Shown here piece after piece: positions 1-64,000 of a stretch of 64,000 nucleotides of DNA. The position numbers and the translations under genes were made by a program. The notes under the pieces were generated by a model. The model was not told where the DNA came from. It saw only the letters and a list, made by a program, of their open reading frames with translations, and made no database searches. Position 1 is the first letter of the stretch, and each line of letters opens with the position of its first letter. Origin of the DNA: Armatimonadota bacterium (GTDB lineage Bacteria; Armatimonadota; Fimbriimonadia; Fimbriimonadales; Fimbriimonadaceae); assembly GCA_018268395.1 (NCBI GenBank), contig JAFDWQ010000005.1, positions 1-64,000 on the forward strand, given 5' to 3'.

Positions 1-3000
1 CTTATTTCAAACTGACCCACTACCAGAACGCGCTGTTTCTTTTCGCCATGGCCGCCACCTGCCGAGAAGCGCGTGGTTGGAGGTAGGACGCGGGTGATCG
101 CTGTTCCGGAAGTACGGAGTGTGCCGTCGCGGAATGCTGTGTCCACGTAGGCGCGGGTTTCGTCCGGGCGAAGGTTCTCGTCAGTGATGATCTGCTCGAG
201 CTCGGCATCGCGCCTTTTTGCAATGAACGATCGCCATTCGTTGTCGACCTCTCCTGTGGCGGAAAGGGAGTCTACAAAGTCCTCGACCAGATCCTTCTTG
301 TTCCTGAGCGTTGGCGAGGAGTCAACGGCGCGAATGATCTGAGCGCGGATTTCGACGTCGTTGCCGTCGCCCTTTGCCTCGCGAAACTTTGCCACGAGCA
401 TCAGGATGTAGTCAACATTGATCTCGACCTGCTTGATCAGCTCGATCTCGAAGACGATGTCGTCGTTGATTTCCTCCTTGTCAGAGTCTCGGCCCTGCCG
501 GAAGTCAGCGTAGATGTCGAGGTAGACGCTTCGGTAGTCCTGCCCATGCCGTTCGCTGAGGATCTCGTGTCCCTCGAAGTCATCGAAGGATGTCAAGATG
601 TTCTGCAATCTCAGGATCGCGCCAAAGAGGCTGACGAAGTCCTTCTTGGCTTGCTCGCCAACGATCTGTTTGCCAAGTGGGAAGGTCGTCACCAGTTCCT
701 GCACCTTCGCTTCGTACTCGCCGTAGTATTCGCCGTATGGCTTGAGAATGGCGATGCCCTTGGCGTCCTTGTTGCCGAACAGTGCCAGGGCGTCGTTCGT
801 CTCTTGCTCAAGGTCGCGGAAGCTGACGATGTTGCCGTAAGCCTTCACCGAATTGAGAATGCGGTTCGTGCGCGAATACGCCTGGATCAAGCCATGGGCG
901 CGAAGGCCTTTATCGACGAATAGAGTATTGAGCGTGGTCGCATCGAAACCGGTCAGGAACATGTTGACTACGATGACGAGGTCGATCTCGCGGTTCTTCA
1001 TCCGGAGCGACAAGTCCTTGTAGTAGTTCTGGAACTTCTCGTCAGAAGTGTCGTAACTTGAGCCGAACATCGTGTTGTAGTCTTTGATCACGGAGTCCAA
1101 GAAGTCGCGTGAAGAGCTGTCGAGTGCGCCAGTTTCGAAGCCTTCCTCTTCGAGGGCACCATCCTCTACAGCTTCGTTGGCGGCAAAGGTGAAAATCAGC
1201 CCAATCTTGATGCGTCGGTCTGGAGTCGATCCCTTTTGCAGCTCACCAAACTGCGCGTAGTACCGCTTGGCAGCCTCGATCGAAGCCGTAGCAAACAGGG
1301 CATTGAATCCTTTGACACGGCTGGGGACCCTAAGAGCATCGATCTTGTTCCGGCCGCCGGCAACATCGCTCACGTTTGCGATCAGGGAGTGGATATAGCC
1401 GCTTGAGCGCTTCGTCTTCTGATCAAAGTGCTCCAGGATGTATTCAGCTACCTGGCGTACACGCTCGGAAGCAAGAAGGGCCTTCTCGGTGTCGATCGCG
1501 GAGACCTTTTTGTCGAGGACATTCCCGACCTTCATCGTGTTCACGTAGTCGATTCGGAAGGGCAGGACATTCTTGTCGCTGATTGCATCGACAATCGTGT
1601 AGGTGTGGAGCTTCTCACCGAACGCCTGCTCCGTGGTCTTCAGTTGAGGGTTACCACCGCTCGACATGTTGGCGGTAAAGATCGGCGTCCCAGTGAAGCC
1701 AAACAGGTTATAACGCTTGAATGCACGTGTGATCGCCGTATGCATATCGCCAAACTGGGAGCGATGACACTCATCGAAGATGATCACGATGTGACCCCCA
1801 AAGATCTCGTGCCCCTTGTTTGCCGCGATGAAGGTCGCGAGCTTTTGGATCGTGGTGATGATGATATGAGCGTCTTTGCTCTCGAGTTGCTTCTTGAGAA
1901 CTGAGGTGGAGGTGTTCGAATTGGCCGCGCCCTTTTCAAAGCGGTCATACTCGCGCATGGTCTGGTAGTCGAGATCCTTGCGGTCAACCACGAAGAGCAC
2001 TTTGTCCACACTCGGCGTGTGGCTGGCCAACTGTGCGGTCTTAAACGACGTCAGCGTCTTGCCCGAACCTGTGGTGTGCCAAACGTAGCCGCCAGCCTCG
2101 ACTGAACCGAGTTTCTTGTAGTTGGTTGAAATCTCAATCTTCTGGAGAATGCGTTCAGTCGCCGCGATTTGATACGGACGCATCACCAGCAGCATTCGGT
2201 CGGCGGTCAGCACGCAATATCGGGTCAGGATGTTGAGGATCGTGTGTTTGGCGAAAAACGTCTTCGTAAAGGCGCCCAAGTCTTGGATCGGCTTGTTCTT
2301 AGAATCCGCCCACCAAGAGGTGAATTCAAACGAGTTGGAAGTCTTCTTGACCTTCTTTGCTCCGGCGGCGTCCTGGATGTGCTGCCTGCGCGTTGTATTG
2401 CTGTAGTACTTCGTCAGTGTCCCGTTGCTGATCACGAAGAGCTGAACGTATTCAAAGAGTCCAGATCCCGCCCAAAAGCTGTCCCGCTGGTAGCGGTCGA
2501 TCTGATTGAACGCCTCGCGGATGTCCACGCCCCTTCGTTTGAGCTCGACGTGTACCATCGGCAAGCCGTTCACGAGCACAGTCACGTCGTAGCGATTGGC
2601 ACGCGCACCTTCAACCTCGTACTGATTGATGACTTGGAGGCGGTTGTTGTGGATGTTCTGCCGATCGATTAACTTGATGTTCTTCGTTGTGCCATCGTCG
2701 CGAGTAAGGAGCTGAACCGGTTCTTCCTGGATCCGAACGGTCTTCTCCACTATGCCGTCGTTCTTGCCAGCGATCTTGGTCTCATAGAACTGCTTCCACT
2801 CGGCGTCGGAAAACGTGATGCCGTTCAGAGTTTCGAGCTGAGTCCGGAGGTTGGCGATCAGTTGCTCTTCCGAAGTGATCTTCAGGTGATCGTAGGCTTG
2901 CTTCTCAAGTTGATGGATGAGGGCGCGTTCGAGGGCGTCTTCGCTCTGGTAGGTTGCCTCACGGACAACGCTCTCGGGCACGTACTCGGCCACAACAGTG

Positions 3001-3056
3001 CTCTCGTTGGAAACTGCGATGGGGTCGTACTGGTAGGCCTTGCGCTCTTCGCTCAT
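1..3056 (-). CDS. hsdR: Type I restriction endonuclease subunit R (HsdR), 3' end cut off by window edge
   Basis: Motor and nuclease subunit of a type I restriction enzyme; it translocates DNA using ATP and cleaves unmodified DNA together with HsdM and HsdS. The frame is open from the ATG at 3056 to the window edge (1018 codons, close to the ~1000-1050 aa usual for the family), so only the extreme C terminus is missing. The N-terminal PD-(D/E)XK nuclease shows VELKRR with Glu at residue 171. The helicase has a Walker A motif TGSGKT near residues 329-334 and a DECH box at 428-431. The ATG overlaps the hsdS stop by 4 bp, so it is last in an hsdM-mrr-hsdS-hsdR operon. The motifs checked are all in one frame. 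Confidence 0.95.
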   Translation of the reverse strand, partial: MSEERKAYQYDPIAVSNESTVVAEYVPESVVREATYQSEDALERALIHQLEKQAYDHLKITSEEQLIANLRTQLETLNGITFSDAEWKQFYETKIAGKNDGIVEKTVRIQEEPVQLLTRDDGTTKNIKLIDRQNIHNNRLQVINQYEVEGARANRYDVTVLVNGLPMVHVELKRRGVDIREAFNQIDRYQRDSFWAGSGLFEYVQLFVISNGTLTKYYSNTTRRQHIQDAAGAKKVKKTSNSFEFTSWWADSKNKPIQDLGAFTKTFFAKHTILNILTRYCVLTADRMLLVMRPYQIAATERILQKIEISTNYKKLGSVEAGGYVWHTTGSGKTLTSFKTAQLASHTPSVDKVLFVVDRKDLDYQTMREYDRFEKGAANSNTSTSVLKKQLESKDAHIIITTIQKLATFIAANKGHEIFGGHIVIIFDECHRSQFGDMHTAITRAFKRYNLFGFTGTPIFTANMSSGGNPQLKTTEQAFGEKLHTYTIVDAISDKNVLPFRIDYVNTMKVGNVLDKKVSAIDTEKALLASERVRQVAEYILEHFDQKTKRSSGYIHSLIANVSDVAGGRNKIDALRVPSRVKGFNALFATASIEAAKRYYAQFGELQKGSTPDRRIKIGLIFTFAANEAVEDGALEEEGFETGALDSSSRDFLDSVIKDYNTMFGSSYDTSDEKFQNYYKDLSLRMKNREIDLVIVVNMFLTGFDATTLNTLFVDKGLRAHGLIQAYSRTNRILNSVKAYGNIVSFRDLEQETNDALALFGNKDAKGIAILKPYGEYYGEYEAKVQELVTTFPLGKQIVGEQAKKDFVSLFGAILRLQNILTSFDDFEGHEILSERHGQDYRSVYLDIYADFRQGRDSDKEEINDDIVFEIELIKQVEINVDYILMLVAKFREAKGDGNDVEIRAQIIRAVDSSPTLRNKKDLVEDFVDSLSATGEVDNEWRSFIAKRRDAELEQIITDENLRPDETRAYVDTAFRDGTLRTSGTAITRVLPPTTRFSAGGGHGEKKQRVLVVGQFEI

Positions 3057-4252
3057 CCTGCCTCCTGGAATGTGAGTAAGCGGTTACGGTAGTGCTCGTA
3101 CTGCTGGCGTCGGGCATTCAGCTCGGCTGGAAGGCCACTGGCGAGGTCGTTCACGAGGGCATCAAACTTGTCTAGAAGGGAAACGATCTGCTCTTGCTCT
3201 GATAACGGCGGGATGGGAATCGAAACAGATGCCATAGCGTTCGCCATCAGCTTAGGGTTCCCCATTCCTGCGCTCACGTATGCCTTCGCATGTCTCAAGA
3301 GCTGGTAATACATAAACTTCGTTGAAAGCACGCTTCGATCCTTTACCTTTAGTAAACCGCACACATTGGTGATACTAAACCGCTCATTGTCGTGAAAAAA
3401 CACGGAACCCGCGTTCGCGCCATCCGTAGTCCAAGTGACAGATTCGAAGTCATATGCGTAGGTATCGATATAGCCGAATACCCCACTGTTTTGGGTTTGT
3501 GAAGAGTAAACAGGGTAGTCTCCTGCATGATCTCGAAGGAAATCCTTCGAAATTACTCGGCCTCGTGAAATATCACAGACTTCACCCATTCTTGCCCAAC
3601 TGACTGCCCCTCTCTCCCCATCGGTGAACGTCAGCAGTCGGTCACGATAAAAAGTGTACTGAACCCATCGGGCGTCCAGCTCTGCCTCCAGCTCTGCCTC
3701 CAGTTCTGCCTCCAGCCTACTAAAGGTATCAAGAACCCTTACAATCTCTCGCTGTACCTCGATAGGTGGAACGGGAATGCGGAGTTTTGATAGGCTCTCT
3801 CCTGAAAGACGTCGCACCTTCGTTCCTGTGATGCTGCGCTTCTTTTGGTTCTGGAATTGGTCTGATTGGAAGAAATACGACACATACTTTGGCTCAAGCG
3901 AGTGGTGGTAGATACAGGCATCACCGCTTACGGCAACCTCGGTAGTGCCAATCCAAGCAACTGCTTTGCCAACCGCCTCATCATCTTCGCTGGTAGTCGC
4001 AATGATGAGGTCGCCGGGCTCCGCTCGGCGAAGTTTCTTGGCAAACTCTGGCTTTACAAAAGAAATTGTGGTCTCCGCCGATGTGCCATAGTGGGTGTGA
4101 ACTTGCCCGTAATGAATAGCAGGAAAGCCACTATCGGTCAGGTCACTCTTTTGCAGGCCGTTTCCGCGAATGAACTGACCGACCTCACCTAAAGTCTTGA
4201 ACTCGACCCCGATTGGGCAAAGTTCTTTAACTAGATCGTCGATTTTGCTCAT
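3053..4252 (-). CDS. hsdS: Type I restriction-modification specificity subunit (HsdS)
   Basis: DNA-recognition subunit that directs both HsdM methylation and HsdR cleavage. The 399 aa show the usual pseudo-symmetric layout: target recognition domain 1 (about residues 15-170), a central conserved helix, target recognition domain 2, and a C-terminal conserved helix. The two helices carry matching motifs, QYTFYRDRLLTF near residue 200 and QYEHYRNRLLTF near the C terminus. Just before the central motif lie three 4-residue repeats (about residues 180-191) encoded by 12-bp tandem repeats, comparable to the TAEL repeats of EcoR124-type HsdS. The gene overlaps the preceding mrr-like gene and the following hsdR by 4 bp each, implying translational coupling. 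Confidence 0.95.
   Translation of the reverse strand: MSKIDDLVKELCPIGVEFKTLGEVGQFIRGNGLQKSDLTDSGFPAIHYGQVHTHYGTSAETTISFVKPEFAKKLRRAEPGDLIIATTSEDDEAVGKAVAWIGTTEVAVSGDACIYHHSLEPKYVSYFFQSDQFQNQKKRSITGTKVRRLSGESLSKLRIPVPPIEVQREIVRVLDTFSRLEAELEAELEAELDARWVQYTFYRDRLLTFTDGERGAVSWARMGEVCDISRGRVISKDFLRDHAGDYPVYSSQTQNSGVFGYIDTYAYDFESVTWTTDGANAGSVFFHDNERFSITNVCGLLKVKDRSVLSTKFMYYQLLRHAKAYVSAGMGNPKLMANAMASVSIPIPPLSEQEQIVSLLDKFDALVNDLASGLPAELNARRQQYEHYRNRLLTFQEAG
3675..3715 (-). repeat. 12-bp tandem repeat array inside hsdS (three copies plus a partial)
   Basis: Three 12-bp units (ctctgcctccag) lie at 3680-3691, 3692-3703 and 3704-3715 (the last has one mismatch), with a 5-bp partial unit at 3675-3679. 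Each unit is a multiple of three and adds four residues of the EAEL type to the HsdS central helix. In EcoR124I and its variant, a change in number of such 4-residue repeats changes the spacing between the two halves of the recognised DNA site. Confidence 0.9.
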
Positions 4253-5172
4253 ACGAAGAAATCCTCATCAATTTCTACGATGTCCACGGACTGCTTCACC
4301 TGGACTCCGACTCGGTACTTAATCATCAGGTTGAGAAGGAGTGCGCCATCTATTAGGATGATGCGAGCTCGAGCATCGCGTTGTGCGTACTCTTTCGCGC
4401 CAGGACTGAATCGCCCTGTGGTGATCATGACTCCCTGTTCTGCTTTCCCGCTCAGGGCTCCAACAAAGGCTTGAACTTCGGGCCGATTGACGGCGTTATC
4501 TCTGCCGTACCGCTTCGCTTGGATGTACACCTTACTGAGTCCGAGGACATCCTGGTCAATGACACCATCAATCCCGCCATCGTTGACGAGGTCAGTCGCC
4601 GCCGCTTGACCTCCGGTTCCGCCGTAACCCATAGCAACGAGAAGCTGGACGACCGCATGCTCGAAGAAGGCGGGCTCACTGGCCGTGAGTCGCTCGAATA
4701 GCTGGGCCTTTACATCCCCTTGGATGAGTTCGATGCCCTGCGAGATCATCTCGACCGGATCAAGTGATTCGGCTTCAGGAGATTCGCCTTTCGTACCAGT
4801 GGCATCAGGCTTGGGCTGCTTTGATTTTGGGGCCCACCATTCGTCTCCATCCTTGGCGACGGCACGAAGATCGGACTCGGTTATGCAGTCCGGGTGCTTG
4901 GCAAGGAACTCCCGACCGAAGGGAGTGATCACATATGTGCCTCGCTTCGGACGTTCCAACGCTCCGACGCGAGACAGGTAAGACGCAGCCCACCCTATCC
5001 GGTTGGCAACCACTTGCTGGCCCGATGCAAGGAGCTCCGAACGCTGATCTGGAGTAAGTCGTTCGGCGTCGGAGACGGCAGAGATCAAATCTCGCAGGAC
5101 TCGAGTGCCTCCATCTGACTGGACGCGCAGAACTGGAACCATAAACTCATCCCAAGTCGGAATCCCGCTCAT
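4249..5172 (-). CDS. Mrr-type restriction endonuclease embedded in the hsd operon
   Basis: Protein of 307 aa with two parts: an N-terminal winged-helix-like region (residues 1-95, the Mrr_N type) and a C-terminal Mrr-family PD-(D/E)XK nuclease (about residues 155-295). Catalytic landmarks are GGIDG (Asp202) and YIQAKRY (Gln218, Lys220), followed by the family pattern ending in GVMITTGRFS. Mrr enzymes are type IV nucleases that cut modified DNA. The start overlaps the hsdM stop and its own stop overlaps the hsdS start by 4 bp each, so it is translated with the type I system. It could act as an independent modification-dependent nuclease or as an accessory to the Hsd complex; the sequence does not say which. 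Confidence 0.9.
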   Translation of the reverse strand: MSGIPTWDEFMVPVLRVQSDGGTRVLRDLISAVSDAERLTPDQRSELLASGQQVVANRIGWAASYLSRVGALERPKRGTYVITPFGREFLAKHPDCITESDLRAVAKDGDEWWAPKSKQPKPDATGTKGESPEAESLDPVEMISQGIELIQGDVKAQLFERLTASEPAFFEHAVVQLLVAMGYGGTGGQAAATDLVNDGGIDGVIDQDVLGLSKVYIQAKRYGRDNAVNRPEVQAFVGALSGKAEQGVMITTGRFSPGAKEYAQRDARARIILIDGALLLNLMIKYRVGVQVKQSVDIVEIDEDFFV

Positions 5173-6740
5173 TTGTTGCTCCTTTCCAAATCAGCAACTA
5201 TGTTATCAATCTGCGACCGGATCACCGCCTGCCTCGCGACGATTCGGCTGATTTCGGTATTCAGGGCTGTGATATCGACCGCAACCGAGGTATCGAGTCT
5301 TTCGACATAGGACGTGACCGAGATAGTGTAGTTGTTCTCGGCAAGTTCTTCTTTCTTAACTAGCCTCGTGAAGTGATCCACATCCTCGCGGGCAGTAAAC
5401 ACATCGAGGATCTTCTGTTGATGGTCAGACGTCAGCCTGTTCTTGTTGCCGACGCGAGTGAACTCCGCCGAAGCATCGATGAAGAGTACGGAGTTGTCCT
5501 TCTTCGACTTCTTGAGCACGATGATGCAGGTCGCGATTGTCGTGCCGAAGAAGAGGTCTGGCGGAAGTTGTATGACTGTGTCGATGTAGTTATTGTCGAT
5601 GAGGTATTTGCGAATCTTCTGCTCTGCACCGCTACGATAGAGCACTCCAGGAAACTCAACGATGGCTGCCGTGCCGTTAACGGCAAGCCAACTGAGCATA
5701 TGCATCGTGAACGCAAGGTCGGCGGCTGCCTTTGGGGCTAACACTCCGGCCGGTGCGAACCGAGGGTCATTGATCAGGAGAGGGTTGCTGTCGCCGTCCC
5801 ACTTGATGGAGTACGGCGGATTAGAGACGATCGCCTCGAACGGCTCGTCGTCCCAATGTTGCGGGTCTACAAGGGTGTCACCATGCGCAACATCGAACTT
5901 CTCATAGTTCACGTCATGCAAGAACATGTTGATGCGGGCGAGGTTGTAGGTGGTCAGGTTGATTTCCTGCCCGTAGAACCCTTGGCGGACGTTTTCTTTG
6001 CCCAGCACTTTGGCAAACTTCAGGAGAAGGGAGCCTGAGCCGCAAGCGGGGTCATACACCTTATTCACCTGGGTCTTGCCGACTACAGTAATGCGGGCAA
6101 GAAGTTCAGAGACCTCCTGGGGCGTGTAGTACTCGCCGCCGGATTTGCCAGCTGAGGATGCGTACATTTGCATCAAGTACTCGTAAGCGTCGCCGAAGAC
6201 GTCGATGGAATTGTCCTCGTAGTTGCCGAGAGGCAGGTCTCCGATGGCGTCGAGGAGCTTTACCATCTTCTCGTTTCGCTTGGCAACGCTTTGCCCAAGC
6301 TTTTGGGAATTCACGTCGAGGTCGTCAAAGAGGCCCTTGAGGTCGCCTTCGCTGTCTGTGCCGACCGCCGAACCTTCGATGTTCTTGAAGACCCTTTGCA
6401 GAGTCTCATTAAGATTCTCGTCCTTAGGTGCTTGTTTACGGATATTCTGAAAGAGTTCGGAGGGGAGGATATAGAAGCCCTTTTCTGCTACAGTCTCCGT
6501 GCGCCCGAACTCGGCGTCCTTGTCGGAGAGCTTCGCGTAGTCGAAGTCCATTTCACCCGCTTCACGTTCGAGCTTATTGATGTAAGCAGTCAGGTTCTCG
6601 GAGATGAACCTATAGAAGAGCATGCCGAGGACATAGGACTTGAAGTCCCAGCCGTCGACGCTGCCTCGAAGATCGTTCGCGATCCGCCAGATGGTCTTGT
6701 GCAGCTCAGCGCGCTGCGCCTCGCTCGTGGTTGGGGCCAT
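5169..6740 (-). CDS. hsdM: Type I restriction-modification DNA methyltransferase subunit (HsdM)
   Basis: N6-adenine methyltransferase subunit of the type I system. The 523 aa contain an N-terminal helical HsdM_N region and an N6_Mtase core with motif I DPACGSGS at residues 230-237 and motif IV NPPY at 307-310, both intact. It is first in the operon: the ATG at 6740 is preceded by a good Shine-Dalgarno sequence (GGAGGG, 6748-6753 on the minus strand) and no upstream same-strand gene is close. The stop overlaps the mrr-like gene by 4 bp. Confidence 0.96.
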   Translation of the reverse strand: MAPTTSEAQRAELHKTIWRIANDLRGSVDGWDFKSYVLGMLFYRFISENLTAYINKLEREAGEMDFDYAKLSDKDAEFGRTETVAEKGFYILPSELFQNIRKQAPKDENLNETLQRVFKNIEGSAVGTDSEGDLKGLFDDLDVNSQKLGQSVAKRNEKMVKLLDAIGDLPLGNYEDNSIDVFGDAYEYLMQMYASSAGKSGGEYYTPQEVSELLARITVVGKTQVNKVYDPACGSGSLLLKFAKVLGKENVRQGFYGQEINLTTYNLARINMFLHDVNYEKFDVAHGDTLVDPQHWDDEPFEAIVSNPPYSIKWDGDSNPLLINDPRFAPAGVLAPKAAADLAFTMHMLSWLAVNGTAAIVEFPGVLYRSGAEQKIRKYLIDNNYIDTVIQLPPDLFFGTTIATCIIVLKKSKKDNSVLFIDASAEFTRVGNKNRLTSDHQQKILDVFTAREDVDHFTRLVKKEELAENNYTISVTSYVERLDTSVAVDITALNTEISRIVARQAVIRSQIDNIVADLERSNK

Positions 6741-6970
6741 TAGAACGCCCTCCCCAGGATCCGTTGTTGCGCCATCTGCAAATCACCGGCTTGATAGCCG
6801 ACCTGTGCTCCTGATTCCCCATTCACCATATTGTCGCCCTGCCGTGTCTGGTTCATTGTGACCGATGATCGTTAGCCCAATCCTAGCCTGATTCGGCCCA
6901 GATGGGAAGCTGCGTTGTCTCGGAGTGTCCACAGTTGCGCCGACAGATGTTCTTGAACTTCCATGGCAGC

Positions 6971-7237
6971 ATGGCCAACTGCTACCGATGCGGGCGGGCG
7001 ATCGAGGACGATTTGCGCATTCGGCGTCGAGTGAAGACCGGCGAGTGGGTTCGGCGTCGGTATCCAAAGTCCTCGGTCAGCCACGTTCAATCCACCTTCG
7101 GCATGCGGATCGTGTGCAAGTGGTGCGCAGGGCAGATCGACCGGCAGGAGCTTCGGGTCGCCTTTCGAGGACACATGGCCGCACTGATCGCGCTCGCGAC
7201 CCTCATGGTCGCGCTCCTGCTCCGTGGGTTCGTGTGA
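6971..7237 (+). CDS. Small CxxC zinc-ribbon protein with C-terminal membrane segment
   Basis: Short protein of 88 aa from the ATG at 6971, which places CYRCGR right at the N terminus. The same frame is open back to 6902. Visible elements are two CxxC pairs (CYRC and CKWC, about 45 residues apart), suggesting a zinc ribbon, then a hydrophobic C-terminal stretch (ALIALATLMVALLL) that is probably a single tail anchor. No clear Shine-Dalgarno sequence precedes it. It lies between the restriction operon and ardC and I do not recognise a family. It could be an element-encoded membrane-bound nucleic-acid or protein-binding factor; this is inference. Confidence 0.6.
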   Translation: MANCYRCGRAIEDDLRIRRRVKTGEWVRRRYPKSSVSHVQSTFGMRIVCKWCAGQIDRQELRVAFRGHMAALIALATLMVALLLRGFV

Positions 7238-7258
7238 GTTCTAGCAAACAAAGAAAGA

Positions 7259-7278
7259 CCCCTCGCGATTGCAAGGGG
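7259..7278 (-). terminator. Probable rho-independent terminator of the ArdC-like gene
   Basis: On the minus strand an imperfect hairpin (5-bp CCCCT/AGGGG outer stem plus an inner GC/GC pair) is followed by a T-rich tract ending around 7245. It lies just after the ArdC-like stop codon and also between two convergent genes. Confidence 0.55.
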
Positions 7279-7301
7279 GAGGAATCAAGGGGGTGTGGCA
7301 T

Positions 7302-8177
7302 CTAGGCTGGCTCTTCTTCGAAGCTCACGCCGTGCAAGTAGTCGGCCGCCTTTTGTGCCTTGGAGGCAGCCACGACCACGGCCCTGGTGTCCGACTTGAG
7401 CGCGGTCAGCCATGACTCGATGTAGCTCGCCGAGTTCTCGACGAGCGAGTTGTCGAGCCCGATGCTCGCGCAACAGAAGGCAGAAGTCAACTCCGCTACC
7501 AGCTCTTCGCGACCGTAACAGGCGGATCCGAACTGGACTTCTCCCGTCACTGAAGGACGGTTGAGGCGCTTCTCGTGGCCCGTGGCATGACCTAGCTCGT
7601 GAAGAAGGGTCGCATAGTAGGCGTCGGGGCTGTCGAACGTAGAAAGTGGCGGAATCTGGACGACGTCTTCGGCGGGTCTGTACCAGGCTGAAGCTCCTTG
7701 TTCTCGGATCGTTGGCGGGTCTTGGACGGCCTTCACGAACGCTTCAGCCCGATCGATCCGAGCATTGAGGTGTTCCGAGCTTGTCAGGGACAGGCTGGGG
7801 AGTTCCAAGCCGTCGCACTGCTCCGCGTTGAAGACGTGGTACTTCTTAAGGATCGGGATTCGCCATTTGAGGACTTCACCGGTCTCTTGGTCGGTTCCCT
7901 CGACGTTCCAAGGCTTCCAAAACACGACCGGCGTGGATCGCTCGCCTCGGCGCACTGTACCGCCGAGCTCCTTGGCCTGGTTGAAGGTGAGCCACCGATG
8001 GTCTCTGAATGGACTGAGCGCCAGAAGGAAGACGTTGACGCCCCGGTACGGCTTCTTGCTCACCGCGTTGGCAGGGAGCGAGTCACCACCGGCCCACGGC
8101 TTTCGCCAGGGTACGACGCCCCGCATCAGTGCGTTCGTGATCTGGGCCGTGACCTGCTCGTAGACTTTGTCGTTCAC
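7302..8177 (-). CDS. ArdC-like antirestriction protein (ssDNA-binding domain plus zincin metallopeptidase)
   Basis: Protein of 291 aa with the two-domain ArdC architecture. The N-terminal ssDNA-binding domain (about residues 1-125) shows the VPWRKPW, YRGVNVF and TFNQAKELGG signatures. The C-terminal zincin-like metallopeptidase has HELGH at residues 193-197, with a downstream Glu-containing helix (REELVAELTSAF) supplying the likely third ligand. ArdC proteins are carried by plasmids and conjugative elements and protect incoming single-stranded DNA from host restriction. Its position beside a complete type I restriction operon fits a mobile element with both restriction and antirestriction functions. 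The ATG start gives the full N-terminal domain. Confidence 0.9.
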   Translation of the reverse strand: MNDKVYEQVTAQITNALMRGVVPWRKPWAGGDSLPANAVSKKPYRGVNVFLLALSPFRDHRWLTFNQAKELGGTVRRGERSTPVVFWKPWNVEGTDQETGEVLKWRIPILKKYHVFNAEQCDGLELPSLSLTSSEHLNARIDRAEAFVKAVQDPPTIREQGASAWYRPAEDVVQIPPLSTFDSPDAYYATLLHELGHATGHEKRLNRPSVTGEVQFGSACYGREELVAELTSAFCCASIGLDNSLVENSASYIESWLTALKSDTRAVVVAASKAQKAADYLHGVSFEEEPA

Positions 8178-8437
8178 GAAGCCACCCCTCTCTCACTGGG
8201 GAGGCTGCGATGGATTTGAATGTGCATGTTGACCTCGATTGCCCAGAGCCCCGTGGCCCTGGGCTGAGGCAATCCTACGAGCGTCTTGAGTCGAGTTCAA
8301 GAACTGCGTTGTCTGTGCAAGTCTGCCGCTCCTAATTGCACGGATGTGGCAGAAGTTGGGTCATCTGGTCGATCGCCGTTTGATGTTAGGGACACGCCCG
8401 GCACTAAGTGCCGCCAGCGGGTCGAGAGGACTCGACC

Positions 8438-9040
8438 ATGGCCCTTACCAACCAGAAAACGGCGCCCGCAAGAGTGGCGCACCTCGACACTCCTCCTCGG
8501 CGCTGTACGCGCTATGAGGACGAACCCAGTTACTACGAAGCCGGGGCACTTTGGCTCTACGGCAACGTCCGACTGCTCCACGCCAAGCTCTCGTGCATCG
8601 AGACCGCCTTCGGCCCTGGCCCTTGGGACAGGTCGGCTCTCGACGAAATCGAGCAGGCGGCCGAACGCCGGATCCTCAACGCCGAGATCCTCGTCTGCGG
8701 CGTCCACAACGAGGCGCACCAGCGTGCGGCCGTGGTTCCGCTCCGATGGGGGGCGCCGAGAGTCATCGTCTTTTCCGGCGGCATCCGCGTCCACCTTGGC
8801 GACGACCTGAAGAACGAGCCGTTCCGCGCCGCAAGGCTCTGGCGTTACCAATGGGACTCGCGCACCGACCTCGCCGTTTCCCGTCGGGCGCCCCACAAGC
8901 TCCCGACGTTCTCCCGGTTCAACCCTACGGTCGACCGCCTGATCCGCTCGCTTGCGGACGGCGATTGGCCCGGGCTCTCAAGCCCCGTCGATCCATTGAC
9001 GCGCTCGTCTGCGCCGTCAAGTTCCCAAGCCCTGCGGTGA
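8438..9040 (+). CDS. DprA/Smf-like Rossmann-fold protein
   Basis: Protein of 200 aa from the ATG at 8438, preceded by AGAGGA (8425-8430); an upstream in-frame start at 8408 is possible. The core resembles the DprA/LOG-like Rossmann fold: a Gly-Asn motif at the first strand (LYGN), ILVCGVHNEAHQRA in place of the DprA VSGLARGID..AH region, then a strand ending in IVFSGG. It is much shorter than true DprA (~300-370 aa) and lacks a recognisable C-terminal winged helix. Such short variants on mobile elements may bind ssDNA or nucleotides. The family assignment rests on pattern and not on a search. Confidence 0.6.
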   Translation: MALTNQKTAPARVAHLDTPPRRCTRYEDEPSYYEAGALWLYGNVRLLHAKLSCIETAFGPGPWDRSALDEIEQAAERRILNAEILVCGVHNEAHQRAAVVPLRWGAPRVIVFSGGIRVHLGDDLKNEPFRAARLWRYQWDSRTDLAVSRRAPHKLPTFSRFNPTVDRLIRSLADGDWPGLSSPVDPLTRSSAPSSSQALR

Positions 9041-9056
9041 CGCAGGGCTCTCTTTG
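9028..9056 (+). terminator. Terminator overlapping the end of the DprA-like gene
   Basis: A perfect 9-bp stem (AGCCCTGCG/CGCAGGGCT, 9028-9036 and 9041-9049) with a GTGA loop is followed by ctctttg. The stem uses the final codons and stop of the DprA-like gene and faces the convergent XRE gene. Confidence 0.75.
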
Positions 9057-9059
9057 TAT

Positions 9060-9317
9060 TCAGTCTAGAGCCGTGACGCGCTCTGCTAGGAGCAGGAACG
9101 ACTCGCGCATGTCCCGACCCAATGCTCTGACATAGTCCACGAGGTCGACGAACTCGACCCCTTTCTCCCCGTTCTCAACCTTGTGCACGTAGTTGTTGGG
9201 CCTGGCCATAGAAAGCGAGAGTTCTCGCTTGGTCAACCCCGCCTCTTTCCTCCATTCGGCCAAGGTCATTCGGAGCACGTCGTGCTCCCTGCGTTCGACT
9301 GGCTTAGGACGTTGCAC
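9060..9317 (-). CDS. Small XRE-family HTH transcriptional regulator
   Basis: An 85-aa protein consisting mainly of one Cro/C1-type helix-turn-helix (about residues 18-72; LAEWRKEAGLTKRELS followed by a VHKVENGE recognition region). It is divergent from the FkbM methyltransferase gene, and a perfect 12-bp-arm palindrome (9336-9362) lies in the 51-bp divergent gap. That layout is typical of an autoregulating repressor that also controls the opposite gene. It probably governs the adjacent methyltransferase and possibly the peptide genes beyond it. Confidence 0.85.
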   Translation of the reverse strand: MQRPKPVERREHDVLRMTLAEWRKEAGLTKRELSLSMARPNNYVHKVENGEKGVEFVDLVDYVRALGRDMRESFLLLAERVTALD

Positions 9318-9335
9318 ATGGTTACCGTCCCTTTC

Positions 9336-9362
9336 ACAATCATACTAATCTAGTATGATTGT
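9336..9362. promoter_or_regulatory. Palindromic operator between XRE regulator and FkbM methyltransferase
   Basis: A perfect inverted repeat with 12-bp arms (ACAATCATACTA and TAGTATGATTGT) around a 3-bp centre (ATC). It sits in the divergent intergenic gap, 18 bp from the XRE start and 6 bp from the GTG proposed for the methyltransferase. The arms contain TATGAT-like -10 elements on both strands, so binding would block both promoters. Confidence 0.8.
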
Positions 9363-9368
9363 AGGACT

Positions 9369-10133
9369 GTGGGCAGGTCGTGGAAGACGAGAGTGGCCAT
9401 CCCATTCCCGGCGGTCGCCGGTGCGATCCGCGGGCAGCTGTGGAGCCTAGGCACAGGTGGAAACTACTTCACCGGGCGCTTTGAAGCGGCCAAAGCGAAG
9501 GCGGTTCAGGTGATCGTGCTGCCTGGCGAGACCGTTTGGGACGTGGGTGCGCACCGGGGTTATTTCACGCTCGTGCTTGCAGAGGCGGTGGGCCCTTCGG
9601 GGCGTGTATACGCCTTTGAACCGGATCCTGACAACCTGGCGCTCTTACGACGCCATGTGCTGTGGAACGGACTGCGGCAAGTCAAGGTCATGCCTTGTGC
9701 ACTCGCGAACAGTGAAGGCAGGCTTCCGTTTCAAAGAGGCTCATCGTCGCTTGCCGGAAAACTAGACTTGAGCGGCGACCTTTTTGTCGACGTGCGGTGT
9801 CCCAGCTCGCTGGTCACGTCTGGTGAGTGTGCCCGACCAAGCTTCGTGAAGATCGACGCTGAGGGCGCGGAGTCCGATATCCTTGAGGGCATGTCGCCGT
9901 ACCTGGACGATCCTCGACTGGCGCTCGTGGTCTCTACCGACAGTTCGCAGTTGCACGAAGCTTGTCGCCGGAAACTTGAGTCTGCAGGATTGACAGTGAT
10001 TGACAGCGGAAAACTCCGTGCACGGGATCCCTGGAGGCAGTTTGGAGATGTTGAGCTATTCGCGTTTGGCCGGGATCGTTTGCCTCTGCCAATCGTCATG
10101 AAGCATATCGAAGCAATCGGCGGGGATCCGTAG
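9369..10133 (+). CDS. FkbM-family SAM-dependent methyltransferase
   Basis: Class I SAM-dependent methyltransferase of the FkbM type, 254 aa. The SAM-binding motif I is VWDVGAHRGYFT (about residues 56-67), followed by GRVYAFEPDPDN (acidic residue after strand 2) and the FkbM-typical FVKIDAEGAESDILEGM. Members methylate hydroxyls in polyketides, glycans and other small molecules; the substrate here is unknown. The GTG at 9369 is only 6 bp after the operator palindrome, so the transcript would be nearly leaderless, or translation starts at a later codon. It is followed, after a 90-bp AT-rich gap, by two tandem small-peptide genes on the same strand. Confidence 0.88.
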   Translation: MGRSWKTRVAIPFPAVAGAIRGQLWSLGTGGNYFTGRFEAAKAKAVQVIVLPGETVWDVGAHRGYFTLVLAEAVGPSGRVYAFEPDPDNLALLRRHVLWNGLRQVKVMPCALANSEGRLPFQRGSSSLAGKLDLSGDLFVDVRCPSSLVTSGECARPSFVKIDAEGAESDILEGMSPYLDDPRLALVVSTDSSQLHEACRRKLESAGLTVIDSGKLRARDPWRQFGDVELFAFGRDRLPLPIVMKHIEAIGGDP

Positions 10134-10223
10134 CTAGACTGTTCGCAAAATACAGTACTTAACGAGAGTTGCTTGATTGATCCTGAAGGGCTATTGTGGA
10201 AATACTAGTCACAGTCGGAAAAA

Positions 10224-10430
10224 ATGGAGAAACCAGTTTTCTTTGAACTAGACGGCAAGTTTGCTGCTTTCGTACCAAAATCAGACGGAGGAGCCTCAGT
10301 AATTAAAGACTCTGGAGCACCTAATATCGCAGACTTCATGCAAACTGGCACTGTAATCGGTTTTGATGATTTGCCAGAGGATTTTCAAGCTTCAGTTCAA
10401 GAGGTGTTAGCCAAGTCCAAAGCTGCCTGA
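10224..10430 (+). CDS. 68-aa peptide, first copy of a tandem paralogous pair
   Basis: Small acidic protein of 68 aa with no signal peptide, cysteine or membrane segment. It is about two-thirds identical (45 of 68 positions by eye) to the protein at 10475-10681. The N-terminal 45 residues (FFELDGKFAA, DSGAPN) and the C-terminal SKAA end are conserved, while residues 46-56 differ strongly. The DNA is clearly more AT-rich than the surroundings, with codons such as TTT, AAA and GTA unusual for this window, pointing to recent transfer. The start is preceded by a weak GGA. I do not recognise a family; a modified-peptide precursor, an antitoxin-like peptide or a small structural protein are possible. 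Confidence 0.75.
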   Translation: MEKPVFFELDGKFAAFVPKSDGGASVIKDSGAPNIADFMQTGTVIGFDDLPEDFQASVQEVLAKSKAA

Positions 10431-10444
10431 CACCCATTGCTACT

Positions 10445-10457
10445 ATACTTGTAGTAT
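10445..10457. promoter_or_regulatory. Operator-like inverted repeat upstream of second peptide gene
   Basis: The inverted repeat ATACT-TGT-AGTAT lies 17 bp before the ATG at 10475 and overlaps a TATACT -10-like element (10444-10449). Its half-sites match the central part of the XRE/FkbM palindrome at 9336-9362 (ATACT...AGTAT). A related ATACTAGT occurs at 10202-10209, before the first peptide gene. Confidence 0.5.
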
Positions 10458-10474
10458 CAGTAATAGGAGAAGTA

Positions 10475-10681
10475 ATGGACAAACCAACTTTCTTTGAACT
10501 AGACGGCAAGTTTGCCGCTTTAGTACCACGACCAGATGGAGGAGCTACAGTAGTCAAAGACTCTGGAGCACCTAATTTCGCAGACTTCATGGAAACCGGC
10601 TCTGTAATCAAACCAGAAGCCGCTCCCGCTTCTATGCGAAGGTCTGTAGAAGGTGTTTTAGCTAGGTCTAAGGCCGCCTGA
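10475..10681 (+). CDS. 68-aa peptide, second copy of a tandem paralogous pair
   Basis: Paralogue of the 10224-10430 product with the same length and conserved ends. The divergent segment (residues 46-56) is KPEAAPASMRR-like here, against an acidic GFDDLPEDFQA-like segment in the first copy. The start is well defined by a strong Shine-Dalgarno sequence (AGGAGA, 10465-10470) four bases before the ATG, and the gene has its own promoter-like region with an inverted repeat. Conserved flanks around a variable stretch, in two adjacent copies, suggest duplication followed by diversification of a functional segment. The function is unknown. Confidence 0.8.
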   Translation: MDKPTFFELDGKFAALVPRPDGGATVVKDSGAPNFADFMETGSVIKPEAAPASMRRSVEGVLARSKAA

Positions 10682-10754
10682 TACCCTTTAATCCCTTATC
10701 ACTCCTCGGAGCAGGGCTTACTCAGTCACACCCATCTCTGGCACGTACCTGATG

Positions 10755-12305
10755 CTAGTGATGAGCCCGTACGTACCTGAGCAGTTCCCACATCACCTTG
10801 CAGTCAACTAGGTTGTACTCCTCGATCTCAGCCATGAGCGGACGACCGTCGTCAAGCGCAGACTCGTTTGGGGAGTTTCCCCGGGCTGCCGCTTCCTTGT
10901 AGCACCACCATGCGGCGGCCATCGCAGCGATGCCGTCGCCTACAGCGCTATCGCCCCAGACTGTGTCGATGGCACCGCCCTTCGAAAGCGCTCGAGCGAT
11001 CGGCTTGATGCTAAATCCGGACACCCCTGCGATGGTGACTGGCTGGGCTTTGAACACCTTGTCCATGAGGTCATACCAGGGGAGTGTGCTCCACGGCTCC
11101 TCGTTGCTACGCTCGGCTGCCTTGGCGACTTCTTGCGGCTCGTGGCGATACCAGTGGTAGAGCCTCGGCTGGGCTCCGGGTGCAAGGCGCATTCGAACCT
11201 TGCCCATGTGTTCCAGCCAAGCTCGGATGATCTTAGCCTCAGCTTCGACAGACTCATTTTCTGCAGTCCAAACTTCGAATCGGAACTCACCCTCTTCCTC
11301 GTGTCCGCACCCGATCATAAAGATCATCTCCTTCCCGTTCGGGAGGGGTAGTTTTGAGAAGTCGTCGTTCATGCTGTTGAAGGTTTCGAAGTCGACGAAA
11401 AACTCGAAGTGGGCCGGCTCGAACCACTCTTCTCGGTTCGCCTCGAACCGTTCCGGAAGCATGAGGACAGCTGCTTCGCTTGGCTGTGAGAGTTGATCCA
11501 TGATCGACTTTTTCGCCTCGTGCCACGGTGAGTCTTCGTTGTTCTTGGAGTTCGGTCGAAGTCTTGCGTCGCTCGGCGGACTGACTTGCCACGAGCGGCC
11601 GTGCTCTTCAAGTTCGATGAGCCAGTCGATGCCCCGCTCGATCTGCTCCAAGACCCTGGGATCATTCGGTTTCGCCCATCCGAGTCTTGAAAAGCATCCA
11701 AGCCTCTTTCCTGCAGACCCGGAGAGACTTCGTCCCAAGAGGAACGCCGGAGCTGGTTCGCGCTGGAGCATCTCGGCCAGGGCGTGCTCATAGATTGAGA
11801 TCTGCACCTTGTCCCACTTGTGACTTGCTGCGAGGTCGCCATTCTTGTTGAGATCTAGCCCCTTGTACTTGATGTCGAGAACATAGTAGTGCCCAGCATC
11901 AAGATCACCGAGTGAGCCAGGAACGACGGACTCCAAAACGTCGCCACGAACGATTAGGTCTGGGACTCCGAACAGTCCATGGGCCCTGTCCCGCACAAGT
12001 CCCTGCCAGATAGCCGGCTGCCCGGCGGAGACAGCCGCGAGGGTCGCCTCATACGCTGAATCCTCATTGGCCGCCGCCCCTTGGATTGAGGTGAAAGCGA
12101 TTCGCTCCTGGAGGAGGTCGAAGACCCGCGATTCGAACTCCCGTCCCTTCGCGCGTGTGAATACTCCAAGATCCGCTTGGGGAACGTACCCAGGCAGATC
12201 GGTGTCCTTGACGAATCCCGCTTCCTCGCCGTACCTTTCCAGCCAGTCCAGCAACGGGTCTTCCAGAACCCAGTTTCGAAGTTCAGAGGCGGCAATCATA
12301 TGCAC
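10755..12305 (-). CDS. RecB-family nuclease with RNase H-like domain (TM0106-like)
   Basis: Protein of 516 aa with two nuclease-type domains. The N-terminal PD-(D/E)XK (RecB/Cas4-like) domain shows GVPDLIVRGD (113-122) and VLDIKYK (142-148). The C-terminal RNase H-like/DEDD exonuclease-like domain starts at FFVDFETF (about 303-309) and ends with a VDCKVMWELLRY helix carrying a late acidic residue. This combination matches the TM0106 group of predicted RecB-family nucleases. Typical members have cysteines for an Fe-S cluster; I see no clear four-cysteine set here. The gene is flanked by the peptide pair and the UPF0489 gene but transcribed in the opposite direction to both. Confidence 0.8.
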   Translation of the reverse strand: MHMIAASELRNWVLEDPLLDWLERYGEEAGFVKDTDLPGYVPQADLGVFTRAKGREFESRVFDLLQERIAFTSIQGAAANEDSAYEATLAAVSAGQPAIWQGLVRDRAHGLFGVPDLIVRGDVLESVVPGSLGDLDAGHYYVLDIKYKGLDLNKNGDLAASHKWDKVQISIYEHALAEMLQREPAPAFLLGRSLSGSAGKRLGCFSRLGWAKPNDPRVLEQIERGIDWLIELEEHGRSWQVSPPSDARLRPNSKNNEDSPWHEAKKSIMDQLSQPSEAAVLMLPERFEANREEWFEPAHFEFFVDFETFNSMNDDFSKLPLPNGKEMIFMIGCGHEEEGEFRFEVWTAENESVEAEAKIIRAWLEHMGKVRMRLAPGAQPRLYHWYRHEPQEVAKAAERSNEEPWSTLPWYDLMDKVFKAQPVTIAGVSGFSIKPIARALSKGGAIDTVWGDSAVGDGIAAMAAAWWCYKEAAARGNSPNESALDDGRPLMAEIEEYNLVDCKVMWELLRYVRAHH

Positions 12306-12506
12306 GTGAGACTATGGTAGCGGCTCCGCCGACTTGCTCGCAGGTACAGCGTGCGATTCGGTCGTGCCAAGGTTACTCCCAATCTAGCGATTTCGACTGT
12401 CTTGCACCAGCGCACCAGATCGCTTGACCGCCCTAGTCCCATTTAGAACAGAGAAGGTGAATACTCGCCTTGGCGAGCCTCAAGGGTTCGGCGTGAAGCG
12501 GCCGAG

Positions 12507-13421
12507 ATGGTCTCTTTACCGAGATTTGCTATGATGGGGCTGATTTCAAACGGCCTTATGAATCCCCAGCTCCTCAAGCAGCTCAATCAGCTCGATGGCC
12601 TAAAGCATGGGCGCCTCGGCGATCAGGAGGTCTACTTGCATGAAGATCACCGCTGGCTCTTGCCGATTGTCTTCGACGCCCAAGAGAGGTCACTTCTTCC
12701 CAGTCCATGCACGCTTGTGATGTTCGATGCGCACCACGATGGGCTCGTGCCAAACAAGCTGGATAAGGTACGTTACCTGTCAGCCCAGGGTGTTACAGCA
12801 CATGGTCTCATCGAACTGTGTGCAAACGATCTCGCAAAGAACGATGATGATTGGGTGATCGCTGGGATGGAACTTGGCATATTTGACCATGCCGTTGTCT
12901 TCGGTGTCGAGCATCATGTGCCGATGGACAACTGCATTCATCATATCGATGCGGCCGGTAAGAGACACTTGATTTGGGCGTCTTGTTATCTGCCAGGAAC
13001 CGGCCTTCTGTATCAGGGCGAACTGAGCGATCATGCCAAGAGCGAGCACCTGAAGCAGCTCTGGGATATTCTCGACTGGGAGTCAATCAGCGGGAAGTTC
13101 CAGTTCAAGGATGATGCTCCGACTCTGCTTCTTGACTTCGACCTCGACTGTTTCTCGGCCACATACCGAAGCGCTCGCTTCACTTGGCCCGACGCTGTCT
13201 ATGACCAAGAGCTACACCGAGTCTCTGACTACAGACCTACCGAGGGGTGGACTGGGAGGCTCTTCGTCGACAGGATTCGAGATCGGGCCGGGATCATAAC
13301 CATCTGTCGAGAGGCTAGATGTTGTGGAGGCGAAAACATTTGCAATGAAAACCTTGCACAGGTGCTGAAACACTTTTTCGACCAGGAGTTACAGCTCTTC
13401 GGGAAGCCTGCCAACAAGTGA
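12507..13421 (+). CDS. UPF0489-family arginase-fold protein (peptide arginase-like)
   Basis: Protein of up to 304 aa (in-frame ATGs at 12507 and 12531 are both possible starts). Two metal-binding signatures of the ureohydrolase/arginase fold are present: MFDAHHDG (D-x-H-x-D, about residues 73-78) and LLDFDLDCFS (D-x-D-x-D, about 209-216). These with GVEHH and HHIDAAGK fit UPF0489. Some UPF0489 members (OspR type) are peptide arginases that turn arginine into ornithine in ribosomal peptides; others are uncharacterised. No radical SAM enzyme, peptidase or transporter typical of a peptide pathway is next to it, so the substrate is open. Confidence 0.8.
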   Translation: MVSLPRFAMMGLISNGLMNPQLLKQLNQLDGLKHGRLGDQEVYLHEDHRWLLPIVFDAQERSLLPSPCTLVMFDAHHDGLVPNKLDKVRYLSAQGVTAHGLIELCANDLAKNDDDWVIAGMELGIFDHAVVFGVEHHVPMDNCIHHIDAAGKRHLIWASCYLPGTGLLYQGELSDHAKSEHLKQLWDILDWESISGKFQFKDDAPTLLLDFDLDCFSATYRSARFTWPDAVYDQELHRVSDYRPTEGWTGRLFVDRIRDRAGIITICREARCCGGENICNENLAQVLKHFFDQELQLFGKPANK

Positions 13422-13609
13422 TGCCGTTAAGATAGTCGTGCCCGTCGAACAGATTGGATCCGATCGCAAAGGCAAAGTCGCCTGGACGCCGGGTCAAGGG
13501 TAGCGCAATGTCGAAGTCGCTACTCTCTGGCCGTGTTCGGAAGCCCACGATCCGATGGTAAAAGGGCGTAGTTGCACAGATTGCATGCCCTGATTGCGCA
13601 AATGTAAAC

Positions 13610-15229
13610 TCAGTGATCAAAGATATCCGGCTCTGGTAGGGCCGGAAACACCTCGTTGGACAGCTCCGCACAGGTTCTAACGTGGTGTAGTAATGCCCAC
13701 CAATCAGAATTCGATCCCGCAGAATCCCCGACTTCATGCCTATGAGAGCGGGGATTTGCTGGTTCTAGTGACAGTAGTTTGTCGAGGCGCGGATCGATCT
13801 GAATTTCGAGCGATCCCAGAGTGAGAGTGTACGAGGCTCCAAAGGTGCGTGCGACCGCCTTCTTCTGCTCGAGTGAATTTGACGAGACACGGGCGTACGC
13901 ATCGCGAGTGAAGCAGAGGAGGTTTCTGGCGCTTTCGTACTGGTTCCTGGTTCTGACTTCTTGTGTCTCTTGTTCCCAGTGGACTCGGTTCAACTCTGCT
14001 TGTAGCCGACTCTTTGTTTCTCGGAACTCATCGGGGGAATAATCGCCTTCCAGATAGCGATCACTGAGGCGGTCGAGTTTGGCCCGGATGCCTCGAGTCA
14101 ATTGGTGTCGCTCTTGGGAGATCGCCTCATCGGCGATTCGAAGTTCGCCATGTTCGCGCTCGAGTACTCCGAGGGCCCAATCGACGAATTCGGGCGCGAG
14201 CCGCACCCTTTCGAGGTCTTGCAAGAGTACTGCTTCGAAGTCCGATTCTGTCACAGCGCGCTTCGGACAGCCATTGCGTCCGCACCGATAGTATGTGTAC
14301 AGGCGTGAGTTGCCCGTCTTTGGATAGTGCTTCCATTTTCGTTCTCCCGTCACGGCGGCTCCACAAACGCCGCATTGGATCAGGCCCGTGAAGGCAAACT
14401 CGTGAGACTTAGGTTTCGGCCTGATCTCACGCCCGAGGATGATCTGCGCTTGCTTGAACTGCTCTTTGGTGACCATGGGTTGGTGCGTGCCCTCCATGAG
14501 CTCGCCTTCGAATTGAAAGTAGCCGCAGTAGAATGGATCACTAAACATTTGATAGAGGCCAGACGGCAGGAGGGGTCGGTCTCCTTTCTTGAGCGACCTT
14601 CTTGTCCGGTAGCCCATTGCATTGATGCGCTCCAAGATCCTAGGCCCGCTGTAGGACCCGGTAAGCAACATGTCCCATGCTCTCTTGAGTAGATGGAATC
14701 GGGCCGGGTCGGGCACGTGGTCTTTGGTGATGGGGTCGACCTGATAACCTGCCTTGGGTCGATACGGGTACATCCCGCGCCTCACTTTTCCCTCCAAACC
14801 ACGTCGGACACCGAGCCGAAGATCGATGATCTCTTGGTTGGCAGCACCCTGTTCGACGGAGAGGAGAAGGACGTTGTCGGAGGACAGATACTCTCGTAGC
14901 GGCGTGAGGATGCTCTTCAGCACGCCCGTTTGCAAGAGCCACGAAACGTGTCCGCCATCCACTGGATTACGGGAGATCCTGTTAAGGTGCCAGGCTAGGA
15001 TGCCGTCGGCCTCTCCGCGGCGAATCTTGGCCAGCATCTCGTTGAAGACGGGGCGCTCGCCTGGAGACTTGGCCGAGTGCTTCTCGATCAGTTCACAGGC
15101 GACCGTCAAGCCACGCTTCGCGGCCAAGTTTCGGAGCTCGGCGAGTTGGTCGTCGATGGACTGGACTTGGCGGTCTGAGTTGTCCGTGCTCTTCCGGGCA
15201 TAGAGGATGTACCGCGTAGTTGCAGGCAT
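13610..15229 (-). CDS. Large serine recombinase (resolvase/integrase family)
   Basis: Site-specific recombinase of about 539 aa from the ATG at 15229 (the frame is open to 15256). The N-terminal catalytic domain begins ILYARKSTDNSDRQVQSIDDQ, with the catalytic Ser in ARKS, and includes the LNRISRNPVDGG helix. The recombinase domain (about residues 160-270) is followed by a zinc ribbon (CGVCGAAV and CGRNGCPKR) and a coiled-coil-rich C terminus. Such enzymes integrate or excise phages and integrative elements. It lies in the middle of the island, not at its edge, so it may belong to a nested element or be a second mobility module. A small ORF overlaps its 5' end. Confidence 0.93.
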   Translation of the reverse strand: MPATTRYILYARKSTDNSDRQVQSIDDQLAELRNLAAKRGLTVACELIEKHSAKSPGERPVFNEMLAKIRRGEADGILAWHLNRISRNPVDGGHVSWLLQTGVLKSILTPLREYLSSDNVLLLSVEQGAANQEIIDLRLGVRRGLEGKVRRGMYPYRPKAGYQVDPITKDHVPDPARFHLLKRAWDMLLTGSYSGPRILERINAMGYRTRRSLKKGDRPLLPSGLYQMFSDPFYCGYFQFEGELMEGTHQPMVTKEQFKQAQIILGREIRPKPKSHEFAFTGLIQCGVCGAAVTGERKWKHYPKTGNSRLYTYYRCGRNGCPKRAVTESDFEAVLLQDLERVRLAPEFVDWALGVLEREHGELRIADEAISQERHQLTRGIRAKLDRLSDRYLEGDYSPDEFRETKSRLQAELNRVHWEQETQEVRTRNQYESARNLLCFTRDAYARVSSNSLEQKKAVARTFGASYTLTLGSLEIQIDPRLDKLLSLEPANPRSHRHEVGDSAGSNSDWWALLHHVRTCAELSNEVFPALPEPDIFDH

Positions 15230-15356
15230 AGAACATGTGTAGGTAACTGGTGGCAAGATAGTTGGCTTCGTCCAAGCTCAACTCTATCGAAAAGACGTCG
15301 CGGTACAAGTCGCGAAAGGACTCAACCTCCGCAGAATTTGGCAGGGGAAGCCGCAT
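15093..15356 (-). CDS. Small helical protein overlapping the 5' end of the serine recombinase gene
   Basis: An 87-aa ORF in another frame. Its N-terminal part (EVESFRDLYRDVFSIELSLDEA..LATSYL) has the pattern of small helical proteins often encoded just upstream of serine recombinases on mobile elements, with a conserved acidic helix followed by LS-DEA. It overlaps the recombinase gene by about 137 bp, and the segment after residue ~45 is arginine-rich and looks like the shadow of the recombinase frame. The real product may be this ORF or a version ended by programmed events. The resemblance is judged by pattern only. Confidence 0.45.
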   Translation of the reverse strand: MRLPLPNSAEVESFRDLYRDVFSIELSLDEANYLATSYLHMFYACNYAVHPLCPEEHGQLRPPSPVHRRPTRRAPKLGREAWLDGRL

Positions 15357-15435
15357 ACGATCACGAAATCGTGTCGAAGCTCTGATGGGAAACGGCGCCA
15401 CGACCGCGCAATCGTTGCATCGACGCTCAAGCACT

Positions 15436-15472
15436 TGTTCGGTCTATGTTCGGTGTGTTGTCATAAATGACA
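15436..15472 (+). promoter_or_regulatory. Direct and inverted repeats in front of the XRE gene at 15472
   Basis: Two direct repeats TGTTCGGT (15436-15443 and 15447-15454) are followed by the inverted repeat TGTCAT-AA-ATGACA (15459-15472), whose last base is the A of the start codon. An operator overlapping the translation start would allow autorepression by the XRE protein. Confidence 0.5.
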
Positions 15473-15897
15473 TGAAGCACCCACCCTCAACGCAGGCCTT
15501 CGGGCCGGTCATCAATCGGTTCACCGACGTGATGGCGCATTCAGACCGGTTCGCCTTCAAGGGCACGACAAGACTTGCCCTTGACGCCGGAGTCAGCCCC
15601 TCTTCGGTCTCGCGCCTCATCCATGGGGAGATCAACCCGTCGTTCGTCTTGGTCGCCCGCCTGACCGCGGCGGTGGAGAAGGAACTCGGGTTCCGGATCG
15701 ATCCCAGGGATCTTGTGGCGGAGTCTGGCCGTTTCTTGACCTGCTTCACTTGCGGATTGGTCGGGTGTCGGGGTTGCCTTCCCGACAACGCCCGTGACGA
15801 GTTTGGGTCACTAAAACCAGCATATGAAGGGGTCGCGCCAGGAACCTGGGTGACCTCACGCTACCCGAAAGGGTACAGCGAGAAAGGAGTCCGATGA
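15472..15897 (+). CDS. XRE-type HTH regulator with C-terminal cysteine-rich segment
   Basis: Protein of 141 aa from the ATG at 15472. A Cro/C1 helix-turn-helix (about residues 25-75; LALDAGVSPSSVSRLIHGEINPS) is followed by a cysteine cluster CFTCGLVGCRGC (about residues 89-100) that could bind zinc or an Fe-S cluster. Its stop overlaps the start of the Mrr-like gene by 4 bp, and that gene in turn overlaps the next, so it opens a tightly packed operon ending in replication-type genes. The repeats around its start point to autoregulation. Confidence 0.85.
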   Translation: MKHPPSTQAFGPVINRFTDVMAHSDRFAFKGTTRLALDAGVSPSSVSRLIHGEINPSFVLVARLTAAVEKELGFRIDPRDLVAESGRFLTCFTCGLVGCRGCLPDNARDEFGSLKPAYEGVAPGTWVTSRYPKGYSEKGVR

Positions 15898-16400
15898 CCG
15901 ATGTCCAAGTGAAATACGCGTTGCAGAACTGCTCGCTCCACTCGCTCCTCATGCTCACGTCCAAAGCGCTTAAGCGGGCCGGGTTCGGTGACGTGCAAAT
16001 CCTCGACCGTCGGCAAAGCCGTCAGAAGTCGCGCTATGGCGGTCACGAACTCTTGTGCCAGACCGAGTTCGGGACGGTTCCGGCCAAGGTGGTGGTTAAG
16101 GTCGTGCGCGACTCGGTCAGGCAGCGAATGCTCGACGAGCTGGCCGGGACGGTGATCCGGCGCAACGCCGACATGGGGATCCTCGTCGCCACAAAGCACG
16201 TCTCAGCCCTGGCACGACGCAACCGGGAACGGTACAACCCCCTGCGGCTGGAGATCATCGACGGCGACGCGCTGGCCGGCCTTCTGGCCAAGTACGGCAT
16301 CGGAGTGCGACCCCACGGTGAGGTCGACTACGCCTTCTTCGGCAAGCTCGAGGAGCAGTCGTTCCGGGTCTTGTCGTTCCTAGCGTCGAGCCAGTCATGA
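15894..16400 (+). CDS. Mrr-like restriction endonuclease-fold protein
   Basis: Protein of 168 aa. The core (about residues 30-120) follows the Mrr/PD-(D/E)XK pattern: YGGHELLCQTE, then VVVKVVRD, then ELAGTVIRRNADMGILVATKHVSALAR, matching the strand-helix-strand that ends the Mrr catalytic fold. The usual Q/E-x-K is V-x-K here and the expected Asp after GG is replaced by His-Glu, so catalysis may be altered or lost. It overlaps its neighbours by 4 bp on both sides within the XRE-rep operon, suggesting a role tied to replication or maintenance of the element and not to classical restriction. Confidence 0.7.
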   Translation: MTDVQVKYALQNCSLHSLLMLTSKALKRAGFGDVQILDRRQSRQKSRYGGHELLCQTEFGTVPAKVVVKVVRDSVRQRMLDELAGTVIRRNADMGILVATKHVSALARRNRERYNPLRLEIIDGDALAGLLAKYGIGVRPHGEVDYAFFGKLEEQSFRVLSFLASSQS

Positions 16401-16807
16401 GCCTCGAAGAGAAGACACAACTCGCGGTCGCGCTCATGAGGATCGGGGTCAGCAAGCGCGGCGTCGAGGAGCTCCTCACCAACTACCCGGTCGAGACGAT
16501 CAAGCGCCAGCTCGCGTTCTTGCCGTTCCGCAAAGCGAGGCGGCCGGAAGCCCTCATCGTCGAATCGATCCGCAACGACTTTAGCCCGCCAAAGGAGTTT
16601 TACTATGCCTCGAATCAAGCTCACCCTTCCTCGGCCGCTCACGCCGTGGACGAAGGTGCCCAACCATCTGATCCAAACCTTGCTCCCGACCTTGACCGAC
16701 ACGGAACTGCGGCTGCTCCTGATCCTGTTGCGCCAGACCACGGGCTGGAACAAGCCGGAGTCGACGGTGACCTTGCCGTACCGCCGCTTGATGCAATGGA
16801 CTGGTAG
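16397..16807 (+). CDS. Helical replication-associated protein
   Basis: An ORF of 136 aa. The first ~75 residues look real: EEKTQLAVALMRIGVSKRGVEELLTNYPVETIKRQLAFLPFRKARRPEALIVESIRNDFSPP is a helical region like the C-terminal part of many plasmid/phage replication initiators. After about residue 70 the sequence overlaps the next gene (from 16605) for 203 bp in another frame and becomes Pro/Ala/Asp-rich, typical of an out-of-frame read. The start overlaps the Mrr-like stop by 4 bp. Either the overlap is genuine or the reading frame was broken here, separating the two halves of one replication protein. Confidence 0.6.
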   Translation: MSLEEKTQLAVALMRIGVSKRGVEELLTNYPVETIKRQLAFLPFRKARRPEALIVESIRNDFSPPKEFYYASNQAHPSSAAHAVDEGAQPSDPNLAPDLDRHGTAAAPDPVAPDHGLEQAGVDGDLAVPPLDAMDW

Positions 16808-17042
16808 GAGCAGCGAGACGGTTTGGAAGGCCGTCCAGTCGCTCAGGGCCAAGGGACTTATCCACAGCCCGAAGGCAAGGACGATTCAGAGGCTGAACGA
16901 CAGCGTTTCAGAATCCGAGCAGCAACAATACAAAGACAGTCTTCAGATAGAACAGCGACCGGGCCAGAGTTGTCCCCAGCATGCCGCCGACCAGGCTTCT
17001 TTGGCAAGAGGGATTGGCAAAGAAGGTCAGGTTTTGGCTTGA
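16605..17042 (+). CDS. Phage replication protein O-like winged-helix protein
   Basis: Protein of 145 aa starting at the ATG 16605. The N-terminal ~95 residues (TPWTKVPNHLIQTLLPTLT, ELRLLLILLRQTTGW, LPYRRLMQWTG, ETVWKAVQSLRAKGLI) match the winged-helix DNA-binding domain of phage replication protein O and related plasmid initiators. The tail is Gln/Ser-rich and short, and no helicase-loader domain follows. It is last in the XRE-Mrr-rep operon and is followed by a hairpin terminator at 17061-17086. It probably helps initiate replication of the excised element. Confidence 0.8.
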   Translation: MPRIKLTLPRPLTPWTKVPNHLIQTLLPTLTDTELRLLLILLRQTTGWNKPESTVTLPYRRLMQWTGRSSETVWKAVQSLRAKGLIHSPKARTIQRLNDSVSESEQQQYKDSLQIEQRPGQSCPQHAADQASLARGIGKEGQVLA

Positions 17043-17060
17043 GCCTGGCACAGACTCAAG

Positions 17061-17086
17061 AACCCCGCACAAGGCTGTGCGGGGTT
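17061..17086 (+). terminator. Hairpin terminator after the replication operon
   Basis: A perfect 11-bp stem (AACCCCGCACA/TGTGCGGGGTT) with loop AGGC lies 19 bp after the stop at 17042 and between convergent genes. The following U-tract is poor (ctgtgct). Confidence 0.7.
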
Positions 17087-17153
17087 CTGTGCTAGGCAAA
17101 TCCCGACCGACAGACCGACGACAAAACCTGCAGACAGGGCGGGAGGGCGGGAA

Positions 17154-18248
17154 CTATAGACCTTCCGTCGCCCGCAAGATCAGCTGGTCGGCAGCTCGGT
17201 GGTGATGGAGGTTCATCCTCTCGAAACAGTAGTCGGAGATTCCGCGAAGCCGTTCGAGCGCCTCCTCCGTCTCGTTGCTGGCAAGGCAGAGTTTGGCCCG
17301 CGTCAGGGCTGACTTCTCGACGATCTCCATGCCGTCCTTGAGGCCCTGCTCTTCAATCTCCTCGAGCGTTTGTTCTGCCCTGAACACGTCTCCCATAGTG
17401 ATCTCGACCCTAGCCCGGACTTCCATGCCCATGTAGTAGAAGCCTGGTGAAGCCCCGATGTCGATCGATCTTTGGACGGACTGGCGTGCCTGTTCCAGGA
17501 GGTCGGATGGCTGGGGGTGCCGCTCGTGGGCGCGAAGGACGTTCAGGGCAAAGTCACGGTCCATCTGTGAACGCCGGTCTTTCCAGCGCTCCCTCTCGGC
17601 CGGCGAGGAAGGAGAGTAGTTCGTCGCAAAGGAGACAGCGGCAAGGTGGGCTCCCATCACCGTTTTCGAGGTGGCGCTCTCGAGGTTTCGAAGAGCATTG
17701 GCCTTCATCCAAAGGGCCGTCAAGTGGTCGACCCGGTCGTCCCGTTCCCGTGCGCTTCGCTCCATCTCATGGATGATCTGAGCGGCCGCACCTGGTCGAG
17801 AGAGTCTCAGTAGCAGGTGGGCGGTCTGCTCTGACAGGGTCTGCCAAAGCTCTTGATCGTGGACGACGCTTCGACGTGCCAGGGCCAGGTCTACGGCACG
17901 AGTTGGGAGCTCTTCTGCGAGCTCAGCGATCTGGGTCAATAGGGCGCCGTCCTCCGCAGCCAGACTCTCAAAATCCTGCACCGGCGAGCAATCGCGAAAC
18001 CAGGCTCTACGGATCTGCTCTTGAAGTGCGAAGGACTGGAACGCCGCGAGCAACCAAGAAAGGGTCTCGCGGTCAGGAGTCTCGGGCCCCTTCACGATCT
18101 GACTGATCCTCCCCTCTGACTTGCCTGTGGCGACCGCGAATGTCTTGTTCGTTCCGAACTCGCGCACGATGGCCTCCCTGAGCACCAGGCGGAAGTGCTT
18201 CGGTTTAGTCGGGGCTAAATAACCCGTGGTAAGGGGCGGATCGTTCAC
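17154..18248 (-). CDS. XRE/lambda-repressor-like regulator with TPR-type helical repeats
   Basis: Protein of 364 aa with a GTG start. The N-terminal domain (about residues 18-75; FGTNKTFAVATGKSEGRISQIVKGPETP) is helix-turn-helix-like. The rest is helical with TPR-like repeats (e.g. HLTALWMKANALRNLESA, MEVRARVEITMGDVFRAEQTLEEIEE, ALTRAKLCLASNETEEALERLR). This layout resembles peptide- or signal-responsive regulators that control conjugation or competence genes. It is divergent from the TraG-like ATPase gene with a gap of under 30 bp, so it may regulate that transfer module. No signal peptide or other partner is visible. Confidence 0.75.
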   Translation of the reverse strand: MNDPPLTTGYLAPTKPKHFRLVLREAIVREFGTNKTFAVATGKSEGRISQIVKGPETPDRETLSWLLAAFQSFALQEQIRRAWFRDCSPVQDFESLAAEDGALLTQIAELAEELPTRAVDLALARRSVVHDQELWQTLSEQTAHLLLRLSRPGAAAQIIHEMERSARERDDRVDHLTALWMKANALRNLESATSKTVMGAHLAAVSFATNYSPSSPAERERWKDRRSQMDRDFALNVLRAHERHPQPSDLLEQARQSVQRSIDIGASPGFYYMGMEVRARVEITMGDVFRAEQTLEEIEEQGLKDGMEIVEKSALTRAKLCLASNETEEALERLRGISDYCFERMNLHHHRAADQLILRATEGL

Positions 18249-18276
18249 TTAAGATCGCCCAGATTATGGGCCAGAC

Positions 18277-19638
18277 ATGGTTATCAGACTATTTTTCGAA
18301 GCCATTGGATTTGCCTTCCACATGCTTTTCGACTTCATTGAAGGGCTCGGGCGAATGTTCTCCGGCGAAGATACGAGCGGGCTGGGCGTCGACTTGGAGA
18401 CTGGCCGTCGTTTTGGCTTCACTTGGAAGGATCTCCTGCGGCATTGCTACATCCTGGGAAGAACCGGTTCTGGCAAGACATCGTTGATCTTGCAGATGCT
18501 CGAAGCGGACGTTCGAGCGGCCCACTCCGTCGTTGTCGTGGACTTGCGCGGAGACCTCGTCTCCGGCGTCTTGGCAATGTGCGAGAGGCTCAAGGTCGGG
18601 CCTGGTCGAATCACGCTGATCGACCTTCGCGAGGAATCCGGTGGGCACGGGTTCGACCCCCTTTCCGGGGCCGGAGCGCCGTACGTGCACGCGCTCCACC
18701 TTCTTGAGGTCGTCTCGAACGAGCGCACGAATTGGGGGGTTCGGATCGAGGAGACGATGAGGTGCGCCCACATGCTCTTGTCCGCGGCAAAGAAGCCGCT
18801 GACGTGCATCGAGTCGGTGTTCTTTGACGAACAGTTCCGGAACGCTTGCATGGAGTGCGTCCAAGACGAAGCAGTCGTCGGGTTCTGGACGAGGTTCGCT
18901 CTCTTCAGCCCTGCCAAACAGCAGGAATATGCCCTTGCAGTCTTGAACAAGCTCACGCCGTTGCTGGCGGTGCCGCCCCTGAGAAACGTGCTCGGCAGCG
19001 ATACGCCGATCGATCTTGGAAAGGAGCTGGCAAACCGGGGCCGGATCATCTTGGTCTCCCTCGCCGTGGACGAACTGCAGAGGTCAGGACGAATGTTCGG
19101 AAACCTGGTCGTCTCGGCAATCGCGAGGGAGATGATGGCCCGGGTTCGCGTTCCAGAGAAAGACCGAAACCCCGTCCGGATGTACGTCGACGAGTTCGAG
19201 AACATGGCTTCGGAGGCGTTCGAGGGCCTGATCGCCGAGGGGCGGCGGTTCAAGTTGTCCCTGGTGCTCTCTCACCAGACGCTCGCACAACTGCCCTCAA
19301 AGCTCCGGTCGGTGGTTCGCAACAACGTCGGAGTCCAGATCCTGTTCCAGTGCGGGTTCGAGGACGCCCAGGCCCTCAACCGGGAGATCCAATCTGAAGA
19401 CGACGACGAAGACGGAGACCTGAGGGCGCTCGAAGTCGGGGAAGCGTACGTGGTGGCAGGCGACGGGACGGTGAAGTCTGTGCGGTTTGATGCCCCGAAC
19501 GAAAGTCAGAACGTTCCTGTCAGCGACCAGTACCGTGCCCTGGTCCTTGACCGGCGACGCCGTTCGTCCGCGCAGGAGACCGCGCCGGACTCTGACAGTC
19601 AGGGGTCGAGTCAAGTCGACCTGGACGAGTGGCTTTGA
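18277..19638 (+). CDS. TraG/VirD4-type conjugative coupling ATPase
   Basis: Protein of 453 aa. The N terminus has a short hydrophobic/amphipathic segment (residues 1-25). A P-loop ATPase follows, with Walker A GRTGSGKT at 61-68, VVVVDLRGD strand, Walker B MYVDEFE near 290, and a TraM-recognition-like LSHQTLAQLP sensor region. It is smaller than classical VirD4 and lacks the usual two-helix N-terminal anchor. Type IV coupling proteins deliver relaxosome-bound DNA to the secretion channel. The stop overlaps the Replic_Relax gene start by 10 bp, making a two-gene transfer/mobilization unit. No VirB4 or pilus genes are in the window. Confidence 0.88.
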   Translation: MVIRLFFEAIGFAFHMLFDFIEGLGRMFSGEDTSGLGVDLETGRRFGFTWKDLLRHCYILGRTGSGKTSLILQMLEADVRAAHSVVVVDLRGDLVSGVLAMCERLKVGPGRITLIDLREESGGHGFDPLSGAGAPYVHALHLLEVVSNERTNWGVRIEETMRCAHMLLSAAKKPLTCIESVFFDEQFRNACMECVQDEAVVGFWTRFALFSPAKQQEYALAVLNKLTPLLAVPPLRNVLGSDTPIDLGKELANRGRIILVSLAVDELQRSGRMFGNLVVSAIAREMMARVRVPEKDRNPVRMYVDEFENMASEAFEGLIAEGRRFKLSLVLSHQTLAQLPSKLRSVVRNNVGVQILFQCGFEDAQALNREIQSEDDDEDGDLRALEVGEAYVVAGDGTVKSVRFDAPNESQNVPVSDQYRALVLDRRRRSSAQETAPDSDSQGSSQVDLDEWL

Positions 19639-20312
19639 AACTCACCGGACGCGACCTTCGGGTTCTGGGTGACGCGGCTCTGAGCCACGTCCTGAGCCGT
19701 GACCAACTGTTGAATCTGGGGTACTTCACGTCGGTGTCGCGGTGCAACCGCACGATGAGAAGGCTGCACGAGGCCGGTCTTGTCCGCGTGCTTAAGACCC
19801 CTTTCTTCATGCAGAACCTCTATTCAGTGCGGACTGAAGCCTCGGACCTACTGGACGCGCGAATCGCCGCTCTCGTGAAGGGTCGGAGCTCTTCACCCCG
19901 GTTCCTGCAACACGCCCTCATGGTGACCGAAGCAAGGATCAGGCTTATCGAGAAAGGAGCGACGGGTTGGCGGTTCGAAGCCCAGGTGCGAGACTCGTTC
20001 ACCCTCCACGGAGCGAGGCACGACGTGAAGCCGGACGGCATGGTCTGGATCGATGGCAGACCCGTCCTCCTCGAGGTAGACCTAGGTCATGTCGCCTCCG
20101 GCAAGTTCAAGAGGAAGGTCGACACGTACAAGAGCTATGAGCGTTCCGGCGCGTTCGCCGGCGCCTACGGCTCCCCGAAGCTCTCCGTCGTCACTCTGAC
20201 GACGGGCCAGACAAGGAAGCGCCGCCTCGCCAACCTGGCTGGCCTAAGCGACATATTCGAGTTCTTCACGTTCGAGGAGTTCGGAATGCGCCTCATCGGA
20301 GCGTGGTCGTGA
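19629..20312 (+). CDS. Replication-relaxation family protein (Replic_Relax)
   Basis: Protein of 227 aa with a GTG start inside the end of the TraG-like gene. The N-terminal winged helix (LTGRDLRVLGDAALSHVLSRDQLLNLGYF, CNRTMRRLHEAGLVRVL) matches the Replic_Relax family found on plasmids and integrative elements. The second half (KPDGMVWIDGRPVLLEVDLGHVASGKFKRKVDTYKSY) looks like a nuclease-type fold with D..LEVD..K, as in other members. The role is in DNA relaxation and transfer with the coupling ATPase; the exact activity is not established. Confidence 0.82.
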   Translation: MALKLTGRDLRVLGDAALSHVLSRDQLLNLGYFTSVSRCNRTMRRLHEAGLVRVLKTPFFMQNLYSVRTEASDLLDARIAALVKGRSSSPRFLQHALMVTEARIRLIEKGATGWRFEAQVRDSFTLHGARHDVKPDGMVWIDGRPVLLEVDLGHVASGKFKRKVDTYKSYERSGAFAGAYGSPKLSVVTLTTGQTRKRRLANLAGLSDIFEFFTFEEFGMRLIGAWS

Positions 20313-20440
20313 GTTGCTGAAGCATCGGTATAATTCGGCGCAAGAGGCTCGCCATAAGGGTAGACCAACGATTCGGTAGGTACGAGGTCGTTCGTGAGAT
20401 CAGTAGGTCGAACGACGTCACGTACGAGGCGTGGGATCCT

Positions 20441-21694
20441 GTGAACCGCCGCAAAGTCTCAGTCAAAGCGCTGGTCACCGACCAGACCCTGCCCCCTCGT
20501 CGATGGGCAGAGAGATTCGCCCGATACGAACGTGAGGTGCGAGTCGGAGAACTGGTCTCATGTCTCTACGTCTTGGAAGTCTTGGATAGCGACCTCGAGC
20601 ATGAACCACCTTACATCGTCTACGAGTACCTAGAAGGAGAGACGCTACTCGACCTGCTGGACAGGTCTGGAAGCCTCCCCTTCAAAGAGAACTCTAGAAT
20701 CATGGGGCAGGTGCTTGGAGGACTCGTCTCGGCCCATGAGAAGGGTGTAGTTCACCGAGACATCAGGCCCGAGAACATTGTGCTGGGAAAGGGTGGCTAC
20801 GTTAAGTTGACTGGTTTCGGCCTCGCCAGTTTCCCTGGTGAGAAGACGTTGTCGGTTCCGATTGAGAGTTGGGGGGCTTCGGGATACCTTTCGCCAGAGC
20901 AGTTCGAACGAGGCAGCAGTGACGCAGCGACCGACCTTTGGGCTGTCGGTGTCATAAGCTATCTCATCGAGACGGGCCACATGCCGTTCAACGGGGTTAC
21001 TGTCGAGGAGATTGCGGTAGCAACGTTGCACCAAGAGCCCGACTGGAGCTCAATCGAGAACGAAGATTTCGAGTTCTTCCTAAAGAGCATGTTGAGAAAG
21101 GATCCTGCGCAAAGGCCCCCGGACGCACTCGTCGCCGTCGCTCTGCTTTGGGAGGTTGACATGGACGACTATATCCGAGCAACGGAACCTTCACCCACTA
21201 GATCTTCACAGGACTCGGCTCAAACGACGCCCGATCGCCAGCCACTGACCCAAACGAGCCCGAACTCGTCAGGGATCGGCTGGATTGCGGCCGTGATGCT
21301 GTTAGCCGCCCTCACCTTGGTCTGGGTGGTGGCATCTGGCGCACTCCCGAGCGCGGGTAACAGGAGCCACGACAACCGCGTTGGTTCCGCCAAGGACGGT
21401 ATGAGTCTCGGAGGTGCCGCGGTCAAGTTGCCGACCAGTTCCGCTGTGACAAAGCCGACCAACGCTGCGAGGAACAAGCATTCCCAAGAAAAGGTTGCGA
21501 AACCAGCGAGTCGCGATCATTCAGGTACGCCACCTCGAAAACCGTCGCAAGCAACGTCGCATCCAAATGTTTCGAAAAGATCGAACACGGCCAACGAGCA
21601 GCCCATCCATCAGCCTAGCGGCGCTGTGACCGATGGGCCAAGGTCTTCTGCTAAGCGGGACTCCGAGACACCCCTACATCAAGGAGGCGGATAG
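20441..21694 (+). CDS. Membrane-anchored Ser/Thr protein kinase homologue, predicted pseudokinase
   Basis: At least 417 aa. The kinase-like domain has VSVKAL with the conserved Lys, an intact HRDIRPEN catalytic loop and a SPEQ activation-segment end, but the DFG Asp is replaced by Gly (TGFGLAS). Upstream of the GTG at 20441 the same frame continues the N-lobe from 20360 (RFGRYEVVREISRS..TYEAWDP) with a glycine-poor P-loop, yet no ATG/GTG/TTG occurs after the stop at 20318-20320. A rare start (ATT at 20333 or ATA at 20354, preceded by AAGAGG) is therefore possible. A single membrane helix (about residues 278-300) is followed by a Ser/Thr/Pro-rich tail. Loss of DFG Asp suggests a scaffold role. 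Confidence 0.85.
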   Translation: MNRRKVSVKALVTDQTLPPRRWAERFARYEREVRVGELVSCLYVLEVLDSDLEHEPPYIVYEYLEGETLLDLLDRSGSLPFKENSRIMGQVLGGLVSAHEKGVVHRDIRPENIVLGKGGYVKLTGFGLASFPGEKTLSVPIESWGASGYLSPEQFERGSSDAATDLWAVGVISYLIETGHMPFNGVTVEEIAVATLHQEPDWSSIENEDFEFFLKSMLRKDPAQRPPDALVAVALLWEVDMDDYIRATEPSPTRSSQDSAQTTPDRQPLTQTSPNSSGIGWIAAVMLLAALTLVWVVASGALPSAGNRSHDNRVGSAKDGMSLGGAAVKLPTSSAVTKPTNAARNKHSQEKVAKPASRDHSGTPPRKPSQATSHPNVSKRSNTANEQPIHQPSGAVTDGPRSSAKRDSETPLHQGGG

Positions 21695-21812
21695 TGCCGT
21701 TGCCCCAACTTGAGACACCATGCCAGTTGAGGCCGAGTGTGTCCGAAGTGCAATTCCGTGGATCGTGGCGGGGGAGTGATTTGCAACAGTTGGCTCAAAG
21801 GAAACCATCAAG

Positions 21813-22598
21813 ATGATCCTCATTTCACAATTGAGCTTCTTGCTCCTTGCATTGTCAAGACCCGAGACTGTCCAAACGGAACCCGGAGTCCCGCTTTCGA
21901 CACTAGACTTCGTGGTGAATCATGGATGTCAGTGGTTTGAAGGGAAGCGGTCGATTGCCAGTCATATCGTCAAGGGTGGTCTGGGGAGGATTAGTAACAA
22001 CGTTGAATGGGAAGATCGGACGGGCCCGATCTTTGCGATTTTTGACCTTGAAGGCAAGTACAGCCGATTCAAGGTCGTTTTCGGGCTCCCCGATGACATA
22101 GACCAATCGCTAAAAGGCAAGTACACAGTGAGCGTCGACGGTGACGTGATCGCTCACGGAGACACTGACAGCACCGCTGCTTATCAACCGCTCGACCTAG
22201 ATGTCTCCGGTGGCAGGACACTTCGAATCGAGTTCCAGCTGTGCTTTGTCGCGGATCCGATTCTGTACAAGTCCAAGCCAATGATCTCTGGCGACGGGCC
22301 CCGCCTCATCGAGCCGGAGAACAGGACGACCATTTCGGGCGATTCGGTCAAGCTTAAGTGGGCGTCCGTTGAGGGTGCGACTGCCTACGGTGTCGAATTG
22401 ATCAATACGCAGTTAGATTCAGAGGCTCAGGCTGATGACCGGATTCTTGGCTACACCGTTCGGAACGGTAAGACAGAGTTGGAAATCGAAACTGACAAAC
22501 TGGCGGCAGGGACGTACCGATGGTGTGTGATCGCCTTTGGGCCGACAAGTGCCCTTTCAGGCTTCAGCAAGGAAAGAGCCTTCACGGTCAAGAAGTAG
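21813..22598 (+). CDS. Secreted beta-sandwich protein (NPCBM-like domain plus FN3-like domain)
   Basis: Protein of 261 aa with an N-terminal hydrophobic segment (MILISQLSFLLLALS) that looks like a signal peptide. Residues ~30-150 follow the NPCBM (jelly-roll carbohydrate-binding-like) pattern: GLGRIS, FDLEGKYSRFKVVFGLPDD, YTVSVDGDVIAHGD. Residues ~160-260 look like an FN3-type beta-sandwich (SVKLKWASVEGATAYGVEL, AGTYRWCVIAFG). It follows the pseudokinase by 118 bp on the same strand, so the two may form an operon with an extracytoplasmic sensor or ligand. The domain calls are by pattern; the biological role is unknown. Confidence 0.7.
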   Translation: MILISQLSFLLLALSRPETVQTEPGVPLSTLDFVVNHGCQWFEGKRSIASHIVKGGLGRISNNVEWEDRTGPIFAIFDLEGKYSRFKVVFGLPDDIDQSLKGKYTVSVDGDVIAHGDTDSTAAYQPLDLDVSGGRTLRIEFQLCFVADPILYKSKPMISGDGPRLIEPENRTTISGDSVKLKWASVEGATAYGVELINTQLDSEAQADDRILGYTVRNGKTELEIETDKLAAGTYRWCVIAFGPTSALSGFSKERAFTVKK

Positions 22599-22723
22599 CG
22601 CGACCCACAGCGACATCTAGGGCAACTTAGAGTCAACCGATTGTAGGTCGCGTCCTTTAGCCTCGACTAAAGAACGGGCGGGTGCGTCGAGTTGCTCTCA
22701 GGGAATGAGCCTAACCTGCGTTC

Positions 22724-23038
22724 GTGCCGTCGGATTCTCGCCTACCCATAGGAACGAACAGCGAGGGAGCACAGCGATACCTGGGGTGCTCTCACTCGAT
22801 GTTCGAGGAACTCCGGTCTCGCCGGATCGTGCGTAGTCTGCGGAGGGACTGGTATTCGTACGACGATCTAGACGACGCCATACGTCTACTTCGCAAGGAA
22901 CGCGACCAAGGGATACAACCCAGACATGCAGACACCACCGAAAGCCTACCGAGTCAAGAACCGGCCCAACCTCTGGGCCGCAAAAGGCGTCGATCCAGCT
23001 ACCCTTCGACGGAAGAACTACTTCGGCGGATCGGCTGA
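22724..23038 (+). CDS. Excisionase-like small HTH protein
   Basis: Basic 104-aa protein with a GTG start. The N-terminal half (GAQRYLGCSHSMFEELRSRRIVRSLRRDWYSYDDLDDAIRLL) fits the MerR/Xis-like helix-turn-helix in which a short HTH reads the site and a beta-hairpin follows. The C terminus is Arg/Lys-rich (GRKRRRSS). It overlaps the integrase start by 113 bp in another frame, the arrangement expected for an xis-int pair. It probably acts as recombination directionality factor for the integrase. Confidence 0.7.
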   Translation: MPSDSRLPIGTNSEGAQRYLGCSHSMFEELRSRRIVRSLRRDWYSYDDLDDAIRLLRKERDQGIQPRHADTTESLPSQEPAQPLGRKRRRSSYPSTEELLRRIG

Positions 23039-24014
23039 AGAAGCATCACGGAAGGCGGCAAGTTCGTTCGGGAACTCTGACGATTTCAGTCTGTTCCAGC
23101 ACTATACGTACACGTATCTGCCGACAGTGAAGCACCGAAGCGCCAACTGGTTGGCGCAGATCGCGTGGTCGATGGACAAACACGTCCTGCCCGAGTTCGG
23201 CCATCGGGACATCCGCGACCTCAAGCGGCCCGAACTCCAGCAGCACTTCAACCGGCTGAGCCGGGATATGAAGGCGTCGAGCCTGGAAAAGGTCAAGATC
23301 GTCTTCAGCGGCGTCATGCGATTGGCGATGGCCGACGAGATCATTGCGAGCAACCCGCTCGCGTTCGTCCGCCTGCCGGCCAAGGATCCGGTCGAGAAGA
23401 CCGTCCTGAGCCTCTATGAGCTCAAATGCCTTGTGGATGCTTCTGGAAGGCTCGTGAAGCCCTTTGTCATCTTGGCCGGTTGCGCCGGGCTCAGGCTGGG
23501 CGAGGCGGTCGGCGTGACCCGCGCCGCGGTTTCCAGGGAGGGCGTCCTCGCCGTGCGCCAACAAGTGCTCCAGCTCAAGGGCCGGTGCGAAGTCACGAAC
23601 AAGCTGAAGACAGACCACAGCCGTCGCGACATCCCGTTGCCTTCGGCCATGCGGGAAGCCCTGCTGGACTGTAGTCAGGTCAGTGACATTTGGGTCTGCT
23701 CCGACACGAAGGGTGGGTACGTGAAGCCCAAGAACATCACCCGCGAGCTGAAGGCCGCCTGCAAAGCGGCAGGCGTGCCCGAAGTCAGCCCGCACGAGTT
23801 GAGGCACACCTTCATCTCGACCATGGACGCCGAGCTCGAAGCCCCTCGCTCCGTCGTCATGGCGCTCGCCGGACATGCCAAACAGACTATTACGGACGGG
23901 TACTCGCACGTAAAAACCGAACAAAAACTCCGGTGGATGGAGCGGTTCTGGACTCAGATGTCTACGGCTTGTAGCCCAGAAGCGTGGGCTACAAAGCCGA
24001 GAATCGCAGGTTGA
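22926..24014 (+). CDS. Tyrosine recombinase/integrase of the island
   Basis: Site-specific integrase of 362 aa. It has an N-terminal SAM-like core-binding domain (about residues 55-150) and a C-terminal catalytic domain with the expected residues: Arg in AGLRLGEAVG, Lys in NKLKTDHSRRDIPL, HELRHTF, GHAKQT and the nucleophile Tyr in TDGYSHV. The gene ends 20 bp before the 3' end of tRNA-Leu(CAG), the usual attachment site of such integrases. It would integrate and excise the element, with the overlapping small HTH gene as excisionase. Confidence 0.95.
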   Translation: MQTPPKAYRVKNRPNLWAAKGVDPATLRRKNYFGGSAEEASRKAASSFGNSDDFSLFQHYTYTYLPTVKHRSANWLAQIAWSMDKHVLPEFGHRDIRDLKRPELQQHFNRLSRDMKASSLEKVKIVFSGVMRLAMADEIIASNPLAFVRLPAKDPVEKTVLSLYELKCLVDASGRLVKPFVILAGCAGLRLGEAVGVTRAAVSREGVLAVRQQVLQLKGRCEVTNKLKTDHSRRDIPLPSAMREALLDCSQVSDIWVCSDTKGGYVKPKNITRELKAACKAAGVPEVSPHELRHTFISTMDAELEAPRSVVMALAGHAKQTITDGYSHVKTEQKLRWMERFWTQMSTACSPEAWATKPRIAG

Positions 24015-24034
24015 ATTGAACCTGACAAAACTTG

Positions 24035-24121
24035 TGGTGCCCAGGAAAGGACTCGAACCTTCACTCCCTTGCGAGAACTAGTACCTGAAACTAGCGCGTC
24101 TACCAATTCCGCCACCTGGGC
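24035..24121 (-). tRNA. tRNA-Leu (anticodon CAG)
   Basis: On the minus strand the 87-nt gene folds as a class II tRNA: 7-bp acceptor stem (GCCCAGG/CCTGGGC) with A discriminator and encoded CCA (24035-24037), D arm GGCGGAATTGGTAGACGC, anticodon stem CTAGT/ACTAG with a TTCAGGT loop giving anticodon CAG, long variable arm, and T loop GTTCGAGTC. The 3' end faces the integrase and is the likely attB site. The gene is intact. Confidence 0.97.
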
Positions 24122-24214
24122 ACGGGGCGAGCCGGGAATATACCCCGCTCGGACGGGGCGCCGCCCGGGTTCCAGGGACGTCGACCGTCCGGACCGGAAC
24201 CCAGACGGCGCCTC

Positions 24215-24691
24215 TCAGTGCATGTCCTTGTCGCCGTAGAGGGTCTGGACGAAGGCGATCTGCCCCAGGTGGTACGTGAAGTTCCAGCGGGGGTAGTCCA
24301 TCATCTCGGCCACCGTGAAGTCGCGCCCGCCGTCGTAGGGCAGCCACTTCGTGCGCTTGAGGTCGTCGTCGGACAACGTGGAAAAGAGCGCGAACAAGGC
24401 TTTGAGGTTCCGGTCGCACTCGGCTTTGCAGGCGTCCACGTCCGGGAACGCGTCCATCTCCTGCTGGACCTTGGCCTGCGTCTCTTCGCTCCATTCCGGC
24501 ATCGGCTTGTCCTCGATGATCTCGGCCGCCCACTTTCCGCACAGGGCCATTTCCTGGCAAAGCTGGAGCACGCTCCGTGACGTGTCCGAGGCCTTCCAGG
24601 CGACCTTTTCGTCCGGAACGGCCTTCGCGTACCGGAACGCTTCGTCGGCGGCCTTTTGGGTCGCGTCCTTCATATACTCTTGATAGTCCAT
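24215..24691 (-). CDS. DinB-like four-helix bundle protein
   Basis: Protein of 158 aa from the ATG at 24691, preceded by AGGAGA; the frame extends upstream but without similarity. The sequence fits the DinB/DUF1572-like four-helix fold: a helix with KWAAEIIEDKP, LFALFSTLSDDDLKRT, FTVAEMMDYPRWNFTYHLGQIAFVQTLYGD. The late NFTYHLGQI helix resembles the metal-binding His region of DinB proteins. Such proteins are thiol- or metal-dependent enzymes of varied roles. It is the first chromosomal gene beyond the tRNA. The substrate is unknown. Confidence 0.75.
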   Translation of the reverse strand: MDYQEYMKDATQKAADEAFRYAKAVPDEKVAWKASDTSRSVLQLCQEMALCGKWAAEIIEDKPMPEWSEETQAKVQQEMDAFPDVDACKAECDRNLKALFALFSTLSDDDLKRTKWLPYDGGRDFTVAEMMDYPRWNFTYHLGQIAFVQTLYGDKDMH

Positions 24692-24729
24692 TTTCGTCTC
24701 CTTGCCGGCAGATAGCAGACAACTGTCTG

Positions 24730-26475
24730 CTATCTTACCACAGGTTCGGCGAGAGATCGGTCCGCCGAGGCTCCCAGAGGCTCCAAGTCCGGATATTCCG
24801 GGTGCCACATGGCCTCGTCGATCCGGGAGGCCAGTTCCGCGTCCTCCAAGGCGTCAGCGACCCCGGCTGCGATCGCAGCCCGCCCGACTGCGGCGGCGAT
24901 CCTTCGGGACACGTCGCGGATGGCGGTGAGCGGCGGGAGCACCGGGCCACCGGGACACTCCTTGGCGAACGCCGCCAATTCAGCGGACGCGGCCATGAAC
25001 ATGCTTTGGGTCACCCTTTTGGCCTTCACGGCGACGACGCCGAGCCCGACGCCAGGGAACACGTAGCTGTTGTTGCATTGGGAGACGCCGATCGTGCGAC
25101 CCTCGTACGGGACCGGTGGGAACGGACTTCCGGTCGCCACGATGACCCTCCCTTCGGTCCAGGAGACGAGGTCTTCGGGCGTGGCCTCGGCTTTGGACGT
25201 CGGGTTCGAAAGGGGGAAAACGACCGGGCGGTCGACATGGCGGGCCATTTCGCGCACGATCTCTTCGGTGAAGGAGCCCGGTTGTCCGGACACGCCGATC
25301 AGGGCTGTCGGCCGGACGCGGCGGACGACTTCGTCGAGCTTATAGCAGCCGTCCTCCGACGCTGTCCAACCGTGAAGGCTCGCAGCGTCGCGCGCGAACC
25401 GCCGTTGGAACGGCAAGACGCCTCCGCTGCCATCGTGGACCAGGCCCTTCGAGTTCAGGAGCCAAAACCTGCGGACGGCTTCGGATTCGGGCGTGCCCGT
25501 CGCCACGAGTTCGTCGGCCAACTGTCCTGCGATTCCGACGGCGGCAGAGCCCGCTCCATAGAGCACGACCCGCTGATCGGCAAGGCTCGTCCCGGTCTGG
25601 CGCATCGCGGCCAGCATCGCCGAGACGGTGACCGCGGCCGTGCCTTGGATGTCGTCGTTGAAGGTGCACAGCTCGTTGCGGTAACGGTCCAGGAGCAGCG
25701 ACGCGTTGTCCCGCGAAAAGTCTTCGAACTGGAGGAGGACGCCCGGCAGCGTCCGCTTGACGCTCTGCACGAAACGGTCCACGAAGTCAAAGTACTCTTC
25801 GCCCCGGATCCTCGTGTGCCGCCATCCGAGGTAGTGCGGGTCGTTCAACGACAGTGGATTGTCGGTCCCGGCGTCCAACAGCACGGGCAGCGTGCGTGCC
25901 GGATGGATGCCACCGCAAAGCGTGTAGAGGGAGAGCTTCCCGATGGGGATGCCCATGCCGCCCGCGCCCTGGTCGCCCAGACCGAGGATCCGTTCGCCGT
26001 CCGTGACGACGACGACGTCGACGTCCTCGAAGGCGCGGTTCGCGAGGATCGCATCGATGTCGTCCCGCTCGGGGAACGGCACGAAGAGGCCGCGAGGACG
26101 GCGGTAGATGTGGCTGAAGTGCCGGCAGGCGTCGCCGACGCAGGGCGTGTAGACGAGCGGCATCATCTCTTCCAAGTGGGTCAAGAGGAGCCGGTAGAAG
26201 AGGACTTCGTTCCGGTCTTGCAACGACCGGAGATAGATGTGTTTCTCCATCGCGCTCGGCTTGAAGCTGAACTCGTGGTACGTGCGTTCGAGCTGTTCGC
26301 CGATGTCGGTGACGTGGGGAGGGAGGAGGCCGTCGAGTCCGAACGTCGAGCGTTCGTCCTCGGGGAACGCGGTCCCCTTGTTGTAGACCGGCGTCTCGAG
26401 CAGGTGGAACCCGCCGAGTCCGGTCTTGACGATGTCGCGGCGGCCGTTCCGGCCCCGCTCGATCTGGAATTGCAT
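24730..26475 (-). CDS. NAD-dependent malic enzyme (oxaloacetate-decarboxylating malate dehydrogenase)
   Basis: Converts malate to pyruvate and CO2, linking the citric acid cycle to pyruvate metabolism. The 581 aa match the long (SfcA/MaeA) malic enzyme class: MPLVYTPCVGDAC with the catalytic Tyr, VTDGERILGLGDQGAGGMGIPIGKLSLY around the catalytic Lys, FEDFSRDNA and the metal ligands FNDDIQGTAAVT, then the NAD-binding GAGSAAVGIA. The C-terminal NSYVFPGVGLG is also present. The start is the ATG at 26475, preceded by AGGGGTG; a TTG lies one codon upstream. It is divergent from infC. Confidence 0.95.
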   Translation of the reverse strand: MQFQIERGRNGRRDIVKTGLGGFHLLETPVYNKGTAFPEDERSTFGLDGLLPPHVTDIGEQLERTYHEFSFKPSAMEKHIYLRSLQDRNEVLFYRLLLTHLEEMMPLVYTPCVGDACRHFSHIYRRPRGLFVPFPERDDIDAILANRAFEDVDVVVVTDGERILGLGDQGAGGMGIPIGKLSLYTLCGGIHPARTLPVLLDAGTDNPLSLNDPHYLGWRHTRIRGEEYFDFVDRFVQSVKRTLPGVLLQFEDFSRDNASLLLDRYRNELCTFNDDIQGTAAVTVSAMLAAMRQTGTSLADQRVVLYGAGSAAVGIAGQLADELVATGTPESEAVRRFWLLNSKGLVHDGSGGVLPFQRRFARDAASLHGWTASEDGCYKLDEVVRRVRPTALIGVSGQPGSFTEEIVREMARHVDRPVVFPLSNPTSKAEATPEDLVSWTEGRVIVATGSPFPPVPYEGRTIGVSQCNNSYVFPGVGLGVVAVKAKRVTQSMFMAASAELAAFAKECPGGPVLPPLTAIRDVSRRIAAAVGRAAIAAGVADALEDAELASRIDEAMWHPEYPDLEPLGASADRSLAEPVVR

Positions 26476-26567
26476 CAAGGATCACCCCTGAACCGGTGGC
26501 ACTTCGAGTGTATCGCGGTGCCGGTGAGGGCCCGGGGACGTCCGGCCGACGGTCCGGCCGTCCTCTC

Positions 26568-26597
26568 TTGTACTCAGGGAGCCGCCGAAGCTATACT
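26568..26597 (+). promoter_or_regulatory. Sigma-70-like promoter of the infC-rpmI-rplT operon
   Basis: TTGTAC (26568-26573) and TATACT (26592-26597) are separated by 18 bp, about 55 bp before the infC start. The position is right for the translation-factor operon. Confidence 0.65.
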
Positions 26598-26651
26598 GGT
26601 GGTTCTGCAGATGCACGACACGACCTTCCGAGGAGAACACGAATAGGCCGG

Positions 26652-27239
26652 ATGCCGATGCGGCGCCCGCGCCGCGAACCCCTGCCCGACATCAACGAGC
26701 GCCTTTTGCGCTTCGACCAGGTCCGCGTCGTCGGCCCGGACGGCTCGCAATTAGGCGTCATGGCGTGCCGCGCCGCGCTGGACATCGCCCGCGGCGAGGG
26801 CCTCGACTTGGTCCTGGTCGCGGAAAAAGCGACCCCGCCCGTCGTCAAAGTCGTCGATTACGGCAAGCACAAGTACGAGCAGTCCAAGCTCAAGAAAGAC
26901 AAGAAGCCCAAGGGCCAGGACGTCAAAGGGGTAAAGTTGAGCCCCAATATCGGCGAACACGACGTGCAGGTCATCGTCAGGAAGGCCCGTACGTTTTTGT
27001 CCGAGGGGGACAAGGTCCGGGTCGTCTGCCGTTTCCGGCAGCGCGAGCTGGCCCACCCGGAAGTCGGGAAGCGGAAGATCGAGTCGGTCATCGAGGCCGT
27101 CGCCGATCTCGGAAAACCGGACAAGGACCCGTTGCTGAACGGCCGGGAAATGGTCGTCGTGATCAACCCGCTCGCGGGCACTGGAAAGAAAGATGGCAAA
27201 GCTGACAGCAAAGAAGACGGCGAAGCTCAAGACGTGTAA
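26652..27239 (+). CDS. infC: Translation initiation factor IF-3
   Basis: Binds the 30S subunit and checks initiator tRNA and start-codon pairing. The 195 aa from the ATG at 26652 cover the N domain (DINERLLRFDQVRVVGPDGSQLGV), the lysine-rich linker (DYGKHKYEQSKLKKDKK) and the C domain (KLSPNIGEHDVQVIVRKARTFLSEGDKVRV, RFRQRELAHPEVGK). A Lys/Asp/Glu-rich tail is added after the normal end. The last 47 bp overlap the start of rpmI. An ATG at 26658 is an alternative start. infC often uses rare initiation codons, but here an ordinary ATG is available. Confidence 0.95.
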   Translation: MPMRRPRREPLPDINERLLRFDQVRVVGPDGSQLGVMACRAALDIARGEGLDLVLVAEKATPPVVKVVDYGKHKYEQSKLKKDKKPKGQDVKGVKLSPNIGEHDVQVIVRKARTFLSEGDKVRVVCRFRQRELAHPEVGKRKIESVIEAVADLGKPDKDPLLNGREMVVVINPLAGTGKKDGKADSKEDGEAQDV

Positions 27240-27411
27240 GACGGCCGCCAAGAGGTTCAAGATCTCGGGCACCGGCAAGATCATGCGGCGTAAGTCGTAT
27301 AACAACCACATGTTCTTCCACAAGTCGGGCGGACAGAAGCGACGCCTCGACCAAGCCGCCGAACTGAGTCCGACGGAAGCCAAGCGCGTCCGCCGGCTCC
27401 TCGCCCTGTAA
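27193..27411 (+). CDS. rpmI: 50S ribosomal protein L35
   Basis: Ribosomal protein of 72 aa, with the family features KTAAKRFKISGTGKI, RKSYNNHMFFHKS and a C terminus RVRRLLAL. It starts within the infC tail: the ATG at 27193 lies 47 bp before the infC stop, with GGAAAG just before it. The N terminus MAKLTAKKTAKLKT is normal. Translational coupling to infC is expected, as in the conserved infC-rpmI-rplT operon. Confidence 0.96.
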   Translation: MAKLTAKKTAKLKTCKTAAKRFKISGTGKIMRRKSYNNHMFFHKSGGQKRRLDQAAELSPTEAKRVRRLLAL

Positions 27412-27508
27412 CAAGGGCAGCGTCCCTCGTACCGCTACGGCCCTGATGGGTTCGGAACCGGTCCAGACGGCGGAGGCAACCCTCCCGCCACCAAACTGAA
27501 GGAAAACC

Positions 27509-27856
27509 ATGGCAAGAGTCAAACGTGGCCTGATGCGCCACAAACGTCATAAGAAGGTCATCAAGGCCGCTTCCGGCTATTTCCAGCGGAAGCGGAACGT
27601 CTTCAAGAACGCCCACGAACAGGTCATGAAGAGCGGCCAGTACGCTTTTCGCGACCGGCGCCGCCGCAAGCGCGATTTCCGCCGCCTTTGGATCGCCCGT
27701 ATCAGCGCGGCGTGCCGCCAGTGCGACGTCAAGTACAGCCGCCTCATCGACGGGATGACGAAAAAGGGCATGCAGGTCGACCGCAAGATGATGAGCGAAC
27801 TCGCCATCGCGGACTTCGACGCCTTCAAGAAGCTCGTCGAACAAGCCACGGCCTGA
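27509..27856 (+). CDS. rplT: 50S ribosomal protein L20
   Basis: Ribosomal protein of 115 aa that binds 23S rRNA early in 50S assembly and represses its own operon in several bacteria. The basic N-terminal extension (ARVKRGLMRHKRHKKVIKAASGYFQRK) and globular part (LWIARISAACR, SRLIDGMTKKGM) are typical. It follows rpmI after 97 bp with a GAAGGA ribosome binding site. The gap holds a hairpin (GGCGGAGG at 27469-27476 against 27481-27489) that could take part in L20 autocontrol. A strong terminator lies after the gene. Confidence 0.96.
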   Translation: MARVKRGLMRHKRHKKVIKAASGYFQRKRNVFKNAHEQVMKSGQYAFRDRRRRKRDFRRLWIARISAACRQCDVKYSRLIDGMTKKGMQVDRKMMSELAIADFDAFKKLVEQATA

Positions 27857-27878
27857 CGCCCGTCAAGGTTCAGTTACC

Positions 27879-27918
27879 GACGCGACCGGAACGTCAGACG
27901 TTCCGGTCGCGTCTTTAT
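27879..27918 (+). terminator. Rho-independent terminator of infC-rpmI-rplT
   Basis: A perfect 16-bp stem (27879-27894 with 27898-27913) with loop CAG is followed by TTTAT. It lies 23 bp after the rplT stop. Confidence 0.92.
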
Positions 27919-27941
27919 CCGGTGCGTCCCCCCGATGAATC

Positions 27942-27971
27942 TTGACAGGCCCTTCTCCGTTCAGGTAGAGT
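27942..27971 (+). promoter_or_regulatory. Promoter of the DUF1579 gene
   Basis: TTGACA (27942-27947) and TAGAGT (27966-27971) are spaced by 18 bp, 45 bp before the ATG at 28017. Confidence 0.7.
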
Positions 27972-28016
27972 TTTGTCTAGCGGTTCCGGGGAGGGCGACC
28001 GCAGGAGACGACCCAC

Positions 28017-28562
28017 ATGAAACTGAGAACCTGTTTGCTGCCCCTCGTGGCGGCCGTCGCGCTCGTCACCCAGGCCTCCGCCCAAGGCGCACCTTCGATG
28101 GCCGCCCCCGACGAAATGAAAGCCCTCGCCTACCTGACGGGGACTTGGACGGGCAAGATGAAAATGTACGGCATGGGGCCTGAGCCGATGGAGGCCGAGA
28201 GCCAGATGGTCTGCGAGTCCATCCTTGGCGGACGCTTCATGCGAGGAATGGTCACGTACGACATGGGCGGCATGAAGATGAGCGGAATGCAGCTTCAGAC
28301 GTACGACGCCGATGCCAAGAAGTGGAAAGTCTGGTGGTTCGACTCTATGTCCGCCCAACCCGTGGAAATGACGGGCGACATGAAGGGTGACACGTGCGTC
28401 CTGGAGAGCAAGCCGATGAAGATGACCGGCATGGAAGGAGAATCGGTCTTCCGGGCGACCTACACGAAAGTCTCCGATACCGAGTTCACCATGAAGCTCG
28501 AAATGAAAGACGGCGACAAGTGGTCGCCGATGATCGAAGAGACGATGAAGAAGAAGGCCTGA
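28017..28562 (+). CDS. Secreted DUF1579-family protein
   Basis: Protein of 181 aa with a clear signal peptide (residues 1-22, KLRTCLLPLVAAVALVTQASAQG). The mature part has the DUF1579 pattern: an N-terminal LAYLTGTWTGK helix-strand, CESILGGRFMRGMV, TYDADAKKWKVWWFDS and a C-terminal MIEETMKKKA. It is methionine-rich (GMGPEPM, GMKMSGMQ). A paralogue is encoded at 40091-40612. The family is thought to have a lipocalin-like beta-barrel; no ligand is known. It has its own promoter and a hairpin after its stop. Confidence 0.85.
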   Translation: MKLRTCLLPLVAAVALVTQASAQGAPSMAAPDEMKALAYLTGTWTGKMKMYGMGPEPMEAESQMVCESILGGRFMRGMVTYDMGGMKMSGMQLQTYDADAKKWKVWWFDSMSAQPVEMTGDMKGDTCVLESKPMKMTGMEGESVFRATYTKVSDTEFTMKLEMKDGDKWSPMIEETMKKKA

Positions 28563-28577
28563 CGGTGGCCCGACCCG

Positions 28578-28603
28578 GCCGTCCGGCCTGCCCGGACGGC
28601 TTC
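28578..28603 (+). terminator. Hairpin terminator after the DUF1579 gene
   Basis: A 9-bp stem (GCCGTCCGG/CCGGACGGC, 28578-28586 and 28592-28600) is followed by only two T residues. It is likely, but weak as a rho-independent terminator. Confidence 0.5.
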
Positions 28604-28642
28604 AGCGTAGAATGACGGCCATGGATCGGACGCTCGCACGCC

Positions 28643-29350
28643 ATGGCCGTTCGGCCGGAGCGAGACGTGTCCGCTGAACACCTGCCCGTCGTCGCGATCG
28701 ACGGACCCGCCGGGGCGGGGAAGTCCACCGTCGCGCGGATGCTCGCCCACCGCCTCGGACTCAGGATCTTGGACACGGGCGCGATGTACCGGGCCGTCGC
28801 CTTGAAATGCCGCCGCCTCGGGGTCGAGTCGTCGGACGGGGAAGGTGTCGCGCGCGTGTGCAACGGGACGGTCGTAGGGTTCGGGGAAGGCGATCCGCCA
28901 CCCGTCCTTCTCGACGGCGTCGACGTCAGCTCCGAAGTCCGGAACTTGGAGATCGGGCAAGCCGCCAGCGAACTCAGCGTGCATTCCGCGGTTCGGCGGG
29001 CGGTCGTGGCCAGGCAGAAGGAGCTCTTGGGCGAAGGCGGTTTCGTTTTGGAGGGGCGAGATACGACGACGGTCGTCGCCCCAGACGCCGACCTCAAGGT
29101 GTTCTTGACCGCCAGCATCGAAGAGCGCGCCCGACGCCGCTGGCTCGAACTGCAGGCGAAGGGCGGGCACGACACGTTGCAGGAAGTCGTCGTCGACGTC
29201 GTCCAACGCGACCATCGCGATTATTCGCGGGCGGACAGCCCTCTCGCCTTGGCCGAAGACGCGGTGCTCGTCGAGACGTTCGGGCTCCGGCCCCCTGAGG
29301 TGGTGGACAGGATCCTGTCCGTTTACGAAGCCCGGTTCGGGCCGGTCTGA
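28643..29350 (+). CDS. cmk: Cytidylate kinase
   Basis: Phosphorylates CMP and dCMP using ATP. The 235 aa contain the P-loop GPAGAGKST (21-29), the NMP-binding start LDTGAMYRAVAL, and the family segments VSSEVRNLEI, VLEGRDTTTVV (usually GRDIGT) and KVFLTASIEERARRR. The C-terminal DSPL segment is normal. The N terminus has about 14 extra residues; starts further inside are possible. It probably begins a transcription unit that continues to the pyruvate dehydrogenase alpha gene after 105 bp. Confidence 0.93.
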   Translation: MAVRPERDVSAEHLPVVAIDGPAGAGKSTVARMLAHRLGLRILDTGAMYRAVALKCRRLGVESSDGEGVARVCNGTVVGFGEGDPPPVLLDGVDVSSEVRNLEIGQAASELSVHSAVRRAVVARQKELLGEGGFVLEGRDTTTVVAPDADLKVFLTASIEERARRRWLELQAKGGHDTLQEVVVDVVQRDHRDYSRADSPLALAEDAVLVETFGLRPPEVVDRILSVYEARFGPV

Positions 29351-29455
29351 CCCACGGACGGGCCACTGGGACGGCCTCTTCCCCTGGGCCGTTTGAGCCG
29401 ATCTTAAGTTCAGGGACGGTATCCTTTAGCGTCACCTGCCTGCCGGAGTGTGCCA

Positions 29456-30574
29456 TTGTCCACGACAGAAGCCGATCAGCGAAGCGCCCTCAAAGAGACC
29501 TTTGAATACGGGCCGTACAGCAAGAAACTCAGCGCCGACGACCATCGCGAAATGCTGCGCCAGCTCTTCTTGGCGCGTTACTTCGACGTCCGGTTGATCA
29601 AAGAGAAGAAAAGGGGGCGCCTGACGGGCACCTTGTATTCCAGCCACAACCAAGAGGCGATCATCGTGGGATCGCTCTTCGGCCTGAAGCCCAACGACTG
29701 GATCAGCCCGATCCACCGTGACATGCCCGCGTTCTTCATGAAGGACATGCGCGCCGGTTGGCGGAACCAAGACCGGATGGGGATGACCGTCCAGCAAGTG
29801 TGCGCGCAGGTCTGGGGACGAGTCGATTCGCCTGGACGTGCCAGGGACAACTGGTCCCACCTCGGGTCGAAGGCCAAACACATCGTCCATTCGACGTCCA
29901 TGCTCGCGGGGACGATCCCGGCGGCGGCGGGCGTGGTGTACTCCGACAGGTTGAACGGAGGCGACGCGGTCGTCCTCACGTTCAACGGCGAAGGCTCGAC
30001 CGCACAGGGCGTCTTCCACGAGGCCGTGAACTTCGCCGCCGTCCATAAGCTTCCGGTCGTCACGGTCATCGAGAACAACCACTGGGCTTATGGGACGCCG
30101 ACTTACCTCGAATACCCGCTCGAGGACTTCGCCCGTCGCGCCGACGGATACGGCATCCCCGGCCTCGTCGCGGACGGCCAGAACGTGCTCGACGTCTACG
30201 ATAAGATCATGGAGGCCGTCGACTTTGCCCGCTCTGGCAAAGGCCCGTCCATCGTCGAATGTAAATCCTTCCGTGCCTATGGACACGGGGACCATGACGA
30301 CGACCGTGCGGCCAAGTACCGACCGACGGAAGAAGTCGAGGCCGGACGCTCTCGCGACCCGATCGCCGTGATGAAGCGCATCATGGTCGACAAAGGTTTC
30401 ATGACCAAGGACGAGGCCACGCAGTTCGCGGCCGAGAACAAGGGCGCTTCCGAAGCGACCAACGACGATTTCCCGCCAGAGGTCGTCGAGTACCTCTCCG
30501 AGGGCATCGAGTTCGCGATGCAATCCCCCCTTCCGCCGGCAGAAGAAGGAGGGATGTGGGTGTTCCGAGAGTAG
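29456..30574 (+). CDS. pdhA: Pyruvate dehydrogenase E1 component, alpha subunit
   Basis: Thiamine-diphosphate-dependent decarboxylase subunit of the pyruvate (or branched-chain/acetoin) dehydrogenase complex. The 372 aa show the TPP motif region GDAVVLTFNGEGSTAQG through VTVIENNHWAYGT, plus the HLGSKAKHIVHSTSMLAGTIPAAAG substrate region and the phosphorylation-loop-like YGHGDHDDDRAAKYRP. GGAG at 29445-29448 is well spaced for the TTG at 29456 and too close for the GTG at 29450. The beta subunit lies 745 bp downstream beyond an opposite-strand gene. It could be an acetoin or 2-oxoacid E1; pyruvate is the default. Confidence 0.9.
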   Translation: MSTTEADQRSALKETFEYGPYSKKLSADDHREMLRQLFLARYFDVRLIKEKKRGRLTGTLYSSHNQEAIIVGSLFGLKPNDWISPIHRDMPAFFMKDMRAGWRNQDRMGMTVQQVCAQVWGRVDSPGRARDNWSHLGSKAKHIVHSTSMLAGTIPAAAGVVYSDRLNGGDAVVLTFNGEGSTAQGVFHEAVNFAAVHKLPVVTVIENNHWAYGTPTYLEYPLEDFARRADGYGIPGLVADGQNVLDVYDKIMEAVDFARSGKGPSIVECKSFRAYGHGDHDDDRAAKYRPTEEVEAGRSRDPIAVMKRIMVDKGFMTKDEATQFAAENKGASEATNDDFPPEVVEYLSEGIEFAMQSPLPPAEEGGMWVFRE

Positions 30575-30597
30575 CCGCCCACGTTGCAGACCGACGA

Positions 30598-30640
30598 AGC
30601 GGCCCCGGTCGGAACCGACCGGGGCCGCTGTCTTGTCTGA
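30598..30640. terminator. Strong bidirectional hairpin between pdhA and convergent gene
   Basis: 15-bp arms (30598-30612 and 30615-30629; rich in G and C) around AA are followed by gtcttgtct on the plus strand. It lies between two convergent genes and probably ends both. Confidence 0.85.
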
Positions 30641-30651
30641 CGGTCAGGACG

Positions 30652-31152
30652 TTACTGTCCTTGGCCGGGTGCACCCATGGGCTTGCCGTCCATCGCCATT
30701 TTCTGCGACGTCCACTTCATGACCGCCAGCTTCCAGACGCCGCCTTCCTTGCGATAGGTGTTGGTCGTCGTCCCAGAGAAGGTCAACGTGTGCGTCTTCT
30801 TGTCCTCGCCGGTCATGAGGCCGGTCATCGAGTGGGTCTCCGTCGACGTTCCGACGTTCCCTTTGACCTTCAAAGTCACGATTTTGGCCTGCGAGTGCGT
30901 GACCTTCTTCATCATCTGGAAGCTGGTCTTCATCGTTTCGACCATTTGGTCGAAGTTCATGGTCTGGCCGTTTTCGACGTGTTTGAAGTCCGAAGTGACC
31001 CGGGGCTTGACGACCTTGATAAAGGCGGCGATGTCCCGCTTCACCAGGGCGGCTTGGACCTTCGTGTTCATCGCGTTGATCTCCGACCGGAGATCGGCAT
31101 GGGCCGACGCCGCACCCGCGAGGCAGACGACGGCTAGGGTCAAGGCTTTCAT
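30652..31152 (-). CDS. Secreted SnoaL/NTF2-like protein
   Basis: Protein of 166 aa from the ATG at 31152 (the open frame upstream lacks similarity). A signal peptide covers residues 1-20 (MKALTLAVVCLAGAASAHAD). The rest looks like a cone-shaped NTF2-like/DUF4440 fold: a helical start (INAMNTKVQAALVKRDIAAFIKVVKPRVTSDFKH) and beta strands (VTHSQAKIVTLKVKGNVG, HTLTFSGTTTNTYRKEGGVWKLAVMKW). No catalytic residues are evident. It sits on the opposite strand between the two pyruvate dehydrogenase E1 genes. Confidence 0.7.
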   Translation of the reverse strand: MKALTLAVVCLAGAASAHADLRSEINAMNTKVQAALVKRDIAAFIKVVKPRVTSDFKHVENGQTMNFDQMVETMKTSFQMMKKVTHSQAKIVTLKVKGNVGTSTETHSMTGLMTGEDKKTHTLTFSGTTTNTYRKEGGVWKLAVMKWTSQKMAMDGKPMGAPGQGQ

Positions 31153-31318
31153 CCCGACGATTATGCCTACCTTATCGGACGGATTCCAACCGGACCCTGA
31201 AGAGGCGGTCTTCGAGCGGGCCCGAGCCGTCGTTCCAGGCCCGGGCCGTTTGAACCGAGAATGAATCTGACGGGCGGTAGAATCCGCTCCAAGAACCGCC
31301 CACGAGGCGAACCTCACT

Positions 31319-32347
31319 ATGGCCGCTGTCAAGACCCCGACCGAGACGACCGACGTCTCTACGAAGAAGAACTACCTCACTGCGCTCAAGGAAGCGGTGT
31401 TCGAGGAGTTCGAGCGCGATCCGAAGATGATCGCCATCGGTGAAGACATCGGGTTCCTCGGAGGCGCCTTCGGCGTGACGGAGGGTCTGAAAGAGAAGTA
31501 CGGCCCTAACCGGGTCATCGACGCCCCGATCAGCGAAGCCGCGATCGTCGGCGTGGCCTGTGGAATGTGCTTGGAGGGCCGGCCGGTCATGGTCGAGATG
31601 CAGTTCATCGACTTCATCTCCTGTGGGTTCGACCAGATCGTCAACATGACGGCGACCTACCACTACCGGACTGCGGGCGAGGTCAGCATCCCCATGGTCA
31701 TCCGGGGCCCGGCCGGCGGCTACGGAGGCGGCGCCCTGTATCACAGCCAGATGAACGAAGCGTGGTTCGCCAATTCCCCTGGGCTCAAAATCGTCTGCCC
31801 GTCGACCCCGGCCGAAGCGAAGGGTCTGCTCAAGAGCGCCTTGCGCGACCCGAACCCCGTGCTCCTTTACGAGATGAAGGAGCTCTACCGTCAGAACAAG
31901 ATCGCCGAAGAACTCCCCGTCGGAGAGGACGCGCTCGTGCCGATCGGCAAGGCCCGGATCCGGCTGGAAGGCGAAGACGTGACCATGGTCACGTACGGCA
32001 ACAACGTGTACCACTGTCTCCAGGCGGCCGAGAACCTCAAGAAAGAGGGGTTCAGCGCAGAAGTCATCGACATCCGGTCGCTCGTCCCGCTCGATCAGGA
32101 CACGATCCTGGAGTCTTTGAAAAAGACCAACCGCTTGGTGGTCGTCAACGAAGCACCGAGGACGTGCGGTTTCGCGGGCGAGATCTTGGCCCGGCTGAGC
32201 GAAGAAGCGTTCGAATACCTCGACGCGCCGCCGATGCGGGTGACGCGGCTCGACACGCCCGTGCCGTGGGTCAAGCCGCTCGAACTCTTCGTCCTACCGT
32301 CGGTCGAGAAGATCACGGAAGCCGCGCTCCGCGTCTGCAGGTTCTAG
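31319..32347 (+). CDS. pdhB: Pyruvate dehydrogenase E1 component, beta subunit
   Basis: Transketolase-like beta subunit partner of the alpha subunit at 29456. The 342 aa show the expected start (NYLTALKEAVFEEFERDPKMIAIGEDIG), the cofactor-region RVIDAPISEAAIVGVACGMCLEGRPVMVEMQFIDF, and the C-terminal DIRSLVPLDQDTILESLKKTNRLVVVNEAPRTCGF. The ATG at 31319 follows GAGGCGAACC. The stop overlaps the convergent serpin stop by 4 bp. E2 and E3 genes are not in the window. Confidence 0.95.
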   Translation: MAAVKTPTETTDVSTKKNYLTALKEAVFEEFERDPKMIAIGEDIGFLGGAFGVTEGLKEKYGPNRVIDAPISEAAIVGVACGMCLEGRPVMVEMQFIDFISCGFDQIVNMTATYHYRTAGEVSIPMVIRGPAGGYGGGALYHSQMNEAWFANSPGLKIVCPSTPAEAKGLLKSALRDPNPVLLYEMKELYRQNKIAEELPVGEDALVPIGKARIRLEGEDVTMVTYGNNVYHCLQAAENLKKEGFSAEVIDIRSLVPLDQDTILESLKKTNRLVVVNEAPRTCGFAGEILARLSEEAFEYLDAPPMRVTRLDTPVPWVKPLELFVLPSVEKITEAALRVCRF

Positions 32348-33630
32348 GACGATGCTGTCGGGTCGTTGACGACACCGACGAAGAGAACGCACCCGGACGT
32401 CGTCTCTCGGATCATGAAGGCGAAGGGCCTGTCCACGATGAAAGACCCCTCGTGCTCTTCGGACTTCACGGCGTCGGCGGTCGTAGCGGCTTCGGCCCGC
32501 GTCCCCTGCTCGTCAAAGTCGACGACGGTCTTTTGGACGAATTGGGACAGACGGTCGAACGTCGAGTCGTGCATCAGCAAGCTGAAGTCGTTGCCCCGTT
32601 CAAAGAGGCCCCCAGCTCCGATCGCTTTCATGACCGGACGCATGTCCTGGTCGGTCTTGAACGAAAACTTCGGAAACTGAAAGTCACCCTGAACGACGTT
32701 TCCCTTGACGAGTCGTCCGAGGCGGCCGTTGCCCAGGCCCTTCCAAAACGCCGCTGAGCCTGCCGGCGCGGCTCCCTTGTCCGGAAGGAGGAACGTCGCT
32801 TCCAAGGTCGATCCCCCATAGGCCAGCGTCGCCGCCGTCACGCCGCCTTCCGACACGGTCCGGAACTCTCGGGAAGGGTCACGCATCGTCAAGGCGCGGA
32901 CGATGCCGCGGGGCGTGTGGAAGGGCTTCTCGGACGCGGGTTCAAAGGACCGGCCCCACTCGGCTTCTAGCGTGATGACGTCGACCATGACCAGCTCGAC
33001 TTCGGGCGACAGGTCGTCGAACAGGCGCTTGATCTTTCCGTCAGTCCGCTGGTCGACCCAATCGTTGACCTGTTTCAGGGCCCCCTCTCCAGCGGAGCCC
33101 AACTTTTTGACTTCGGCGTCGTAGACCCTCGCCATGTCGTCTTGGAACAGCTTTTTGAACCTTACGGGTTGGACGGCCCATAGAGCGTTGGCGACGCGGA
33201 CCTTAGCCTGTGGTTGCGACGCGAAGACGTCGAGCAGTTTCGATTGGGCGGCGTTGTGCTTTTCGGTCGTCGGATCGGTCGATCCGAGGACGGCGGAAAG
33301 GGTCTCGAAGGTACGGCTCTGAGCGCCGTTCAAGAACATGAGGAGCGGGATTTGGACTCCGTACGGAGAGAGGCACCCGTTTTTGCCGTCGTCCCCGAGC
33401 TTTGCCGCCGTGGCGACCTTGAGGGCAAAGGAGGCGTTTTCAAGCCTGGAGGTGTCTTCAGGCCTCAACGCTGCGACGGCCTTCTCGACCGACGTCCCCG
33501 ACCGTTGCTCCACGAACTTGTCGTGCCGTCCCAACATGCCCTGCCCGAACCCGCCCAAGATCAGGAACACTACGAACGCGCAGACCCCGAGGAACACGAG
33601 AAAGAACACGAGCGCGCTCGAGAGCTTCAT
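32344..33630 (-). CDS. Serpin (serine protease inhibitor), N-terminally membrane-anchored
   Basis: Protein of 428 aa from the ATG at 33630. Residues 6-29 form a strong hydrophobic membrane anchor or uncleaved signal, followed by a complete serpin body (ANALWAVQPVRFKKLFQDDM, LKQVNDWVDQRTDGKI, LVMVDVITLEAEWGRSF, FPKFSFKTDQDM, VDFDEQGTRAEAATTA, DRPFAFMIRE). The hinge EQGTRAEAATTA begins near Glu374 and resembles the P17-P9 consensus of inhibitory serpins (E-x-G-T..A-rich), so a working inhibitor is predicted. The reactive bond should lie near VKSEE about 15 residues on, giving P1 as Lys or Ser. A trypsin-like, elastase-like or self-protease target is possible. Confidence 0.9.
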   Translation of the reverse strand: MKLSSALVFFLVFLGVCAFVVFLILGGFGQGMLGRHDKFVEQRSGTSVEKAVAALRPEDTSRLENASFALKVATAAKLGDDGKNGCLSPYGVQIPLLMFLNGAQSRTFETLSAVLGSTDPTTEKHNAAQSKLLDVFASQPQAKVRVANALWAVQPVRFKKLFQDDMARVYDAEVKKLGSAGEGALKQVNDWVDQRTDGKIKRLFDDLSPEVELVMVDVITLEAEWGRSFEPASEKPFHTPRGIVRALTMRDPSREFRTVSEGGVTAATLAYGGSTLEATFLLPDKGAAPAGSAAFWKGLGNGRLGRLVKGNVVQGDFQFPKFSFKTDQDMRPVMKAIGAGGLFERGNDFSLLMHDSTFDRLSQFVQKTVVDFDEQGTRAEAATTADAVKSEEHEGSFIVDRPFAFMIRETTSGCVLFVGVVNDPTASS

Positions 33631-33663
33631 CGCGCCCAGTGTACGGCTCCTCACCAAGGTGTG

Positions 33664-34479
33664 TTAGTCCGTCCGAGTCACCGGGCCGTACAATGCGGGC
33701 CTCCGTGACTCGAGGACGGTCGTCTCATAGGCGCCAGGGACCATGACGTTCCGCTTGTCCCGGGACAAGAGCGGGTCGAACCGGGCGGATATGACCTCCT
33801 CGCCGTCGCCCGCGCGGGCCAGGGACTCTCCTCCCAATCCGAAGATCCCGGAACGGCCGATGAACGTAAAACCGTTCTCGGTCCCGACCCGGTTACAGGC
33901 GGCCAGGAAGACCTTGTTCTCCGCAGCCCGGGCCGGAGCGATGTGTTCCGGTGCGGCGTGGGCGCCGACGGGCCAGTTCGTAGGCAGGACCAAGATGTCG
34001 GCACCATCGAGAGCAAGGCACCGGGCGCATTCCGGATGACGGAGGTCGAAGCAGATAAAGACGCCGATACGTCCAAGTCTTGTCTCATATACCGGTAATG
34101 AATCTCCCAGTTTGACGAACTTGTCCAGACCAAGCTCCGGCAGATGGGTCTTGCGGTAGACCCTCGGCGTTCGACCCGGTTCGAGCAGGGCCGCCGAATT
34201 GTAGACGGTGTCGCCATCGGCTTCCGCGAAGCCGATGACCGCCAGGACGTCCGAGCGGTCGCAAGCTTCTTGGACGGGGGCCAAAGCGTCCCGTCCGACC
34301 GCGATCGCACGGGCTTCTGCGCCCGAAGACACCGCGTACCCGGTCAAGAAGCACTCGGGGAACACCAGGAGCGCCGTACCGGCGCGCGCCTGTTCCTCAA
34401 GGACGGCGACCGCCTTGGCCGCGTTCGAAGCCGGGTCTCCAAAGGCGACGTCGAGTTGGGCGCAAGCGACTTGGATCAT
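33664..34479 (-). CDS. Carbon-nitrogen hydrolase (nitrilase superfamily)
   Basis: Amidase-type enzyme of 271 aa. The catalytic Glu-Lys-Cys triad is visible: Glu42 in VFPECFLTGY, Lys110 in YRKTHLPE and Cys143 in FICFDLRHPE. The family has diverse substrates including omega-amides, N-carbamoyl amines and NAD-linked amides; this one has no added glutamine-using domain. The start overlaps the accB stop by 4 bp, so it lies second in an accB operon. The substrate is not evident. Confidence 0.9.
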   Translation of the reverse strand: MIQVACAQLDVAFGDPASNAAKAVAVLEEQARAGTALLVFPECFLTGYAVSSGAEARAIAVGRDALAPVQEACDRSDVLAVIGFAEADGDTVYNSAALLEPGRTPRVYRKTHLPELGLDKFVKLGDSLPVYETRLGRIGVFICFDLRHPECARCLALDGADILVLPTNWPVGAHAAPEHIAPARAAENKVFLAACNRVGTENGFTFIGRSGIFGLGGESLARAGDGEEVISARFDPLLSRDKRNVMVPGAYETTVLESRRPALYGPVTRTD

Positions 34480-34910
34480 CCGATGGTCAAGAGCACGTCG
34501 CCGGGCTGGACGAGTTGGCCGTTCTGGGCCACCACTCGCTGGACCGTTCCCGCGACCGTCGCGCTGATCTCGTTAAAGACCTTCATGGCTTCGATGAGCC
34601 CGATCACCTGTCCGGCCTGGACGACGTCTCCGACTTTCACGAACGGCGGGGCGCCTGGGTTGGGCGAGGAATAGAAAATGCCGGTCGTCGGGCTCTGGAC
34701 GGGCACCCCGCTCGGAGCGGCGGGCGCAGCCTTCGTCGACTTTGCCCTGTTCGGGACGGTGCGTCGGGCCGGCTCGGGAGCGACGACGGCCGTGCCGGCG
34801 TCGCGTCGGAACTCGACCGACCAGTCCTCGCCTTCCAGTACGGCCTTCTCAAGGCCGAACTCCTCCATGAGGCCGACGACCAGTCCTACCTTGTCCGACA
34901 CGCTGTCCAC
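34476..34910 (-). CDS. accB: Acetyl-CoA carboxylase biotin carboxyl carrier protein
   Basis: Carries the biotin carboxyl group in fatty acid synthesis. The 144 aa have an N-terminal acidic helical region (residues 1-40), a Pro/Ala-rich linker and a C-terminal biotinyl domain with the biotin-attachment motif EAMKV (Lys110), including the AccB thumb region GIFYSSPNPGAPPFVKVGD. The stop overlaps the nitrilase-like gene by 4 bp. accC, the usual partner, is not adjacent. Confidence 0.95.
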   Translation of the reverse strand: MDSVSDKVGLVVGLMEEFGLEKAVLEGEDWSVEFRRDAGTAVVAPEPARRTVPNRAKSTKAAPAAPSGVPVQSPTTGIFYSSPNPGAPPFVKVGDVVQAGQVIGLIEAMKVFNEISATVAGTVQRVVAQNGQLVQPGDVLLTIG

Positions 34911-35072
34911 GACCCATTATGACCGTGGTTCCGAAGGGCGTCACCCGACGTAGGATCGTCGCATCCGGGCCGGCCTTAACGTAGATCGTTTTGAAGACAA
35001 AAAAGTTCGGTCAAAAACACGTGGTTTCATCGTATGATGTGATGGGGAGAGGATCAGGACAGGAGACTCAAA

Positions 35073-37457
35073 ATGAATATTGGAAAGACGGCGGCACTGC
35101 TGTCGATCGTCGCCTTGGCATTGGCGGCGAACGCGCAGGGTCGACCCGATACCGCTCCAAACCCGAAGGGCCAATGGACCCCGAAGGCTTGGAACCCTAA
35201 ACTTGTACAGGGCTTGCCAAAGGCCGAGCCACATTTCACGAGCACGGTGACCGCTCCGCTCGGAACGACGTCGCCCATGTTCGAGCCCAACAAGGGCGGG
35301 AAATGGCGCGGTGAGAAGATCACGGCGTACGACCATCCCGAGAAGTTCACCGAACCGCCCGCGCAAGGCGTCGGTATCCAATCGGGGCCCGTGATCATCG
35401 GCTTCGACGGCATCGGCCAGACGAGCCTCACGCCTCCCGACAACAGCATCGCGGTCGGGCAGAACTACATCGTCGAGACGGTCAACTCCACGTGGCGCAT
35501 CAGCGACAAGTGTGGCAACACCCTCTACGAGAACACGATCAACTCGTTCTTGGGCGACAACGGCTTCATCTTCGACTGTCGCGTCATGTTCGACCCTTGG
35601 CGGGCTCGATGGATCATGCTGTGGCACAAGCTCGACACGGCGGCCAAGGACTCGCGGTTGATCTTGGTGGTCAGCGACGACTCCGACCCGTTCGGCAACT
35701 GGTGGTGGTACTACTTCCCGGGAGATACCGGTAGCGGCGCCACGGAAGCCTGGTGCGACAATTACGACCTGGGCTACGGCTCGGCCGCGCTGCACGCTTC
35801 CGGCAACCAGTTCACGTACAGCGGCTCGAGCTTCACGACCGCCACGTTCCGCACGTGGAACCCTTCCGAGATCTACAACGCCCTCTCGGCGTCCATGATC
35901 ACGGACCAAAACCTGACGAACGCTGACGGTTCGGCGACCTTCGCTCCGCGCGTCGCCAGGATGCTCAACGGCGGAAACGGCGGCGTCTACTTCGCCAACA
36001 GCCGTGCAGGCGGCGGCGACCGGATCACGGTCTGGTCCTTGACCGACCCTCTCGGAGCCCACAGCCTGAGCCGGTTCGACAAGGTCGTGAACCAGTACGC
36101 TTCGCCCCCCGACGCTCGGGACCAGGCCGGCAACACGATCGCGACCAACGACGCGCGACTGACGACCGCCTATGGCGTCTTCTCGTCGGCGCTCGGTCGG
36201 TTCCGAATCGTGACCGGCTTGTGCTGCGCCAACCCGTCGCAGAACGGTTACTCGGCGTCCCGCCTCTACGTCCTGGACGCAAACGGTGGAACGACCGACC
36301 TGGACTGGAACTACTGGCATTCGTCGCAGTGGAACTACTACGCGTCGCCGGCCGCCAACTATGAGAACACCTTCACCTGGGTGTACTCCTACTCGAGCAA
36401 CACGTCTGGCTTCCAGGCGTACCCGTCGATGGCCTACGTTTCGTTCTACAACGAGACCTTCACCAACTCTTACGTCGTCGCGAAAGCGGGGACGTCCGGA
36501 TACGGCGGCTATCGCTGGGGCGACTACTTCCAGGGCGACTTGGACTGGGGCGACTACTACGGCGGTGGCGGATCGACCGGGCACCAGAAACTCTGGATGT
36601 ACGGCGAGTACGCCAAGTCCGGCCAGTGGGCGACCTACGTCGCCGCGACGCGGACGGACAACATTACGTCCGGCACCCTGACGACGAACACGACGGGTGC
36701 AATGTCTTGGTCCGGCTATGAAGGCCAGTCCTTCGCCAACGGCGGCTATAACACGACCGTCGGCAACAGCGGCAACGTCGGCTTCAACTATCTCGTTTCG
36801 ACGCCGAGCTGGCTCACCGCCAGCCCTGATTCGGGACAGATCTTCGAGGGCGGCAGTACCGTCGTCAACATCGACGCGAACGCTAACGCGAGCGCGCTTC
36901 CTTACGGCCACTACACCGGCAACGCCGTCTTCGAGAACTGCTACAGCGGTGCGACGAGGACCCGGTCCGCCGACCTGTACGTGTGGGCCATCGTCAACCC
37001 GACCGCGTTCGCCGTCAAACTCGGCAAGCAGAACTCGGGCAACCTGGCCAGCCTGCAAGCGGCCGACGGCAACGCCCTCCGGGTGTGCAAGTTCGTCGTG
37101 CCGAACGCCACGGCTGCGCCGGTCCAAGTCGAGATAACGGCCAAGGCCCCAGGCTCGACGACGGGCGGCGTCTACTTCATCACCCGCGCGAAGATGGCGA
37201 ACAACGGCGTCTTCCAGCAGCGGATGGAGATGTGGAACAAGAACACCGCCAACTGGGACACGACGGACTTCCGCACCGACGCCCTGACGACGAGCTACGC
37301 GTACTTCACGCTGGCGTCCACGGGCAACCACAACCGGTACATCGATGCGGGGAACGTGTTGAAAGCCAAGTACTCGGTCAAAGCGACCGGCCCCAGCGCC
37401 GTCGCACTGTGGTGCGTCGACACGGACACGGCCTACTGGATCCTCTCGCCCCCGTAG
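35073..37457 (+). CDS. Large secreted protein with conserved C-terminal domain
   Basis: Protein of 794 aa with a signal peptide (residues 1-22, ending ALAANAQG). The mature part is Gly/Asn/Ser/Tyr-rich and all-beta in appearance, with tryptophan- and tyrosine-rich motifs (FGNWWWYYFPGD, DYFQGDLDWGDYYGGGG) and an early GFDGIGQTSLTPPDNSIAVGQNYIVETVNSTWRISDK region seen in surface beta-propeller-like proteins. Residues 646-794 form a domain shared with the C terminus of the protein at 51631-54369. No enzyme motif is recognised. It may be a surface or matrix protein. A terminator at 37480 follows, and the gene is divergent from accB. Confidence 0.85.
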   Translation: MNIGKTAALLSIVALALAANAQGRPDTAPNPKGQWTPKAWNPKLVQGLPKAEPHFTSTVTAPLGTTSPMFEPNKGGKWRGEKITAYDHPEKFTEPPAQGVGIQSGPVIIGFDGIGQTSLTPPDNSIAVGQNYIVETVNSTWRISDKCGNTLYENTINSFLGDNGFIFDCRVMFDPWRARWIMLWHKLDTAAKDSRLILVVSDDSDPFGNWWWYYFPGDTGSGATEAWCDNYDLGYGSAALHASGNQFTYSGSSFTTATFRTWNPSEIYNALSASMITDQNLTNADGSATFAPRVARMLNGGNGGVYFANSRAGGGDRITVWSLTDPLGAHSLSRFDKVVNQYASPPDARDQAGNTIATNDARLTTAYGVFSSALGRFRIVTGLCCANPSQNGYSASRLYVLDANGGTTDLDWNYWHSSQWNYYASPAANYENTFTWVYSYSSNTSGFQAYPSMAYVSFYNETFTNSYVVAKAGTSGYGGYRWGDYFQGDLDWGDYYGGGGSTGHQKLWMYGEYAKSGQWATYVAATRTDNITSGTLTTNTTGAMSWSGYEGQSFANGGYNTTVGNSGNVGFNYLVSTPSWLTASPDSGQIFEGGSTVVNIDANANASALPYGHYTGNAVFENCYSGATRTRSADLYVWAIVNPTAFAVKLGKQNSGNLASLQAADGNALRVCKFVVPNATAAPVQVEITAKAPGSTTGGVYFITRAKMANNGVFQQRMEMWNKNTANWDTTDFRTDALTTSYAYFTLASTGNHNRYIDAGNVLKAKYSVKATGPSAVALWCVDTDTAYWILSPP

Positions 37458-37479
37458 GGACGGCTGAGAGACGACACGA

Positions 37480-37512
37480 GGGGCGGGCCGCGCAAGCGGC
37501 CCGCCCCCTTTT
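37480..37512 (+). terminator. Rho-independent terminator of the large secreted protein gene
   Basis: A perfect 12-bp GC-rich stem (37480-37491 with 37496-37507), loop GCAA, then a CTTTT tract. Confidence 0.9.
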
Positions 37513-37531
37513 CGTCTTTCGAGGACGACGT

Positions 37532-38089
37532 TCAGTCCGGGATTCCGGACGCAGGCGGCAAGTCCGGTTCATCGCCGAAGACGTCGACCGTCGACCACTG
37601 GAAAAGCCCCCCGCTGTAACCCCACCGCATCGAAAGCGCACGGGACGTCCTCATGGCCGCTTGGGACGACCGGATGGCCTCGACCATCCGCGCGTCGGCT
37701 CCGGCCACGGCTTCGGCTACGGCTGCGTCCTTCGCCTCTTGCGTCTGGTCCCGTCCGCGCCACTTCACGATGTCGCCGAGTTCTTCGTCCTGCACGAACA
37801 CACCGCCGCACTGGGGGCAACCGTCCAAGACGACCGGGCTCGAGTACTGATACCGATAACGGTCGAGCGCGCAGGCACAGGCCGGACAACTGAAGACGGC
37901 CGGGCCGTCCGACGGACTGGAGGGCGCGTATCGGTCTTCGACGGCATCGATCGAGGCCCCGTCCGACGCGAGCAGGTTCGCCAGCTCGCCCGACGGGAAC
38001 CAAAGGCCGCCGCAGTCTCGGCACGCTTCGAACGAGGCGCCGTTGGCAGGGACTAGGGCCATCGGAGTCCGGCATGCAGGGCAGTTCAC
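37532..38089 (-). CDS. zf-TFIIB-type double zinc-ribbon protein
   Basis: Protein of 185 aa from the GTG at 38089, which begins directly with the ribbon. Two zinc ribbons are visible: CPACRTPM..ACRDCGGLWFPSGELANLL (residues 3-45) and CPACACALDRYRY..GCPQCGGVFVQDEELGDI (about 65-115), each with the C-P-x-C and C-x-x-C-G-G-x(W/F) pattern of zf-TFIIB proteins. A helical Ala-rich stretch and an acidic C terminus follow. Such proteins are common and uncharacterised. Confidence 0.8.
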   Translation of the reverse strand: MNCPACRTPMALVPANGASFEACRDCGGLWFPSGELANLLASDGASIDAVEDRYAPSSPSDGPAVFSCPACACALDRYRYQYSSPVVLDGCPQCGGVFVQDEELGDIVKWRGRDQTQEAKDAAVAEAVAGADARMVEAIRSSQAAMRTSRALSMRWGYSGGLFQWSTVDVFGDEPDLPPASGIPD

Positions 38090-38202
38090 GGGCCGATTAT
38101 GACCGGAACGCGCCGTAGGACGGACGTGTCGACGTTCTGCGTCGGCGTCAGACGTCCAGGACCGTGGGCCTGATCCGTCGGGCCGGCAGATCACCAGGCA
38201 TG

Positions 38203-38236
38203 AAAAAGCGGCTCCGAGGCCGTCCCCCGGAGCCGC
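38203..38236 (-). terminator. Rho-independent terminator of the secreted protein gene at 38252
   Basis: On the minus strand a 9-bp stem (GCGGCTCCG/CGGAGCCGC) with an 11-nt loop is followed by TTTTT. Confidence 0.85.
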
Positions 38237-38251
38237 CTCGACTGTCCTGAC

Positions 38252-39115
38252 TTACTTGGAGACCGTCGCCGATTGGGCGATCGTCATGTTCTGTTGCATC
38301 GAACCGACACCGAAGTCGATGTTGTTCGCCATCTTGGACTCGCCTTTGACGGTGACGCCGGTGGCCAGGTCGACCCAAACGAAACCGTTGCTGGTCATCG
38401 TCATGCTTCCGCTCGAACCCGCGGCCGCGATGTCGAACGTGGCTTTCGCGTCCATGAAGACCTTGATCTTCACGGTGTCCATGGCGTCGACCTTTTCGAA
38501 GGCCTCGATCGTGAACTCCATCGGGGCCTTGCCGGCGGCGTTGGAGATCATCGGGTTCGAACCCATGACCTTACCGAGGTCCAGCTCTTTGGTCCACTTG
38601 TCGCCGACCCCGACCGCGTCCTTCGGGAACGTCAGCGCCATAAACCCGATCTGCGACCATTGCTCCAGCATGCTGGACATGCTCTGCTTGGTCATCATGT
38701 CGAGCTTGTCGTCGTCGGCGATGGTGACGTTGCGGGTCGTGCCGGTCGGGTCGAACTCGCCCTGGATCTTGACGGCCTTCATGGCCGTGGCCGGATCGGT
38801 GCCGCCGCCCATGCCCATGTCCATCGTGTCGCCTTCCATCTTGAAGTCCGTGGTCTGAAGGATGAACTTCAGCCAGGTGCCGTCGCCGGCGGAGACGTCC
38901 GTCTTGTTGACCATCGTGATCTTCGACTTCATCTCGTTGTCGTTCCCCTGAACGCTGAGGTTCATGACGCCGTCGGTGACGGTCTTCATGGTGATGGAGT
39001 TGCCTGCGGCCAAGTTCAGGCGCAGGACTTTCTTTTCCGGAACGGCGGCCGTCTGGGCCATCGCTTGGGCGACGGTCAAGGCCGCGACGAACAAGAGGGT
39101 CGGTTTTGCGATCAT
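38252..39115 (-). CDS. Secreted protein of unknown function
   Basis: Protein of 287 aa with a signal peptide (residues 1-20, LLFVAALTVAQAMAQ). The mature part is rich in Met, Thr and Asp, largely beta, and has a repeated plan of short strands (VLRLNLAAGNSITMKTVTDGVMNLSV, LKFILQTTDFKMEGDTMDMG, VWVDLATGVTVKGESKM). It resembles in style the LPS-export/lipid-binding-like or DUF6263-type secreted proteins, but I recognise no definite family. It stands alone on the minus strand with a strong terminator behind it. Confidence 0.65.
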   Translation of the reverse strand: MIAKPTLLFVAALTVAQAMAQTAAVPEKKVLRLNLAAGNSITMKTVTDGVMNLSVQGNDNEMKSKITMVNKTDVSAGDGTWLKFILQTTDFKMEGDTMDMGMGGGTDPATAMKAVKIQGEFDPTGTTRNVTIADDDKLDMMTKQSMSSMLEQWSQIGFMALTFPKDAVGVGDKWTKELDLGKVMGSNPMISNAAGKAPMEFTIEAFEKVDAMDTVKIKVFMDAKATFDIAAAGSSGSMTMTSNGFVWVDLATGVTVKGESKMANNIDFGVGSMQQNMTIAQSATVSK

Positions 39116-39384
39116 GTTTCCCTTTCCTTGAATCGGCTTATTGTGACTCTACGTGCGGTTTGACGGACGGTCCGGCCCGACGGTTGCACGAACCTGGGCC
39201 CGTCGAACCCGCTTTCATGACGTGGGCTCAGAGGTAGAGGCGTACTCGGCACCTGCTGGACACGGGCCCGGACCGCCCGCTCCGGGTAGGTGTCGAGCTT
39301 AGAGACGACCTACAGGGATGTCACTGAAAACCTGGATAGCGGCGGATCCTCGCGTGTCGGGATACTGGCCCGTTGGTACGAGGG

Positions 39385-39996
39385 ATGAGTGTCCAGGTGT
39401 TCGGTGCGTTGGCGTTTCGGGAGTGCGGGGCCGTGGTCGACGCTTATCCGACCACCAAGTCGCGGGACGTCTTGGCGCTCGTCGCCCTTCAAGAAGGCCG
39501 GAGCGTCTCTCGGGGCTGGGTCATGCGTCGCCTGTGGCCCGGTTCGGGCGAAAGGGAGGCGTCGGCGCGATTGAGCGTCTGCCTGAGCCAACTCCGGAAG
39601 ACGTTCGCCGAGGCGGGGACCGAATTGGAAAGCCATCTGAAGACCGACCGCAAAGTCCTGCGTTGCCTTGCCGAGGGGCCAGAGGCGAACGAATGGACGT
39701 TGTTCAAGTCGCTCCAGGCGCCCGTCGGGGGCGCTCCGGGACTTCAACAGGCACGGCGACTGGTCGACCTTTACCGGGCCCCGCTCCTCGTCGACGTGAC
39801 CGGCGACTGGGTCCGCCCTGCCCGATGGGAGGCGTTGGCCGCGTTCGAAGACGCTGTGCGCAAGCTGGCGGAAGCGGCGCGCGGGGCGGGCGACGACGTG
39901 CGGGCGGCCGCACTGGAAGAAAGGGCCAGAGTGGCCCGGGCGGAGGGACTCGAACCCCCGACACCCAGTTCCGAAGACTGGTGCTCTATCCACTGA
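39385..39996 (+). CDS. SARP-like (BTAD-type) transcriptional regulator fragment/short protein
   Basis: About 203 aa from the ATG at 39385 (TTG at 39373 is also possible). Residues 1-75 form an OmpR-like winged helix as in SARP/BTAD regulators (VQVFGALAFREC..YPTTKSRDVLALVALQEG..VSRGWVMRRLWP..ARLSVCLSQLRKTF). The rest is a helical start of the BTAD domain and is short compared with full SARPs. The last ~21 residues are read antisense through the tRNA-Arg gene (39932-40007). It could be a genuine short regulator or a gene eroded at its 3' end. No cognate genes are obvious nearby. Confidence 0.6.
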   Translation: MSVQVFGALAFRECGAVVDAYPTTKSRDVLALVALQEGRSVSRGWVMRRLWPGSGEREASARLSVCLSQLRKTFAEAGTELESHLKTDRKVLRCLAEGPEANEWTLFKSLQAPVGGAPGLQQARRLVDLYRAPLLVDVTGDWVRPARWEALAAFEDAVRKLAEAARGAGDDVRAAALEERARVARAEGLEPPTPSSEDWCSIH

Positions 39997-40007
39997 GCTA
40001 CGCCCGG
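39932..40007 (-). tRNA. tRNA-Arg (anticodon TCG)
   Basis: A 76-nt gene on the minus strand: acceptor stem CCGGGCG/CGCCCGG, discriminator G, encoded CCA, D arm GCTCAGTGGATAGAGC, anticodon stem CCAGT/ACTGG with loop CTTCGGA (anticodon TCG), T arm GGGGGTTCGAGTCCCTC. The fold is complete. The plus-strand SARP-like ORF overlaps it antisense. Confidence 0.96.
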
Positions 40008-40090
40008 GCGGGAACGTGATGGTACCCGCTTACGGTACGGTCCAAAGGCGCGTCCACCGTCTGGTAACGTTGTCGCGAAAGGAAACGCTT

Positions 40091-40612
40091 ATGAAACGGA
40101 CCCTTGCCCTTGTCGCGGTCGCGTTGACCGCCATCGCCGCGAACGCCCAAATGCCGGACCTCAAACTTTCGCCCCAAGTCGAGAAACTGTCGTGGATGCT
40201 CGGCAAATGGTCCGGCAACATGAAATGGACCATGGAAGGAACGGAAATGGACTCGACGATGTCGTTCGAAAACGTGGTCGACGGGCAGTTCATTCGCTCG
40301 ACCTCGCTCATGGACATCATGGGGATGAAGATGACGGAGTCCGGCTTCACAGGTTGGGACGAGAAAGCCAAGGCTTACAAGAGCTGGACGTTCACGAACT
40401 TCGGCGCGGCACCGCGCACCGAGACGGGCAAACTGGACGGCGACACGATCGTCTTTACGAGCGATCCGTGGCAGACCATGATGTCGCCCGAGCCCACGGT
40501 CAGCCGCTCGACGATGAAGAAGGTCTCGGACACCGAGATGAAACTCGTCCTCGAGTTCCAGCAGAACGGCAAGTTCGAGAAAGTCGGCGAAGGCACCTTC
40601 AAGAAGGGCTAA
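40091..40612 (+). CDS. Secreted DUF1579-family protein, paralogue of 28017-28562
   Basis: Protein of 173 aa from the ATG at 40091 (preceded by AAAGGAAACG); the open frame begins upstream at 40016 without similarity. A signal peptide spans about residues 1-20 (MKRTLALVAVALTAIAANAQ). The mature DUF1579 fold includes LSWMLGKWSGNMKW, SFENVVDGQFIRS, GWDEKAKAYKSWTFTN and a C-terminal EKVGEGTFKKG. The methionine-rich region is less marked than in the other copy. It overlaps the convergent permease stop by 4 bp. Confidence 0.85.
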   Translation: MKRTLALVAVALTAIAANAQMPDLKLSPQVEKLSWMLGKWSGNMKWTMEGTEMDSTMSFENVVDGQFIRSTSLMDIMGMKMTESGFTGWDEKAKAYKSWTFTNFGAAPRTETGKLDGDTIVFTSDPWQTMMSPEPTVSRSTMKKVSDTEMKLVLEFQQNGKFEKVGEGTFKKG

Positions 40613-42309
40613 CGGCCGCCCAGTCCGCTCAGCGTCACGCCTTCGATGAAGAAGCGCTGGGCAAAGGCGAACAACGCGATCACCGGGACCACCGACATCG
40701 TCACGAACGCGGTCAGGAGTCCCGGTTCGCCGTTCCTCTCGCCGTTGAAGAGCTGGACGGCATAAGAGACCGGCATGGTTTCCGGCGACGACGAGTACAC
40801 GAGCGGGCCCATGAAGTTGTTCCAAGCGCCGAGGAACGTCATGATCGCGATGACCGCCAGTGCGGGTTTGACCTGCGGCAACATCACCGACCACAGCGAC
40901 CGCAGGTAGCCACAGCCGTCGATCTTGGCCGCGTCCTCCAACTCATAAGGTACTTGCATGAAGAACTGGCGGAGGAGGAAGACGTTGAACGCGGCCGCGA
41001 ACCACGACGTCACCCACATCGGCTTGAGCGAGTCGATCCAGCCCAGCGACCGGAAGATCAAAAACTGGGGCAGCAACGTGACCGCTGCGGGCAGCATCAT
41101 TGTGCTCAGCATCAGGGTGAACAGCAGTTCCTTGCCCGGGAACCGGAGCCGGGCGAAGGCATAAGCGACGAGGCTTCCCGAGATCAAGGCTCCCGCCACG
41201 TTCATGACGACGAGCCAAAGTGTGTTCTTCAAATACGTCAGGCCGTACAGCGCCTCGGGAGGCAGGAATTCAAGAGCCTCGACGTAGTTGCGCCACCGAA
41301 GGCTGACAGGGCGGACGTGTTCGGTCTGGCGAGGGGCGAAGACGTGGCGACGGCCCTTCATCGAAGCAGGTTCCAAGATCTGGACGTCCTCGCTCCCGTC
41401 GGGGAGTTTTTCGAAGACCACGCCTTTCACCGCCTGGCCTTCGAAAGTTGCGGTGACGAGGGGCATGTCGCGAGGGACGCGCTTGGCTTCCGCCTTCGGC
41501 ACGTTGAACGAGTAGCCGCCATAGTAGGCCGGTCGCTCGATCCGGAGCGAAAGCGTGCCGTCCGGGTTCTCCTTGTCAAGGTCGGCTTTGACCGTCAGGC
41601 CGTGGTAGCGGGCCTCGTAATACGGGTGTGCGGGGTTGTCGACGGGCATCGTCTGTTCGACACGCGGTACCCAAACGATCCCGTCCTTGTTCGACATGTC
41701 GCGGTCTTCTTTGAAGCTCGTGACGAGCAGGAACAAGAAGGGGAGCCCGAACACCACACATCCTACGAGAAGGGCGATCTGGGTCGACACGGCGCGGAAG
41801 ACCTCTTTGCCGCGCGCTGATTTAGCCGACCACGCCATCGCTCCGACCGCCAAGGCCGCAAAGACGACCAGCCACGCCAGTCCGACCGGACTCAGGTGGA
41901 TCTGACCCGTCAGGAACCGGGGCGGGTCGGAGTTGGCCCGAGGAAGGAACGTGACTCCGACGGTGACCGCCGCCCAGAGTAGGGCGTTGCGGACGTGGCT
42001 TTGACGCCGTCCCGGGCCATCGTCGCTAAAGGCCTTGACCACTGAAACGAAGGCGAACACGACTGTCACGGTCGCGAGCCATAGCTGCACCGAGAGAACG
42101 GGCCAGAACACGGGCAGGCCGAAGTTCGGAGAGCCTCGCAGGAGGACGGAGACCACGATCGCGAGAAGGCCGCCACCCGCAAGGGCCGCACCTTTCGTCC
42201 GGGCGGCGTCGGGTCCGCTCAAGGACGCCACGAACCGGGCGCCACCGAAGACCAGGGCCGCCGCCCCGCCCCAGAACAGGACCGTGGCCAGCACGAACAG
42301 CCAGGGCAT
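40609..42309 (-). CDS. ABC sugar permease (MalG-type) with N-terminal membrane extension
   Basis: Carbohydrate ABC-transporter inner-membrane component of 566 aa, about twice the usual ~280. Residues ~1-200 add several extra hydrophobic helices (e.g. VLATVLFWGGAAALVFGG, WLVVFAALAVGAMAWS) before the MalG-like region. A large extracytoplasmic insert (about 215-370) separates the first permease helix from the rest, as in MalF-type proteins. The core permease has the EAA-like loop EDAAKIDGCGYLRSLWSVMLPQVKPAL. It follows the solute-binding/permease fusion gene (13-bp gap), forming the second permease of the pair. Confidence 0.85.
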   Translation of the reverse strand: MPWLFVLATVLFWGGAAALVFGGARFVASLSGPDAARTKGAALAGGGLLAIVVSVLLRGSPNFGLPVFWPVLSVQLWLATVTVVFAFVSVVKAFSDDGPGRRQSHVRNALLWAAVTVGVTFLPRANSDPPRFLTGQIHLSPVGLAWLVVFAALAVGAMAWSAKSARGKEVFRAVSTQIALLVGCVVFGLPFLFLLVTSFKEDRDMSNKDGIVWVPRVEQTMPVDNPAHPYYEARYHGLTVKADLDKENPDGTLSLRIERPAYYGGYSFNVPKAEAKRVPRDMPLVTATFEGQAVKGVVFEKLPDGSEDVQILEPASMKGRRHVFAPRQTEHVRPVSLRWRNYVEALEFLPPEALYGLTYLKNTLWLVVMNVAGALISGSLVAYAFARLRFPGKELLFTLMLSTMMLPAAVTLLPQFLIFRSLGWIDSLKPMWVTSWFAAAFNVFLLRQFFMQVPYELEDAAKIDGCGYLRSLWSVMLPQVKPALAVIAIMTFLGAWNNFMGPLVYSSSPETMPVSYAVQLFNGERNGEPGLLTAFVTMSVVPVIALFAFAQRFFIEGVTLSGLGGR

Positions 42310-42322
42310 CAGGGGTCCCTCC

Positions 42323-44773
42323 TCATTTGTCCGCCTCGTAATAGACCCACCGCTTGCGGAGGCTCAGTTGGACGACCGTCAAGGCAAGGATGACGAAAAA
42401 CACGACCCAGGCCAAAGCGGACGCATAGCCGAGTTTGAAGAAGCGGAAGCCTTGCTGGAACAAATGGACGACGGGAGTGAGGAGCGAGTTCGAGGGCCCT
42501 GCAAGCCCGGTGTCCGGGCCCATGAAGATCCAGATGCGGTCGAACTCTTGGACGGCCCCGATGACGCCTGTGATCGCATTGAAGAAGACGATCGGACTGA
42601 GCATGGGCAGCGTGACCCGCCAGAACTGCTGCCAAGGGTTGGCCCCGTCGAGGTGGGCTGCCTCGTAAAGCTGGCCGGGCACGCCCTTGAGACCTGCGAG
42701 CCACAGGATCATGCCTCCTCCCGCGCCCCACAGCCCCATGAGGATCAGTCCCGGTTTGGCCCAGTCGGCGACCTGGAACCAGCCCGGCGGGGGCACGCTG
42801 AGCCAATGGGAGACCGTGTTCGTCCAGACGGCGTTGACGAGGCCCTTGGTCGCGTCGCCGCTTAAGACCCAGCTCCAAAGGACGGCACTGGCAAGGGCAG
42901 GCACGATCGAGGGCATGTAGTAGACCGTGCGGTAGAAGCGCGTCCCCGTCGTCGCCTTGTTGAGCAACATCGCCACGACGAGCCCTGTGCAGAGTCCGAG
43001 CGGCACGCCGATCCCGGTGAGGTAGAAAACGTTCCCGAACGCTTTGAGGACGTTCTCACGGTCGGTCGTGAGCATCTCTTGGTAGTTGCCGAGGCCCAGG
43101 GCCCGCGGCTCGCTGAGGACGTTGTACTGGGTGAAGCTCATCGTCAACGACGCGAGCATCGGGCCGAGCGTGAACACCAGGAACCCGATGATCCAAGGCG
43201 AGATCAAGAGGTAGCCCCAGAAGGCTTCGTGCCGTGCCAGTCTGCCGAGGTTGAGCTTGCGGAACCGGACGACGGCGACGGCCACGATGCCGAGCAGGAC
43301 GACGCCCAAAACGCCCATCGGGATCCGGAAATTGAACGGCTTAAGCGTCTCGTACCGGAGGTTGGCGTCCAGGTCGGCCTGCACGGCCGCCTGACTTGCG
43401 AGCAGCGCCTGCTTGGGGGTCTTTTCGAGCTTGCAGGCCGTTTCGAGCGCCTTGACATGCTCCGACCAGAGCGTCTGCCCCACGATCGTCGGGGGCCTGA
43501 TCCGCCCGACGTCGGCGAGCTTGATGTGCATCGCCAAGGCGTCGGCCAGGTTCTTGTTCGACGGTCGGATGAGCTTGGCGTACTCTTGGTTCGCTTCTCG
43601 GTGGCCCTGGATCCGAGGGATGAACTCCCGGCCACGGCTCTTCTCGTAGGCGGCCTGGGCCCGGGCTTCGATCAGGCGCGCTTCGAGGCTCGTGAAGAAC
43701 TTGATGAAGCGCCAGGCGCCTTCGAGGTTCTTGGCGCCGTTCGGGACGGCATAGCTGAATCCGCCCGTCCACGTGACGTACGTGTCCTTCTCGTCGGCGA
43801 ACGCTCCGCGCTTGTAGAAGCGGTCGTCGGGAACGGGGGGCGGGGCGACGCCGAAGTCCAAGTCGGGGGCGTAACGGCTGAGCGACGACAGGATCCAATC
43901 GCCGTCGATCTTCATCGCGACCTTGCCGACGATAAAGGCGTCGTGCTCGTTGGAGAGGAAGCCGCTCTTGAACTTTTCGGCTTCGTCGTACCCGCCCAAA
44001 AGTTTGTATCCGGCGATCATGAAGTCGAGCGCCTTCTCGGCTTCGGGCGAGTCGAGCGTGCAGGTGCGCCCGTCCGGGGACATGAAGCTGGCGTTCATTT
44101 GGAACGCGTACATGTAGAGCCACGAGTTGCCGAAGTTGGGGATGAAGCCCGCGACCCGCATAGCGCCGCTCTCGTTCCGTTCCGTCAGGACCTTGGAGTA
44201 GGCGAGCGTCTCGCTCCACGTCCGAGGCGGACGTTCGGGGTCGAGTCCGGCCTTACGGAGCCCGTCTGCGTGACGCCGGAAGATCTCGCGGTTCCAGTAG
44301 AGGATCCGGTCGTCCGCGCCCGTCGGGATCCCGTACGTCTTGCCCTTGTACTGCGTCTCGGACCAAGCGGCCGTATAGTACTGTTCGGCTTTGGGGCACA
44401 GCGGGTCGGTGCCTTGATCGCGGGCGATGAGGTCGTCGAGTGGGCGGAACGCGCCGCGACTGGCCCAGTCACTGATGCTGAACCGGTCTTGGGCGATGAC
44501 GTCCGGCGGAACTTTGCCCACGATCGCGGTCATGAGCTTTTGAGGGTTCATGTCGCCGGCCCCCATCTTCGTGGACTTGATCTTCAAGTCGGGGTTCCGG
44601 CGCTCGAACTCGGCCATGACGGCCTCGATACCCTTCGAGTCCGGGCCGGCACCGAGACCCCAGACGGTGACGGTCTGGGGCTTCTGCACTTGCCCGAAGG
44701 CTTGCAGGGCGGCAAGGCACAAGGCGACGATCACCGCTCGCCCTAGCCCTGGGCCGCCCCGCCTCGTTGCCAT
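42323..44773 (-). CDS. ABC solute-binding protein fused to sugar permease (MalF-type)
   Basis: A single 816-aa protein. Residues ~1-28 look like a signal/anchor; ~30-470 match an extracellular solute-binding protein of the maltodextrin/sugar family (VTVWGLGAGPDSKGIEAVMAEFERRNPDL, AAWSETQYKGKTYGIP, DGDWILSSLSRY, GGFSYAVPNGAKNLEGAWRFIKFF). After a helix near 485-500, residues ~515-816 are a MalF-like permease (GYLLISPWIIGFLVFTLGPMLASL, EAAHLDGANPWQQFWRVTLPMLSP). Normally these are separate proteins. The tethered binding domain would sit on the outer side of the membrane next to its permease. The operon lacks an ATPase. Confidence 0.9.
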   Translation of the reverse strand: MATRRGGPGLGRAVIVALCLAALQAFGQVQKPQTVTVWGLGAGPDSKGIEAVMAEFERRNPDLKIKSTKMGAGDMNPQKLMTAIVGKVPPDVIAQDRFSISDWASRGAFRPLDDLIARDQGTDPLCPKAEQYYTAAWSETQYKGKTYGIPTGADDRILYWNREIFRRHADGLRKAGLDPERPPRTWSETLAYSKVLTERNESGAMRVAGFIPNFGNSWLYMYAFQMNASFMSPDGRTCTLDSPEAEKALDFMIAGYKLLGGYDEAEKFKSGFLSNEHDAFIVGKVAMKIDGDWILSSLSRYAPDLDFGVAPPPVPDDRFYKRGAFADEKDTYVTWTGGFSYAVPNGAKNLEGAWRFIKFFTSLEARLIEARAQAAYEKSRGREFIPRIQGHREANQEYAKLIRPSNKNLADALAMHIKLADVGRIRPPTIVGQTLWSEHVKALETACKLEKTPKQALLASQAAVQADLDANLRYETLKPFNFRIPMGVLGVVLLGIVAVAVVRFRKLNLGRLARHEAFWGYLLISPWIIGFLVFTLGPMLASLTMSFTQYNVLSEPRALGLGNYQEMLTTDRENVLKAFGNVFYLTGIGVPLGLCTGLVVAMLLNKATTGTRFYRTVYYMPSIVPALASAVLWSWVLSGDATKGLVNAVWTNTVSHWLSVPPPGWFQVADWAKPGLILMGLWGAGGGMILWLAGLKGVPGQLYEAAHLDGANPWQQFWRVTLPMLSPIVFFNAITGVIGAVQEFDRIWIFMGPDTGLAGPSNSLLTPVVHLFQQGFRFFKLGYASALAWVVFFVILALTVVQLSLRKRWVYYEADK

Positions 44774-44805
44774 GCTCTTCAGAGTCTATCCAAGGACGGG
44801 GCCGA

Positions 44806-45060
44806 TCAGTTGCCGGTCGACGTCCCCGTTTTCGACCGCGCCTCTTGCTCGCTGCCTGTCGGAGGCGCGGTCGTCGCATCGACACCGTTGGCGTAAGCGG
44901 AGTCCCGTTCGGCCCTTGTCTTGCTTTGCTCGATCGCGAGGTCCTTCTGTTGCTGGGTCAACCCTCCCGAGTTGCCCGACATCATCCAGATGCCGACGAG
45001 CGCAGCGACGCCGAGCACGGCCACGATGACGATCGCAACGGGAGGGATCTCCTTCTTCAT
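44806..45060 (-). CDS. Small single-pass membrane protein
   Basis: Protein of 84 aa from the ATG at 45060. It has a basic start (MKKE), a strong hydrophobic helix (residues 8-27, IVIVAVLGVAALVGIWMM) and a hydrophilic Ser/Thr/Gln-rich tail. No conserved motif is recognised. It lies between the prepilin-like gene (5 bp upstream) and the binding-protein/permease fusion (32 bp downstream), so it is co-transcribed. It could assist membrane assembly of the transporter; this is inference. Confidence 0.6.
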   Translation of the reverse strand: MKKEIPPVAIVIVAVLGVAALVGIWMMSGNSGGLTQQQKDLAIEQSKTRAERDSAYANGVDATTAPPTGSEQEARSKTGTSTGN

Positions 45061-45064
45061 GGAC

Positions 45065-45961
45065 TTATTCTCCGGGGAGCTTGCAGACGGCGTCGGTCGC
45101 TCTTGGGAGAGCGTCGAGGCACGAGATGCCCCTGTCCCAGAACGGGTCGCCCGAACCGCCGACCCAGGCGCCGGCCTTCTGTTCGTAGCCTTTGAACAGC
45201 GTGCCTTGGAAGACCCCGTCGCTCGCAGCACCGTTGACCTTCTGGAACCGGGCGTGCCCGTCCACGAAGCCCCAGACCGATCCCTCGGCGTACGGATTGT
45301 CGATGTTGCCGTACTTCGCCCTCGGGTCTCCGGTGTTCTTCCAGTCCGAGCGGCGGGTGTTCTCGATCGAACTGGCCAAAACCCATTCGGGTTTGGTCCA
45401 CGGATCGGGATAGTTGCCGACCGAAATGTCCTGTCGCTGTTCGCCCATCGCGATGGTCTCGGCGGGAAGCGGGACCGATGTGAACGACTTGGCCCCGCGG
45501 TAGAGCTGCGGGTCTAACGAGTACGTCGTCGTCCCGATGCGGACGCCTTTCCGCGGCTGGATCGCGGTGAACACGTTACGTGCGACCGCGAAGCTCCTGC
45601 GAAGCTTGCCGAACGGCGTCTCGTACGTCGGGAACTTGTCTTCCGTCGAGTAGAGGATGTTGAAGTTCTTCGTGTACGGCTGGATCAGCTTGTCCCACGA
45701 CATGCCTTCGGTCTGGTCGCCGCCGCCACCGCTGGCGCCATAACCCGCGCGCCATTGGGGACAGGGCGTGTCGTCGTTGTCGCCCGCATACAGGAAGTGG
45801 GCGTTCATCGTCTGTTTGAAGCCGCTGATGACGACGACCTTCTTCGCGGCGACCTTCGCCTGGGCGAAGACGGGGAAGAGGATCGCGGCCAGGATCGCGA
45901 TGATCGCGATCACGACCAGAAGCTCGATGAGGGTAAAGGCGGACCGGGTCCGGATGTTCAT
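45065..45961 (-). CDS. Prepilin-like protein (type IV pilin N-terminal methylation motif)
   Basis: Protein of 298 aa from the ATG at 45961. The N terminus is a type IV prepilin/pseudopilin signal: basic leader NIRTRSA, then FTLIELLVVIAIIAILAAILFPVF, with Ala instead of Gly before the Phe cleavage site. The ILFPVFAQAK ending of the helix is a hallmark of Armatimonadota, as is the large mature part with DG-box FVDGHARF (H-X9-DG-like). The predicted product is a surface pilin-like protein processed by PilD. It sits inside an alpha-glucan operon; a role in substrate binding is possible. Confidence 0.85.
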   Translation of the reverse strand: MNIRTRSAFTLIELLVVIAIIAILAAILFPVFAQAKVAAKKVVVISGFKQTMNAHFLYAGDNDDTPCPQWRAGYGASGGGGDQTEGMSWDKLIQPYTKNFNILYSTEDKFPTYETPFGKLRRSFAVARNVFTAIQPRKGVRIGTTTYSLDPQLYRGAKSFTSVPLPAETIAMGEQRQDISVGNYPDPWTKPEWVLASSIENTRRSDWKNTGDPRAKYGNIDNPYAEGSVWGFVDGHARFQKVNGAASDGVFQGTLFKGYEQKAGAWVGGSGDPFWDRGISCLDALPRATDAVCKLPGE

Positions 45962-45970
45962 ACGTGTCAC

Positions 45971-48130
45971 CTATCGTGTCGACAAAGAGGTTCGGGAGCG
46001 GGGTCGGGGCGACCGGGCGGGCGACGCCACGGTCACAGAGAGGGGAGAGACCGTCAGGGTCACGGCGCCGTTTTCGGGCGCGGCTTTCCTGCGGTAGGAG
46101 CCGGTCGAGACCGGGTCGTTTCGGAAACTTTCGACGTCAAGGCTCCCCGACGTCCAGGGAAGGCGGACCTTTTGCGGTTCTGAGCCGTCGTTGACGGCTA
46201 CCACGGCCCACTCGTCACCGACCTGCCGCCGGAAGACGAGAAGGCCTTTGTCGTCGTCGCAGGCCACAAGGGTCGGGTCTCCACTTTGAAGGGCTGGGCT
46301 CGACGCGCGTAGGGCGGAAAGCAACGTGTACGTCCGGAGAAAGCCGTTGTCGACGTGGGCGAGGTCCCAACGCATTCCACGGCGGTTCGCCGGATCGCGT
46401 CCTCCCGCCATGCCGAGCTCGTCACCGTAATAGACGCACGGCGCCCCGGTCCACGTGAACTGGAGCATCGCCGCGAACCGAGCTCTCTGCGGATCGCCGC
46501 CGCACTCGTCGAGGAGTCGCGGCGTGTCGTGCGAGCCAAGGAGGTTCATCATGTTGCGGCTGACCTGGGGCCCGTAGTCGTCATAGACCTTCATCAGGGC
46601 GTTCCAATACTGCCTGGGCGTCGTCTTGCCCCGCCCTGCGAACGCGAGCACCGCGTCCCGGAAGCGGTAGTTCATGACCGAATCGAACTGATCCCCCTTG
46701 AGCCAAGGGGAACCGTCGCCCCAGATCTCGCCCACGATCCACTTGTCTTCCCCGTGGGCCTTGACGCGCTTGCGGAACCGGCGCCAGGTGTCCATTGAGA
46801 CTTCGTTCGCGACGTCGAGGCGCCACCCGTCGATCTTGGCCGTCTTGTCCCAAAAGTCGGGAACGGACATCAGATAGTCGCTCGTCGCAGGGTTCGTCGT
46901 CATGAGCTTGGGCATCGACTTGAACCCGAACCAGGCTTCATAGGGCGGCGGATCGCTAACGGTGACCGGGAAGGACTTCACGGAATACCAGTCGAGGAAC
47001 TTCGATCCTTGCTGGTTCTTCAGGACGTCGGAGAAGGCGAAGAAGTCGACAGCGGTGTGGTTGAACACGCCGTCGAGCACGGTCTTGATCCCTTGGCGGT
47101 GCATGTCGCGCGTGAGCGCGGCGAACTCTTGGTTGGTCCCGAACCGATGATCGATCTTCTTGTAGTCGGTCGCCTCGTAGCGGTGGTTGCTGGGGCCCTC
47201 GAAGACCGGGTTGAAGTAGACGCATCCGACGCCGAGCCTCTTGAGGTGGCCCAGGTGCGCTCGGACCCCGGCGGCGTCTCCACCGAACCAATTGCCGTAC
47301 GTCGGCTCGCCGTTCCAAGGCATGACGTCGGCCGGATCGTTCGAAGGGTCGCCGTTCGCGAAGCGGTCGGGAAAGATCTGATAGACGACGCTCGTCTCGA
47401 CCCACTTCGGAGGGGTCAGCGGCCGGAACGATTTCGGTTCGAGGACGAACCGAGAGTCGCTGCCCTGAGGGCCGACCCCCCGAGCGTACCAAAGCCCTGT
47501 CCGGTCGAACGTCGCGGGCCCGCGGCCCCCGTCGTCGAGGGAGAAGGAGTACCGGAAGGGCGATTTTCGGTCCCAAGGCACCTTCACCGAGTAGCGCGTC
47601 GTGAACTCGTCGCCTCCTTGAGGGGCCATCGCGGCCTGTCGAGGCCGGCCCGAGCCCGTCTGGTACCAGACGGAAACGCCTCGGACGTCGTCCGGACGCG
47701 CCGTCACGGTCAGGGACAACCGGCCGCGGTCCCAGTTCAGCGACGGCGGCCCTTGGGCGTGGCGCACCCCCGAAGCGGCGATGCGGCCGTCTCCAGGAGA
47801 TGCGGGAACCAGATAGTCAGGTGGCCAAATGTAAAGCACCGAGTTCGTGTTACCGTTGCCGTCGTCCTCGTTCTTCGATGCCTTCGGGTCGACCGTCCAC
47901 GTGTCGCCGTCGACGACGAACTTGTACCAATACTTGCCCGGAGGGAGCTGCAGTCTCACGGTCCAGACCGATCCGTCCCGTTTGAGGAGCGTCGCGTCCT
48001 TGTTCCAATCGTTGAAGCTCCCGGCGACCGCGACCGACTTCGCTGCCCGGCCCGGATCGAACGCGAAGTCGACGTCGTACTTCTCTTGGAGGGCCATCGC
48101 GGACGCAAGGGCCAGCACGGTCAAGGTCAT
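45971..48130 (-). CDS. Secreted alpha-amylase-family (GH13) enzyme with N-terminal carbohydrate-binding E-set domain
   Basis: Alpha-glucan hydrolase of 719 aa from the ATG at 48130; the longer frame upstream is spurious. A signal peptide (residues 1-15) is followed by a CBM48-like beta-sandwich (VAGSFNDWNKDATLLKRDGSVW, PPGKYWYKFVVDG), a second sandwich domain, then the GH13 barrel with GVFNHTAVDF, nucleophile Asp in GWRLDVANE (~438), acid/base Glu in VGEIWGD (~466) and GSHDTPR (~535). It resembles neopullulanase/cyclomaltodextrinase (GH13_20-type). Its ATG overlaps the LacI stop by 4 bp. Extracellular starch/pullulan breakdown would feed the transporter. Confidence 0.92.
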   Translation of the reverse strand: MTLTVLALASAMALQEKYDVDFAFDPGRAAKSVAVAGSFNDWNKDATLLKRDGSVWTVRLQLPPGKYWYKFVVDGDTWTVDPKASKNEDDGNGNTNSVLYIWPPDYLVPASPGDGRIAASGVRHAQGPPSLNWDRGRLSLTVTARPDDVRGVSVWYQTGSGRPRQAAMAPQGGDEFTTRYSVKVPWDRKSPFRYSFSLDDGGRGPATFDRTGLWYARGVGPQGSDSRFVLEPKSFRPLTPPKWVETSVVYQIFPDRFANGDPSNDPADVMPWNGEPTYGNWFGGDAAGVRAHLGHLKRLGVGCVYFNPVFEGPSNHRYEATDYKKIDHRFGTNQEFAALTRDMHRQGIKTVLDGVFNHTAVDFFAFSDVLKNQQGSKFLDWYSVKSFPVTVSDPPPYEAWFGFKSMPKLMTTNPATSDYLMSVPDFWDKTAKIDGWRLDVANEVSMDTWRRFRKRVKAHGEDKWIVGEIWGDGSPWLKGDQFDSVMNYRFRDAVLAFAGRGKTTPRQYWNALMKVYDDYGPQVSRNMMNLLGSHDTPRLLDECGGDPQRARFAAMLQFTWTGAPCVYYGDELGMAGGRDPANRRGMRWDLAHVDNGFLRTYTLLSALRASSPALQSGDPTLVACDDDKGLLVFRRQVGDEWAVVAVNDGSEPQKVRLPWTSGSLDVESFRNDPVSTGSYRRKAAPENGAVTLTVSPLSVTVASPARSPRPRSRTSLSTR

Positions 48131-49143
48131 AAGAGGCCCCCCTGCCGGATCGACGAGCCGCGCACTTGCAACAGGCAGGGGACGATGGCGCGCTTCGGCT
48201 CCGAGGCGTCGCCGCTGACGACGTCGAGCAACGTCTCCAGGGCGGTATGGACGAGCCGCGGGATGTCGAGGCTGACGGACGTCAGGCCGCCGTCCAGCAT
48301 GAGGCAGACGTTGCTGTCGTTGAAGCTGACAAGGCCAAGGTCTTGAGGAATGCGCAGCCCGGCCCGTCTGGCCGCCACCACGACGCCCATCGCCATGAAG
48401 TCGTCGAGCACGACGAGCGCGTCCGGCCGTTGCGGGCCTGCGAGGGCGGCCATCGCCGTCTCGCACGCGGCCTCGAGGCCGAAATCCGAATGGAACACGG
48501 TGACCGGCGCCTCGTACTGGTGGGCGATCCGGGCGTAACCTTCGATCCGGTCGTCACTGACGGTGATCCCGGGCCGACCCGCCAGGAATCCGACGTGGCG
48601 GTAGCCGCTTTCGAAGAGGTGTTGCGTCGCGATCTGTCCCGCGTACACGTTGTCGTTGTCGATCGACCAGACTTTGGCCCCCATCGGATTGCCGATGAGG
48701 ACGAACGGAAACCGGTCGCACTGGAGCCGGACAAGGCGTTCGTCCTGCGCTTCGGACTCGACGAGGATCAGACCGTCGACGCGGCGGGAGCGAAGAAGCT
48801 CGTCATAGACGTTCCATTGGCTCTTACCTTCGGCGACTGTCTCGATGCACAGATGGAACGGCGTCCCGTCGAGGCCGTCGAGGATCTCGGAGATCAGGCT
48901 GGTGTAGAACGGGTCGCCGTCGAGCCCTCCGTGCGGCCGTTTGACGGCCAGGCCGATCAGGCCCGTGCTTTGCTTCCGGAGGTTCCTGGCGCGGACATCG
49001 GCCCGGTAGTTGTGCTGCTCGATGGCCTCCAGGACCTTGTCACGGATCTCAGGCTCGACCCGCTCGTCGCCCGCCAAGACGCGCGAGACCGTCGCTTGGG
49101 AAACCTGCGCGTACTTGGCGATGTCCTGTTGTGTGACCCTCAT
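48127..49143 (-). CDS. LacI-family transcriptional regulator of the glucan locus
   Basis: Protein of 338 aa with an N-terminal LacI-type HTH and hinge (VTQQDIAKYAQVSQATVSRVLAGDERVEPEIRDKVLEAIEQHNYRADVRARNLR) and a periplasmic-binding-protein-like effector domain (GLIGLAV, GRPGITVSDDRIEGY, DALVVLDDFMAMGV). It is first in the operon lacI-amylase-prepilin-small protein-transporter. An imperfect-to-perfect palindrome and -10 element (49169-49189) lie just upstream, so autoregulation is likely. A maltodextrin-type sugar would be the inducer. Confidence 0.93.
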   Translation of the reverse strand: MRVTQQDIAKYAQVSQATVSRVLAGDERVEPEIRDKVLEAIEQHNYRADVRARNLRKQSTGLIGLAVKRPHGGLDGDPFYTSLISEILDGLDGTPFHLCIETVAEGKSQWNVYDELLRSRRVDGLILVESEAQDERLVRLQCDRFPFVLIGNPMGAKVWSIDNDNVYAGQIATQHLFESGYRHVGFLAGRPGITVSDDRIEGYARIAHQYEAPVTVFHSDFGLEAACETAMAALAGPQRPDALVVLDDFMAMGVVVAARRAGLRIPQDLGLVSFNDSNVCLMLDGGLTSVSLDIPRLVHTALETLLDVVSGDASEPKRAIVPCLLQVRGSSIRQGGLL

Positions 49144-49168
49144 CGAAGCGTCCCGGTGCCGTTACCGA

Positions 49169-49189
49169 AGAATACGTATTCTCAGTATA
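49169..49189 (-). promoter_or_regulatory. LacI operator (14-bp palindrome) next to the -10 element of the glucan operon
   Basis: AGAATACGTATTCT (49169-49182) is a perfect palindrome just downstream of TATACT (49184-49189, minus strand). It lies 26-39 bp before the LacI start. A bound repressor would block initiation. The same 13 bp AATACGTATTCTC occurs once more at 61954-61966. Confidence 0.8.
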
Positions 49190-49254
49190 GCAGGCTTTTC
49201 GTGACGCAAGGCGATCGCGGGCGTTTCTCAGGGGGGCCGTCCGGAAAGAAAAGA

Positions 49255-49281
49255 GGGGCCCGACCGTTTCGGTCGGGCCCC
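49255..49281 (-). terminator. Terminator of the small gene at 49303
   Basis: A 12-bp perfect stem (GGGGCCCGACCG/CGGTCGGGCCCC) with a 3-nt loop, followed on the minus strand by TCTTTTCTTT. Confidence 0.88.
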
Positions 49282-49302
49282 TTGAAGGCAAGCGCAAGCG
49301 GT

Positions 49303-49512
49303 TCAGGCGGCCCGTTCTTCTTGGACGACCTGACAGGATTCGAGACGGTCGAGCCGGATCTCCCCCACGTCGGTGATCATGCAGGGCCCGTACAGCGGGA
49401 CGAACCCGATATCGAACACTTCTGCGACTTTTTCGACCTTGCGGCCGGACCGCTCGACATAGGTGAGGGAAACGAACTGGCCGACATAACGTTTGGCTTC
49501 AGACAGCAACAT
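49303..49512 (-). CDS. Small conserved-looking protein, function unknown
   Basis: Protein of 69 aa from the ATG at 49512, with a GGAGG ribosome binding site. It is beta-rich with an SH3/Sm-like pattern (YVGQFVSLTYVERSGRKVEKVAEVFDIGFVPLYGPCMITDVGEIRLDRLESCQVV) and no signal peptide. It has its own terminator. It is divergent from the glycogen-debranching-type gene and co-directional with the LacI gene, and could bind RNA or DNA; no direct evidence. Confidence 0.65.
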   Translation of the reverse strand: MLLSEAKRYVGQFVSLTYVERSGRKVEKVAEVFDIGFVPLYGPCMITDVGEIRLDRLESCQVVQEERAA

Positions 49513-49659
49513 TGGTCTCGTCCTCCGAATCGCGGAGCTACGTCCGCAGCCCCACGGAAGGGGTGTTCCATCCCGTCCGCCCCGTCGTGCCCGCAAGCCT
49601 ATCGGCTTCCCTGGAACCGAACGGGAATCCCGGATAAGATGCGGGTGTCTCGTGGCGCG

Positions 49660-51555
49660 ATGAAGCACACTTACGACTCTGCAGTCTGCCGGGACTATCC
49701 GGTCTCCTCGCAGTTGGAATGGATCCTGACGAACGGGATCGGGGGGTTCGCCATGGGCACCGTCGCCGGTTCGAACACGAGGCGCTATCACGGGTTGCTC
49801 GTCGCCGCCGTCCGTCCTCCGACCGAACGCGTCGTCCTCCTGGCAGCGGTCGAAGCGTTCGCGATGGTCGAGGGTCGGAGCTACGGCCTGTCGACGAACC
49901 AGTACGTGGGAGCGGTCCATCCGCAGGGGCACCTGCTGATCGAGGAGTTCAGCGTCGGCTCTCACGCGGAATGGAGCTATGACTTGGACGGACACCGTCT
50001 GCGGCGCCGGATCCGGATGCATCCTGGAGAGAACGCCTGCACGATCGAGTACCAGAACATGTCGGCCGTACCCGTCCTACTTACGCTGCGGCCGCTCGTC
50101 TGCCACAAGTTCTATCATGATAATTTCCGGGTCACCGACTTCTACCCGCAGTTTCTCGTGTTCCCCGAGGGGCGGACGGTGCTGACCCACGAAGGCGACA
50201 AACTCTGTCTCGAACACCCGGACGCGGACCGGACACCGACGACGGGCTGGTACTACCGCTTCGAACACCCGCTCGAAGCCGTCCGCGGGCTCGATCCGAT
50301 CGACGACCTTTACTGCCCGTGCGAACTCCGCTACACGCTCGGCGCAGGGCAGACGGCCCGGTTGGTCGCATCGACGTCCGAAGACTCCGACCCGATCGGG
50401 TTCGAAGACGAAAAACCGGCCGTCGACGCCTCCCCGATCGACCTCCTGAAGTGCGCCGCACGCCATTACCTTGTCCGGACACCTGACCGTGCGACCGTGA
50501 TCGCGGGTTATCCGTGGTTCACCGATTGGGGCCGGGACACGATGGTCTGCCTTCCTGGGCTGTGCCTTCCGACGGGCGAGACCGGATTCGCCAAGGACGT
50601 CCTCAGGTCGTACGCAGCCCACTTGGACCGGGGACTCGTCCCTAACCGGTTCGCCGACAGGGATTCTCGTCCTGAATACAACACGGCCGACGGAACGCTG
50701 TGGTTCGTCCAAGCCCTGCACGCCGTCCTCGAGGCGGACTGGGACGAAGAGTTCGCGCAAGAAGCCCTGACGTGGTGTTTCGACGTCTTTGAATGGCACG
50801 TCAAAGGCACGAAGTTCGGGATCGGACTCGACAAGTCCGACAGCCTCCTCCGGCAAGGCGTGCCCGGTGTGCAGCTGACTTGGATGGACGCCAAGGTCGG
50901 CGACTGGGTCGTCACGCCCCGCCACGGCAAACCCGTCGAAGTGAACGGACTGTGGATCAACGCGCTCCGTGTGATGGAGCGACTCGCCCAGAAGCTCGGC
51001 GCCGATCCGGGCACCTTCACAGAACTGGCTGAAAAGGGTGAAGCCTCGTTCCGGGCCAAGTTCTGGAAGGAGTCGCTCGGTCACTACTTGGACACGGTGG
51101 AACCGGACGACGGAAGCCTACGACCGAACCAGCTCATCGCGATGTCGCTCCCGTTCGGGCCTGCCGAAGGGCCGAACGCCGTGCAAGCGCTCGAACTCGT
51201 CCGGCAGAAGCTCGTGACGCCGAACGGCGTCCGGACACTTGGCCCGGCCGAGCCCGGGTACCGAGGACGGTACGAGGGACCGATGGCGGAGCGGGATTCC
51301 GCGTACCACCAAGGCACGTCCTGGCCCTGGCTGCTCGGTCCGTACGCTTCGGCCGTGCTGCGGTTGAAAGGCGACGTCGAAGAAGTCAAAAGCCTCCTCA
51401 GCCCGGTGCGGCACTGGCTCTCGACCTATGGGATCGGCGGGATCGCCGAGGTCTACGACGGCGACGCGCCGCAAACGCCCGGCGGGTGCCCGTGGCAGGC
51501 CTGGAGCGTCGCGGAATGTCTGCGGGTCATGGACGCCGTCGAACGAGGAACCTAA
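49660..51555 (+). CDS. Glycogen debranching-type glucosidase (amylo-alpha-1,6-glucosidase)
   Basis: Protein of 631 aa from the ATG at 49660 (an ATG at 49639 is also possible; both lack a clear Shine-Dalgarno). The N-terminal domain (EWILTNGIGGFAMGTVAGSNTRRYHGLLVAA) and the C-terminal (alpha/alpha)6 barrel with DWGRDTMVCLPGLCL, EYNTADGTLWFVQALH and YHQGTSWPWLLGPYA match GDE_N/GDE_C (GH133-like) debranching glucosidases. Catalytic acids are within DWGRD and the ADGT helix. It hydrolyses alpha-1,6 branch points of glycogen or imported dextrins in the cytoplasm, complementing the secreted amylase next door. Confidence 0.92.
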   Translation: MKHTYDSAVCRDYPVSSQLEWILTNGIGGFAMGTVAGSNTRRYHGLLVAAVRPPTERVVLLAAVEAFAMVEGRSYGLSTNQYVGAVHPQGHLLIEEFSVGSHAEWSYDLDGHRLRRRIRMHPGENACTIEYQNMSAVPVLLTLRPLVCHKFYHDNFRVTDFYPQFLVFPEGRTVLTHEGDKLCLEHPDADRTPTTGWYYRFEHPLEAVRGLDPIDDLYCPCELRYTLGAGQTARLVASTSEDSDPIGFEDEKPAVDASPIDLLKCAARHYLVRTPDRATVIAGYPWFTDWGRDTMVCLPGLCLPTGETGFAKDVLRSYAAHLDRGLVPNRFADRDSRPEYNTADGTLWFVQALHAVLEADWDEEFAQEALTWCFDVFEWHVKGTKFGIGLDKSDSLLRQGVPGVQLTWMDAKVGDWVVTPRHGKPVEVNGLWINALRVMERLAQKLGADPGTFTELAEKGEASFRAKFWKESLGHYLDTVEPDDGSLRPNQLIAMSLPFGPAEGPNAVQALELVRQKLVTPNGVRTLGPAEPGYRGRYEGPMAERDSAYHQGTSWPWLLGPYASAVLRLKGDVEEVKSLLSPVRHWLSTYGIGGIAEVYDGDAPQTPGGCPWQAWSVAECLRVMDAVERGT

Positions 51556-51630
51556 GACTTCTACCGGTCAAAACCGGCCCGTTTCGAACGGGGCATGCGT
51601 TACACTCCTGTCCATTAGAGGTTTCTTCCT

Positions 51631-54369
51631 ATGAGACGCTCCTTGCTGCCGGCCGTTTTCGGCTCTTTCGTCGTTCTGGCCGGTCTTGCCGCCGCCGGCC
51701 GCCTTGTCCAACAAGGAGGGGCGACTGTGAAGGACGGCGTCGAGGCCATCGGCTCCAAGGCGCTCGCGTTCCGATATGCGCAGCGGCTCGATGGTCGGAA
51801 CGGGGTCCGGGCGGACGCGATGATGCGGGCCGTCGCGCAACGTAAGGCCCTGATCGAGGCTCAAGGCGGTCAGATCGCGGGCGGGCCCGTCTGGACGTAT
51901 CTCGGGCCCGACAACGTCGGCGGGCGCGTCCGATCGGTCGTGCCGCATCCGACCGTGGCAGGGACGCTTTGGATCGCATCGGTCGGGGGCGGCATTTGGA
52001 AGACGACGAACTCCGGTTCGAGCTGGTTTCCGCTGAACGAAAACCTCCCGTCGCTCTGCATCGGCTCTTTGATCATCGACAAATCGAACCCGAGCGTCCT
52101 CTACGCGGGCTCGGGTGAGAGCTACTTCGACTCGGAATTCGCCGAAAACAACAAAGCTGCGGTCCAAGGCGCCGGGATCTACAAGACGACGGACGGAGGG
52201 ACGTCGTGGAACCAATTGGCTTCGACCGTCAATCCTGACTTCAACTGCGTCAGCCGCTTGGCGATGAGCCCGACCGACCCGCTGACGATCTTGGCGTCGA
52301 CCGACACCGGCCTGTTCCGGACGACGGACGGCGGTCAGACGTGGGTCAAGGTCTATAACGGCAAGGTCTTCGACGTCGACTTCCACCCGACCGACCCGAA
52401 CCGCGCGGTGGCGGGCCTGCCCGCCGCTCCGGGCGTCGTGAGATCGGCCGATGGAGGTCAGACATGGTCGGCCTCGACGGGGATCGCGTCGACGATCCGC
52501 TGTGAGACGGCCTGGTCTAAGAGCGCGCCCAACAACGTGTACGCTGCCGTCTGCACCGGTAGCTCGTTCAAAGTCTGGAAATCGACCGACAGCGGTCAGA
52601 CATGGGTGGTCAAGACGACCTCGAGCTTCGGAAACTACGAAGCCTATAACTGCATGATTTGGGTCGATCCGACCAACGACAACAACCTGATCGTCGGCGG
52701 TGTCAACGCTTACCGCAGTACGAACCAAGGCGTTTCCGGTTCCCAGGCGTTCACGAACGTCCATCTCGACTTCCATTGGCTCGCCGAAGAGCCTGGGTTC
52801 GACGGGACGACGAAGAGGCGCGTCTGGTTCGGGACGGACGGTGGCGTCGCGACCGCGGCCAACGTCTACGCCAACACGACGACCGACCTGAACAACAGCC
52901 TCGGGATCACGCAGTTCTACGGCGGGGCGATGAACGACTCCACGGGCCGTATCGTCGCAGGGGCGCAGGACAACTATACGCAGGTCGGCTCAGGGTCCTT
53001 GAACTGGGTGGCCGAGATCGGCGGGGACGGCGTGCATTGCGCCAACGACCCGTCGTTCCCGAACACGTTCTACGCCGGCTATTACTACATGAACATGTTC
53101 CGGAGTACGGACGGTGGGAACAACTTCGGAACGGACGTGACCGCAGGTATCTCGGACCGGGGAAACGAAGTCAACTGCAACTTCATTCCGTACTTGACCC
53201 TCGACCCGAACCAGTCGAACACGATGTTGGCCTGTTGCCGACGGCTGTGGAGGTCGACGAACATCCGGACGGGTAACCCGCCGACGTGGACCGCGATCAA
53301 ACCGCCGATCGCCGCCGGGCCAGGCGGAGGAGGCGGCGAAGGTGGGCCCCCGCCCGATCACTTCGCTTCAGAGATGCCCTACAACTTGTCCTTCTGCGCC
53401 ATCGCAAAGGGTGATTCGAACGTGATCTGGGCCGGCCATAACAACGGGCAGCTTTACAAGACCACGAACGGGACGGCGGGCAGTCCTTCGTGGACACGCG
53501 TGGACCTGAACGGTCCGCTTCCCGCGCGCTGGATCTCGAGCATCGTCATCGACCCGGGGGACAAGGACCATGTGTACGTCGCCTTCATGGGTTGGACGGA
53601 CGACAACCTGTGGGAGACGAACGACGGCGGTGCGACGTTCCATCAGGTCACGGGCATCGGCCAGAGGCATATTCCCGAGGCGCCCGTCAGCGCCTTTGCC
53701 CTCGATCCCCTCCGACCTGGGCACCTTTTCGCGGGCACGGACATCGGGATCTTCGTCAGTTGGGACAACGGACAAAGCTGGTCCGTCGAGACTCAGGGGC
53801 CCGGCACCGTCCCCATCGACTTCTTCCAGTGGAGGAACAACTCGACCCTCGTCACCTACACGTATGGGCGCGGGGCCTGGTCCGGGGCCGTCGGTCCGGC
53901 CGATACGAGCGTCGGCCCGACCGGCTTCCAAACCGTAAGAGGGCGGACGGTTGCCGGCGGACTGTCTTCGCTACAAGCGAGCGACGATGCCGATCTGACG
54001 GTCGCAATGGGCCCGATCGTTCCCGGCCAAGACGAAGCGCCGGTCACGGTGGACATGACGACCGTCGCACCGGGATCGGTCGCTAACGGGATCACGGTCA
54101 CGTTGGAATCGTCCGGTTCGGCCGTCGGACTGACCCAAGAACTTTACGCCTATGACTTCGACGCTCAGGCGTGGGTCCTCTTGGACGCGAGGACAGCGAC
54201 ACTCGCCGATCAAGTCGTCTCGGTTCCGGTCGGTGCGTCCGCGTCCCGGTTCATCGCCCCGACGACAAGGGAAATGAAGGTGCGCTACCGGCTCAAAGCC
54301 GCGGGTCCCGCCCCGACCGGAAAGTGGCACGCGGCCCTCGACAGGGTGCGGTGGACGGTGTCCCAGTAG
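51631..54369 (+). CDS. Secreted Asp-box (BNR/sortilin-like) repeat protein
   Basis: Protein of 912 aa. A signal-like hydrophobic N terminus (residues 5-22, LPAVFGSFVVLAGLAAAG) is followed by repeats of the Asp-box/BNR type: S-x-D-G-G-x-T-W as TTDGGTSWNQ, TTDGGQTWVK, SADGGQTWSA, STDSGQTWVV, ETNDGGATFHQ. They would form a beta-propeller like sialidase or Vps10/sortilin domains. A Pro/Gly-rich linker lies near 560. Residues 766-912 are a domain shared with the protein at 35073-37457. No catalytic motif of sialidases is apparent. It is convergent with the ABC-F gene (1-bp gap). Confidence 0.88.
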   Translation: MRRSLLPAVFGSFVVLAGLAAAGRLVQQGGATVKDGVEAIGSKALAFRYAQRLDGRNGVRADAMMRAVAQRKALIEAQGGQIAGGPVWTYLGPDNVGGRVRSVVPHPTVAGTLWIASVGGGIWKTTNSGSSWFPLNENLPSLCIGSLIIDKSNPSVLYAGSGESYFDSEFAENNKAAVQGAGIYKTTDGGTSWNQLASTVNPDFNCVSRLAMSPTDPLTILASTDTGLFRTTDGGQTWVKVYNGKVFDVDFHPTDPNRAVAGLPAAPGVVRSADGGQTWSASTGIASTIRCETAWSKSAPNNVYAAVCTGSSFKVWKSTDSGQTWVVKTTSSFGNYEAYNCMIWVDPTNDNNLIVGGVNAYRSTNQGVSGSQAFTNVHLDFHWLAEEPGFDGTTKRRVWFGTDGGVATAANVYANTTTDLNNSLGITQFYGGAMNDSTGRIVAGAQDNYTQVGSGSLNWVAEIGGDGVHCANDPSFPNTFYAGYYYMNMFRSTDGGNNFGTDVTAGISDRGNEVNCNFIPYLTLDPNQSNTMLACCRRLWRSTNIRTGNPPTWTAIKPPIAAGPGGGGGEGGPPPDHFASEMPYNLSFCAIAKGDSNVIWAGHNNGQLYKTTNGTAGSPSWTRVDLNGPLPARWISSIVIDPGDKDHVYVAFMGWTDDNLWETNDGGATFHQVTGIGQRHIPEAPVSAFALDPLRPGHLFAGTDIGIFVSWDNGQSWSVETQGPGTVPIDFFQWRNNSTLVTYTYGRGAWSGAVGPADTSVGPTGFQTVRGRTVAGGLSSLQASDDADLTVAMGPIVPGQDEAPVTVDMTTVAPGSVANGITVTLESSGSAVGLTQELYAYDFDAQAWVLLDARTATLADQVVSVPVGASASRFIAPTTREMKVRYRLKAAGPAPTGKWHAALDRVRWTVSQ

Positions 54370-54370
54370 C

Positions 54371-56299
54371 TCACTTCGCGTCGCGGAACGTGACGCCCGT
54401 CGGCCCTTGGAGCACTTTCATGGCTTCAAGGGCCTTGACCTGCTCTTCCCAAGCGGCCATGCTCGACGCGACGTGCTCCGTCTTGGACTGGTAGCGGCGG
54501 GTCAGGTCGAAAACGTCGGCGGTAGGCGGCAGCTCGGCCAGCTCCTTCTCGATGGCTCGGAGGTCCTTCTCGGCTTGAGACACCTCGTCTTCGAGTTCGG
54601 CGACCAGTTTCTCCAGACGCCCGATCTCCTTGCTGACTTCTCGGGGAGACAGTCCAGGCGTCACGTCTTGCGTCTTGGCGGCGGTGGCGGGCGTCTTTGC
54701 GGAAACCGTCTCTGTCGGTTTGCGTCCGGAACGGTAGTCGGCGTACCCGCCGGAATACGCGACGGCCCCTGACTTTCGGACGTCGAGGATCCGGTCCGTC
54801 ACTTGGGACAAAAGCCAGCGGTCGTGGCTGATCAGCACCAATGTCCCGCCGTACTCTTTGAGCACCTCGGCCAGCGCCTCGCGGCTGTCCATGTCGAGAT
54901 GGTTCGTCGGTTCGTCTAGGACAAGGAGGTTGGGGTTCAACTGCGTCAGACGCGCCAGTTCGAGTTTGTTCTTTTCGCCTCCGCTCAGGGTCTTGACCTG
55001 ACGCAAGACGTCCTCGCCGGAAAAGAGGAAACGCCCGAGCAGGTCGCGGGCGGGCCCCGTGTCCATGTTCGCTTCGTAGACCATGTATCCGAGCGGCGTC
55101 ATGTCCGGGTCCAAGTCCGTGACGTCCTGTCGGAAATAGCCGCAGACGACGTTCGCCCCCAAGCGGGACCGACCGCCCAATGCTTCGTTTTCACCGAGGA
55201 CGGTCCGCAACAGTGTCGACTTGCCCGCACCGTTCTCTCCGATGACGCCCCATCTCTCCCCCCAACGGACCGTCCAGTCGAGGGGAGGGAACAGCGGAGC
55301 CCCGAAACCGACCGAGAGTGTCTCGCACGAGAGAACGAGGTCGCCCGAGCGGGCGGCCTTCCCAAATCCGGCCGCCATGCCCTTGTCGCGCTCAGGCCCC
55401 GAAACCTTGCCCTCGATCAGGCGGTTCATGAGTTTCTGCCGGCCCCGGGCTTGAGCCGTCCGTTGACTGTTCATGAACCGTCGAACATATTCGTCAAGCT
55501 TCTCGATCTCGGCCTGTTGTTTCACCGAGAGGGCGGCCCGACGTTCGTCGTCCTCGGCCTTGAGTTTCAAGTACTTGTCGAAACCGCCCTCGAAACCCTT
55601 GACCGTCCGCTCCCTGAGGTCTAGGACCGATTCGGCCGTGTTCTGGAGGAACACGCGGTCGTGGCTGACGAGGAGCACCGCTCCGTGGTAGGCGACGATC
55701 CACTTTTCGAGCCACTCCGTAGCCTCGAGGTCGAGATGGTTCGTCGGTTCGTCCAGGATCAAGAGGTCCGGCTCTTCTAACAAGAGTCGCGCGAGGGCGA
55801 GCCGCGTGCGCTCGCCGCCGCTCAAGACCGAAACAGGCTTGTCGAAGTCCTCTTCAGGAAAACCCATGCGTTTCAGCACGGTCGTCGCGTCGTGTTCGAG
55901 CGAATACCCTTCGGCTTCGAGGAAGTGCTCGTGGACCAAAGCGTACTCTTCGAGTTCGTCCTCGGTCGGGCCGTCTTCCAGCCGCCGTTCCAGTTCGGTG
56001 AGGCGCTCCTTGAGCGCGAGTTGATCGGCCTGGCCCGCCTGGGCTTCTTCGCGGACCGTCCGGTCGGACTCGCGGCCGTGCTCCTGTCGCAAGTACCCGA
56101 TCTTTGCTCCGCGAGCGATCTGGACCGAACCCGCGTCGGGTTCCGACTCGCCGATCAGGATCTTCAGGAGCGTCGTCTTGCCCGTTCCGTTCCGACCGAC
56201 CAGCGCCACCTTCTGCTTCCGCTCGATGCGGAAGCTCACGCCTTCGAGGACGATGTCCGTCCCGAACGATTTGGAGACGCCGTTGACGCCGAGCAGCAC
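54371..56299 (-). CDS. ABC-F family ATPase (translation-factor-type, Uup/EttA-like)
   Basis: Soluble ABC protein of 642 aa with two nucleotide-binding domains and no membrane segments. Domain 1: Walker A GRNGTGKTT, signature LSGGERTRLALARLLL, Walker B LILDEPTNHLD. Domain 2: GENGAGKST, LSGGEKNKLELARL, LLVLDEPTNHLD. The linker contains ALSVKQQAEIEKLDEYVRRFMNSQRTAQARGRQK, the typical ABC-F interdomain tether, and a C-terminal coiled coil (KEIGRLEKLVAELEDEVSQAEKDLRAIEKELAEL) as in Uup. Such proteins bind ribosomes and relieve stalls. Convergent with the preceding secreted protein. Confidence 0.93.
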   Translation of the reverse strand: MLLGVNGVSKSFGTDIVLEGVSFRIERKQKVALVGRNGTGKTTLLKILIGESEPDAGSVQIARGAKIGYLRQEHGRESDRTVREEAQAGQADQLALKERLTELERRLEDGPTEDELEEYALVHEHFLEAEGYSLEHDATTVLKRMGFPEEDFDKPVSVLSGGERTRLALARLLLEEPDLLILDEPTNHLDLEATEWLEKWIVAYHGAVLLVSHDRVFLQNTAESVLDLRERTVKGFEGGFDKYLKLKAEDDERRAALSVKQQAEIEKLDEYVRRFMNSQRTAQARGRQKLMNRLIEGKVSGPERDKGMAAGFGKAARSGDLVLSCETLSVGFGAPLFPPLDWTVRWGERWGVIGENGAGKSTLLRTVLGENEALGGRSRLGANVVCGYFRQDVTDLDPDMTPLGYMVYEANMDTGPARDLLGRFLFSGEDVLRQVKTLSGGEKNKLELARLTQLNPNLLVLDEPTNHLDMDSREALAEVLKEYGGTLVLISHDRWLLSQVTDRILDVRKSGAVAYSGGYADYRSGRKPTETVSAKTPATAAKTQDVTPGLSPREVSKEIGRLEKLVAELEDEVSQAEKDLRAIEKELAELPPTADVFDLTRRYQSKTEHVASSMAAWEEQVKALEAMKVLQGPTGVTFRDAK

Positions 56300-56392
56300 C
56301 GGGCGAGTTTACAGGCCGCCCGCCGTCTTTGGCCGCAATGTCCTACCGCCGGTGTCGCGCGGGCCGGACGGAGTTGAGAGTAACCTCCAAGC

Positions 56393-57373
56393 GTGAAAAT
56401 CGGTCTCTTCATCGCGCTGTTCGGCGATAAGCCCCTGGAAGAAGCCCTGGACATGGCCGTGGCCGCCGGAGTCCAAGCGGTCGAGATCGGAGCCGGGGCC
56501 TACCCTGGCAGTCCGCACATCGACGTCCCCGCGCTGTTGGAAGACAAGTCGGCACGGGAGAAGCTGATGAAAGCGGTCCAGAAACGGGAACTCGTTCTCT
56601 CGGCGCTCAGCGTCCACGGCAATCCGCTCCATCCCGACAAGAAGACCGCAAAGGAGCACCACGACGTCTTTGTCAACGCGGTCAAGCTCGCCGACGCGCT
56701 CGATGTGCGGCTTGTGAACGGGTTCAGCGGGTGTCCGGGCGACGGGCCGAAGGCCGTCAACCCCAACTGGGTGACCTGCGCTTGGCCGGACGAGTTCAGG
56801 GACATCCTGGAGTGGCAGTGGAAGGAAGCCGTCCTGCCTTATTGGACCGAGCAGGCGAAGCTTCTCAAGAAACACGACGTCAAGTTCTGCATCGAGATGC
56901 ACCCCGGGTTCGTGTGCTACTCCAACGACACCCTCCTCAAGCTGCGGAACGGCGTCAAGGACGGCGAGCAGATCGGGGCCAACTTCGACCCGAGCCATCT
57001 CTGGTGGCAGGGCATCGATCCGATCGCTGCGGTCCGCCAACTGGGCAGGGAAGGGGCGCTCTACCATGTCCACGCCAAAGACACGCGCATCGATCCGTAC
57101 ACGTCGGCCCTGAACGGAAACCTGGACACGAAGAGCTATGGCGACATCGGAGAAAGGTCGTGGGTGTTCCGCAGCGTCGGCTACGGGCACGGGATCGAGT
57201 GGTGGAAGGACTTCGTCAGCACCCTCAGGACCGTGGGTTACGACCACGTCGTCAGCATCGAGCATGAAGACGGTCTGATGTCTCCGGCCGAAGGACTGAG
57301 CAAGGCGATCGAGGTCCTCAAACAGGCCGTGATCGAGCAGCCCGCCGGTGCCATGTTCTGGGCGAAGGACTGA
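56393..57373 (+). CDS. Sugar phosphate isomerase/epimerase-like TIM barrel protein
   Basis: Protein of 326 aa with a GTG start at 56393. The AP_endonuc_2/xylose isomerase-like TIM barrel pattern is clear: KIGLFIALFGDKPLEEALDMAVAAGVQAVEIGAGAYPGSPHID, ELVLSALSVHGNPLHPD, VKFCIEMHPGFVCYS, IGANFDPSHLWWQGIDP, LYHVHAKDTRID. Metal-binding Glu/Asp/His residues are in place (IEMHPG, DPSHL, HVHAKD). Members isomerise sugars or inositol derivatives. No neighbouring sugar dehydrogenase is present, so the substrate is open. Confidence 0.9.
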   Translation: MKIGLFIALFGDKPLEEALDMAVAAGVQAVEIGAGAYPGSPHIDVPALLEDKSAREKLMKAVQKRELVLSALSVHGNPLHPDKKTAKEHHDVFVNAVKLADALDVRLVNGFSGCPGDGPKAVNPNWVTCAWPDEFRDILEWQWKEAVLPYWTEQAKLLKKHDVKFCIEMHPGFVCYSNDTLLKLRNGVKDGEQIGANFDPSHLWWQGIDPIAAVRQLGREGALYHVHAKDTRIDPYTSALNGNLDTKSYGDIGERSWVFRSVGYGHGIEWWKDFVSTLRTVGYDHVVSIEHEDGLMSPAEGLSKAIEVLKQAVIEQPAGAMFWAKD

Positions 57374-57425
57374 CTTCTGAGCAAGTCCGGACGTCGGACG
57401 ACGGAATTCATCCGACGTTCAGAAG
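57374..57425 (+). other. Large bipartite hairpin between the TIM barrel and globin genes
   Basis: Two nested inverted repeats: CTTCTGA (57374-57380) with TCAGAAG (57419-57425), and ACGTCGGA (57391-57398) with TCCGACGT (57411-57418), with a 10-nt bulge on the left side only. It starts at the stop codon of the TIM barrel gene. No U-tract follows, so it may be a processing/stability element or weak terminator. Confidence 0.55.
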
Positions 57426-57469
57426 CGTGTCAAAAGTCGTCAAGGCAGGGCGTGTGAAATCGCCTTGTC

Positions 57470-58339
57470 ATGAAACGAACGTGTCTCCTCGTCCTCGGCC
57501 TCACGTTGGCCGCCGTTTGCCACGCCCAAGACGACGTCTGGTGGCCGAAGCAGTCCCGGTCGCTCTATCAAGACCTGGGAGGGATCCATAAGGTCGCCGC
57601 GATCGTCGACGCCTTCTCGATGAAAGCGTCCATGGATCCGACCGTCCAGTCCAACGCGAACTGCAAGACGGCTTTCTCCAAGGGGATGCGCCCGTTCTTC
57701 AACTACTCCATGACGGGTTGGCTCTCGCAGATGTGGGGCGGGCCGCAGAAGTACACCGGCCCCGACATGGTCGCGTGGCACAGGGCAGCGCACATCTCGG
57801 ACGAAGAGTGGACGGCCGGCTCCAAGATCTTCGTCATGGTGCTGAACGACATGAAGGTCAAGCCCGAAGTCCAGAAGCGCGTCGGAGAGTTCTTCGGAGG
57901 CTTCCGGAAGCAGATGACGATGGACGGATCGGTGTCGTTCACGATGCCCATGGCCGGATCCGAGACGCTTTTCACTCGGCTCGGCGGAACGCCGGCGATC
58001 AGCGCCGTCGTGGACGAATTCGTCAACCGGCTCGCTTCGGATCCCGTCGTCATGGGGAACAAGAACGTCGTAAAGTCCCTGACGAGCGGTCACGCGACCG
58101 GAGCCGGCATCAAGTATTTGGTGACCGAGCAGCTCGTCATGGCCTCCGGCGGGCCGGCCAAGTACAGCGGCCGTGACATGGCCGCCTCCCACAAAGGCTT
58201 GATGATCACGGAAGACGAGTGGGCGTCCAGCGCGAAGATCTTGAAAGCCGTGCTCGACGACTTTAAGGTGCCTGCGAAGGAACAAGGCGAGGTCTTCGCC
58301 GCCATCACATCGACGAAGAAAGACATCGTCGGCAAGTAG
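57470..58339 (+). CDS. Secreted protein with two truncated-haemoglobin (group I-like) domains
   Basis: Protein of 289 aa with a signal peptide (residues 1-19, TCLLVLGLTLAAVCHA). Two truncated-globin repeats are visible: residues ~30-145 (SLYQDLGGIHKVAAIVDAF, MWGGPQKYTGPDMVAWHRAAHIS) and ~165-280 (TLFTRLGGTPAISAVVDEF, MASGGPAKYSGRDMAASHKGLMIT). Each has a candidate proximal haem His (104 and 241) in the M-x-x-x-H context. Secreted tandem truncated haemoglobins are unusual; roles in oxygen, NO or peroxide handling outside the cytoplasm are possible. Haem binding is inferred. Confidence 0.85.
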   Translation: MKRTCLLVLGLTLAAVCHAQDDVWWPKQSRSLYQDLGGIHKVAAIVDAFSMKASMDPTVQSNANCKTAFSKGMRPFFNYSMTGWLSQMWGGPQKYTGPDMVAWHRAAHISDEEWTAGSKIFVMVLNDMKVKPEVQKRVGEFFGGFRKQMTMDGSVSFTMPMAGSETLFTRLGGTPAISAVVDEFVNRLASDPVVMGNKNVVKSLTSGHATGAGIKYLVTEQLVMASGGPAKYSGRDMAASHKGLMITEDEWASSAKILKAVLDDFKVPAKEQGEVFAAITSTKKDIVGK

Positions 58340-58366
58340 TTTCCCTCTCCTGAAATCGCTTGCTTC

Positions 58367-58400
58367 GCGCCCGGCGGTCACGAGCCCCGGGCGCACTTTT
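58367..58400 (+). terminator. Terminator of the globin gene
   Basis: GCGCCCGG (58367-58374) and CCGGGCGC (58387-58394) form an 8-bp stem with a 12-nt loop, followed by ACTTTT. The neighbouring convergent gene ends at 58400. Confidence 0.75.
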
Positions 58401-58774
58401 CAGGTCGCTTCCCGCGGTTGGAACAGTTCGATCGGATTGCCGCTCGGATCCTCGATCACGACCTGTGAACCGCCTGGACCCCTGACGACATCGTTCCTGA
58501 AACGGACTCCGGCGTCCTTCATTCCTCGGACGTCGCGCTCGATATCGTCGGTCAGGACGACGATGCGGTTCCAGCCGCCCGGTCCGGGCTTCCCTCCGTC
58601 CGGCATCGGACGTGCCGCGGACGAAGACGGTCCAGCGAGCCATAGGTCGAGTCCGTCCTTTTCCACGCGGGCGAACGGGGCTCCGAACGACTCCACGAGC
58701 GTGAAGCCGAGGGACTCCGTATAGAACGTGACCGCGGCGTCCACGTCCTCGACCATGTACCTGACCGTCGTCAT
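58400..58774 (-). CDS. VOC/glyoxalase-family protein
   Basis: Protein of 124 aa from the ATG at 58774 (a start at 58792 adds six residues). The vicinal-oxygen-chelate fold is shown by VRYMVEDVDAAVTFYTESLGFTL at the N terminus, VVLTDDIERDVRGMKDAGVRF in the middle and VVIEDPSGNPIELFQP at the end, with the usual C-terminal Glu of E-L-F as metal ligand. Members act on diverse small molecules (glyoxalase, antibiotic resistance, dioxygenase). No partner indicates the substrate. Confidence 0.85.
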   Translation of the reverse strand: MTTVRYMVEDVDAAVTFYTESLGFTLVESFGAPFARVEKDGLDLWLAGPSSSAARPMPDGGKPGPGGWNRIVVLTDDIERDVRGMKDAGVRFRNDVVRGPGGSQVVIEDPSGNPIELFQPREAT

Positions 58775-58827
58775 GCCGTACCGATCGTACACTCTTTGCG
58801 GCGGAACGCGCGGGTAGCCTCTACGGC

Positions 58828-60006
58828 TTGCAGACCGACGACGACGCTTCGAACAGAAGGGACTGGCGGATCTTGACCGCTGTCGTCTTCTTGTTCACGT
58901 TCGGATTTTTCGCGTATAGCGGCGTCTTTCAGAACTTCCTCCGCGAATCGGTCGGTGTCCGCGAGCTGGGGATGGGGTCGCTGGAGTCCTTGCGCGAGGT
59001 TCCGGGCCTTCTCGCGGCCCTGACCGCCGGGACCCTCGTTTCACTGGCGGAGGCGCGCGTCGCGGGATTGGGGCTCGCGGTCTGTGGCGTCGGGATCGCG
59101 GCGACCGGGCTCTTCCCGAGCTTTGCGCCCCAGGTCGCCGTCGCCATGGCCTGGAGCGTCGGGTTCCACTTGTACGCGACGGTGTCCGGCGCGCTCACAC
59201 TGGCTTTGGCGAAAGGCACCGAAGGCGGACGGCACCTCGGACGGATGAACGGAGTCGGCGCCATGGCGACCATCGCGGCTCTCGGCGCGTCCTACGTCGT
59301 CGCCAGGGCTGTCCCCGGGACACCTTATTCCGTTTACTTCGTGTCGGGCGGGGTCGCGATCGTGGTCGCTGCCGGACTGTGTTTCCGACTGTCGGATCAA
59401 GCGACCCACGGCAAGCGTCAACCGATCGTGTTCCGAAGGGAATACGGCCTGTACTATCTGTTGATCTTTCTGGAAGGCTGTCGACGGCAAATCTTCTCGA
59501 TCTTCGCTTCGTTCGCCCTGATCCTCGTGTACGGAGTCCGCGTCGAAACGATGCTCTTGCTTCAGTTCGTCAATGCCGCACTCATCGCGGTGACGGCACC
59601 GGCGATGGGCCGGTGGATCGATAAGGTCGGAGAGCGACGGCCCTTGACGATCTATGCGCTCGGCTTGATCGCGGTGTTCGTGGGCTACGCCACCGCCAAG
59701 CAGGTCGGCGTCCTGTACGCGCTCTTCTTGCTCGACAATGTGCTGTTCTCGTTCTCGACCGGGTTCACCGTCTACCTCCACCGCATCGTCTGGCCAGGAG
59801 AACTGACCCCCTCGCTAGCGATGGGGGTCACGATGAACCACATTGCCGCCGTCACCGTCCCACTTGGGGGCGCGTGGCTCTGGCACCACTTCCGCGATTA
59901 TCAGGCCCCGTTCTGGGTCGGGGTCGGCATCGCCGTCGTTTCCCTCGTCGCGACGCGTTTCCTTCCCGAGGGCACGCGCGCTGCCTCCGGAGCCGCCCGG
60001 GCCTGA
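58828..60006 (+). CDS. Major facilitator superfamily transporter
   Basis: Integral membrane protein of 392 aa with a TTG start at 58828 and about 11-12 predicted helices. MFS-like landmarks include the N-terminal VFLFTFGFFAYSGVFQNFLRESVG, LASLGASYVVA-like interior helix and RWIDKVGERRPLTIYALGLIAV, the RxGRR-type loop between central helices (GKRQPIVFRREYGLYYLL joins the halves). The C-terminal half carries ATRFLP-EGT. The substrate is not evident; no partner gene is adjacent except phosphoglycerate kinase 24 bp downstream. Confidence 0.85.
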   Translation: MQTDDDASNRRDWRILTAVVFLFTFGFFAYSGVFQNFLRESVGVRELGMGSLESLREVPGLLAALTAGTLVSLAEARVAGLGLAVCGVGIAATGLFPSFAPQVAVAMAWSVGFHLYATVSGALTLALAKGTEGGRHLGRMNGVGAMATIAALGASYVVARAVPGTPYSVYFVSGGVAIVVAAGLCFRLSDQATHGKRQPIVFRREYGLYYLLIFLEGCRRQIFSIFASFALILVYGVRVETMLLLQFVNAALIAVTAPAMGRWIDKVGERRPLTIYALGLIAVFVGYATAKQVGVLYALFLLDNVLFSFSTGFTVYLHRIVWPGELTPSLAMGVTMNHIAAVTVPLGGAWLWHHFRDYQAPFWVGVGIAVVSLVATRFLPEGTRAASGAARA

Positions 60007-60030
60007 ACTCGGCCGTCGGTAAACTGGGCC

Positions 60031-61209
60031 ATGCCCCTTGACAAGAAGACCGTCCGTGACATCGATGCGTCCGGGAAGCGCGTCCTTGTCCGTTGCGACT
60101 TCAACGTTCCGCTCGACGGAGGCGTGATCACCGACGACCGCCGGATCACCGAAGCGCTTCCGACGATCCGGTTGCTCGTCGAAGCCGGGGCCAAAACCGC
60201 CCTGTGCAGCCATCTCGGTCGCCCGAAGGGCGGTCCCGCTCCGGAGTTCTCTCTGGCTCCCGTCGCCGTCCGGCTGACAGAGCTTCTCGGGCAGAACGTC
60301 TTGCTCCTGAAGGACTGTGTCGGACCTGAGGTCGACGCGATCAAGGAGGGCCTCCAACCGGGACAGGTCGTGCTCTTGGAGAACGTCCGTTTCCATGCTG
60401 AAGAAGAAAAGAACGATCCGGCGTTCGCGGCCGAACTCGCCAAAGGGTTCGACCTTTATGTGAACGACGCGTTCGGCACGGCGCACAGGGCTCACGCGAG
60501 CACGGAAGGCGTGGCCCGGATCCTTCCTGGAGTGGCCGGCCTCTTGATCGAAAAGGAGATCAAGTTCTTGGGCGGCGCCCTGGAAGATCCGAAGAGGCCT
60601 TTCGTGGCCGTCCTTGGCGGGGCGAAGGTCGCTGACAAGATCAAAGTCATCGACAATCTGCTGCCCAAGGTCGACAAGCTTCTGATCGGTGGCGGGATGG
60701 CGTTCACGTTCGTCAAAGCCCAGGGTCACGAGATCGGAAAGAGCCTTCTTGACGAGGCGAGCGTCGAATTCGCGAAGGGGCTCCTGGCCGACCACGGCGA
60801 CAAGATCGGCCTGCCGGTCGACTACGTCTGCGGTGCCGAGTTCAAAGAGGACACGGACGTCGTCGCCTGCGCAGCGGACGCCGTACCTGCGGACTTCATG
60901 GGTCTCGACATCGGCGAACGCTCTCAGCGGATGTTCGGCGGCTTTTGCCAAGACGCGGGGACCGTGGTCTGGAACGGACCGATGGGCGTGTTCGAGATGA
61001 GGCCCTTCGAAGCGGGGACGCGCGCGGTGGCCCAAGGCATGGCCGAGTGCCGGGGCGTGACCGTCGTCGGTGGAGGCGATACGGCCGCCGCCGTCGAGAA
61101 GTTCGGGTTAGCCGACGCCATGTCCCATGTCAGCACGGGAGGCGGCGCGTCGCTCGAGTTCCTCGAAGGCATCGAGCTACCCGGCATCGCCGCCCTTCAG
61201 GACCGCTGA
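60031..61209 (+). CDS. pgk: Phosphoglycerate kinase
   Basis: Glycolytic enzyme interconverting 1,3-bisphosphoglycerate and 3-phosphoglycerate with ADP/ATP. The 392 aa show the substrate-binding VLVRCDFNVPLDGG, the basic HLGRPKGG, NDAFGTAHRAHAST, VAVLGGAKVADKIKVIDNLL, the nucleotide-binding GGGMAFTFVKAQG and VWNGPMGVFE, and the C-terminal TVVGGGDTAAAVEKFGLADAMSHVSTGGGASLEFLEG. It is convergent with the EVE-domain gene and close behind the MFS gene. gap and tpi are not adjacent. Confidence 0.97.
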   Translation: MPLDKKTVRDIDASGKRVLVRCDFNVPLDGGVITDDRRITEALPTIRLLVEAGAKTALCSHLGRPKGGPAPEFSLAPVAVRLTELLGQNVLLLKDCVGPEVDAIKEGLQPGQVVLLENVRFHAEEEKNDPAFAAELAKGFDLYVNDAFGTAHRAHASTEGVARILPGVAGLLIEKEIKFLGGALEDPKRPFVAVLGGAKVADKIKVIDNLLPKVDKLLIGGGMAFTFVKAQGHEIGKSLLDEASVEFAKGLLADHGDKIGLPVDYVCGAEFKEDTDVVACAADAVPADFMGLDIGERSQRMFGGFCQDAGTVVWNGPMGVFEMRPFEAGTRAVAQGMAECRGVTVVGGGDTAAAVEKFGLADAMSHVSTGGGASLEFLEGIELPGIAALQDR

Positions 61210-61213
61210 CGGC

Positions 61214-61672
61214 TTATGTCGCGAGCTTCGTCACGATGTCCCACTCTGCAGGTGTGACGGGCATGACGGAAAGGCGCTGGCCCCGCATCAAGACTTTCAT
61301 GTCTTCGAGACCGGGCGTCCCGCGCAAGGTCGCGAGTGTTACGGGTTCGTTGAACTTGCGGACGAAGCGGACGTCCCGGGTGATCCACCTCGGCGCGTCC
61401 TTGGGGCTCTTCGGGTCGTAATACTCGCTGTCCGGATCGAACTGCGTCGGATCCGGATAGGCCTCGCTGACGATCTCGAGGGTGCCGACGATCCCCGGTA
61501 CGGCACAGCTCGAATGGTAGAAGAACCCCATGTCGCCGACGCTCATCGCATCGCGGAAGAAGTTCCGCACTGTATAGTTTCGGCAGCCTTCCCAGACGTC
61601 CGGGCCGCCTTTGGCCTTGAGGTCGTCGATGGAGTAACAGTCAGGCTCGCTCTTCATCAGCCAGAACGCCAT
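61214..61672 (-). CDS. EVE-domain protein
   Basis: Protein of 152 aa from the ATG at 61672 (the frame begins at 61687). The EVE (PUA-like) fold is recognised by MAFWLMKSEPDCYSIDDLKAKG, WEGCRNYTVRNFFRDAMSVGDMGFFYHSS and GIVGTLEIVSEAYPDPTQFDP. EVE domains bind modified bases in DNA or RNA, and the stand-alone family is widespread in bacteria. It is 4 bp from the end of the convergent phosphoglycerate kinase gene and 21 bp downstream of a small gene on the same strand. Confidence 0.92.
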   Translation of the reverse strand: MAFWLMKSEPDCYSIDDLKAKGGPDVWEGCRNYTVRNFFRDAMSVGDMGFFYHSSCAVPGIVGTLEIVSEAYPDPTQFDPDSEYYDPKSPKDAPRWITRDVRFVRKFNEPVTLATLRGTPGLEDMKVLMRGQRLSVMPVTPAEWDIVTKLAT

Positions 61673-61692
61673 GGCTGATTCTGGCACCCGCT

Positions 61693-61884
61693 TTAAGCTC
61701 TCATCTTGTAGTCTTCGTCGTCCCCGTCACAAGTGCCGCCTTCCTTTCGGTCGGCAGCCCAAGCGTCGACGGCTTCGGCAAGGGTGATCACGTGCGTCCG
61801 CATGAATTCTGGGTCAGGGCACTTCGTCGTGGTGTAGTGTTCGATCAGGACGCGCAGTTCGGAAAGGATCAATCTGTTTTTCAT
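61693..61884 (-). CDS. Small hypothetical protein
   Basis: Protein of 63 aa with one probable helix pair (LILSELRVLIEHYTTTKCPDPEFMRTHVITLAEAVDAWAADR) and an acidic tail (DGDDEDYK). No signal peptide or known motif. It ends just before the EVE-domain gene and has an operator-like palindrome 70-82 bp upstream, so it may be a regulated first gene of a two-gene unit with the EVE protein. It is AT-richer than its neighbours. Whether it is truly expressed is uncertain. Confidence 0.5.
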   Translation of the reverse strand: MKNRLILSELRVLIEHYTTTKCPDPEFMRTHVITLAEAVDAWAADRKEGGTCDGDDEDYKMRA

Positions 61885-61953
61885 TACGGTCAGGAATACG
61901 GCTTCAGCAAAAGCAACCAGGGAACAGAGGCAACGCTCCCCGTCCCTTTAAGT

Positions 61954-61966
61954 GAGAATACGTATT
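61954..61966 (-). promoter_or_regulatory. Second copy of the LacI-type operator motif
   Basis: AATACGTATTCTC on the minus strand is identical over 13 bp to the operator region at 49171-49183, in front of the LacI gene. It lies 70 bp before the start of the small gene at 61693-61884. Binding by the same or a related LacI protein is plausible. Confidence 0.5.
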
Positions 61967-61983
61967 TTGACCAGGGGATGTTA

Positions 61984-62001
61984 GGGTGGCTAGTGCCACC
62001 C
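61984..62001 (-). terminator. Hairpin after the DUF4097 gene
   Basis: GGGTGGC (61984-61990) and GCCACCC (61995-62001) form a 7-bp stem with loop TAGT, 11 bp downstream of the DUF4097 stop. No U-run follows, so termination is uncertain. Confidence 0.45.
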
Positions 62002-62011
62002 CGAGAAATGT

Positions 62012-63226
62012 CTAAGTTTGCGACGAATCACGTAGGACCAAACTCACATCCCCAGTTACGACGCTGACGTCTAAGGTCCCGGTACCCTCTCCGAGACGGC
62101 CTGTCACTTTCTGACCTTCGCGCACCATGTCGGCAAGTTCGAAACCGCACGCGACGGCTCCACGAAGCGTCGAAAGGGACACCCGACAATCGCTGCCGTC
62201 CACGATGCCGAGTTTCACGTCACCGGACACGGCGGTGATGTTGACGGCCGAAGACACGGGTTGAGAGACGTCGGCAGAGATGTCGCCCGAGGCGGCCTCG
62301 ACCGAAAGCGTCGTGGGCTTGACGTCGGTCAGCGTCACGTCGCCGCTCGATGTCTTCGCTTCGATGACGCCTGTAGCGCGCGTGACGGCGATGTTGCCCG
62401 ACTTCGTGTCGACGTTCAACCGGTTCGTTCCGGCGTCTTCGATCCGGACGTTGCCGCTCCGCTGGGAGACGGCCACGTTACCCGTCACATTGGAGAGCCG
62501 GACGTCGCCGCTCGAGCCGTCGGCCTTGACGGAAGCGTTCGTCCCGGACACTTTGAGATCGCCCGACGCTTGTTTCACTTCCAAAGGGACGCCGGCCGGC
62601 ACGTGGACGATCAAGTTGGTCGTCACGTTCGAGCCCTCGGGCTGTTTGAACACGACGTACTGATCGCTCTCTTCGAGCATGGGGACGTATTCGTCCGCCA
62701 TCTTCTGCGCCTCGGCGTCGTCGTACGACCGGAAGGTGGCGTTGACGGTCAGGGAACCCGTCTCGTGGCCGCCCTCGACCACGATGTCCCCGTTCCTGAC
62801 GTCCAGCTTCAGGGTCTTGCCTTCGGGCACCGCCAAGGACATCAAGGCCGTTTTGACTTGGGCGTTGCCGAAGAACACCGAAAAGCCGCCGCCCTTCTTG
62901 GCTTCTTCGGCCGCGTGCTTGACCGCGTCGACGCCCTTGTTGACGCCTTGACGGACCTGGTTCGCGATGTCCTCCCAATTGACGTTCTTCGCGACGTCCT
63001 TACCGATCTTCTCGATCGAACTGATGAATCGGCCGACCGGATCCTCCTTTTTCCCCGATGCGTCCGTCGCGTCGGCCTTCGGGGCCTCCACGGACTCGGC
63101 CTGTCCCTCGACGGCTTCCGTCTCGTCGGGAGCGTCGTTGAAGGCCTCGATGAGTTCGGCCGCGTCGTCCGGAGAGAGCTTGCCCTCCTGGACCAGCCGC
63201 ATGATGCGTTTGACTTCTTCCTTCAT
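62012..63226 (-). CDS. DUF4097-type beta-repeat protein with N-terminal helical module
   Basis: Protein of 404 aa. Residues 1-30 (KEEVKRIMRLVQEGKLSPDDAAELIEAF) form a small SHOCT-like helical module seen at the start of several DUF4097 proteins. An acidic/Ala linker (about 35-120) leads to a long series of short beta strands (about 130-400; LKLDVRNGDIVVEGGHETGSLTVNATF, GDLKVSGTNASVKADGSSGDVRLSNVTGNVAVSQRSGNVRI, SGDVTLTDVKPTTLSVEAASGDIS), the DUF4097 beta-helix/right-handed repeat pattern. Similar proteins act in envelope-stress responses. It is 6 bp after the DUF2089 gene, so an operon is clear. Confidence 0.9.
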   Translation of the reverse strand: MKEEVKRIMRLVQEGKLSPDDAAELIEAFNDAPDETEAVEGQAESVEAPKADATDASGKKEDPVGRFISSIEKIGKDVAKNVNWEDIANQVRQGVNKGVDAVKHAAEEAKKGGGFSVFFGNAQVKTALMSLAVPEGKTLKLDVRNGDIVVEGGHETGSLTVNATFRSYDDAEAQKMADEYVPMLEESDQYVVFKQPEGSNVTTNLIVHVPAGVPLEVKQASGDLKVSGTNASVKADGSSGDVRLSNVTGNVAVSQRSGNVRIEDAGTNRLNVDTKSGNIAVTRATGVIEAKTSSGDVTLTDVKPTTLSVEAASGDISADVSQPVSSAVNITAVSGDVKLGIVDGSDCRVSLSTLRGAVACGFELADMVREGQKVTGRLGEGTGTLDVSVVTGDVSLVLRDSSQT

Positions 63227-63232
63227 CTCCAG

Positions 63233-63631
63233 TCAGGCTCCTTTCAGCCTTGCCTTGGCCTCTTCGGCCGAAATCGTGCCCTGTTCGAGTTCGTCGAGGA
63301 TCTTCGTACGGTCCAAAAGGATCTTGCTCTTCGCCCTCGTCGACTCTTTGAACGGTGCGAGCCCCATCGCGTCCAACATGGTGTCCAGTCGCGCCCTGAC
63401 GGTCGGGTAACTGAGGTTCAGCTCTTTCTCGACCGTGCTGATCACCCCCCGCGCCCGGAGGAACACCTCGAGGAACTCGCGCTGTTCCTTGTTCAGCCGC
63501 GAGGTCGGGGGCAATTTGAACTTGCCTTTGATCGTGATCCCGCCTTCGACCGAAGTCAGCTCGCTCACATAGAGCGGCCCGCCGGTCACGGGGCAGGTCG
63601 TCGGGATGTCGTGCAGATCCTTCTGTTCCAT
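63233..63631 (-). CDS. DUF2089-family zinc-ribbon/HTH regulator-like protein
   Basis: Protein of 132 aa from the ATG at 63631. It matches DUF2089: an N-terminal small ribbon-like segment (TTCPVTGGPLYVSELTSVEGGITIKGKFKL), a helix-turn-helix-like core (LNKEQREFLEVFLRARGVISTVEKELNLSYPTVRARLDTML) and a C-terminal SHOCT-like helix (ILDELEQGTISAEEAKARLKG). DUF2089 proteins are predicted transcriptional regulators, and several pair with DUF4097 genes, as here. It probably regulates its own operon. Confidence 0.9.
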   Translation of the reverse strand: MEQKDLHDIPTTCPVTGGPLYVSELTSVEGGITIKGKFKLPPTSRLNKEQREFLEVFLRARGVISTVEKELNLSYPTVRARLDTMLDAMGLAPFKESTRAKSKILLDRTKILDELEQGTISAEEAKARLKGA

Positions 63632-63754
63632 CGCGCAGTTCACCGAGTCGTGTCGATTATTGATACCATACGCTAGACAATCGCCATCCGTTGCGGGTTC
63701 CCGGAATCAGAATCTAAAGGGACGTCTGAGAATTGTTCAATAATCGGTCCCTCG

Positions 63755-64000
63755 TCAGATCTCCGGGGAAAGCGCCGCCACGACGTCCTCGACGGTCAGG
63801 TCCGACACCGGGCGACCCTCGGCCGGTTTGATCTTTCTGAGACCGGGAACGGGGGGCGCCCAAAGCCGGTCGATGCCTTCCCGGAAGAGTGCCGCCACCG
63901 GGGTGTTCGTCGCGCAAGCCAAGTGCATGATCCCGTTGTCGAGAGTCACCACGAGCGAAGCTTTCGAGATCGCCCCGACCACGCCAGGAAGCGTGAAGGC
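63755..64000 (-). CDS. Glycosyltransferase family 9 (heptosyltransferase-like), N-terminal part outside window
   Basis: C-terminal 81 codons of a gene that continues beyond the right edge. The sequence VVGAISKASLVVTLDNGIMHLACATNTPVAALF matches the C-terminal nucleotide-sugar-binding motif of GT9 (LADLVVTNDSGPMHLAAALGTPVVALF-like). The tail (PPVPGLRKIKPAEGRP..LTVEDVVAAL) is also typical. Members transfer heptoses or other sugars to lipopolysaccharide or cell-surface glycans. The start and full length cannot be seen. Confidence 0.85.
   Translation of the reverse strand, partial: AFTLPGVVGAISKASLVVTLDNGIMHLACATNTPVAALFREGIDRLWAPPVPGLRKIKPAEGRPVSDLTVEDVVAALSPEI

Follow-up and report, generated by a model that had tools for sequence, protein, structure and literature searches.

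An XRE regulator, an FkbM methyltransferase and two orphan small proteins in the cargo slot of a tRNA-Leu-linked integrative element: probably not a single four-gene system

Do four adjacent genes of an Armatimonadota bacterium, coding for a small regulator, a methyltransferase and two paralogous peptides, make up one recently acquired and regulated unit, as a first-pass annotation had proposed, or do they merely lie side by side in mobile DNA? We have addressed this question by a computational analysis of the 64,000-nucleotide stretch that carries them (referred to here as the window). All the features named in the proposal were found in place when the window sequence was checked:

9060-9317, minus strand: XRE-type HTH regulator, 85 aa, GTG start (PF13560 and phrog_1373)
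9336-9362, no strand: perfect 27-bp palindrome (12+3+12), the probable, predicted operator
9369-10133, plus strand: FkbM-family methyltransferase, 254 aa, GTG start (TIGR01444, PF05050 and alignment)
10224-10430, plus strand: orphan peptide 1, 68 aa (pLDDT of the best AlphaFold2 model, 89.1)
10475-10681, plus strand: orphan peptide 2, 68 aa, with an AGGAG Shine-Dalgarno sequence at about -8

The divergence of the XRE and FkbM genes around the palindrome is borne out by the open reading frames, the profile matches and the arms of the palindrome itself, which reads ACAATCATACTA-ATC-TAGTATGATTGT, the two 12-bp arms being 100% complementary. When the 51-bp intergenic gap was dinucleotide-shuffled 5000 times, an arm of 12 bp arose 0 times and the longest, of 11 bp, was seen once, and a search of the 3.72 Mb genome that allowed one mismatch found the core motif a single time. 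Twin -10 elements are plausible because each arm contains a -10-like TATGAT; a sigma-70 promoter scan found no full promoter and no consensus -35 at the palindrome. The regulator matches phrog_1373 with an E value of 1.9e-6, and its AlphaFold2 model (pLDDT 49) is too poor for use. It is like the small XRE autorepressors (HTH_31/HTH_3) of mobile elements, in which a short HTH protein is likewise combined with a palindrome in a divergent promoter, whereas its family score is borderline (27.3 bits for HTH_31, PF13560, at a Pfam cutoff of 27) and its operator is predicted from sequence alone. As the palindrome ends 6 bp from the FkbM start, control of this gene is suggested. The XRE protein would bind the palindrome, overlapping both divergent promoters, and would thereby repress its own gene and the FkbM gene, so that a low level of the repressor, such as might follow the transfer of the element, would turn FkbM on. 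Such control of itself and of FkbM through the palindrome is what the arrangement probably reflects, and the proposed regulation is plausible for these two genes, owing to the palindrome in their common divergent promoter.

The FkbM protein is complete, with 89.1 bits for TIGR01444 (NCBIfam cutoff 37.7) and 50.5 bits for PF05050 (Pfam cutoff 22.7), and alignment with its relatives shows intact catalytic motifs, namely the SAM-binding motif and K-D-x-E-G-x-E, the invariant columns of alignment A2 including G53, D58, G60, E84, P85, K161, D163, E165, G166 and E168. It has the same complete domain as the rest of the family, with the conserved stretches VWDVGAHxGYFTL, AFEPDPxN and FVKIDAEGAE; the best homologues found are nevertheless merely 40-43% identical, and none has a divergent XRE gene or the peptides. 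Among the near relatives, one (L006) adjoins a glycosyltransferase gene, and another (L041) lies downstream of a frame that reads as lipid-A-type acyltransferase-like. In Serratia symbiotica, phage resistance was found together with a disrupted FkbM gene and was ascribed to altered surface polysaccharide (PMC12505973). By analogy with this case and from what is known of the family, the enzyme most likely modifies an envelope sugar: it would O-methylate a sugar in a glycan of the envelope, a modification that could change how phages adsorb or how the surface is recognised and in this way be of benefit, although the substrate itself cannot be told from sequence alone.

The surroundings of these genes show that they lie within an integrative element, and the window, which begins at the first base of its contig, starts inside it. 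Its main features, from left to right, are as follows:

7302-8177, minus strand: ArdC-like anti-restriction protein (PF08401 and PF18818), element backbone, conserved in the sister elements
8408-9040, plus strand: conserved element gene (the 8408-gene), left bound of the cargo slot, 70-79% identity in four sisters
10755-12305, minus strand: cargo gene of 516 aa, convergent with the peptide genes, no Pfam family
12507-13421, plus strand: UPF0489-domain cargo gene (PF12640, 30 bits at a cutoff of 27)
13610-15256, minus strand: large serine recombinase (PF00239, PF07508 and PF13408), right bound of the cargo slot, homologous in the sisters
18277-20312, plus strand: VirD4/TraG-like ATPase and Replic_Relax protein, element backbone, homologous in the sisters
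22926-24014, plus strand: tyrosine integrase (PF00589)
24035-24121, minus strand: tRNA-Leu(cag), next to the integrase

The integrase gene is adjacent to the 3' end of the tRNA gene, and this arrangement is repeated in two sisters, where related integrases (75% and 73% identical) stand beside tRNA-Leu in a genome of the same genus (G003) and elsewhere in the present genome (C1). The four nearest sisters are those of G003, of C1:320500-359500 (L211, L212) and C5:340000-356000 (L243) in the present genome, and of another genome, G001, the C5 and G001 elements having been found by a search with the 8408-gene. They have in common a backbone of integrase, Replic_Relax, TraG, Mrr-like protein and serine recombinase and, further along, the 8408-gene and ArdC. 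The element is like other tRNA-linked integrative elements that carry VirD4/TraG and Replic_Relax in that it has ArdC, a TraG-like ATPase, a Replic_Relax protein and, next to tRNA-Leu, a tyrosine integrase; its additional serine recombinase sets it apart. Its left end lies outside the sequence, as the contig starts at base 1 of the window. No second copy of an att direct repeat was found in the genome, where the search returned just other tRNA-like sites at 2-3 mismatches.

Several observations concern the element at large. The 8408-gene, which has a terminator-like hairpin at its end (9028-9049), belongs to no Pfam family and is found in 107 of the 291 genomes of the phylum, as a form of about 200 aa in element-like loci and as a widespread longer form of about 300 aa; it is a useful marker for these elements. 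The left part of the window also carries an Mrr-like protein and the genes of a type I restriction-modification set: type I-like hsdM and hsdS lie at 3053-6740 on the minus strand, separated by a gene for an Mrr-type endonuclease (4249-5172). In other members of the family (L246, L228), a relative of this hsdM, 85-90% identical, adjoins relatives of the 8408-gene, which suggests that the restriction set moves with these elements too. A Ser/Thr protein kinase gene (20441-21694) lies near the integrase, and a weak kinase match was seen near the Replic_Relax gene of the C5 sister.

The cargo differs from sister to sister in the slot where the four genes are found, which the 8408-gene bounds on one side and the serine recombinase on the other. 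One sister has there a gene for a pentapeptide-repeat-like membrane protein and transposase-like remnants (names read from the sequences), and in G001 proteins of 1260 aa and 301 aa are encoded beside the 8408-gene relative (L244:4471-8253); the 1260-aa protein has no PADLOC match, and the pair are possibly unrecognised defence genes. FkbM or peptide genes occur in the slot of 0 of the four nearest sisters. The location of the genes in the variable slot of an element with four close sisters, of which two lie in the present genome, supports the view that they were acquired.

The sisters also bear on the standing of the regulator, which might be a backbone gene that accompanies the 8408-gene and controls functions of the element, the divergent FkbM gene being an accidental neighbour. 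The G003 slot does carry an XRE gene in the corresponding position, where it converges on the 8408-gene relative, with neither FkbM nor peptide genes present; a different gene diverges from it and no palindrome is found there. However, no relative of the present XRE gene occurs in the slots of the three other close sisters, and the close spacing of palindrome and FkbM start points to control of FkbM, so we regard a backbone role of the regulator as unlikely. Since an XRE gene is found there in only one of four sisters, and at a low identity of 24-29%, XRE may be a separate arrival.

The two peptide genes lie on the FkbM strand and are AT-rich, as had been described, with GC contents of 0.44 and 0.49 where the element averages 0.57; their products are 66% identical. 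The shared repeats that had been taken as a further sign of a common unit are real (141 nt, 87%), but they are the peptide paralogy itself. The frames might, in principle, not be genes at all. Their N-terminal 45 codons, with 17 nucleotide differences between the pair, have no excess of silent changes (P 0.31), and peptide 1 is without a clear ribosome site. Set against this, the sense frame conserves 45 identical residues where the same changes placed at random leave 36.3 +/- 2.5 (P 0.0008), the two frames are of equal length and free of stops, though 82% of random placements create one, peptide 2 has a ribosome site, and the best model shows a confident fold; that the frames are non-coding is, accordingly, extremely improbable. 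The excess of conservation is carried by the C-terminal end, codons 57-68, where the protein is conserved and the changes are mostly silent (P 0.005), and codons 46-56 are heavily diverged. This pattern supports a pair of real genes with an uneven history since duplication, the 5' part having possibly undergone conversion. Both products end in SKAA (10416-10427 and 10667-10678), which resembles a C-terminal protease tag.

In the best of five models, AlphaFold2 predicts for the pair a compact beta-beta-beta-alpha-beta-alpha domain, the four other models being at pLDDT 56-76. Foldseek with this model found no match under E 0.1 in PDB or BFVD, and in a further fold comparison the best Z was 4.0, which is uninformative. 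The statement that the peptides have no annotated family holds for Pfam, NCBIfam, PHROGs and PADLOC, the best PHROG match having an E value of 0.01 across 19 residues; Rfam gave no match above the gathering score. FkbM relatives are plentiful, in contrast to those of the peptides, of which none was found in 201 close genomes, in the 291 genomes of the phylum (save two matches at chance level), in PLSDB plasmids or in INPHARED phages (save one antisense chance match). The weak phylum matches (L003 and L004, E 0.004-0.006) lie inside longer frames, and that in a Microbacterium phage (E 0.06) is antisense to an annotated gene; all were rejected as chance. Scans of 85,000 GTDB genomes and of IMG/VR with short exact peptide patterns, which detect close relatives and would miss distant ones, returned none, and distant relatives could exist in metagenomes. 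We also considered, and set aside, a role as DNA-mimic or anti-restriction proteins: with net charges of about -5 (peptide 1) and about 0 (peptide 2), the pair is not consistently acidic.

Are the peptides, then, partners of the methyltransferase? The 90-nt gap between FkbM and peptide 1, with both genes in the same direction and no terminator between them, makes co-transcription quite possible. Base composition indicates another history for the peptides, as their GC3 of 0.35 stands apart from that of XRE (0.73), FkbM (0.65) and all other tabulated genes of the element (0.54-0.83). Nor does linkage recur among relatives. The neighbourhoods of 189 FkbM loci contain no convincing relative of the peptides or of the XRE gene, and the upstream divergent frames of 93 FkbM relatives (one per locus, the longest of 50-160 aa) code for no HTH protein by Pfam, which was used to repeat this test because the HTH profile built for the locus scan was of limited sensitivity. 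Together with the sister elements, where the combination is likewise missing, and with the XRE gene standing alone in a sister slot, these results leave the proposal of one four-gene unit unsupported.

One form of that proposal is a regulated unit, for instance one serving envelope modification or exclusion, where the methyltransferase would be guided or inhibited by the small proteins. The compact layout, the single divergent promoter and the lack of a terminator ahead of the peptides speak for it, but no second example of the set is present in the 291 phylum genomes, in the 151 relatives searched for FkbM or at the roughly 190 FkbM loci, and the peptides differ in base composition; such a unit is distinctly unlikely. 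Also very unlikely, in our estimation, is a new XRE-switched mobile cassette for peptide modification or envelope exclusion, with the 68-aa proteins as substrates or partner subunits of FkbM.

A more specific possibility is that the peptides are precursors of a RiPP, with FkbM as their N- or O-methyltransferase and XRE as pathway regulator. There is a precedent in the EreM/EreA proteusin pathway, where EreM, an FkbM enzyme encoded with a small peptide, N-methylates a RiPP precursor (PMC9259500); in the present locus the FkbM and peptide genes are similarly adjacent and in the same direction, and the conserved N-terminal 45 residues followed by a more variable middle (46-56) recall a leader and a core. 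Here, however, the peptides lack Cys and match no leader-family model in Pfam or NCBIfam, no other maturase, protease or exporter is recognised in the cargo slot with the same libraries, and FkbM relatives occur without such peptides, whose composition is unlike that of FkbM. The best model is folded over the entire chain and ends in a 16-residue helix, and the last 12 residues are under the clearest constraint at the protein level, unlike a free core. We therefore set this reading aside as very improbable, finding no positive evidence for it.

All together, our results slightly favor a reading in which an integrative element linked to tRNA-Leu carries the stretch as part of its variable cargo and not as a four-gene system, with XRE probably repressing itself and FkbM, FkbM most likely acting as an O-methyltransferase of envelope glycan, and the peptides travelling as a separate passenger. 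The four genes appear to fall into at least two histories, that of XRE, with or without FkbM, and that of the peptides. The peptide genes would be tandem copies derived from an AT-rich donor; they would encode small folded proteins and be transcribed by read-through from FkbM or from promoters of their own. An orphan passenger is the best description of them, and the present evidence does not couple their function to FkbM. Except for them, the locus is fairly ordinary. Were FkbM linked to the peptides after all, this would be a rare case of the enzyme family acting on a ribosomal peptide. From a broader point of view, this work describes, in a little-studied phylum, a family of tRNA-Leu-linked elements with a cargo slot that exchanges regulators, surface-modifying enzymes and orphan small proteins, and it illustrates that close proximity within such a slot is no ground for taking genes as one system.
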